Of a stretch of DNA of 23,200 bases, positions 1-23,200 are shown in pieces. Origin of the DNA: a virus. The first letter of the stretch is position 1, and each line of letters starts with the position of its first letter. The position numbers and the translations under genes are program-made. The stretch spans positions 1 through 23,200 of the IMG/VR virus record IMGVR_UViG_3300025132_000314; one strand, given 5' to 3'. Under the pieces are notes generated by a model. The model saw only the letters and a program-made list of their open reading frames with translations. It had not been told where the DNA came from and made no database searches.

Positions 1-22
1 CTTCTTTTAAGAGATCATCCAT
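1..22 (-). CDS. Start of an unidentified CDS leaving the window on the left (partial)
   Basis: Only the first seven codons are visible, reading M-D-D-L-L-K-E on the minus strand from an ATG at 22-20. A clear AGGAG ribosome-binding site (plus-strand positions 30-34) sits 7 nt upstream, the same arrangement as the other genes here. The gene follows the head-maturation block, where T4 would place its scaffold or major capsid gene, but nothing in seven residues identifies it. The leader contains L-K-E, which fits a gp21-type cleavage pattern, but this is far too short to weigh. Confidence 0.5.
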
Positions 23-88
23 TATTATTCTCCTATTTAGGATTTAGTATAGTTATTGGGAACTATAATAGAATTATTATATTTCGGT

Positions 89-115
89 TACACCGTATAT
101 GATAGGAACGGTGTG
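89..115. other. Stem-loop in the intergenic gap downstream of rpsU
   Basis: ACACCGT at 90-96 and ACGGTGT at 108-114 form a perfect 7-bp stem with an 11-nt loop; T89/G115 could add a wobble pair. On the minus-strand transcript the stem lies about 30 nt after the bS21 stop codon and about 65 nt before the next ATG. It is not followed by a U-tract on that strand, so it is a poor intrinsic terminator. It could be an mRNA stability or leader structure, or chance. Confidence 0.35.
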
Positions 116-124
116 TTTAGTTTT

Positions 125-140
125 GATATATATAAATATA
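125..140 (+). promoter_or_regulatory. AT-rich element with TATAAATA octamer (late-promoter-like, wrong strand)
   Basis: The gap after the bS21 stop contains TATAAATA at 131-138 on the plus strand, inside a longer AT run. TATAAATA is the T4 late-promoter core, but all genes run the other way, where the sequence reads TATTTATA. The same octamer occurs in two other gaps (1224-1231 and 5712-5719). In such an AT-rich genome this may be composition only. Confidence 0.2.
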
Positions 141-145
141 AAAAA

Positions 146-373
146 TTAAAATTTTCTTCCTCTTTTACGAGAATCTTCTTCTAATAGCTTTACTTTTTTC
201 CAATAGTTACGAGCTTTAGCTTTGTTTTTCATCTCTTTTTTAACCGCAGATGGTTTTTTATAAAATTCACGCTCTCTTAGTTCAAACATAAGATTTGAAT
301 CTTTTACTTTTCTTTTGAATATACTGAGAGCTTTTTCGTAATTATTATTTTTTACGACAACCTTTATTGACAT
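146..373 (-). CDS. rpsU: Phage-encoded small ribosomal subunit protein bS21
   Basis: The 75-residue product matches bacterial bS21 along its length. It has the N-terminal beta strand (MSIKVVVKNNN), the helix with the F-K-R-K-V pattern, the diagnostic R-E-R-E-F-Y-K-K-P segment at about residues 33-41, and a very basic tail ending R-K-R-G-R-K-F. The length is normal for the family (about 65-75 residues), so the gene looks intact. bS21 sits on the 30S platform near the anti-Shine-Dalgarno end of 16S rRNA and helps initiation. Phage copies are known and are thought to exchange into host ribosomes to favour phage messages; that role is inferred here. The ATG has a GGGG sequence 5 nt upstream. The gene follows the preceding CDS by 13 nt, so it is probably co-transcribed with the head genes, suggesting late expression. 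Confidence 0.93.
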   Translation of the reverse strand: MSIKVVVKNNNYEKALSIFKRKVKDSNLMFELREREFYKKPSAVKKEMKNKAKARNYWKKVKLLEEDSRKRGRKF

Positions 374-386
374 ATTTACCCCTTTA

Positions 387-1208
387 CTATAAACTATCTC
401 GTTGTTTCATTAATCTATTGAATTGTTGAGTTATTCTAAAAGCTTTATCACTTAGACTCTGTTTCATCTGATAATCTGTTAGTTTAGCAGCCATCGCAAG
501 AAGCTTTTTCTTTTCGGCTTTTAATTTTTGTATCTGTTTATTCAACTGTTCTTTCTTTTTAGCATCCTCATCGATACTTTTTTCACCTTTAGATTTGTAA
601 TTTCTATCTACATAATTAAAGAAATCTTTTTTATCAGAATCACTCATATCTCCGATATCAGAAACATTAAATTTTTTCATAGCTTTTTTAAAAAATGCTT
701 TGTAATCATCTTCTTCTCTGAACATCATTCTTTCAGCTTCATCCATATCATCTCTCATATCCCTATCATCATCATCGTGACCTGGTATATGTTTTTCCCC
801 TATCTGATAATATCTACCTAATATGTGTCCCATATCTTCATACAATCCACTCATTCTTTCCTGTAGAGAATTAGCTTCCGTAGCTACTTTACCGAATTGT
901 TTTGATAGTCCTGTGAGTTCTTTCATATTACGACTGACTGTTACTTTATCGAACATATCATCAACTTCTGATAAAGTGTGTTGAGCTGCTCCTTCTGCTA
1001 TAGAAGATAAAGTTTCTGCTACCTCTTTCAGATTACCTTTACCATAAATTGACTCACCTATAGAATTGAAGTTGCGAATTGTTTCGGTTAACTCTTTTAC
1101 ATTTACAGATGGTTGTTCCTCTTCATTCTTTGTCCAAGGACTTTCTGAAATTACACCACCAGCAACTGTTATTTCGTTGAGTAAATCTTTTAATTTTATA
1201 TTAGCCAT
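387..1208 (-). CDS. Acidic, helical head-region protein; scaffold candidate
   Basis: This is a 273-residue protein of unknown function. The N-terminus, M-A-N-I-K-L-K-D-L-L-N-E, resembles that of the gene at 1850-1233 and ends in L-N-E, a possible prohead-protease site. The middle is acidic (an H-D-D-D-D-R-D-M-R-D-D-M run around residues 143-155). Next comes a segment with K-F-N-V-S-D-I-G-D-M-S-D-S-D-K-K-D-F-F-N, of a type I recall from marine T4-like head proteins. The C-terminus is a predicted coiled coil rich in K, Q and L. Charge, helicity and position downstream of the gp21-like protease make a scaffold/prohead-core role (like T4 gp22) the best guess, but no domain proves it. The ATG has AAGGAG 6 nt upstream, and 24 nt separate it from the preceding stop. 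Confidence 0.8.
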   Translation of the reverse strand: MANIKLKDLLNEITVAGGVISESPWTKNEEEQPSVNVKELTETIRNFNSIGESIYGKGNLKEVAETLSSIAEGAAQHTLSEVDDMFDKVTVSRNMKELTGLSKQFGKVATEANSLQERMSGLYEDMGHILGRYYQIGEKHIPGHDDDDRDMRDDMDEAERMMFREEDDYKAFFKKAMKKFNVSDIGDMSDSDKKDFFNYVDRNYKSKGEKSIDEDAKKKEQLNKQIQKLKAEKKKLLAMAAKLTDYQMKQSLSDKAFRITQQFNRLMKQRDSL

Positions 1209-1221
1209 AATATTCTCCTTA

Positions 1222-1233
1222 GATATAAATATC
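1222..1233. promoter_or_regulatory. Near-palindromic AT element GATATAAATATC
   Basis: Arms GATAT and ATATC flank a 2-nt AA centre, placed between the stop of one head gene and the RBS of the next. It contains TATAAATA on the plus strand (1224-1231). Similar elements are at 125-140 and 5709-5723. A promoter or processing role is possible but unproven. Confidence 0.2.
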
Positions 1234-1850
1234 TACTTTCTTAATTTTCCTTTCGGCATATATCGCCTAAATCCACTTCTAACTTTTCTAAACAACATTC
1301 TTAAAAAGGGTCTTTCTCCTTCGTGTGTTCTATTTACTTTGCCAGTTTCTATACCTCTGACAATATCCAATGCATCATACTTACCACTTTTAACACCATC
1401 CATCATTATTTTAATAACTTGCTGTGAAGCCTTACCCAATACATTCGACATTTTTTTAACATCAACATCTATATTAGACTTTGCTTCAGGATTACTGAAC
1501 TTAGCAGGTATAGAGGTGATATCTTCTTTTTGAAATTTATCTTCCAAACCATCCTTACCATCCAAATAATTGTAAACACTTTGTAAGTAATCCATAGATT
1601 TAGTAAGTTTAGATTGTACCCATGCTGGCATTGATACTTCACCACCATTACCAACGTTATCAACTATTTTGTAAATCATTTTAGCATACTTCATAGAACG
1701 TTCTAATTGAGCTTTAGCCATTTTACCTTCATGGTCACCAGCTTCATTGACATCATACTTTTTCTTTTTGTACAATATATCAAGAGCATCTATATCTTTA
1801 TCAATATAGTCTTCCGGCTTTTCTAACAATATGTCTTTAAGTTTTATCAC
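1233..1850 (-). CDS. Conserved head-region protein with short LXE-ending leader
   Basis: A 205-residue protein of unknown function. The leader, M-I-K-L-K-D-I-L-L-E, is nearly the same as that of the neighbouring 273-residue protein and ends in L-L-E, matching the (L/I)-X-E specificity of T4-type prohead proteases. Residues about 39-95 form a recognisable block (G-K-M-A-K-A-Q-L-E-R-S, then P-A-W-V-Q-S-K-L-T-K-S and D-Y-L-Q-S-V-Y-N-Y-L) of a kind I recall from marine T4-like phage structural genes. The C-terminus is strongly basic (F-R-R-Y-M-P-K-G-K-L-R-K), perhaps for DNA contact. The start is GTG at 1850-1848, overlapping the upstream TGA (GTGA). I see no SD sequence before it, so translational coupling is likely. 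A capsid-internal or core protein is my inference. Confidence 0.8.
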   Translation of the reverse strand: MIKLKDILLEKPEDYIDKDIDALDILYKKKKYDVNEAGDHEGKMAKAQLERSMKYAKMIYKIVDNVGNGGEVSMPAWVQSKLTKSMDYLQSVYNYLDGKDGLEDKFQKEDITSIPAKFSNPEAKSNIDVDVKKMSNVLGKASQQVIKIMMDGVKSGKYDALDIVRGIETGKVNRTHEGERPFLRMLFRKVRSGFRRYMPKGKLRK

Positions 1851-2497
1851 TTTATTAATTTATATGCAATATCAGCCATCTTTGAGATAGATAACTTTTC
1901 ATATCTTTTTTTGTTAGCACCCGTTAGTGCTTGATGTACTTTCATTATAGCATTGGCAGTTTGCATGTCTATAATAACTCCACCGATTCTTTTGAATTGT
2001 TTTTTCTTTACAATATCCTTTATCTTATCCATATTGTTGGCTTCATTTACGGACTCGCCTGCAAATTGTCTTTTGTAAAAATCTACATCTGATTTAGATT
2101 GTTTTTTAGGAGCTGGTTTATCTTTCTTTTTGAACTTATCTTTAATTCTTTGAAATATACTCTTTGCTTTTTTATGAGCTGAAGGATCTTTTTTTGCATA
2201 GGAAGATTGACGAGCAGTATTTACAGATATCTTATTTCCTTGAGCATTCTGTATAGCCATACGGGCTGCTGTAGCGATTACTGCTGGGTTTTCATTCAGA
2301 ATCGACTCATACATTTCTTTAACCTTTTTTGGTAAATCATCATGTTTTGTAGCAGCGTATTTCTTAACAGATTTCTTATCCATAGATTTAGCAGCCTTCT
2401 GAGCAGCTTTGGAAAACTTACTAGCAGGCACATCACCTTTCTGTATAGCTCTTACTATACCCATAAATTTCTGTTGCTGTTTGGATTTGGCTGGCAT
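1847..2497 (-). CDS. DUF3008-like basic protein with a conserved C-terminal helical domain
   Basis: A 216-residue, very basic protein. The first about 60 residues (M-P-A-K-S-K-Q-Q-Q-K-F-M-G, then A-A-T-K-H-D-D-L-P-K-K-V-K-E) match from memory the small DUF3008 family, usually a free-standing protein of phages and bacteria with unknown function. A lysine-rich linker follows (about 95-140). The C-terminal about 60 residues (K-K-K-Q-F-K-R-I-G-G-V-I-I-D then A-N-A-I-M-K-V-H-Q-A-L) form a second helical unit that I recall from marine phage head proteins. The product therefore looks like a fusion of two small modules. An internal E-S-I-L-N-E could be a prohead protease site. The ATG is one base after the preceding stop, with AAGGA 8 nt upstream. 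It lies just after the protease block, so a prohead component is plausible. Confidence 0.8.
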   Translation of the reverse strand: MPAKSKQQQKFMGIVRAIQKGDVPASKFSKAAQKAAKSMDKKSVKKYAATKHDDLPKKVKEMYESILNENPAVIATAARMAIQNAQGNKISVNTARQSSYAKKDPSAHKKAKSIFQRIKDKFKKKDKPAPKKQSKSDVDFYKRQFAGESVNEANNMDKIKDIVKKKQFKRIGGVIIDMQTANAIMKVHQALTGANKKRYEKLSISKMADIAYKLIK

Positions 2498-2498
2498 T

Positions 2499-2753
2499 TT
2501 ATTTATCCTTGGTTGCTATATTATCAATTAGTTTACTAAGTTTATCCAGCATTGGACTTACTTTACCAAATGCTTTATCTAAAATTCTAGAAGAAGTTTT
2601 ATTACCAGTAGATTTATCCAACATCTTTTTTATATCGCTGATTCCCATTATAAAATCAATCTCTATCTCTTGATATTTTCTTATTATTGCCTTGTCTTTA
2701 ACTTCATTTATAGCTTTATACCTTTTACCATTAATTTCTATAATACGTTTCAT
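2499..2753 (-). CDS. Small conserved protein downstream of the prohead protease
   Basis: An 84-residue protein I do not recognise. It opens with M-K-R-I-I-E-I-N-G-K-R-Y-K-A-I, a short beta-hairpin-like motif that recurs as T-I-T-I-N-G-Q-K-Y-K-P-I near the C-terminus of the gene at 4210-3356. The rest is predicted helical with regular L/I/M spacing (K-M-L-D-K, then M-L-D-K-L-S-K-L-I-D). The ATG is 3 nt after the protease stop, with GGGGATAGG just upstream, so it is co-translated with the protease. An assembly accessory role is a guess from position. Confidence 0.75.
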   Translation of the reverse strand: MKRIIEINGKRYKAINEVKDKAIIRKYQEIEIDFIMGISDIKKMLDKSTGNKTSSRILDKAFGKVSPMLDKLSKLIDNIATKDK

Positions 2754-2756
2754 TTC

Positions 2757-3359
2757 CTATCCCCTCATTATATCGTTAATGACTGCTTCAACCCTACCAT
2801 ACTTTGTATCACGAACTGCGACATTCTTATCAACACTTTCGTTCATTGGATATAGGAAAGCACCATGTGTAGATGGATTACTTACGAAATCAAAAGCGAT
2901 TAGTTCAAAGTCATCACCTACCTGTTGAGCATCCGATTCGTGCATTGGTTCTACTGAACCCATTCCACGAGAAGATATACCTAATTTGATTCCATTCTTA
3001 AATAATTCTCTGAGTATGTTACCGCTTGGTGTGGTTAGTATCTCTACTGTACCGACTAAATCATCTCCATTGAATGACATCTCTGTAATATTGTGGGAGA
3101 CATTTGATAAATTCACAACAGATGACTCAGGATGGTCGAGTTCTCCCATAGCTCTTTTTTGTTTTACAAACCCTTCGGAATACTTCTTTGCCTCCCGCAT
3201 TAGAATTTCTTTTGGATAAACCCTACCATTTTGGTTTTTGGTATCAGCTCTTTGTAGAACACCCTTAACAACTAATTTTCCGTTGTTTTCTTTCATAGCC
3301 TCACTTATCTGGTGTGGCTGTATTTCAAATGGTAAATAATCTACTATTAATTGTTTCAT
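2757..3359 (-). CDS. 21: T4 gp21-like prohead core protease
   Basis: A 200-residue serine protease of the T4 gp21 (herpesvirus assemblin-like) type. It would cleave scaffold and capsid proteins in the prohead before DNA packaging. Family hallmarks are visible: N-G-R-V-Y-P (45-50) after the first strands, G-E-L-D-H-P-E-S with probable catalytic His76, and L-G-I-S-S-R-G-M-G-S with the nucleophilic Ser at 129 or 130. A-F-D-F-V-S-N-P-S-T around residue 157 closes the fold. T4 gp21 is about 212 residues, so the length fits. H-Q-I-S-E-A-M at 16-22 holds I-S-E, matching the (L/I)-X-E cleavage rule, and may be a self-processing site. The start overlaps the upstream stop as ATGA, implying coupling. 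Identification is firm; the exact catalytic Ser and Asp are inferred. Confidence 0.94.
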   Translation of the reverse strand: MKQLIVDYLPFEIQPHQISEAMKENNGKLVVKGVLQRADTKNQNGRVYPKEILMREAKKYSEGFVKQKRAMGELDHPESSVVNLSNVSHNITEMSFNGDDLVGTVEILTTPSGNILRELFKNGIKLGISSRGMGSVEPMHESDAQQVGDDFELIAFDFVSNPSTHGAFLYPMNESVDKNVAVRDTKYGRVEAVINDIMRG

Positions 3360-4210
3360 TTTAGACTCCTAAATGTTCTATCATAAATCTCTTTTAATAC
3401 ACGAGGATTAGATTTTTTCTTTTCTTCTTTAATTGGTTTATATTTCTGTCCATTAATTGTGATTGTTTCGTCTTTACCCTTTACAATAGATTTAGCATAA
3501 TCTCCTAAATCAAACAAAGTTTCATCACCTTCACCATCCATAGCCTTTCTAATTTTTTCATCATCTACTAGTTTTTTAAGAGCTGCGTCTGCTTCTTCTT
3601 TACTACCAAAATACATTGGAGAAGATCCCATTCCCAATTCTATAGCATATTGAGGTTCATCAGTCATATTTCCATCATCATCAAAATTTGGAGCAGCATG
3701 AAATCCTAATACATTATCGGGATCGTCATCTTTTCCAACCAAGCCATGAATCTCTCCACCATAGTTTGCATCTTCTGAACCAACTGTTAGTCCTTTATCC
3801 TTTGCAATACCATGCAACTCATCTTCAATTTTTTCATTTTCTTTTTCTGATGCATTTTTTTCGTCATCTCCATATTCTCTATCAAAATCTGCTTGTCTAC
3901 CAGCATCACGATCATCATCGTAACCAGCACTTGGTATATCGCCAGTATCAGGTTCATCACTAGCATCAAATGCATCTCTTTCAAAATCACTGCCACCTAA
4001 CTTATCACCTGCATCTTTTTCACTATCATCACCGCCTTTTTCTTGCCCACTCATCTTATCCCAAGCTTGCTTTGCTGGATGGTCTTTATCCATCTTTTTA
4101 GCAGCACCGGCAGTCATTTCTTGAGACTCACCATCCTTATCTTTATACTTGATGATTTTGTCGTCATCAACTTCATCGATACTTTGTGCAATTTCTAATA
4201 ATGAAATCAT
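3356..4210 (-). CDS. Highly acidic head-region protein upstream of the protease
   Basis: A 284-residue protein of unknown function. Residues about 15-55 carry a motif (I-I-K-Y-K-D-K-D-G-E-S-Q-E-M then K-M-D-K-D-H-P-A-K-Q-A-W-D-K-M) that I recall from marine T4-like phages. The middle (about 55-130) is a low-complexity D/E/G-rich stretch. A small folded region follows (about 130-225, Y-A-I-E-L-G-M-G-S-S-P-M-Y-F-G-S), then T-I-T-I-N-G-Q-K-Y-K-P-I and a basic C-terminus. The N-terminal M-I-S-L-L-E contains L-L-E, a possible protease site. The start forms TAATG with the upstream gene and the end forms ATGA with the protease. Strong acidity fits a prohead-core or scaffold protein such as T4 gp67/gp68/gp22, but this is inference. 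Confidence 0.8.
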   Translation of the reverse strand: MISLLEIAQSIDEVDDDKIIKYKDKDGESQEMTAGAAKKMDKDHPAKQAWDKMSGQEKGGDDSEKDAGDKLGGSDFERDAFDASDEPDTGDIPSAGYDDDRDAGRQADFDREYGDDEKNASEKENEKIEDELHGIAKDKGLTVGSEDANYGGEIHGLVGKDDDPDNVLGFHAAPNFDDDGNMTDEPQYAIELGMGSSPMYFGSKEEADAALKKLVDDEKIRKAMDGEGDETLFDLGDYAKSIVKGKDETITINGQKYKPIKEEKKKSNPRVLKEIYDRTFRSLK

Positions 4211-4395
4211 TAGTCTTTCTCCATCATTATTTCGTGTTTAAGACTTTCCAATTGTTCTATCCATTGACCAAGCCTTCTCAACATATAATTCTTATCTACA
4301 TCTTTTTTCTGTATCTCTATTTGCCATCTTTTCAACAAAGTCGAAATACTAAAAAGCGTGTCCATATAGGACTTCTTTTTATCCTCAAACGCCAT
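4210..4395 (-). CDS. Small helical protein in the head gene block
   Basis: A 61-residue charged protein (M-A-F-E-D-K-K-K-S-Y start) predicted to be two helices, with W24 and W45 the only tryptophans. I do not recognise it. It is placed precisely: its stop overlaps the next start by one base (TAATG), and its start lies 11 nt after the previous gene's stop. Tight packing and proper codons support it as real. T4 also keeps small core genes (67, 68) in this interval. Confidence 0.65.
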   Translation of the reverse strand: MAFEDKKKSYMDTLFSISTLLKRWQIEIQKKDVDKNYMLRRLGQWIEQLESLKHEIMMEKD

Positions 4396-4406
4396 AGTAA
4401 TCTCGG

Positions 4407-4832
4407 TTACTGTAACTGACCTACCTTATTCGCTAGTTTTACTAACCTCTCACTTATTTTGTTTAAAGCCTTATGTGTATTTTTCCAATATGACCTAGAA
4501 TCTACATTCAGTTCATTCTTTAAACGTACATTCATCTTTACTAATTTATCTAAATTATTGAGACTATCTCTAATCTCTCTCATAGAACGACCAATCTTTT
4601 GTTTTGGTGACAAAGTTTCATCGTTTCTATAATCGTGGTACTTACCCTCACTAACATAATTGTAGCCAGTTGAACCCAAATCTCTTTTCTTTTTCTTCTT
4701 TTTGTCTTTTTTAGGGTCGGAAAAGGCATATGGAGTTTGATATCCAGGTGTGGCAGCTGAGGTAGAAGCTTCTTCGAGCTCCTTTTTGATTAACTCTCTG
4801 ATAATCTCTTTGAGTTTATCCATTTTTGACAT
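4407..4832 (-). CDS. Small head-region protein with LEE-ending leader
   Basis: About 141 residues. The leader M-S-K-M-D-K-L-K-E-I-I-R-E-L is an amphipathic helix that runs on to K-K-E-L-E-E, then A-S-T-S-A-A-T-P-G-Y-Q-T-P-Y-A-F-S. The L-E-E/A junction fits prohead protease specificity, and the S/T/P segment with Y-Q-T-P-Y-A-F is a pattern I recall from marine phage head genes. A poly-lysine run follows, then a helical C-terminal half. I start it at the ATG at 4832 because GGAG (plus 4840-4843) is 7 nt upstream. An earlier in-frame TTG at 4838 lacks such spacing. The 5' end overlaps the upstream gene by 17 nt. It could be a scaffold or internal protein; function is unknown. Confidence 0.75.
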   Translation of the reverse strand: MSKMDKLKEIIRELIKKELEEASTSAATPGYQTPYAFSDPKKDKKKKKKRDLGSTGYNYVSEGKYHDYRNDETLSPKQKIGRSMREIRDSLNNLDKLVKMNVRLKNELNVDSRSYWKNTHKALNKISERLVKLANKVGQLQ

Positions 4833-5679
4833 TTTCAAGCTCCTTAACTAATTGATAATATCTCATTAGCGTAACTACTTGTTTATCTTCAACTATTCTA
4901 CCTTTCATAAGGGTATCTGCCTGATTTATAGCCTCATTAAGTTTAATCTTTGTAACTTTATCATCAACTTTAGGTAAAAATGATTGGAGTTTAGATTTTA
5001 CTCTTAAAGTTTCAGTTTCTATGAAATCTTTTAAAGAATTTGTGTTTGAAATATTGTTTATGTATTCTTTCAAAAGTTTTTTCTGTGATTGACTTAGTGA
5101 GCTATATTTTTTATTGAATTTTTCTACTAATATACCGTAAGCAAGGAGTCTTAAATCTTTTTCTTGCTTTTTGTAACCCTCAACAAGTGCTTTTTCTTTC
5201 TTTTCAGATGAAATAGACTTTCTTGTGATGTGTTCTACTATGGTAAATCTACTTTGGGTTTCAGAAGCAGGATTTGTACCATAATTTGAATCAAATATTT
5301 TGTATATTGAAGCATTGACTTTGTAATTTGGAATTCTAGCCATAAAAAAATCATTTACATTGTAATTTTTCTTAATTTCTTTAATTAAGTTGTATTTTTC
5401 TCTTTTTAAAGTAGAATTGTTAATTTTTTTGTGTGTTTTTACAACAGCATCAACTAAATGGTTAGCTTTTATTTCAGACTTGTAATTTTCAGTTGTAAGA
5501 ACTCTGTATAATTCGTATTCCTTTCCTAATTGTGTTTTCTTATTAAAAAATTCTTTTAAAATCTTTGCGGCTGAACCCTTTTTATCATTATTCAGAACAT
5601 CAACTGTTATTTGTCTTGTCAATAATTCGAATAAGATACCTGTATTACGAATTTTTGAGTGTTTTGTTTTTAAACTCAT
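4816..5679 (-). CDS. Conserved protein of unknown function next to the portal gene
   Basis: About 287 residues, almost entirely alpha-helical and rich in K, N and I. The N-terminus (K-H-S-K-I-R-N-T-G-I-L-F-E-L-L-T-R-Q-I-T) is the most distinctive part; I recall similar starts in marine T4-like phage genes beside the portal, all unassigned. No signal peptide or membrane segment is seen. The ATG at 5679 is chosen because GGAG lies 6 nt upstream; an in-frame TTG at 5691 overlaps that GGAG and is unlikely to be the start. About 50 nt separate it from the portal stop, one of the larger gaps here. A portal- or prohead-assembly role is suggested only by position. Confidence 0.75.
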   Translation of the reverse strand: MSLKTKHSKIRNTGILFELLTRQITVDVLNNDKKGSAAKILKEFFNKKTQLGKEYELYRVLTTENYKSEIKANHLVDAVVKTHKKINNSTLKREKYNLIKEIKKNYNVNDFFMARIPNYKVNASIYKIFDSNYGTNPASETQSRFTIVEHITRKSISSEKKEKALVEGYKKQEKDLRLLAYGILVEKFNKKYSSLSQSQKKLLKEYINNISNTNSLKDFIETETLRVKSKLQSFLPKVDDKVTKIKLNEAINQADTLMKGRIVEDKQVVTLMRYYQLVKELENVKNG

Positions 5680-5708
5680 TTTAAACTCCAATCATTGTAC
5701 AATACTTC

Positions 5709-5723
5709 ATATATAAATATATC
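5709..5723. promoter_or_regulatory. AT-rich element with TATAAATA between portal and the next gene
   Basis: TATAAATA at 5712-5719 on the plus strand lies within a near-palindromic AT run in the about 50-nt gap after the portal stop. It is the third such element in a gap (see 125-140 and 1222-1233). The orientation is opposite to the genes, so calling it a late promoter is weak. Confidence 0.2.
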
Positions 5724-5728
5724 GTTAG

Positions 5729-7534
5729 TTAATTTTTCTTAGTATTAATGGAAGATACTTCAGATTTATATTCATCTTCAATTTCATTTGACTCATTAAT
5801 AAGTGTTTTTGCATTAGTACCTAAATGTTTAAACAAATTTTCGTAATGCTTTAAGGCGGTGTTACTATAAGCCATCTTTTTATCATGCGCACCCAATGGG
5901 TCTCTACCTCTCACACCACTATCTTTGCTGTATTTATTAGCTTCTTTTGGTCTTCCAGAACCTGGCTGTCCACCTTCGTCTGAACCACCTTTATCATCTA
6001 ACTCATGACCTGTTCTTCCCATAGCCATGTCTGATGGTGTGCCTTGTGATTGTCCACTTTTAGCAGGATCATTACCTTCTGATTCAATCTGTTGTCTTCT
6101 AAATTTATTTTTGTAATCAAATATTATTTGGTCGTCATTATCTTTAATCTGTTCATCTGTAAAACCAAATATATTTTTGTAAATCCATTCGGATGACATT
6201 AAACCATCCCTAACCATTGAATCGGCTAAAGAAGTTTTTTGTGTCCATAATTCAAGTTTTTCTTGTTCATATATTGTTGATGGATTTGTTAAACCTAAAT
6301 CAAAATTTACAAGTTCTTGGTCTCTAAATCCCTGTGAATAGAGATGAACGACAGCAATCTTAGTCAATTCACTAACTACAATTCTTTGTATCCTTTCAAT
6401 TGTTCTGGCAAACCTAACATCTTCAGCTGCCAACGTAGCCTTTGAACCCAATCCTTCTTCATATCCTAAGAAAGCCTTTGGAACTCTCAATGAAGCCATT
6501 AGTCTGTTTCTCAGATACTCAATGTCATCTACAGCATCATAGCTCAAACCACTAAGTGATTCAATATTAGTTCCACTATCACCACCCCTTACAGGTAAGA
6601 AAAAGTCTTCTGTTAGATTTTGTATGTTGTAACGAAGATTGTAATCACCTGTTTTCTCATCTATGACAGGAGCTTTCTTCATTTTATTGATTGTCTGTTG
6701 CATAAAGTTATCAACTTCAGCAGGTGGTATGTTACCGATATCTAACTTGAATATTCTTTTTTCAGGTGCTCTCATTATACGATGTATCAACATAGCATCT
6801 TCCATAAGAGTTAATTGTTTCCAAACTTTACGTCCAGCCTCTAACATAGAACGACCATAAGGTACATAGTTTGAGTCTGATAGTAATCTGAAATGAGCTA
6901 TCTCATAATTCTCAAAAGTCTTCGTATCTTGTTTTTTCTCCGTATGTCTATTAGCATCTCCCTGTGGTGTTAACATAAACTGAACTAATTGTGGATTATC
7001 TGGATCGTGTCCTTCCATACGAGCAACGTCATAAGCTGACATCGGTGTAACATTTGTCACTCCGTACTTTTCTGTCACTTCTAATTGTAAAAAGAAGTCA
7101 CCATATTTATTCATATTACGAACCCACGGCCAAAGATTAAACTCAATATTGATTATATCGTAAAATAAATTATGTAAAATATCGTATATCTGATTATTAT
7201 CTGTTTGGATATCCAATACCTTACCGTATTCATTCTTCATAGTAGATTCATCTGAGTAAATATCTAAAGCAGATGCAATAATTGAATCAGTATCCATTGA
7301 CTCATAATCTCTAAATAAACCTAAGCGTAATTGTTGTTGATACAATTGGTCACTATATCCGTATTGTTGCATATTTGAATATAGTTTACTATACCTATCA
7401 ACTAAGTTAGTTTGGATACTAGATTGTAATTGTCCTGTGTCTACAATCTTTAGTTTTCTACCACCGATATTTCTAACAATTGTATTTGTAGAAAATAATC
7501 TTCTTAGTCTTGAAAATAAATCTTTTTCAGCCAT
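5729..7534 (-). CDS. 20: T4 gp20-like portal protein
   Basis: A 601-residue portal protein, the dodecameric ring at the capsid vertex through which DNA is packaged and ejected and which nucleates head assembly. The gp20 signature is clear: F-F-L-P-V-R-G-G-D-S-G-T (about 311-322), N-I-E-S-L-S-G-L, then Y-L-R-N-R-L-M-A-S-L-R-V-P-K-A-F-L-G (about 340-357) and the long crown helix with A-A-E-D-V-R-F-A-R-T-I. T4 gp20 is about 524 residues. The excess here is a hydrophilic, Gly/Ser/Lys-rich tail from about 485 that ends acidic, perhaps flexible. The ATG has an AGAGG-type RBS that overlaps the terminase stop region, 11 nt after that stop, so the two packaging genes are co-expressed. Confidence 0.95.
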   Translation of the reverse strand: MAEKDLFSRLRRLFSTNTIVRNIGGRKLKIVDTGQLQSSIQTNLVDRYSKLYSNMQQYGYSDQLYQQQLRLGLFRDYESMDTDSIIASALDIYSDESTMKNEYGKVLDIQTDNNQIYDILHNLFYDIINIEFNLWPWVRNMNKYGDFFLQLEVTEKYGVTNVTPMSAYDVARMEGHDPDNPQLVQFMLTPQGDANRHTEKKQDTKTFENYEIAHFRLLSDSNYVPYGRSMLEAGRKVWKQLTLMEDAMLIHRIMRAPEKRIFKLDIGNIPPAEVDNFMQQTINKMKKAPVIDEKTGDYNLRYNIQNLTEDFFLPVRGGDSGTNIESLSGLSYDAVDDIEYLRNRLMASLRVPKAFLGYEEGLGSKATLAAEDVRFARTIERIQRIVVSELTKIAVVHLYSQGFRDQELVNFDLGLTNPSTIYEQEKLELWTQKTSLADSMVRDGLMSSEWIYKNIFGFTDEQIKDNDDQIIFDYKNKFRRQQIESEGNDPAKSGQSQGTPSDMAMGRTGHELDDKGGSDEGGQPGSGRPKEANKYSKDSGVRGRDPLGAHDKKMAYSNTALKHYENLFKHLGTNAKTLINESNEIEDEYKSEVSSINTKKN

Positions 7535-7545
7535 AATTTTACCTC

Positions 7546-9123
7546 TTAGTTAATTAACCAATCTAAGTTTTCTTTTTCTCCGTTGGGACCTATTTCCATT
7601 TCCCAAGAGTTAGTCTTATTGGTTGGTTTTTGTGGTATCATTTGTGTTGATACACCACTTAAAGTTTTTTTAGTTAGTTCTATACCTTCATTTCTTAATC
7701 TTAATGCAGTATCTCTTACCCAAAGAGTCAAAGCAAAACTCATAACTAAATCATCGTTATATCCCTGCATCGCTTCAGCTTTATTGTTGTTATATATAAA
7801 TACAAACAATTCATCAATTAATCTATTTGAACGAACAATTACTGATTTTTCTCTGAAATATTCTTCTAATTTAGATATTACTAATGGTCTTGTTTTCATA
7901 GTCATACTAAATCCAGCTACCATATTTCTATCTTGTGTTCGATATCTGTTATTTATTTGATGTTCAGTATCTACATACTTCAAATCTTTACTTGTGTAAA
8001 ATAAGTTTTCATAACCTCTATCAATACATTGTTGTAGAGCAGCCCAACCTATGTTATTATTTTCAACAACCAATAAAGCGTTATTATATTCTGTGGCAAC
8101 GTTGACACATAAATTACCAAAATCTTTTGTAGACATTCTACCTTTATACTCAGCTACTTGTTCCATAGTTTCTATATCCATAACGTGAAACGCTGAATAA
8201 TCCGAACCATCCCCTCTACTAACATCAGCACTTAGTACATAGTCTTTTGTATAGTTTGGTGATTGCCATATCCAAAGGTTACTATCTACTCCTCTTTTCT
8301 CTAAAGGGTCTTGAGCTTGCTTCTCTCTGTACTCTTCAAGTATAACACCATCAATAACTGTTTGTCCTGAAGTTATAAAATCACAATCACATTCTTGAGC
8401 AGCTAATGAAGGACCTAATAATTTATCTTGCTCTTTTCTCCAATCTTTATTTCTTTCTGGATGTAGATTCCAATGTAATTTAATAAAGTTCCAATCATTT
8501 GTCCCATCTTCGGCACCCACCCAAGTTTTGTGAAACCAATTACCCACACCATTCGGAGTAGATAGTGCGATACATTGTCCACCAGTAGATAGTGTCTGTG
8601 AAGCAGCAGCCCATATCGGTTCAATTTTATCAATAAAAGCAGCCTCATCCAATATTAATAATGAAAGAGCCTCAGAACGACCAGAATCTTCTCCGCTTGA
8701 GACTGCTTTAATTTGTGAACCATTCTTATATCTCAAAGATAGTTTATTATCTTCCGTACATTTTTGTTTCAACCAAGAGGGTAAGTTGGCGTGCATCACT
8801 CTTACTTTTGTAACTAAGTTTTTTGCAGTATCTTGTTTAGTTGCAATTACTAAAATATTTTTATCTTGTCCGAATGTCATCATCCAAAGTGAATAACCAG
8901 CAGTTAAAGTTGATAAACCTAACTGACGAGCTTTTAGTATAATGTTGAATCTATGGTCTTCAAAAGTACCTAATGCTTTTTCTTGATACTCGTATAAATG
9001 AAATGGCACTTTTCCTTTCATTGGATGCTGAACAACGCAATATTTTTTCAGAAAATATACAGGATCTTGAGCACACTTTGTATACTCTTTTTTTATTACT
9101 TCTTTTAGTACTTGTGGTTTCAT
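7546..9123 (-). CDS. 17: Terminase large subunit (T4 gp17-like packaging ATPase/nuclease)
   Basis: A 525-residue DNA-packaging motor protein. It hydrolyses ATP to drive DNA into the prohead through the portal and cuts concatemers. The ATPase half has an adenine-binding region (F-H-L-Y-E-Y-Q, about 41-47), a Walker A variant K-A-R-Q-L-G-L-S-T (64-72), Walker B L-L-I-L-D-E-A (155-161) and a coupling motif A-L-S-T-P-N-G (186-192). The nuclease half has acidic metal ligands in S-A-D-V-S-R-G-D-G-S-D-Y (298-309), V-V-E-N-N-N (352-357) and N-D-D-L-V (456-460). I use the ATG at 9123, with AGGA 8 nt upstream and a TAATG overlap with the preceding gene; the in-frame TTG at 9159 would lie inside that gene. 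No separate small terminase is recognisable here. Confidence 0.96.
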   Translation of the reverse strand: MKPQVLKEVIKKEYTKCAQDPVYFLKKYCVVQHPMKGKVPFHLYEYQEKALGTFEDHRFNIILKARQLGLSTLTAGYSLWMMTFGQDKNILVIATKQDTAKNLVTKVRVMHANLPSWLKQKCTEDNKLSLRYKNGSQIKAVSSGEDSGRSEALSLLILDEAAFIDKIEPIWAAASQTLSTGGQCIALSTPNGVGNWFHKTWVGAEDGTNDWNFIKLHWNLHPERNKDWRKEQDKLLGPSLAAQECDCDFITSGQTVIDGVILEEYREKQAQDPLEKRGVDSNLWIWQSPNYTKDYVLSADVSRGDGSDYSAFHVMDIETMEQVAEYKGRMSTKDFGNLCVNVATEYNNALLVVENNNIGWAALQQCIDRGYENLFYTSKDLKYVDTEHQINNRYRTQDRNMVAGFSMTMKTRPLVISKLEEYFREKSVIVRSNRLIDELFVFIYNNNKAEAMQGYNDDLVMSFALTLWVRDTALRLRNEGIELTKKTLSGVSTQMIPQKPTNKTNSWEMEIGPNGEKENLDWLIN

Positions 9124-9461
9124 TATATCTTTCCTAAAATAAATCCTATTCCTAACCAAAGATATTGACTTTCATACCATTTCGGCTTTACTAACTCTAC
9201 TAACTTTTCATTCAGCTCATCACGAGTTTTTAATAAATTAATTTGTTTATCCTTAGCATCTAGTAATAGTGAATCAACTTTTGCCTGTTCCTCCATCTTT
9301 GATACTAATTCTTCACATATCGAAAGAGAGTTTGCTATACGAGCACTGTCTGCCTGTAATTCTTTGATATTGTTAGCAATATTTATCATCTCTTTTTGAG
9401 TAAGAGTCACATCTTGAGAAAACAAAGGTACTAGTAGTAATATTGTAATAAAGTATCTCAT
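9123..9461 (-). CDS. Small exported membrane protein with coiled coil (lysis candidate)
   Basis: About 112 residues. M-R-Y-F-I-T-I-L-L-L-V-P-L-F-S-Q is a short signal-peptide-like N-terminus. A charged helical/coiled-coil middle (about 20-85, with K-E-L-Q-A-D-S-A-R-I) follows, then a C-terminal hydrophobic stretch (Y-L-W-L-G-I-G-F-I-L-G-K-I). That topology resembles a single-protein spanin or another envelope-spanning lysis factor, but no lipobox cysteine is seen at the signal end, so this stays a guess. I place the start at the ATG at 9461, one base after the upstream TAG. A TTG at 9476 would add five residues inside the previous gene. The stop overlaps the terminase start (TAATG). Confidence 0.65.
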   Translation of the reverse strand: MRYFITILLLVPLFSQDVTLTQKEMINIANNIKELQADSARIANSLSICEELVSKMEEQAKVDSLLLDAKDKQINLLKTRDELNEKLVELVKPKWYESQYLWLGIGFILGKI

Positions 9462-9462
9462 A

Positions 9463-9771
9463 CTACTTCTTAGCAAATTTACGAAGAAATTCTACTGCCT
9501 CATCAGCGTTGTCTTCATCAAATGCTTTTTCCATTTTTTGTGTTTTCTTTTTACTAATCGTTAGTTTACGTTTTAGACTACCAATTTCTCTTTTAGAAGC
9601 TTTTTTAGTTGTTTCCAATTCTTTTATCTGTTTTTCAACCTTCTTTTCTTCTTTTTTGTTTTCTTTTATAACCCCTTCTAGTTCTTTTACTTCTTTACTT
9701 TTAGCTGCACTAGCTGCAAAAAGACCACCAATTAAACCTAAGAGTCCAAGTATTAATTTCCATATTTTCAT
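9463..9771 (-). CDS. Small membrane-anchored coiled-coil protein (i-spanin-like)
   Basis: 102 residues. Residues 3-22 (W-K-L-I-L-G-L-L-G-L-I-G-G-L-F-A-A-S-A-A) form one N-terminal transmembrane helix. A very charged K/E coiled coil follows (about 25-85) and then a short acidic-to-basic tail. This is the layout of Rz-type inner-membrane spanins, but also of many other anchored coiled-coil proteins, so function is unproven. The ATG overlaps the upstream stop (ATGA) and has GGAG 8 nt upstream. The next gene also encodes an exported or membrane protein and starts one base after this stop; the pair may act together. Confidence 0.65.
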   Translation of the reverse strand: MKIWKLILGLLGLIGGLFAASAAKSKEVKELEGVIKENKKEEKKVEKQIKELETTKKASKREIGSLKRKLTISKKKTQKMEKAFDEDNADEAVEFLRKFAKK

Positions 9772-10298
9772 TGTTCGCTCTCCAATTGTTCTAAAACTTC
9801 TGTGTATTTACCTAAAGCCTCATCTGCTTCCTTTTGAAACTTTTCAATGTTTACATCCCATTTTTCTTTTTCTAATTCAGGATAATTAACACCGACATTG
9901 TTATACCATTCGGGTGCTTTCATATCTTTCCATTCTTTGATGGCTTGTATTTGGTCTTTTATGTAACTTATTTTATTATTGATTACTTTTTGTTTTTCCC
10001 ATTCCTCATATTCACCCTTTACTCTTAGTTTGTTTTCAAACTTTACTTGACAATCAAAACAATGACCATAAAGACTCCACATTTTATCATCTAATTTTTT
10101 TTTCATAACTTTACCACAACTTGGACAAAACATCGGCATTCTAGCATCAGCCATAATTTTTGAAAGTTTGCTTATCTTATCACCGGGCTTTTCTTTTTTT
10201 CCCTCATAACCAACCATTACTCTTTTTTCAGGAGTTTTACCTTTTAGTAAATCTCCAAGTGCTTTATTTTGTCTTTCTGTTTCTCTGCTGTATGACAT
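9768..10298 (-). CDS. Zinc-ribbon protein of unknown function
   Basis: 176 residues. A four-cysteine zinc ribbon is visible: C-P-S-C-G-K at about 58-63 and C-F-D-C at about 80-83, preceded by G-H. The N-terminal 55 residues are basic and probably flexible. The C-terminal half is helical, rich in W, K and E (E-W-E-K-Q, K-E-W-K-D-M-K, E-K-W-D-V) and acidic at the end. Similar zinc-ribbon genes occur near terminase genes in marine T4-like phages as far as I recall, without known function. Nucleic-acid or protein binding is plausible. The ATG has GGAG 6 nt upstream and lies 9 nt after the previous stop. Confidence 0.75.
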   Translation of the reverse strand: MSYSRETERQNKALGDLLKGKTPEKRVMVGYEGKKEKPGDKISKLSKIMADARMPMFCPSCGKVMKKKLDDKMWSLYGHCFDCQVKFENKLRVKGEYEEWEKQKVINNKISYIKDQIQAIKEWKDMKAPEWYNNVGVNYPELEKEKWDVNIEKFQKEADEALGKYTEVLEQLESEQ

Positions 10299-10307
10299 AA
10301 CCTACTC

Positions 10308-13300
10308 CTATACGAATTTTAACATACCTAAGATTTGATTTGCTGGTGCAAATGCGCCGGTATATTTATATAGTTTTCCTTTAAATACAAAAGTAATCCC
10401 TTCTGATGGTACTACTGATTTTAAACCACCAATAGCATTCAATCTATCTAGTTGAGTTTTTAATGTGTTTAATACCTTTGGATTCTTTGATTTTTTAACT
10501 TGTGAAATCGCTTTAATCAAATCTTGTCTGATTTTTTGCACAGCTTTTTTAGGATTAGCAGCTATAAAATCACTAAGATTAGAAAGTATTTCGGCTCCTA
10601 ATTCAAAGAAAAGAACTTCCCAATCTCTTATGTGTTTCTTTTGTAGTTTTGCATGATCCATTTTATCTGTTGATAATATCCAATCTAAAAACTTTGGATA
10701 TTTTTTTAAATCTTTTCTTATCTGTGGTACTTTGTAAGACTTATCAAAGAAAGCCCATCTTCTAACTAACTTTACTAAAATTCTATTATCTGGATTTTTA
10801 TAATCTGTTTGTTTAGCGCCATTATAAATGTACTCCATCCAATATGCCTGATGATATTCAGCTAATGTATTACTTCCTTTTAAATTATATTCTTTTTGCA
10901 ATTTATCCAATTTACCTAAGAAATAACTTTGTCTTTTACTGAAGTCTTTAACTTTTGGTAACTGTGATATGAAAGGTTTTTCAATTTTAAATGCTTTTTG
11001 TATGTCTTGGTTTACCTGTTTAATCATACCAGCCAACATTCTAGCACTACCTCTATCTTCTCCGATTGGTGCACCAGCAGAATCATACTCAATAGTTCCG
11101 TGAAACTGTAATAGTGATTTATCATAAGGTATGACATTTGCAGTCTTAGGATATATAACCTCTAAAGACATAAATTTTTTACCTTCATCAAATATTTTAT
11201 TTTTTTGAGCATCACTCAAACTAGCTACTGCTTTTTGTAAATCTCTCATAGCGTAAACAAATGCTTTTTCAATTTCACCCCTACCAGCAAACATATTTTT
11301 AATTCCATTTATATCCAATGCATTAGCACCATAATTTTTAATATGTCCTTTGTTACGGGCTGCGATAAGTTTTCCATTCTTCCAACTCACCATTATATTC
11401 TGACCATCTGTCTTTTCTGTAACTGCCCCCTCACTATCCAGTTTTCCCTGTAGTGTATTAATAATTAGTTTTCTAAAATCTGAAAATGTCAAATTTTTAT
11501 CATCAAATGGATGATTAAGATGTCCATATGCACCACCTTCCAATATTAGTTTGACTTCTTTATCTAAATTAAATTTTTCAAATAAGGATTCTATCTCATA
11601 AGAGTCTTCATCGGCTCCAGCTGCAAACAATGTACCTATTATATTATTTATAGCCGCTGTTGTTCCCATCCAACTAACAACTTCCCAACCCAAAGGTTTG
11701 ACAACACCATCCATCCATTTTTTATACTTAGTTACAGCTGATGTTGAACCAGCTGCTTGTCCGTGGTCTAAATAAGTCAAAGGTACTGACCTGTATTCTT
11801 TTGTTATTGAATTTTTTGCATCGTTACTCAAAACATAGTCAACAACTTTCCAACCAGCTTCTTTATAGATTGAATCTAACCATTTTTTAGAAGTTTCTTT
11901 GTATGTGTTGTAATCAGTATAGAATGTCGAAGGCCCATCATCTAAATTTCCGTTAGGTGTGGATGTAGCTTCCAGTAAAAACTCTTCAATGAGTTCATCT
12001 GATAAATCATATGATTCAAATAATTTTCTAAATTTGTTTGTCATCATATTATACACACCTTTATCGAAATAACCAAATACTTTTTTGAATCCTTTTATTC
12101 TTTCTTTTTCATCTACATTGGGATCACCTAATAGTTGTCTCATCTGTGTACCACTTACATTACCTGCTTGTGGTGCTGTGAGATAGTAGCCATGAATATC
12201 AAATCCCTCTAAATTGTTTTTGTTTTTAATAAAATCTTGATAGTAAGTTTTTCCACCACCTTTTTTAGTTCCACCTTTTAATCTACCAGCATCTTTAACA
12301 CCAAAAGCATAAACAACTGCTGTGGTATTGGGATTAAATTTTTTGAGTAGATTAGCTGCTACATATGGAGTTTTCTCTTGTATAATTCTATTTTTTGGAA
12401 TACCCATCTTAACCATATGTCGAACTTTTTCTTTGAAGTCCATTGGATGTCTTGGTGGTTGTTTTATATTAGATGTAGTTATGTAGGCTTCATCAACTCT
12501 TTTACTTAACCATTTGTAAGTAGCTAAATGTCCACTATGAAATGGTTGAAATCTACCACCAAATACTCCGATGACTTTTTTGATTTGTTTTTGTTCATTT
12601 ACTTTTTTATAACCACTACCATAAGGAACGGAAGTGTTTCCTTTCTTCTTCATCTTTTTTACCATCTTACGACTTGGTGATGGTAACATACCAGCTGGTG
12701 CTCCGAGCTCCTCATTCTTCTTTTTGGTTTTCTTCTTCATCTTATTGATGTAAGCACGGTAAACAGCAGCCTGTGATGTCTTACCCATTTCTCTAGCTCT
12801 TTGTTCCATAGCAACTGCTGCTTGTATTTTATGAGCGTGAGATTTACCACTACCTCTGATTTTACTAACCGATGCCTTAGCATCTTTGACTGTAGCAAAC
12901 TTTAATCCTTTGATTGTTCCTTTTGGATTCTCATCTGTGTATAAATCAGAGTGTGACTTTGAACCACGATGTTGTCCTTTTTTACGAGGTACTCTTGGTG
13001 CCTCATCAACACTTTTTAAAAAATCTTTATCTCTACCCATTCTGAATTTGACAACAGGCCTTCCATTTATAGTTGGCATTCCGTATTTATCTTTTCCAAT
13101 ATTTTTTACAAACACCTTTTTGTTTTTAAATCTTCCTGTTAGAATTGTATCTCCAACATTCACATCTATTTTAATTTTTTCATCTAATATCTTTTGTTTA
13201 GCTATCCACTTTTTACCTCTGAAATTCTTCACGGGTTTACGGATAAAATTACCTATACCTTTTTTAACCAACATATTGAATTTTTTTGTAGCTGCTTTTT

Positions 13301-13934
13301 CACTCAAAGTATCACTATTGTTAACCATCATAAAATTAGCATTACCGAAAAGTCCCTGAAAAACTTCTCTATTTCGTTGAACATCTCTCCAGCTTTTTTC
13401 TACTAGCTCTGGATTGAGTTTACGTGGTCTTTCCATATTTCTTTGTTGAGCTATTTCTAAATCCGTATGAACAAATACCATAAAACAATCGTAACCTATT
13501 TCTTCGAGTTCCATTTTTTGTTCTTTAATCTTATTGTATTTATGTCCTGTACCATCTATGATTAAACCTAACCTACCATCCATGTAGAGTTTCTTACGCG
13601 CAGCTGTAAGTTCTTTTGCTCTACTTCGTAATCCGCTGTAGTCTTCGTAATCAGGATCGGTTAATTGTCTGAATAGTTCTTCTGGCATATCATCTAAATC
13701 TGTACCGAATCCATACTTCTTCAACATACGAACTAATTCTTTATCTTGATTGACTAATTTCAACCCATAAGCCGATACATTTATCTTCTTAGGGATGCCA
13801 AACAATCCACTACCAACAAATCCTTTACCACTACCAGGACCGCCAGCCAAAAATACTGCTTTGAGAATACCAGGATCGTTGATTCCTTCTTCTATTAAAA
13901 AAGGTTCTGTTAAATATTTTGTAAGTTTATCCAT
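10308..13934 (-). CDS. Fused P-loop kinase, nucleotidyltransferase and RNA-ligase-like enzyme (possible polyprotein)
   Basis: 1208 residues with three recognisable catalytic domains. (1) About 25-215: P-loop kinase of the zeta-toxin/polynucleotide-kinase type, with Walker A G-G-P-G-S-G-K-G (31-38), L-I-I-D-G-T-G (124-130) and an Arg-rich lid (R-N-M-E-R-P-R-K, 165-172). (2) About 450-625: cytidylyltransferase-like fold with G-G-R-F-Q-P-F-H-S-G-H (459-469) and V-S-G-T-Q-M-R (593-599), as in NMN adenylyltransferases. (3) About 800-1208: covalent nucleotidyltransferase (RNA/DNA ligase class) with E-K-T-D-G (840-844, Lys841 the adenylation site), A-R-N-K-G-H (859-864), S-L-E-V-I-Y (923-928), S-E-G-I-T-F (1177-1182) and K-L-Y-K (1187-1190). 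Basic linkers join them, and 660-780 is an unknown internally duplicated segment. Leaders ending in LTE, LLE and ILE precede domains. No SD is seen before the ATG. RNA or nick repair is one plausible role; substrates are unknown. Confidence 0.88.
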   Translation of the reverse strand: MDKLTKYLTEPFLIEEGINDPGILKAVFLAGGPGSGKGFVGSGLFGIPKKINVSAYGLKLVNQDKELVRMLKKYGFGTDLDDMPEELFRQLTDPDYEDYSGLRSRAKELTAARKKLYMDGRLGLIIDGTGHKYNKIKEQKMELEEIGYDCFMVFVHTDLEIAQQRNMERPRKLNPELVEKSWRDVQRNREVFQGLFGNANFMMVNNSDTLSEKAATKKFNMLVKKGIGNFIRKPVKNFRGKKWIAKQKILDEKIKIDVNVGDTILTGRFKNKKVFVKNIGKDKYGMPTINGRPVVKFRMGRDKDFLKSVDEAPRVPRKKGQHRGSKSHSDLYTDENPKGTIKGLKFATVKDAKASVSKIRGSGKSHAHKIQAAVAMEQRAREMGKTSQAAVYRAYINKMKKKTKKKNEELGAPAGMLPSPSRKMVKKMKKKGNTSVPYGSGYKKVNEQKQIKKVIGVFGGRFQPFHSGHLATYKWLSKRVDEAYITTSNIKQPPRHPMDFKEKVRHMVKMGIPKNRIIQEKTPYVAANLLKKFNPNTTAVVYAFGVKDAGRLKGGTKKGGGKTYYQDFIKNKNNLEGFDIHGYYLTAPQAGNVSGTQMRQLLGDPNVDEKERIKGFKKVFGYFDKGVYNMMTNKFRKLFESYDLSDELIEEFLLEATSTPNGNLDDGPSTFYTDYNTYKETSKKWLDSIYKEAGWKVVDYVLSNDAKNSITKEYRSVPLTYLDHGQAAGSTSAVTKYKKWMDGVVKPLGWEVVSWMGTTAAINNIIGTLFAAGADEDSYEIESLFEKFNLDKEVKLILEGGAYGHLNHPFDDKNLTFSDFRKLIINTLQGKLDSEGAVTEKTDGQNIMVSWKNGKLIAARNKGHIKNYGANALDINGIKNMFAGRGEIEKAFVYAMRDLQKAVASLSDAQKNKIFDEGKKFMSLEVIYPKTANVIPYDKSLLQFHGTIEYDSAGAPIGEDRGSARMLAGMIKQVNQDIQKAFKIEKPFISQLPKVKDFSKRQSYFLGKLDKLQKEYNLKGSNTLAEYHQAYWMEYIYNGAKQTDYKNPDNRILVKLVRRWAFFDKSYKVPQIRKDLKKYPKFLDWILSTDKMDHAKLQKKHIRDWEVLFFELGAEILSNLSDFIAANPKKAVQKIRQDLIKAISQVKKSKNPKVLNTLKTQLDRLNAIGGLKSVVPSEGITFVFKGKLYKYTGAFAPANQILGMLKFV
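10363..10370 (-). promoter_or_regulatory. Possible T4-type late promoter core (TATAAATA)
   Basis: The minus strand reads TATAAATA here, correctly oriented, inside the last codons of the 1208-residue gene and about 65 nt before the zinc-ribbon gene start at 10298. It would suit a late promoter for the lysis/terminase genes. The same octamer occurs by chance inside other AT-rich coding sequence, so support is slight. Confidence 0.25.
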
Positions 13935-13966
13935 AACAATAAATATTAAATAGTTTATTTATTATT

Positions 13967-14236
13967 TTAAATACTTGAACTTGATGATACATGATTGAGA
14001 TATGAAGCCTTATGTGAATCTGTCCACAAAGCATTAGCTATCGTCTGAACATCAGTAGGCTGCTCTGCTAAACTAGCAGATGTGGCATTTGGGTACAATG
14101 TTGTTCTGTGAGTAGTATTTGCTATTTCAGCACCATCTTCGATTACCCTTACTTGTGTTCTTACTTGCAATACTTTCCAAGTATCCATTTTAACACATTC
14201 TACTTGACTTAATATTGTTTCTTTTGTTATTGCCAT
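13967..14236 (-). CDS. Small conserved protein between fibre and enzyme genes
   Basis: 89 residues, not recognised. M-A-I-T-K-E-T-I-L-S-Q-V-E opens a compact, probably beta-rich fold (W-K-V-L-Q-V-R-T-Q-V-R-V-I-E-D-G); the C-terminal part is helical (T-D-V-Q-T-I-A-N-A-L-W-T) and ends in a serine run. There is no signal peptide. The ATG has AGGAG 6 nt upstream and follows the fibre stop by 21 nt. Size and place next to a giant fibre suggest a small tail component or fibre chaperone, but that is inference only. A 32-nt AT-rich gap separates it from the next gene. Confidence 0.75.
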   Translation of the reverse strand: MAITKETILSQVECVKMDTWKVLQVRTQVRVIEDGAEIANTTHRTTLYPNATSASLAEQPTDVQTIANALWTDSHKASYLNHVSSSSSI

Positions 14237-14257
14237 TTTTGTCTCCTAATTAAATTT

Positions 14258-17200
14258 CTATTGTACTGTGTAAGTTGCTGAAAGATATATATAAGAATTA
14301 CCACTACTGATATGATCCCACTCTAATGCTCTCCACGCAGCACCAGTAATCGATTCATAAATCAACAGTTCTGTTCCATTTGTATAAACTGTCATGTTAC
14401 CCCGACCTGCTGTAAATGTTATGGTATGGAGCATACAAGTACCAACAACATTTGCAACAGATGGTGAATATGGTAATCCGGAAATTTTTATATCGTTGCC
14501 AGAACCACCGACATCTACAATAATTTGTCTTATCTGTGCCCATACGTGAACTGAGTCACCGATTCTAATGTATCTAGCATTTGCGATTGTACCACTACCA
14601 GCGAAATTCAAAGATGGTGTCCACGTTCCTTCATCGTAGTAAGCTAGTGATTCATTACCAAATTGTATTCCACTCGTATCCGTAACAAAACCACCGTCTG
14701 CTTGAACTGCGCCAGTTGCTGTTATAGAATCAATACTACTAATATCTGTACTTCCATCGCCGACTATATTTCCATTTGCCTCTATATTTCCTGCAAATGT
14801 GGATGTTCCATCCACAACTAAATTATCAGTACCTGGATCTGTTGCACCACCTACATGAACGCCACCATATGCACCTATGTAGTTATCAACGACTAAATTA
14901 TCAGTACCTGGATCGGATGTTCCACCAACATGAATACCACCTAAAGCTGTAATATAATCACTTACCTCTACGTGAGTACCAACATAGAGATTATCAGGAG
15001 TGTAAATTCCGTAAGTATTTGATATTCCACTATGAGTACCTGAAGTTGCAAAGTATCCACCTATGAGAGTTCCGGATGTAGAAGAAGTACCATCTACTTC
15101 CCCAATCAATCCTGCAATTTTATCATTAGCTCTAAGTGAAGTACCACTACCTGACATGTGTGCTACAAATTTTCCAGCTCCAGCTAATCCAGTTCTTTGG
15201 CTATTATGTGTTAAGATACCATTGGCAAAAAATGTATGATTAACTTCTATTTCAATATCATAAGTTCTTATTTGTTCATAGTAAACTTCAGCTTTTATCA
15301 GCTTTGTTTTCCTAAGAGTTGAACCATCATTGAATAATATTTCATCTCCGATTTCTAACTGATTCCATTTTTCATTTATCCAATGATGTACCCTCTCTCC
15401 CCTTTTTGGATTCCAAGCAGTAACTCCATCTTTACCCTCAACAATAAATGGGTTAGCGATCGTTGCGTGAACAAAAGTATCGTTATCAAACCATAACTTT
15501 ACAGTTAAATCATCATCTTCTTTTAAATGTTCTTGTGTAAATAATTCTTTTACTCTTCTATTTTCTAATTTTTTTGTTAATATATTGTAAGATTGTACCA
15601 TCTCCCCTATTTTAACATCTTCTATATTTTTTTCTGTTCTATCCGACATCAAAATCTTTGTTCCAGCAATAAAACACTCAGCAGCATTGGTTGCAGCAGT
15701 CAACTGTGCTTGGGTTCTACCTGAAATTGTTCCGAGAGAAGCGCCAGTTGAAGAAGTACCAGTACCAGTATTGAAAACCGTTCTGATATCAATAAATGCA
15801 TCACTTCCAGTTATTGAAGCAAAGTTTGAACCTCCAAATATCGACCAATTGGATACGTTTCCTTGATCGGGAACAAATCCCCTTGCCATCTGTAGACCAA
15901 CTCCTGAGACATTAGTACCACCCTGATATTGGTCGTCTCTCAATATTCTAAATGCAGATGCATCTTGGTTTGATATTATTTCAATATCGGAGCCGGTTAT
16001 AGCAGTTGATGTTATTTCAAATCCACCAATTTTACCAGTTGCAGCTGTAACCTTACCAGACATAATTACATTACCATCATTCTTCAGATGAAAATTACTA
16101 GAACTTATTTCTATGTTAGTATTACTACCACTTACAAATTGAGAACTGCCACCTAAGAAAAATCTTTCTGATTTCATAAATAGAAAATCATCATTTCCTG
16201 AATATCTTATGTGAGAAGCATTTGCTTTACCTATTTGAAATCTAGCTCCGTTAAATCCTGATTCCAAGTAAAATCCATCGGTGTTACCACCATATGAAAC
16301 TCCGCTATGATTTCTTAGTATCGTGTTTATCCCGCTACTACCAGTTGTAGTTGTTATCATAAATCCTTCATATGAAGAATTTGGTTGTGCTACCACGCCA
16401 GCTTCAACACCGCCGTTATTTTGTAGGCTTGCTCTACCCATCCAAAAATCAACTCTTGCTGCACCAGATGCAGCTTTTATAGTTTGCTGTATACCAACAC
16501 CCATTGACTGGCTAAAATTAGTAACATTGATTAAGGGTAGATTGCTGTTATTTGGATATGATGGTGACAAAACCACCGATCCAGTTACAAATGGACCCAA
16601 GCCCAATAGTCCTGATGTATCATTGATAACATTTGAAAATAGAGTTGAACCAGTAATTTCAAATGAAGATATGTCACCTGATGTTGCTCTAACTTTACCT
16701 TTCATCTCCAACCCAGCAGCTGATGCCGATAGAGCGGTTGTGTTTGCATCTGTCTTTATTTCTAAAGCATCGCTTGTTATTTTTACGTGCTTAGCTGCTG
16801 TAGAACCGATGGTTGTTGTCGCTCCAAGTGAGGCTCTTATCGTATCCGTGCCACCTGAGTCTGTTATAAAATCTAATGTTGAACCATCTAGTTTTGCAAA
16901 TGAACTATCGTTTGCATCAACACCTAGTTTTAGAACATCTGAGGTTAACGAGATTTTTTCAGAATTATCTTCTTTTATGAAGACACCACTACTATTAATT
17001 TTTACTTGGTCGGTCGAACTCCCTATTATGGTTTCTGCTGCAAAAGTAGCTACTGGAGTACTAGCATCACCATCGAATACTTTCATTCCATTCGCATCTA
17101 CTGTAGCCTTATGAGTATTATCTTGAAAAATACTCACAGTACCACTGGCAATTCTAATACAATCATCCGTAGATGTTGTGGTTACAGCAGCACCAGAACT

Positions 17201-20200
17201 ACCAATTACAGTTGTAGCACCAAATATTGCTCTGACTTGACTGTTCTCAGTTAAGGTAAATCCTGAACTATCAATTACTAATTTATCTGCTGCTGATGAA
17301 GCAAGTGTGACAACACCAGTATCTATATTCAATACATTAGTTCCAGCCTCATCAAACATATCGATATCAGATGAACTAAACACAAGTCTATTTCGTGTAC
17401 CATCGTTAATAGTAATCGTTCCACCAGTTAATGTTACATCATCACCAAATGAAGCAATATCAGTAGTATTGTTTCTAATTTTAATTCCAACGTTTTCATC
17501 AATAAATACATTTCGTTTATTTGTGTCAACCTCACCCAATGTAATATCAGAGGAGAAACTTGCTAAAGTTGTTGAACTATTTTTTACTGTTAAACCTGTG
17601 CCTGATACGACTGCGTGCTGTCCAGATGTATTACCAACTGACACATCGGTGCGCGACATAGAAATCTGTCCTTCTGCATCTGAACCTATCGTTATACCGC
17701 CGGCTACGAATTTACCTTTTACGGCTGTACCCTCTTTGATTTGAAAGCCTGTTGTGTCGATGACTGCATGTGAACCTGTTGGAGAACCCAAACTTACCTT
17801 ACCAGCTCTTTGTAAATGAAATCTCGAAGAACTTATCTCTATCGAACCAGCAGCTCCACTTACGAAAGCAGTAGCTTTACTTCCTATTAAGAAATCAGAA
17901 GATGATACTATCAGTTTTGTACCATCAAACGATATCCTACTAGCAGTAGCATCACCCATCATAAATTCACCACTACCAGTTACATACATTCCTCTTCCGC
18001 TTGTTATACCTGTTGGTAAAACTTTACCGAATGACATTGAGGATTCGGTTGATGATATCTGAAAAGCGTTTGTATTTATATCAATATTTTTTGATTTAAT
18101 AGTTAGAGGTGAACCGATTCTTATTTCATTTCCATCGGTATCTCTAAGAGCAAATTGTCCTGATTCTGATACGAACATACCAGCTCCAGAATCTAATCCT
18201 GCGTTTTGCCCAAATTTTAAGAATCCAGCACCTGTTGATGTATCTATTTCAAAATCTGGTGTTTTAACTCTAAAATCACTAACTCCGATTCTAACATCAC
18301 TACCAGTTATCAGAGCTGCTGAAGCAGTCAACTTACCTTCCATATTCACATTGAATGGTGCATCAGCAAAATTAGCATGTCCTAAATGTAAACCTCTGGT
18401 TGCTATAGCTGTGGATGTCGATGCATTAACTTTGAATACTGTATTGCTACTACCAAGCAACATTGATGAATTACCCGGATTGAGTTCAAAATTTGTAGCC
18501 GATAATGTGTTAGTTCCTATATTAAATTGTCCTATTGTTCCATCTGTAGCACTAATTTTTCTAACTATCACATCACCACTTGATTTGATATGAAACTTTG
18601 ATGAACTAATTTCCAACTTACCACCACTACCACTTACAAAAGCACTACCTGTTGCTCCCATAAAAAATGATGGTGTTAGTATATTTACTGCACTTCCACT
18701 TAGTGTTGTTGTGCCTGAACTTTGTATAACCAATGAACCACCACTACCACTAATAAAGTTTCCTGCCTTACCTAATCTAAAACTTGGTGCGCCTAGTAAT
18801 ATTTCACTACCACTAGCATTAAATTTTTCAGTTTGTATATCGACATTTGTTCCGTCAAATTTTATAAATTTATTAGAACCATCTCCAGCATAAAGCTTTC
18901 CACCTCCACCACCAGCACTTACATACTCTAATTGAATACCATCTTGCCCAAAAGTTGCTTTATTTATAGCTAATTTTTTAGCAAATGAATCCATAAACAT
19001 ACCGCTAGATGATATTTGAGTGGTGTTTAATGTCCAACCACCAATTTTTCCCTCTGAAGCAACAACCGAACCACTTATCTTCATTGTATTTGTAGTAGGA
19101 TTCAGATGGAAAGCAGATGAACTAATTTCCAAACTACCACCTGAACCACTAATGAATTGTGTGTTTGAATCACCGAGTAAAAATTTTGAAGAACTAATTA
19201 TCAGATTAGTACCATCCCACTCAATTCTACCATGACCTGCTTTACCAGCTCTGAAGTGTCCACTGCCACTCATAAATACACCAGTTCCACTTGTCAAACT
19301 TTGTCCAGTAGCACTAGCACCCAATACAATCTTAGCAGGAGAGCTATTGATAACAAGAGTAGAACCAGCAACCAAATCAAATACTGTTGATTTCATCTGT
19401 ATGGTAGTTCCATTGAAGTAAATAAAATTATCACCACTTCCCTGATCTTCACCGACTCTAAAGTTACCAGCACCATCCATATAGACACCTGTATTGTCTG
19501 TGGCGTTTATGGAAGAAGCATTTGTACCCAATACCAATTTTGGTGTGGTGTTTTCTAATATGAGTGTTGTTCCACCCTTTAAATCAAATGTTTCGGATTT
19601 TATTGTTAGGGATGAACCTGACTGATGTATAAAATTGTTACCATCCCCTTCCACACCGGTTCTGAAATGTCCGTTGGTGTACCAAAAATTATTATTATTT
19701 ACATAGATTCCGTCAAGTGTGTTGTTAACATTAGTACCTAACTTAATCTGATTTGAATTATCGGTTTTTATATGTACTATTCCTGTAAACGAACCTGTTG
19801 TAGCGGTTATAGCACCTTGTAGGAATACGTTTTCTGTGAATAAACCAAAACCAGGTGATGCGTTTCCAAACAATAAACCACTACTCAATCCACTCAAATC
19901 ACCCAATCTAGCTTTCAGAGCAACATCGTAAACACCACTACCGGTTCTTTCAACGATATCGATATAAGGTGTTGTTGTATCGTTTGGATTTGCATTCAAT
20001 CTTATGAAACCACTACCACTTACTCCTGTTGATACTATAACCTGACCTGGTTCGAAAGATTGTGAAATGTTTGAGGAATCTCCTAAAGAGCCAGATGAAC
20101 CAGCACTACCACTTTGATAACCTCTAACGACATAAAGTTTTCCACTAAAATCAGTTTCGCTTGATGGTACATCTCTTGATGCACTTTCAACCAACATATA

Positions 20201-23200
20201 CTCAGTAGCAAATCCTGTGCTACCGACTTTTTTAGCAGATAATATTTCATTAGCTGAGAACCCACTTACATTCACAACACTCATAGTTGTTGCTGTAGCG
20301 GCTAAAGTTGATGAACCTGTGAGAGCAGTTGAGTTAGCGATATATAATTGTCCACCTACTGCATTTACGGTTTCCTTTTCAAAAACCGCAGTAGATAGAG
20401 TTCCTCTGATTCTTATGTTCTCAAATTCAGCCTCACCATTGTTGGCCGCTGAAATTCTCCAACCTTTTACATTACTGGCAAAATCAGATGATTGAATTGT
20501 ACCTGATGAATCGATAACTAAATTGTTACTTGTAATTTGAGTTGTGCTTAGTGACCAACTAGCTATCTGATTTTTCGCATCACTAAAGTGAACTATCTCA
20601 TCAGAAGCAGAAGTTCCGGTTCCATCGAATATCACTAAACCAAAATGATCGGCTGCAGTAGAGTCAACTTCACCTATTCTGACTCTTACTCTGTTCGGTG
20701 TTACTGTAACATTTGATATGTAAATTTTATCACCTACGTGTATACCACCTGCAGAGTAACTAAATGATGTATCATCTGTCGGATAGAACCTTACTTGAAT
20801 TGTTGAAGATCCTGCAGTAAGTGTATGTTCTACTGTAGTCCAAGTTCCTACTACCCCATCATCATATGTACCAGCCCCTACATCACTACTATCACCTACA
20901 GCAAATCTAAATCCATTGACACCACTATTTGCACCACCTGTTGAACCAGCATCAGGAATTAAGTAAGTTACTGAAATTGTATAACTCTCACCAGAGGTTA
21001 CTGAAACATTTCTATATGAGTGTGGAGCTACAAGATTTCCATCTTGAATCATCATCCTATAAACATTATTCTTTGTGGTAGATCCATCAGTCACATTATC
21101 TTGATTTCCTGCATGTTCTAACCCAGTAACCCAACCATCAACACCACTAGACCAATCAGATTGATAGGAAACACTACCTGAAGTAAGAACCTCTATTCTA
21201 GCAGTCGATGAATCAATATCTAACTTTGTCGTATCTAATTTGAATGTTTCGGTTCTTATATCGAAAGCAGAACCATTAAACGATATATAGTTACTTGCAT
21301 TGGCAGCTAATTCAAACTTCGTAGTTCCATTATCAGTTCCTAATATCAAACCAGCAGTAGATTGGTCGAATTGTGTAAAATTGCTTTTACCAATCGCCAT
21401 AAATCTGTCCGATCCGTCATCACTTAGTGTTATTGAGTTAGAAGCCCCAATAGTAATTGTAGATGTTGAACCACCTACAAGTCTTATCTTACCCTCACCT
21501 AAACTCATAGATTTTTGTGCGGATGAAATTTCTAAATCTGTAGCGTCTAATTCAAACTTTTCAGATTTTATATCCACATCAGAACCATCAAATTTTATAT
21601 GTTTGTTAGAACCATCACCGGCGTAGAATCTTCCTGTATTATTACTACTATTATATTGTAGTTGGATGCCAGATTGTCCGTATGTATGGTTCTTAATCGA
21701 TATCGATTGATTCGAACTATCTAATCTTATTTCATCTGAACTATCTGCTAATCTATTTGCTGACAATACCCAACCACCTATAGAACCAGCAGCCGCAGTA
21801 ACTGTTCCACTCATGATTGTAGAACCATCAGGTTTAATCTGAAACTTAGATGAACTTATTTGTAAACCACCATTTGAAGCACTTATGTAAGCACTACCAG
21901 TAGCACCTACAAAGAACTTAGAAGAACTCATAGTGAGATTTACACCATCGAATTGTATTCTCGATCCTGTTGAACTTCCTATTAATGCTTTTCCTGTTCC
22001 ATCGAAATAAACACCATTACCACTATTATGCGCAGTCGGTGGTGTTGCTCCAAGTGCTACTTTTCCACTATTTGTTGCACTATCTAATATTATTGTAGTT
22101 GCGTCTAAATCAAAGGTTGCTGCTTTTATCTCAATACCACCATCTCCGGTAATCTTTAAAAAATTATTACTAGCAGTATTACCTTTTATTAATACATTAC
22201 CATCGGTGTCAGCAAAGAAACCACTATTTGTATTGCCTATAGTTGTAGCATTACTCAATGAACCGACTTTGATTGAACCACCAGAATTCAATACCACACT
22301 GCCGCCTGATAAAGTTGATGAACCTATTGTCCAACCACCAACCGTACCACCAGATGCTTTAATTTCACCCGACATTGTTACATCACCACCAGCCGTTAGA
22401 TGAAAATTGGAACTACTTATTTCAATATTACCATTTGAACCACTTACAAATTGATTAGTTTTTTTACCTAAGAAAAATTTTGGTGTTTCCAATGTAATTT
22501 CACTACCACTAATAGTAGCTCTTACAGTTTGAATATTTACACCATTACTCGTATCATATCTTAAAAAGTTATTTCCACCATTACCAGCATAGAATCTTGG
22601 ATTCCCACTATTGAAACCAAATTGTATTCCTTCACTTGCGAAAGTATGAGAGTTTACGGATATTTCTGCACTATTTCCATTTCCATTAAGTCTAATTCCA
22701 CCGCCTGTGCTCGATATATTATTACCACTTATATTCCATGCAGCAATTTTACCACCCGTGAGTAATGCATTCGAACCTGTTATCTGCCCACTTGACTTCA
22801 ATCTTAGATTGTTACCACTATCCTTTATCTCATCTGAGGTTATATCGAAACCACCAATAGAAGCTGATACAGTTGTGAGTAAACCTGTAGATGTTATTGA
22901 TGAACTTGGAGTAGTAGCAGCTGATGGAACTGCGATACTATCAGCAGTAATAGCACCTTGAACTGTTAGTGTATTTCCAACAAATTGTAAGAACTGACCA
23001 GATGCTTTATTACCTAACAATATTGCTGAACCTGTAACATCACCTTGTCTGGTCAGATGAAATTTGGATGAACTTATCTCTATGTTTCCATTAGAACCAC
23101 TAATAAAGTTTGTAGAAGCTTTACCTAAAAAGAATCTTGGTGACTCTAATCGAATTGAACTACCACTTATAACCGCTGTGTTAGTACTTATATCAATAGT
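14258..23200 (-). CDS. Giant repetitive tail fibre/adhesin with embedded mini-intein (5' end outside window)
   Basis: The frame is open from the last base of the window to the TAG at 14258: at least 2980 residues with no visible start, so the N-terminus is missing. The sequence is rich in G, S, T, N and beta strands. Seven copies of a module with core F-V-S-G-S-x-G-x-I-E-I-S-S-S-x-F-H-L are followed by lines such as M-S-G-x-I-T-A and I-G-G-W-x-I. About 20710-21180 encodes a carbohydrate-binding-like beta-sandwich, and about 16750-17760 a ladder of short I-G-S-S repeats. An intein lies at 15203-15676. The C-terminus (from about 14645) holds D-E-G-T-W-T-P-S-L and Y-I-R-I-G-D-S-V-H-V-W, typical of phage fibre tips. 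I infer a host-recognition fibre on the virion tail. No intramolecular chaperone domain is seen at the end. Confidence 0.88.
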   Translation of the reverse strand, partial: TIDISTNTAVISGSSIRLESPRFFLGKASTNFISGSNGNIEISSSKFHLTRQGDVTGSAILLGNKASGQFLQFVGNTLTVQGAITADSIAVPSAATTPSSSITSTGLLTTVSASIGGFDITSDEIKDSGNNLRLKSSGQITGSNALLTGGKIAAWNISGNNISSTGGGIRLNGNGNSAEISVNSHTFASEGIQFGFNSGNPRFYAGNGGNNFLRYDTSNGVNIQTVRATISGSEITLETPKFFLGKKTNQFVSGSNGNIEISSSNFHLTAGGDVTMSGEIKASGGTVGGWTIGSSTLSGGSVVLNSGGSIKVGSLSNATTIGNTNSGFFADTDGNVLIKGNTASNNFLKITGDGGIEIKAATFDLDATTIILDSATNSGKVALGATPPTAHNSGNGVYFDGTGKALIGSSTGSRIQFDGVNLTMSSSKFFVGATGSAYISASNGGLQISSSKFQIKPDGSTIMSGTVTAAAGSIGGWVLSANRLADSSDEIRLDSSNQSISIKNHTYGQSGIQLQYNSSNNTGRFYAGDGSNKHIKFDGSDVDIKSEKFELDATDLEISSAQKSMSLGEGKIRLVGGSTSTITIGASNSITLSDDGSDRFMAIGKSNFTQFDQSTAGLILGTDNGTTKFELAANASNYISFNGSAFDIRTETFKLDTTKLDIDSSTARIEVLTSGSVSYQSDWSSGVDGWVTGLEHAGNQDNVTDGSTTKNNVYRMMIQDGNLVAPHSYRNVSVTSGESYTISVTYLIPDAGSTGGANSGVNGFRFAVGDSSDVGAGTYDDGVVGTWTTVEHTLTAGSSTIQVRFYPTDDTSFSYSAGGIHVGDKIYISNVTVTPNRVRVRIGEVDSTAADHFGLVIFDGTGTSASDEIVHFSDAKNQIASWSLSTTQITSNNLVIDSSGTIQSSDFASNVKGWRISAANNGEAEFENIRIRGTLSTAVFEKETVNAVGGQLYIANSTALTGSSTLAATATTMSVVNVSGFSANEILSAKKVGSTGFATEYMLVESASRDVPSSETDFSGKLYVVRGYQSGSAGSSGSLGDSSNISQSFEPGQVIVSTGVSGSGFIRLNANPNDTTTPYIDIVERTGSGVYDVALKARLGDLSGLSSGLLFGNASPGFGLFTENVFLQGAITATTGSFTGIVHIKTDNSNQIKLGTNVNNTLDGIYVNNNNFWYTNGHFRTGVEGDGNNFIHQSGSSLTIKSETFDLKGGTTLILENTTPKLVLGTNASSINATDNTGVYMDGAGNFRVGEDQGSGDNFIYFNGTTIQMKSTVFDLVAGSTLVINSSPAKIVLGASATGQSLTSGTGVFMSGSGHFRAGKAGHGRIEWDGTNLIISSSKFLLGDSNTQFISGSGGSLEISSSAFHLNPTTNTMKISGSVVASEGKIGGWTLNTTQISSSGMFMDSFAKKLAINKATFGQDGIQLEYVSAGGGGGKLYAGDGSNKFIKFDGTNVDIQTEKFNASGSEILLGAPSFRLGKAGNFISGSGGSLVIQSSGTTTLSGSAVNILTPSFFMGATGSAFVSGSGGKLEISSSKFHIKSSGDVIVRKISATDGTIGQFNIGTNTLSATNFELNPGNSSMLLGSSNTVFKVNASTSTAIATRGLHLGHANFADAPFNVNMEGKLTASAALITGSDVRIGVSDFRVKTPDFEIDTSTGAGFLKFGQNAGLDSGAGMFVSESGQFALRDTDGNEIRIGSPLTIKSKNIDINTNAFQISSTESSMSFGKVLPTGITSGRGMYVTGSGEFMMGDATASRISFDGTKLIVSSSDFLIGSKATAFVSGAAGSIEISSSRFHLQRAGKVSLGSPTGSHAVIDTTGFQIKEGTAVKGKFVAGGITIGSDAEGQISMSRTDVSVGNTSGQHAVVSGTGLTVKNSSTTLASFSSDITLGEVDTNKRNVFIDENVGIKIRNNTTDIASFGDDVTLTGGTITINDGTRNRLVFSSSDIDMFDEAGTNVLNIDTGVVTLASSAADKLVIDSSGFTLTENSQVRAIFGATTVIGSSGAAVTTTSTDDCIRIASGTVSIFQDNTHKATVDANGMKVFDGDASTPVATFAAETIIGSSTDQVKINSSGVFIKEDNSEKISLTSDVLKLGVDANDSSFAKLDGSTLDFITDSGGTDTIRASLGATTTIGSTAAKHVKITSDALEIKTDANTTALSASAAGLEMKGKVRATSGDISSFEITGSTLFSNVINDTSGLLGLGPFVTGSVVLSPSYPNNSNLPLINVTNFSQSMGVGIQQTIKAASGAARVDFWMGRASLQNNGGVEAGVVAQPNSSYEGFMITTTTGSSGINTILRNHSGVSYGGNTDGFYLESGFNGARFQIGKANASHIRYSGNDDFLFMKSERFFLGGSSQFVSGSNTNIEISSSNFHLKNDGNVIMSGKVTAATGKIGGFEITSTAITGSDIEIISNQDASAFRILRDDQYQGGTNVSGVGLQMARGFVPDQGNVSNWSIFGGSNFASITGSDAFIDIRTVFNTGTGTSSTGASLGTISGRTQAQLTAATNAAECFIAGTKILMSDRTEKNIEDVKIGEMVQSYNILTKKLENRRVKELFTQEHLKEDDDLTVKLWFDNDTFVHATIANPFIVEGKDGVTAWNPKRGERVHHWINEKWNQLEIGDEILFNDGSTLRKTKLIKAEVYYEQIRTYDIEIEVNHTFFANGILTHNSQRTGLAGAGKFVAHMSGSGTSLRANDKIAGLIGEVDGTSSTSGTLIGGYFATSGTHSGISNTYGIYTPDNLYVGTHVEVSDYITALGGIHVGGTSDPGTDNLVVDNYIGAYGGVHVGGATDPGTDNLVVDGTSTFAGNIEANGNIVGDGSTDISSIDSITATGAVQADGGFVTDTSGIQFGNESLAYYDEGTWTPSLNFAGSGTIANARYIRIGDSVHVWAQIRQIIVDVGGSGNDIKISGLPYSPSVANVVGTCMLHTITFTAGRGNMTVYTNGTELLIYESITGAAWRALEWDHISSGNSYIYLSATYTVQ
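14817..14914 (-). repeat. Tandem 75-bp repeat in the fibre C-terminal part
   Basis: The 23-base segment at 14817-14839 recurs identically at 14892-14914, exactly 75 bp apart. At protein level this is G-G-(I/V)-H-V-G-G-x-x-D-P-G-T-D-N-L-V-V-D twice in a row. It lies just downstream of the intein and is a recent in-frame duplication within the fibre shaft. Confidence 0.8.
15203..15676 (-). other. Mini-intein (Hint domain) inside the fibre gene
   Basis: 158 in-frame residues with intein landmarks. Cys1 begins block A (C-F-I-A-G-T-K-I-L-M); T72 in A-T-I-A-N-P-F marks block B; block F is Y-D-I-E-I-E-V-N-H-T-F-F-A-N-G; block G ends G-I-L-T-H-N with Asn158, followed by Ser as the +1 residue. Splicing would join A-A-E to S-Q-R-T-G. 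The block B histidine (TxxH) is replaced by Asn75, which may slow the first acyl shift. No homing-endonuclease domain is present, so it is not self-mobile now. The domain could splice, or act as an autocleaving Hint that separates the fibre shaft from its tip. Confidence 0.9.
16085..23107 (-). repeat. Seven copies of an 18-residue fibre repeat core
   Basis: Cores of the form F-V-S-G-S-x-G-x-I-E-I-S-S-S-x-F-H-L are encoded at 23054-23107, 22397-22450, 21836-21889, 19103-19156, 18587-18640, 17813-17866 and 16085-16138. Each is usually preceded by a L-G-x-x-x line and followed by a M-S-G-x-(I/V)-x-A line and I-G-G-(W/F). Spacing is uneven (about 0.5 to 2.7 kb) because other modules are inserted, especially between the third and fourth and between the sixth and seventh copies. 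Confidence 0.85.

Follow-up and report, generated by a model that had tools for sequence, protein, structure and literature searches.

A modular polyprotein gene within a T4-like head block

The window, a 23,200-nt stretch of viral DNA analysed at full length, carries the gene of a 1208-residue polyprotein within a T4-like head block with terminase, portal and S77 protease genes (Table 1). The polyprotein gene is placed between tail genes and the terminase/portal genes, as it is in Mel-JY01, and its source appears to be a marine T4-like phage. As the original prediction had it, a gp21-type protease (Peptidase_S77) is encoded by the same genome as the leader-bearing polyprotein, ~7 kb away from its gene.

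Table 1 Features of the window, in the order of their positions; an arrow marks the boundary after a glutamate
Feature	Position	Strand	Remarks
Head-block protein, leader MANIKLKDLLNE↓I	387..1208	(-)	conserved in related phage
Head-block protein, leader MIKLKDILLE↓K	1233..1850	(-)	conserved in related phage
Prohead protease, gp21 / Peptidase S77	2757..3359	(-)	Pfam 3e-26; PHROG head maturation protease 1.6e-52
Portal protein gp20	5729..7534	(-)	Pfam 2.2e-73
Large terminase, T4 type	7546..9159	(-)	Pfam 1.7e-12
Polyprotein gene, 1208 aa, ATG start	10308..13934	(-)	
RNA-ligase-like covalent nucleotidyltransferase, residues 800-1208	10311..11537	(-)	EKTDGQN ... MSLEV ... SEGITF ... KYTG
Residues 783-799, spacer SLFEKFNLDKEVKLILE↓G with a probable cut by the head protease after E799	11538..11588	(-)	E in 87/142 distinct relatives; M form with SD and ATG
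Module 656-782 (ATSTPNGNLDDGPSTFY...)	11589..11969	(-)	other variants take its place in relatives
Residues 637-655, spacer KLFESYDLSDELIEEFLLE↓A with a probable cut by the head protease after E655	11970..12026	(-)	[LIV]-x-E in 52/52 distinct relatives
NMNAT/cytidylyltransferase-like domain, residues 452-635	12030..12581	(-)	Pfam CTP_transf_like 3.3e-9, above cut-off
PSPSRK linker module 409-450, ends KKVNE↓Q	12585..12710	(-)	insertion hot spot for modules in relatives
Module 313-408 (PRVPRKKGQHRGSKSHSDLYTDENPKGT...), following VDE↓A	12711..12998	(-)	77-80% identical module in cyanophage proteins
Small basic module (IKIDVNVGDTILTGRFKNKKV...), residues 250-303	13026..13187	(-)	present, absent or relocated among relatives
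P-loop kinase (zeta-toxin / polynucleotide-kinase-like), residues 17-248	13191..13886	(-)	Pfam Zeta_toxin 9.9e-8, above cut-off
Leader MDKLTKYLTEPFLIEE (residues 1-16), probably for capsid targeting	13887..13934	(-)	conserved, ends [LIV]-x-E before different first modules

Several effector-type domains are joined in this one polypeptide, namely a zeta-like kinase and an NMNAT-like domain recognised by Pfam and a ligase-like domain recognised by its motifs. The kinase scored 32.1 bits against the Zeta_toxin profile (Pfam cut-off 22.3) and had a PDB profile match to zeta toxin (2.5e-6); Foldseek aligned it with, among others, zeta toxin and the polynucleotide kinase of C. thermocellum (TMt as high as 0.74). 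By profile, the second domain is a member of the NMNAT/cytidylyltransferase family (CTP_transf_like, 37.5 bits, Pfam cut-off 21; PHROG cytidyltransferase, 1.2e-6). The C-terminal domain is a probable RNA ligase: the ligase motifs (E/KxDG, E, EG, K) are represented by E41 K42 D44 G45, E126, E379 G380 and K391, invariant in 33 sequences, and its top PDB matches in Foldseek are RNA ligases, albeit weak ones (E 0.02-0.4, TM below 0.2). The Pfam RNA_ligase profile did not match the polyprotein and reached E=0.0054, below cut-off, for one relative.

Among the smaller modules, residues 250-303 matched HTVC008M AGE60462 weakly, and the P-TIM68 counterpart of module 313-408 is encoded near the major capsid protein (MCP) gene. 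Module 656-782 had no significant match in Pfam and no assignable family. Pfam found no peptidase family within the polyprotein; a Zn_protease/PF05618 module occurs in one relative (L217). A total of 362 relatives were found, in which an exchangeable train of modules follows the N-terminal leader and modules are swapped, inserted and permuted. Their cargo also includes a CCA-adding enzyme, an HD domain or an exonuclease.

Conservation of the leader and of the module junctions

The original prediction proposed protease sites at KYLTE (residues 6-10), EFLLE (651-655) and KLILE (795-799). All three motifs are present at these positions in the minus-strand open reading frame, and the likeness noted between the two internal spacers is real (KLFESYDL and SLFEKFNL). 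Each internal spacer contains a second [LI]-x-E (LFE) ~13-15 residues upstream, and the whole polyprotein contains 17 such motifs. Motif number alone thus says little, and it is conservation that tells sites apart. Bare counting of LxE was discarded as evidence for this reason, and a scan for [LI]xE tags across all genes of one relative proved too unspecific for statistics. If the protease cuts the polyprotein, the further [LI]-x-E motifs inside folded domains would need protection too. A strict (L/I) rule for every module end was also discarded, since the small modules end in V/M-x-E, sometimes K-x-E, as at 308-313 and 450, outside the strict T4 rule.

Judged by conservation, the two internal sites hold across relatives, whereas the N-terminal one had been misplaced. 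The cut proposed at K-Y-L-T-E↓P11 falls on an LTE (8-10) that reads LTK in most relatives. The conserved leader end is instead PFL-x-E↓G (~residue 16), directly before G17 and written PFLIEE↓G in this polyprotein, so that the leader is likely to be cut after E15/E16. The leaders of relatives comprise ~14-17 residues and end in (L/I)-x-E irrespective of the module that follows; Phi-x-E was found within the leader region in 42/44 distinct N-termini. With MDKLTEFLTKPFLxE↓, MKKLTKYLTKPFLxE↓, MNKLTRWLVETILTE↓ and MSLEKLVEEITRPILQE↓ standing ahead of the kinase, the basic module, a PRKKGQ module or the NMNAT, the leader is, as far as these N-termini tell, independent of the first module.

At junction 655, P3 and P1 are kept while P2 varies, and the [LIV] position is L or I in 51 of the 52 distinct sequences. 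This conservation persists where the spacer was replaced, and in variants in which FLLE has become FLLD, a new IIKE↓S is present ~10 residues further on. Related phages have a similar site in their capsid protein (QLIKE↓AS). The MCP gene is absent from the window, and the MCP sites compared (QLIKE↓AS, QLIDE↓SS and QLIQE↓AS) come from related contigs, where the site rule is the same as that of the polyprotein.

The ligase junction follows the predicted pattern in part: LxE↓GG is found in 87 of 142 distinct open reading frames, but residue 799 is M in 54 and C in one. In the Microcystis phage Mel-JY01, which has NMNAT and ligase in fused form, the junction reads IIAE↓GGLGGH. The M form has an in-frame ATG with a Shine-Dalgarno sequence (SD) exactly at the ligase start, and an SD precedes this ATG in 56/57 M-form genes compared with 28/3821 other internal ATGs. 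AAG-GAG codons occur in 33/36 distinct M-form DNAs, and the SD is retained even where the encoded amino acids differ. At least eight E/M changes at residue 799 were counted on the ligase tree, so that proteolytic cleavage and internal initiation seem to be alternative routes to the same ligase N-terminus. Ligase release is therefore not always proteolytic, and cutting at this junction is not universal, given the 54 of 142 distinct relatives in which the glutamate is lost and SD and ATG are found instead.

Homologues split into separate genes, proposed earlier as a check on these junctions, bear them out, as the leaders of standalone kinases and ligases end in (L/I)-x-E at exactly the same points. 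The split ligase gene begins with MKFLKSYEEFLNENLILE↓GGSYGH, ending exactly in LILE↓GG. Standalone kinases (MKTFxELQE↓GVYDPNIF) have leaders of 9-10 aa that end in x-E↓G at the same point as the polyprotein leader, and another split homologue (L088) reads MIKLSELLHE↓GINDPG. Phages Melnitz and HTVC008M have the kinase in split form. We take the leader MKTFxELQE↓G to be a close likeness of T4 IP leaders. Glutamate with [LIVM] at P3 is present at all 79 distinct kinase N-boundaries; the E↓G before the kinase, and the E 8-9 residues ahead of DDGP, could be fold-bound residues. Among 59 non-redundant polyproteins, the last aligned residue at homology breakpoints was E in 24% of cases against a background of 5.2%, making it the most enriched residue (4.6-fold).

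A candidate head-cargo polyprotein

From the conservation of leader and junctions, the leaders of split homologues and the exchange, in other lineages, of the ligase site for an internal start codon with its own ribosome-binding site, we infer packaging, cleavage and injection of the polyprotein. On balance, it is probably a head cargo that is targeted by its leader, cut into separate enzymes by the gp21-type protease and ejected with the DNA. The leader, as the equivalent of the T4 internal-protein capsid-targeting sequence, would bring the chain into the prohead core, where the gp21-type protease of the same block would remove it at PFL-x-E↓G17 and cleave FLLE655↓A and LILE799↓G at the least; the weaker Phi-x-E ends of the small modules may be further targets. 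Kinase, NMNAT-like enzyme, module 656-782 and RNA-ligase-like enzyme would thus be freed inside the head and leave it together with the DNA.

There is virion precedent for parts of this scheme. For the targeting of T4 IPIII, its first 10 residues are enough, and its processing is determined by residues 8 and 10 (PMC9026906). Asp in place of the residue at the IPIII cut position blocked this processing. The cytidylyltransferase T4-GC190 was detected in purified virions of cyanophage S-SM1 (PMC3037559), and the corresponding gene, SSM1_190, starts with MKKFSAFLNE↓AERSF. NMNAT-like proteins are also present in virions of other cyanophages, where the authors caution that such proteins may co-purify (PMC10665884). 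A tblastn search with the NMNAT region of the polyprotein did not reach the cyanophage cytidylyltransferases, and the link to them thus rests on PHROG profiles. In Atu_ph07, gp53 (counting gp1=AUZ94813, by our own numbering) consists of an MKWNDLNE↓A module followed by an SEVTE↓G kinase; 29 proteins of the CDS 31-76 cluster, which includes gp53, were found by MS, gp53 itself not being named in the main text (PMC6102473).

Alternatively, the leader alone may be removed, as in T4 Alt, with the fused multi-enzyme packaged and injected whole and the LxE spacers being ordinary amphipathic interdomain helices. The leader evidence, the strongest part of the case, fits this, the spacers are helix-like, and the ligase junction has no E in about one third of the distinct relatives. 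Yet we consider it unlikely, as the split ligase leader ends exactly at the junction, E has repeatedly given way to an ATG with SD at that very codon, and junction 655 holds P3 and P1 while P2 varies. It is still less likely that the product is a late cytoplasmic multi-enzyme protein that is never packaged, its leader a mere conserved helix. Nucleotide-metabolism enzymes are common as non-structural phage proteins, and virion detection is limited to a homologue of one unit (the S-SM1 cytidylyltransferase); however, the gene position shared with Mel-JY01, the T4-type leaders of split versions and the leader-bearing NMNAT homologues in virions all argue against it. A role of the xxE linkers as recombination joints at the DNA level, in place of protease sites, is very improbable, for although modules are clearly shuffled, the linkers have only P3 and P1 in common while codons and surrounding residues vary, and standalone leaders obey the same rule with no joint at all.

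For the head-cargo reading, the payload can only be guessed at; it might mend the damage that host defences inflict on nucleic acid (tRNA ends) and/or NAD. Similarly tentative is the broader proposal of a widespread class of marine T4-like phage polyproteins, processed by the head protease, in which exchangeable modules with a head-protease site at the end of each follow one capsid-targeting leader, sites and internal starts are interchangeable, and the payload is a pre-made repair kit against tRNA-cutting or NAD-depleting defences. If true, one gene could deliver several separate enzymes into the next host, and the T4 internal-protein principle would no longer be confined to single proteins but would cover a modular set of cargo enzymes in abundant marine phages. 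It would also explain the recurrent cytidylyltransferases in cyanophage virions, and would supply natural capsid-loading tags and junctions. Because a protease site and an internal start codon replace one another at one and the same residue, the polyprotein claim can be tested directly.

Comparison with known systems

Polyprotein cleavage by a virus-encoded protease is characteristic of eukaryotic RNA viruses. Among phages, the giant phages phiKZ, 201phi2-1 and SPN3US resemble the proposal in that many ejected proteins are cleaved behind a glutamate, some of them more than once; their multiple cuts trim propeptides, however, and the works consulted describe no case in which one chain gives rise to several enzymes. 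The polyvalent proteins (such as DarB/DdrB of phage P1; Iyer et al. 2017, PMC5512222) are likewise multidomain, are thought to be codelivered with DNA, exchange domains between relatives and include zeta-like kinases, and some are processed before packaging. They differ in their proposed self-processing by a built-in metallopeptidase, whereas in the polyprotein, with no peptidase domain detected, cleavage would be left to the head protease, acting in trans.

The cyanophage cytidylyltransferase/NMNAT proteins (T4-GC190; S-SM1, Syn9, P-TIM68) share with the polyprotein an NMNAT-like domain and a T4-type leader (MKKFSAFLNE↓A, MKKFSAFLSE↓A or MKSFTSFFTE↓A), and their gene adjoins a ligase-like gene with a KWDG motif, but here the genes are separate. 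T4 IPI-III and Alt have in common with the polyprotein a short leader at the N-terminus with a glutamate site at its end, a gp21-type protease in the block and effector cargo. In these cases, each gene encodes one protein with a single leader cut, whereas the polyprotein joins several enzymes in one chain with candidate sites between them.

Domains and gene setting

In the polyprotein, Pfam recognises a P-loop kinase of the zeta-toxin/AAA_33 type and an NMNAT-type domain resembling cytidylyltransferases. The C-terminal 409 residues hold invariant motifs (EK-x-DG, E, EG, K) of the kind characteristic of covalent nucleotidyltransferases. RNA ligases rank first, with weak matches, in a Foldseek search with the C-terminal domain; the label "RNA-ligase-like" is a motif-based assignment and not proven. 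A T4-like head block lies on the minus strand of the window, with genes for a large terminase, a portal, an S77/gp21 protease and small proteins that bear leaders. The terminase shares 56% identity with its counterpart in Microcystis phage Mel-JY01. The head-block products listed below are probably further leader-bearing head proteins.

Coordinates of features in the window and in loci of relatives (↓, presumed cut)
Feature	Coordinates	Strand	Observation
Window	23,200 bases		IMG/VR virus record
Polyprotein ORF	10308-13934	minus	1208 residues
Head-block products	387-1850 and 1847-2497	minus	leaders MANIKLKDLLNE↓I and MIKLKDILLE↓K; internal YESILNE↓N in DUF3008 protein
Long tail-fibre-like ORF	14258-23020		
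Hint/intein-like stretch within it	~15180-15676	minus	CFIAGTKILMSDRTEKN...ILTHNS; Pfam Hom_end_hint 1.4e-4, below family cut-off
tRNA nucleotidyltransferase relative	L069:750-5597		kinase in preceding ORF
Zn_protease relative	L217:622-4230		probable Pol-beta-type nucleotidyltransferase (by eye)
Broken ORF	L076:10001-13656		break within ligase domain; matches 1-1040 and 1054-1208
Atu_ph07 AUZ94865	L008:4254-6587		leader MKWNDLNE↓A and unassigned N-terminal module, then SEVTE↓G and kinase
SSM1_189 (T4-GC71)	L275:327-1301		ligase-like motifs VKWDGAPAIVFG ... HEGFVTV
M-form loci (examples)	L017; L201:2601; L072:11741		internal ATG and AAGGAG right at ligase start; LxE in other lineages

The leader and the module train

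Conservation was assessed in 80 loci kept from 362 related stretches in IMG/VR, a set enlarged afterwards by kinase and ligase searches. The motifs quoted in the original prediction, which proposed gp21-type cuts at P11, A656 and G800, all lie in the polyprotein where it placed them; [LI]-x-E occurs there 17 times, so occurrence alone proves nothing. Among relatives, the leader takes the forms MDKLTEFLTKPFL[N/T]E↓GARDPGI..., MKKLTKYLTKPFLxE↓DIKIPV..., MNKLTRWLVETILTE↓APRVPRKK..., MQTTKLTEYLIEPFLVE↓QVKAKKVVGVYSGRF... and MSLEKLVEEITRPILQE↓GVNDPG..., and is kept in front of either enzyme domain (kinase or NMNAT) as well as in front of the PRKKGQ module and a small basic one. Since it persists whichever module comes next, it is a separable N-terminal element with an (L/I)-x-E end. 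The proposed LTE↓P is not the site, being mostly LTK↓P in relatives; the N-terminal candidate site is PFL-x-E↓G instead.

The boundaries recur where homologues are split into separate genes, a check the original prediction had proposed: the standalone LR756500 ligase begins MKFLKSYEEFLNENLILE↓GGSYGHLNHPFED, and standalone kinases start MKTFxELQE↓GVYDPNIFKAFFL or variants. Of the distinct N-boundaries of the kinase, whether fused or standalone, 79/79 have E at P1 and 79/79 have L, I, V or M at P3, as in MIKLSELLHE↓GINDPG of locus L088. The E↓G at this boundary could also be required by the kinase fold.

Small modules are inserted, deleted and permuted among relatives between residues 300 and 460, and nearly all end in x-x-E (VNE, LIE, MNE, LKE, IGE, VFE; KNE at times). 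At homology breakpoints in a non-redundant set of 59 polyproteins, alignments end on E, the most enriched residue, in 24% of cases against a 5.2% background, and on Phi-x-E in 15% against 1.7%. Other variants among relatives include a tRNA nucleotidyltransferase/CCA-adding enzyme (PolyA_pol 9.4e-30) with an HD domain inserted ahead of NMNAT in L069, an RNase_T-type exonuclease added in L257, and a leader fused straight to the NMNAT domain in L217, where a Zn_protease (PF05618) module is present. The broken ORF of L076 is perhaps a sequencing error, perhaps real. The Atu_ph07 gene sits within a virion-protein cluster (PMC6102473).

Junctions 655 and 799

The site proposed after the NMNAT-like domain held throughout: [LIV]-x-E stands 8-9 residues ahead of a DDGP motif in 52/52 distinct sequences, which were not selected for E, with L or I at P3 in 51/52 and mostly S, A or G at P1'. 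P2 is variable in a logo of sequences selected for E. Several relatives have FLLD in place of FLLE, with a new IIKE↓S or ILNE↓N ~10 residues downstream. The same rule holds for QLIKE↓AS, the site of capsid-protein maturation in related contigs.

Before the ligase-like domain the proposed LxE stood only in part, with E preceding GGAYGH in 87 of 142 distinct ORFs, M in 54 and C in one. The M form is an in-frame ATG, almost always preceded at 9 nt by AAGGAG (exact sequence and spacing in 52/57 genes), and a Shine-Dalgarno accompanies this ATG in 56/57 M-form genes versus 28/3821 other internal in-frame ATGs. Lys-Glu is encoded there by AAG-GAG in 33/36 distinct DNAs; only ~27% of Lys codons in these genes are AAG and ~24% of Glu codons GAG. 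A relative with altered residues (KDKRSLLLM) retains the nucleotides AAGGAG. The M form is more than simple decay. A quick tree search of the ligase (SH-aLRT support only) gave at least 8 E/M state changes. A start Met is expected to be removed before Gly, and both routes are predicted to yield the identical N-terminus GGAYGH. The interchange independently indicates that a free ligase is wanted and shows that proteolysis is not the sole route to it; taken alone, it gives no support for packaging.

Proposed packaging and comparison with known systems

In T4, IPI-III and Alt are trimmed by gp21 (PMC9958956). The capsid-targeting leader of IPIII comprises its N-terminal 10 residues, of which 8 and 10 govern processing (PMC9026906). 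Sullivan et al. found T4-GC190, a cytidylyltransferase, among the proteins of purified S-SM1 virions (PMC3037559). Its gene product, SSM1_190, begins MKKFSAFLNE↓AERSF, and the Syn9 and P-TIM68 counterparts MKKFSAFLSE↓A and MKSFTSFFTE↓A, respectively. The NMNAT unit therefore has a homologue that is virion-detected and carries a leader, kinship to the window domain resting on a PHROG profile. Other cyanophage virions have been reported with NMNAT-like proteins, with the authors' caution on co-purification (PMC10665884). SSM1_189 lies directly upstream of the S-SM1 cytidylyltransferase gene and has ligase-like motifs; NMNAT and ligase may therefore be neighbours in cyanophages.

As the best reading, we infer that the leader would steer the polyprotein into the prohead core, that the resident gp21-type protease would cut it at G17, A656 and G800, and that separate enzymes would then be ejected. 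Conservation and the equivalence of split and fused forms are the steps of this mechanism that sequence comparison demonstrates. In T4, end healing and sealing by Pnkp/Rnl1 counters tRNA-cutting defences; by analogy, we tentatively suggest RNA end-healing and sealing for the enzyme set, or, apart from that analogy, NAD restoration, a reading of function we hold at somewhat less than even.

The polyprotein would work in like manner to T4 internal proteins and to polyvalent proteins; the latter, however, are proposed to self-process via a built-in peptidase (PMC5512222), whereas Pfam finds none in the window polyprotein.

Follow-up and report, generated by a model that had tools for sequence, protein, structure and literature searches.

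The window, that is, the whole stretch of DNA analysed here, is a 23,200-base virus record of IMG/VR (IMGVR_UViG_3300025132_000314) with a T4-like gene neighbourhood (Table 1). It encodes a portal protein matching gp20 (PF07230, E = 2e-73), a prohead protease (PF03420) and the large subunit of the terminase, whose nearest named relatives belong to Microcystis phage Mel-JY01 (56%) and to the Flavobacterium phages vB_FspM_immuto (54%). The giant tail-fibre gene of the window gave no fibre match of its own in PHROG or Pfam; its homologue at locus L029 matches many PHROG families of tail-fibre and baseplate proteins. Between fibre and terminase lies a gene for a protein of 1208 residues, one part of which matches zeta-toxin-type/AAA kinases and another part cytidylyltransferases. 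Matches to this protein (53-83% identity) were found upstream of the terminase at 11 of the 11 loci examined, split into two frames in L046 and, in L111, on a sequence without terminase. The small gene directly after the fibre (89 residues) matches phrog_6228, a family of unknown function, and has no homologue at E ≤ 1e-3 in 96 loci besides the window's own copy.

Table 1. Features of the window, with positions counted from its first base.
Feature	Position	Strand	Basis
ORF of the giant tail fibre (2980 aa), continuing past the window edge on its 5' side	14258..23200	-	Open frame; IMG/VR contigs with stretches homologous to shaft and tip
N-extein side (final 130 shaft residues)	15677..16066	-	Homology to fibres L110, L111 and L112, except for the variable linker adjoining the Hint
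Glu(-1) codon, GAG	15677..15679	-	Codon reading
Intein-like Hint domain of 158 aa (residues 2509-2666 of the fibre)	15203..15676	-	Translation, models, predicted fold
Cys1 codon, TGT	15674..15676	-	Translation
Block B Thr72	15461..15463	-	Alignment
Block B Asn75 (B:10), replacing the usual His	15452..15454	-	Alignment
Block F Asp140 (F:4)	15257..15259	-	Alignment
Block F His147	15236..15238	-	Alignment
Terminal His157-Asn158, CATAAT	15203..15208	-	Translation
Ser+1 codon (AGC), which may supply the splicing nucleophile; AAA (Lys) in homologous fibres	15200..15202	-	Codon reading
C-extein side, 314-aa tip	14258..15202	-	First ~75 aa homologous to L110 and L112, remainder different
89-aa gene directly after the fibre	13967..14236	-	
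1208-aa protein gene	10308..13934	-	

A sequence-only reading of the window had placed a 158-residue Hint domain in frame inside the fibre. Its coordinates were right, and the domain lies on the minus strand, where 158 uninterrupted codons in frame with the fibre encode CFIAGTKIL...FFANGILTHN; the plus strand of the same segment contains many stops. The domain follows ...TAATNAAE and is followed by SQRTGLAGAGKF... on its C-terminal side. Its length leaves no room for a homing endonuclease. The Hint DNA has a G+C content of 29.5% against 37.4% in the rest of the fibre gene, and none of 267 overlapping blocks of equal size is as low; such AT-richness would fit a later acquisition of the domain, of which it is no proof.

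Several lines of evidence identify the fold. The model TIGR01443 (intein_Cterm) passed its cut-off on the fibre Hint (28.4 bits, cut-off 15.6), and the Pfam Hint/intein models stayed under theirs (PF05203, 30.3 of 32.1; PF07591, 23.5 of 27.7; PF14890, 20.6 of 35.8). The Hedgehog model PF01079 was not among the window's matches at E ≤ 0.01, and 314 residues come after the Hint. An HMM built from 79 other Hints, the window excluded, recovered the fibre at E = 5e-41. The structure predicted by AlphaFold2 from 52 aligned sequences shows a Hint fold over the whole domain (pLDDT 95.9, pTM 0.89); a prediction of the Hint together with its fibre flanks, from 4 sequences, reached a pLDDT of 30 and was not used. 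Foldseek and VIA-align placed the BIL2 domain of Tetrahymena BUBL1 first (E = 3e-12; Z = 22.5), spanning residues 1-158, as did phmmer, in which BIL2 entries likewise rank first; the next PDB matches by Z were gp41-1 (19.0), the BIL domain of C. thermocellum (2lwy, 18.8) and Mtu RecA (18.7), with DnaB also among them. By its sequence and its predicted structure, the window domain is a real and complete Hint domain. A chance or assembly artefact was ruled out, as the open reading frame is continuous, a Hint stands at the equivalent fibre position in three further contigs (fibres L110, L111 and L112), and none of 500 residue-shuffled copies of the fibre scored at E ≤ 10 with the HMM.

Cys1, a block F histidine, a terminal His-Asn pair and Ser+1 had all been proposed for this domain, and each of them is confirmed in translation and alignment. 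The roles of the block B and block F residues were assigned by alignment, spacing and the cited reviews. On these grounds the domain has the Cys1, His157-Asn158, Ser+1 and block F Asp and His of class 1 inteins and departs from them in block B, where this class has Thr and His: Thr72 is present and the motif reads T72-I-A-N75-P. It shares with class 1 mini-inteins (gp41-1, the splicing domain of Mtu RecA, Ssp/Npu DnaB) the Hint fold (Z 18.0-19.0), Cys1, the block F Asp, the His-Asn end and the lack of room for an endonuclease, and with Ssp DnaB also Ser+1 (PMC6333167). It differs from them in the Asn that replaces the block B His, in an acidic -1 residue found across hosts and in residing in a fibre. 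In a review from 2014 (PMC4031507), the block B His is described as the most conserved residue of inteins and Asp as the commonest residue at F:4, and two inteins lacking this His are mentioned as known at the time, one being a pseudogene and the other Thermococcus kodakaraensis CDC21-1, with a compensating lysine. CDC21-1 is thus, like the window domain, a natural intein-type domain without His at B:10, and as it does activate its N-terminal junction, this His does not strictly define class 1; its Lys58 compensates and its -1 residue is Leu, whereas the clade of the window has Asn at B:10 and Glu or Asp at -1 (PMC4031507, PMC6333167). According to a study from 2018, bulky -1 extein residues can offset the removal of the block B His (PMC6333167).

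Among the matches listed (the 80 best from each of two sets, of 160 and 165), the Hints closest to that of the window are 47-54% identical to it. They belong to environmental viruses and occur in different proteins, several of which are giant; the gene of one of them (L100) lies downstream of baseplate wedge genes. A Hint tree was built from 80 rows thinned from 129 (149 columns, 'quick' search) and has many weak forks. Rows from viral loci were admitted only if they were full length, began with Cys and ended in His-Asn, with 26 of 153 stretches lost to the length rule; the invariance of Cys1 and His-Asn among them is therefore by construction. Before this filter, Cys was the first residue in 64 of 66 clusters (by representative) and His-Asn was present in 64 of 66. 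The window belongs to a clade of seven rows with an SH-aLRT support of 98 (99 with six long branches left out), all with Ser+1. The block F Asp is present in all seven, against two of the 73 other rows, and in one of the seven other rows that have a +1 nucleophile. A histidine located 22 residues past B:10 (His97) is found in six rows of the clade.

Besides the window, these relatives occupy five host contexts (L097; L098/L100/L106/L187; L103; L185; L186). The exteins of the window did not match those of the five contexts at E ≤ 1e-5, a comparison that is weak for the short exteins of L103 and L186, and the only homology among the exteins of the five contexts at the same threshold is a stretch of 117-119 residues shared by the N-terminal side of L097 and the C-terminal side of L106/L187. 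A search for a Hint-free version of the host protein of L098/L108 returned only these two occupied contigs. The L186 protein (L186:2783-4216, IMG/VR 3300020470_003482) has 477 residues and a tail sheath gene nearby; its window-type Hint ends in HN followed by SGGGGG and directly precedes a Hedgehog-type Hint module (PF01079, E = 7e-33).

Ser+1 is encoded by AGC in the window and by TCN in each of the eight relatives that were checked, so that the serine has been kept across the gap between two codon families. All 28 pairs that can be formed from these eight relatives have a dN/dS ratio of 0.09-0.30; pairs with the window give 0.20-0.24, at saturated dS. Taken together, Ser+1, the block F Asp and the low dN/dS can be read as selection for splicing chemistry, which looks maintained. 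The same values argue against a decaying or inert intein, in which an element that once spliced would survive as an inactive insertion within a flexible loop. Such decay would account for the lost block B His, which has the pseudogene of the 2014 review (PMC4031507) as a partial precedent, and for the AT-rich DNA; with the remaining catalytic residues intact and the Asn form of block B common to nine rows of the tree, we consider it very improbable.

These nine rows, in which block B reads Thr-x-x-Asn, are the seven Ser+1 rows plus two with Lys+1, namely L107 and the homologous fibre L110. Glu or Asp occupies position -1 in all nine; among rows with His at B:10, the -1 residue is acidic in one of 67 viral and control rows and in three of 70 rows from prokaryotic contigs. 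This tally was made after the pattern had been noticed, and hence is not a test, and four control rows lacking a recorded -1 residue were excluded from it. The nine rows probably form one clade, to judge from the tree: when they were constrained together the score was better than in the free search, and the corresponding branch had a support of 74 in the reduced tree. As a single clade, they would represent one inherited combination of Asn B:10 and acidic -1 rather than repeated, independent co-change. The conservation of an extein residue across different host proteins suggests that it has a role, and Glu/Asp(-1) is a candidate for the group that compensates for the lost block B His. Given that L110 and L107 have Lys+1, this combination does not by itself imply splicing.

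When the Hint, the sequences flanking it and the terminase were used as queries, three contigs carrying a homologous fibre were recovered: IMG/VR 3300020421_000051 (L032, L110, L177), 3300030376_006036 (L111, L178) and 3300025151_004228 (L029, L112, L179). The terminases of L032 and L029 are 88-89% identical to that of the window. A block preceding the Hint (FASITxSxAF...) is common to the window and the three fibres (45-52% identity where it aligns). Homology resumes after the Hint for about 75 residues of alignment (37-38% identity), beyond which the tips diverge from that of the window. The C-terminal ends of the homologous fibres presumably correspond to an S74-type chaperone. All three fibres have a Hint at the equivalent site, 35-36% identical to that of the window. 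Loss of Cys1 or Asn158 in such fibres had been named beforehand as an outcome that would speak against the intein proposal; Cys1 and His-Asn are kept in all three, but position +1 is Lys. The fibre homologues differ in both the sequence and the length of the linker that precedes the Hint. In the first tree, the Lys+1 Hint of L110 stood apart from the window, and a topology forcing the two together was not rejected (p-AU 0.51; 0.76 in the reduced tree); we therefore do not argue for two separate colonisations of the fibre site, and leave the relative age of Ser+1 and Lys+1 aside.

The Lys+1 fibres recall the bacterial intein-like (A-type BIL) domains, which share with the window Hint the fold, the His-Asn end and a variable linker ahead of the domain, a feature described for BIL domains (PMC7765530). 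A-type BIL domains are located in variable regions of non-conserved proteins; here the linker varies and the flanking fibre blocks are conserved. They have no +1 nucleophile (PMC7664689), a definition that fits L110, L111 and L112 better than the window with its Ser+1. A rival explanation for the window Hint is BIL-like maturation, in which it would cut at one or both of its ends without ligation, leaving the tip free or non-covalently bound, Ser+1 being incidental or the source of minor splicing. Several observations agree with such autocleavage: the retention of Cys1 and His-Asn next to Lys+1 in the three homologous fibres, the loss of the block B His in the window, and the predominantly cleaved products obtained from BIL domains (PMC7664689). 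In the L110/L112 pair, dN/dS is 0.14 for the Hint and 0.48 and 0.59 for the flanks; this Hint is more constrained than its surroundings, and the Lys+1 form thus seems to be under selection itself. Autocleavage needs neither Ser+1 nor the block F Asp, yet both are kept throughout the seven-row clade, in different hosts and across a switch of codon family. We regard autocleavage without ligation as the main rival of splicing for the window Hint, possible but less probable; against splicing we count the Asn in block B, the Lys+1 of the homologous fibres and the BIL-like linker. The earlier proposal of splicing or cleavage is supported in part: the nearest kin, with Ser+1 and block F Asp, speak for splicing chemistry, and the homologous fibres speak against splicing as the conserved function. 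The property shared by the Hints of the fibre site would be cleavage (or ligation without a +1 nucleophile) rather than splicing.

The Hint is not universal at the fibre locus. At seven of 11 chosen loci, sequence upstream of the gene for the 1208-residue protein matched the fibre, three with a Hint (L032, L029, L111) and four without (L025, L027, L037, L046, the first two apparently near-identical). Whole-record searches found a Hint in two of eight records (those of L032 and L111), which may be fragments. The Hint-free fibres have ends different from that of the window fibre. Searches for an empty site gave no match for the joined flanks of the window fibre in named phages and, in viral contigs, only the three occupied ones; the joined flanks of L110 gave 20 records of named phages, whose E values were no better than 0.1 and whose coverage stayed below 80%. 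The sequence-only reading had suggested checking close relatives for the same fibre without the insert; Hint-free fibres exist at the locus, but none of those found has the same flanks. The classical proof of an intein, an intein-free allele, was accordingly missing for the window fibre among viral contigs and named phages, since no fibre combined the same flanks with the absence of the insert.

In the viral loci fetched (L001-L179 and the window), 153 Hint stretches occur in 97 ORFs, 37 of which have two to four Hints; these totals include the window twice (as the window and as L008), overlapping stretches and near-identical contigs. Several proteins carry Hints in tandem. In L118-L122 (near-identical contigs), a viral protein of 925 residues has three intact tandem Hints, preceded in L121 by what appears by eye to be a degenerate fourth one without Cys1; a contig of a Thermoplasmata archaeon MAG (L202) encodes nine tandem Hints in one frame of 2175 residues, seven of them ending in HN followed by T, and a Nanoarchaeota MAG contig (L213) has four Hints ending in HN followed by K. 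Viral proteins terminating one residue past a Hint, in His-Asn-Lys-stop, were noted at 14 of the 89 loci listed (L114, L115, L117-L122, L126, L129, L133, L137, L141 and L171).

Of 66 full-length Hint clusters, 38 have Lys at +1, 10 have Arg, four have Ser or Thr and 12 have some other residue, while the remaining two lack His-Asn; these counts derive from the 80 best matches out of 160, and out of 165, confirmed ones, ranked by likeness to queries that include Lys+1 and Ser+1 members, and are not a census. In 70 Hints with His-Asn from prokaryotic contigs, obtained with another query, +1 is Thr in 20, Ser in 14 and Lys in 12, so that it is the viral sample that shows the stronger preference for Lys or Arg at +1. 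Members of the family with Lys or Arg at +1 should mainly cleave, and their prevalence (48 of the 66 clusters, among the matches listed) adds to the case for autocleavage. A basic +1 residue also raises the idea of amine ligation, in which the Cys1 thioester would be attacked by a lysine or a free N-terminus, and an isopeptide bond would cross-link a fibre chain with itself or with another. The best PDB match by both sequence and fold, BUBL1 BIL2, is reported to form a lysine isopeptide bond (PMC8616854), and Lys+1 is kept even as the last residue of the protein, 12 of the 66 clusters ending Hint-Lys-stop. BIL2 is, unlike the window Hint, eukaryotic and situated between ubiquitin-like domains (PMC8616854), and likeness of fold shows no function; the +1 residue of the window is Ser instead of Lys, and no lysine acceptor was identified. 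Amine ligation would suit the Lys+1 homologues better, and for the window we judge it very improbable.

Host proteins could be named for a minority of the viral Hints. The best full-length matches in named phages are helicase-type inteins of Vibrio phages (up to 31% identity), annotated as DNA helicase or hypothetical protein; the two that we checked have the block B His and Cys+1, unlike the Asn and Ser+1 of the window. Many matches in named phages are annotated as helicase, recombination protein or terminase, and the sequence-only reading had considered a structural protein an unusual host. This view calls for revision, because structural hosts recur. In L001-L006 the Hint lies inside a Gly/Arg/Lys-rich linker of a cyanophage structural protein (DUF4815/phrog_358), another host is a tail protein (phrog_2048, with the baseplate-hub model PF09931 just under its cut-off), and in four named Ruegeria phages, represented by eight records, an intein-like domain with Cys1, His-His-Asn and Thr+1 interrupts the tape-measure protein. 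In Ruegeria phage vB_RpoS-V18 this domain is located at L182:2501-2917, within the annotated tape-measure protein. The DUF4815 proteins of Prochlorococcus phage P-TIM68 and Synechococcus phage S-SSM7, the two that were aligned, have neither Hint nor linker; the arrangement in this protein therefore looks like the insertion of a module rather than like a clean intein site. One paper (PMC7468147) describes an intein in a minor head protein and lists 0 inteins among its 36 variable tail-fibre/collar/protein genes. We found no report of a tail-fibre intein in the literature searched, partly seen as excerpts, which does not prove its absence from print.

Weighing these data, we moderately favour the view that the window Hint is a splicing-competent mini-intein of class 1 type, belonging to a variant clade with Asn B:10 and an acidic -1 residue and residing in a fibre precursor. 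Splicing as such, and the predominance of ligation over cleavage, are inferences from these data. In the proposed pathway, the acyl group of Glu(-1) would move onto Cys1 as a thioester, which would then be attacked by Ser+1; cyclisation of Asn158, assisted by His157, would follow, the shaft (...AAE) being joined to the tip (SQR...) and the 158-residue domain released. The N-terminal step would have to be activated without the block B His, and the acidic -1 residue is a candidate for this compensation. The window allele would then be a splicing form of a domain that, among the fibres occupied at this site, has self-cleavage as its shared property, and splicing and cleavage states of this site may both exist in nature. 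That one gene yields two forms of the fibre, or that attachment of the tip is regulated, as the sequence-only reading had imagined, is speculation.

On a broader scale, we put forward, as a rather unlikely scenario in its entirety, that this Hint family consists of processing devices built into virion proteins of environmental phages. Most members, with Lys or Arg at +1, often in tandem and often with Lys as the last residue, would cut or ligate to amines, and the Asn-B:10 clade, with an acidic -1 residue as a new means of activating the first step, would have kept or regained splicing through Ser+1, both states being found at one fibre site. If true, nature would offer here a parallel to laboratory work in which single changes turned BIL domains into efficient splicers (PMC7664689). 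The many viral Hints with Lys or Arg at +1, some in tandem arrays, form a larger pattern. If the window Hint does splice, it would be a tail-fibre intein working without the most conserved catalytic residue of inteins, with an extein residue as the likely substitute, and would provide a testable case of co-adaptation between extein and intein. The presence of Ser+1 here and of Lys+1 in related phages, at the same site of the fibre, would then make splicing and cleavage comparable in a similar host protein, and would allow one to ask what self-processing does for a tail fibre.
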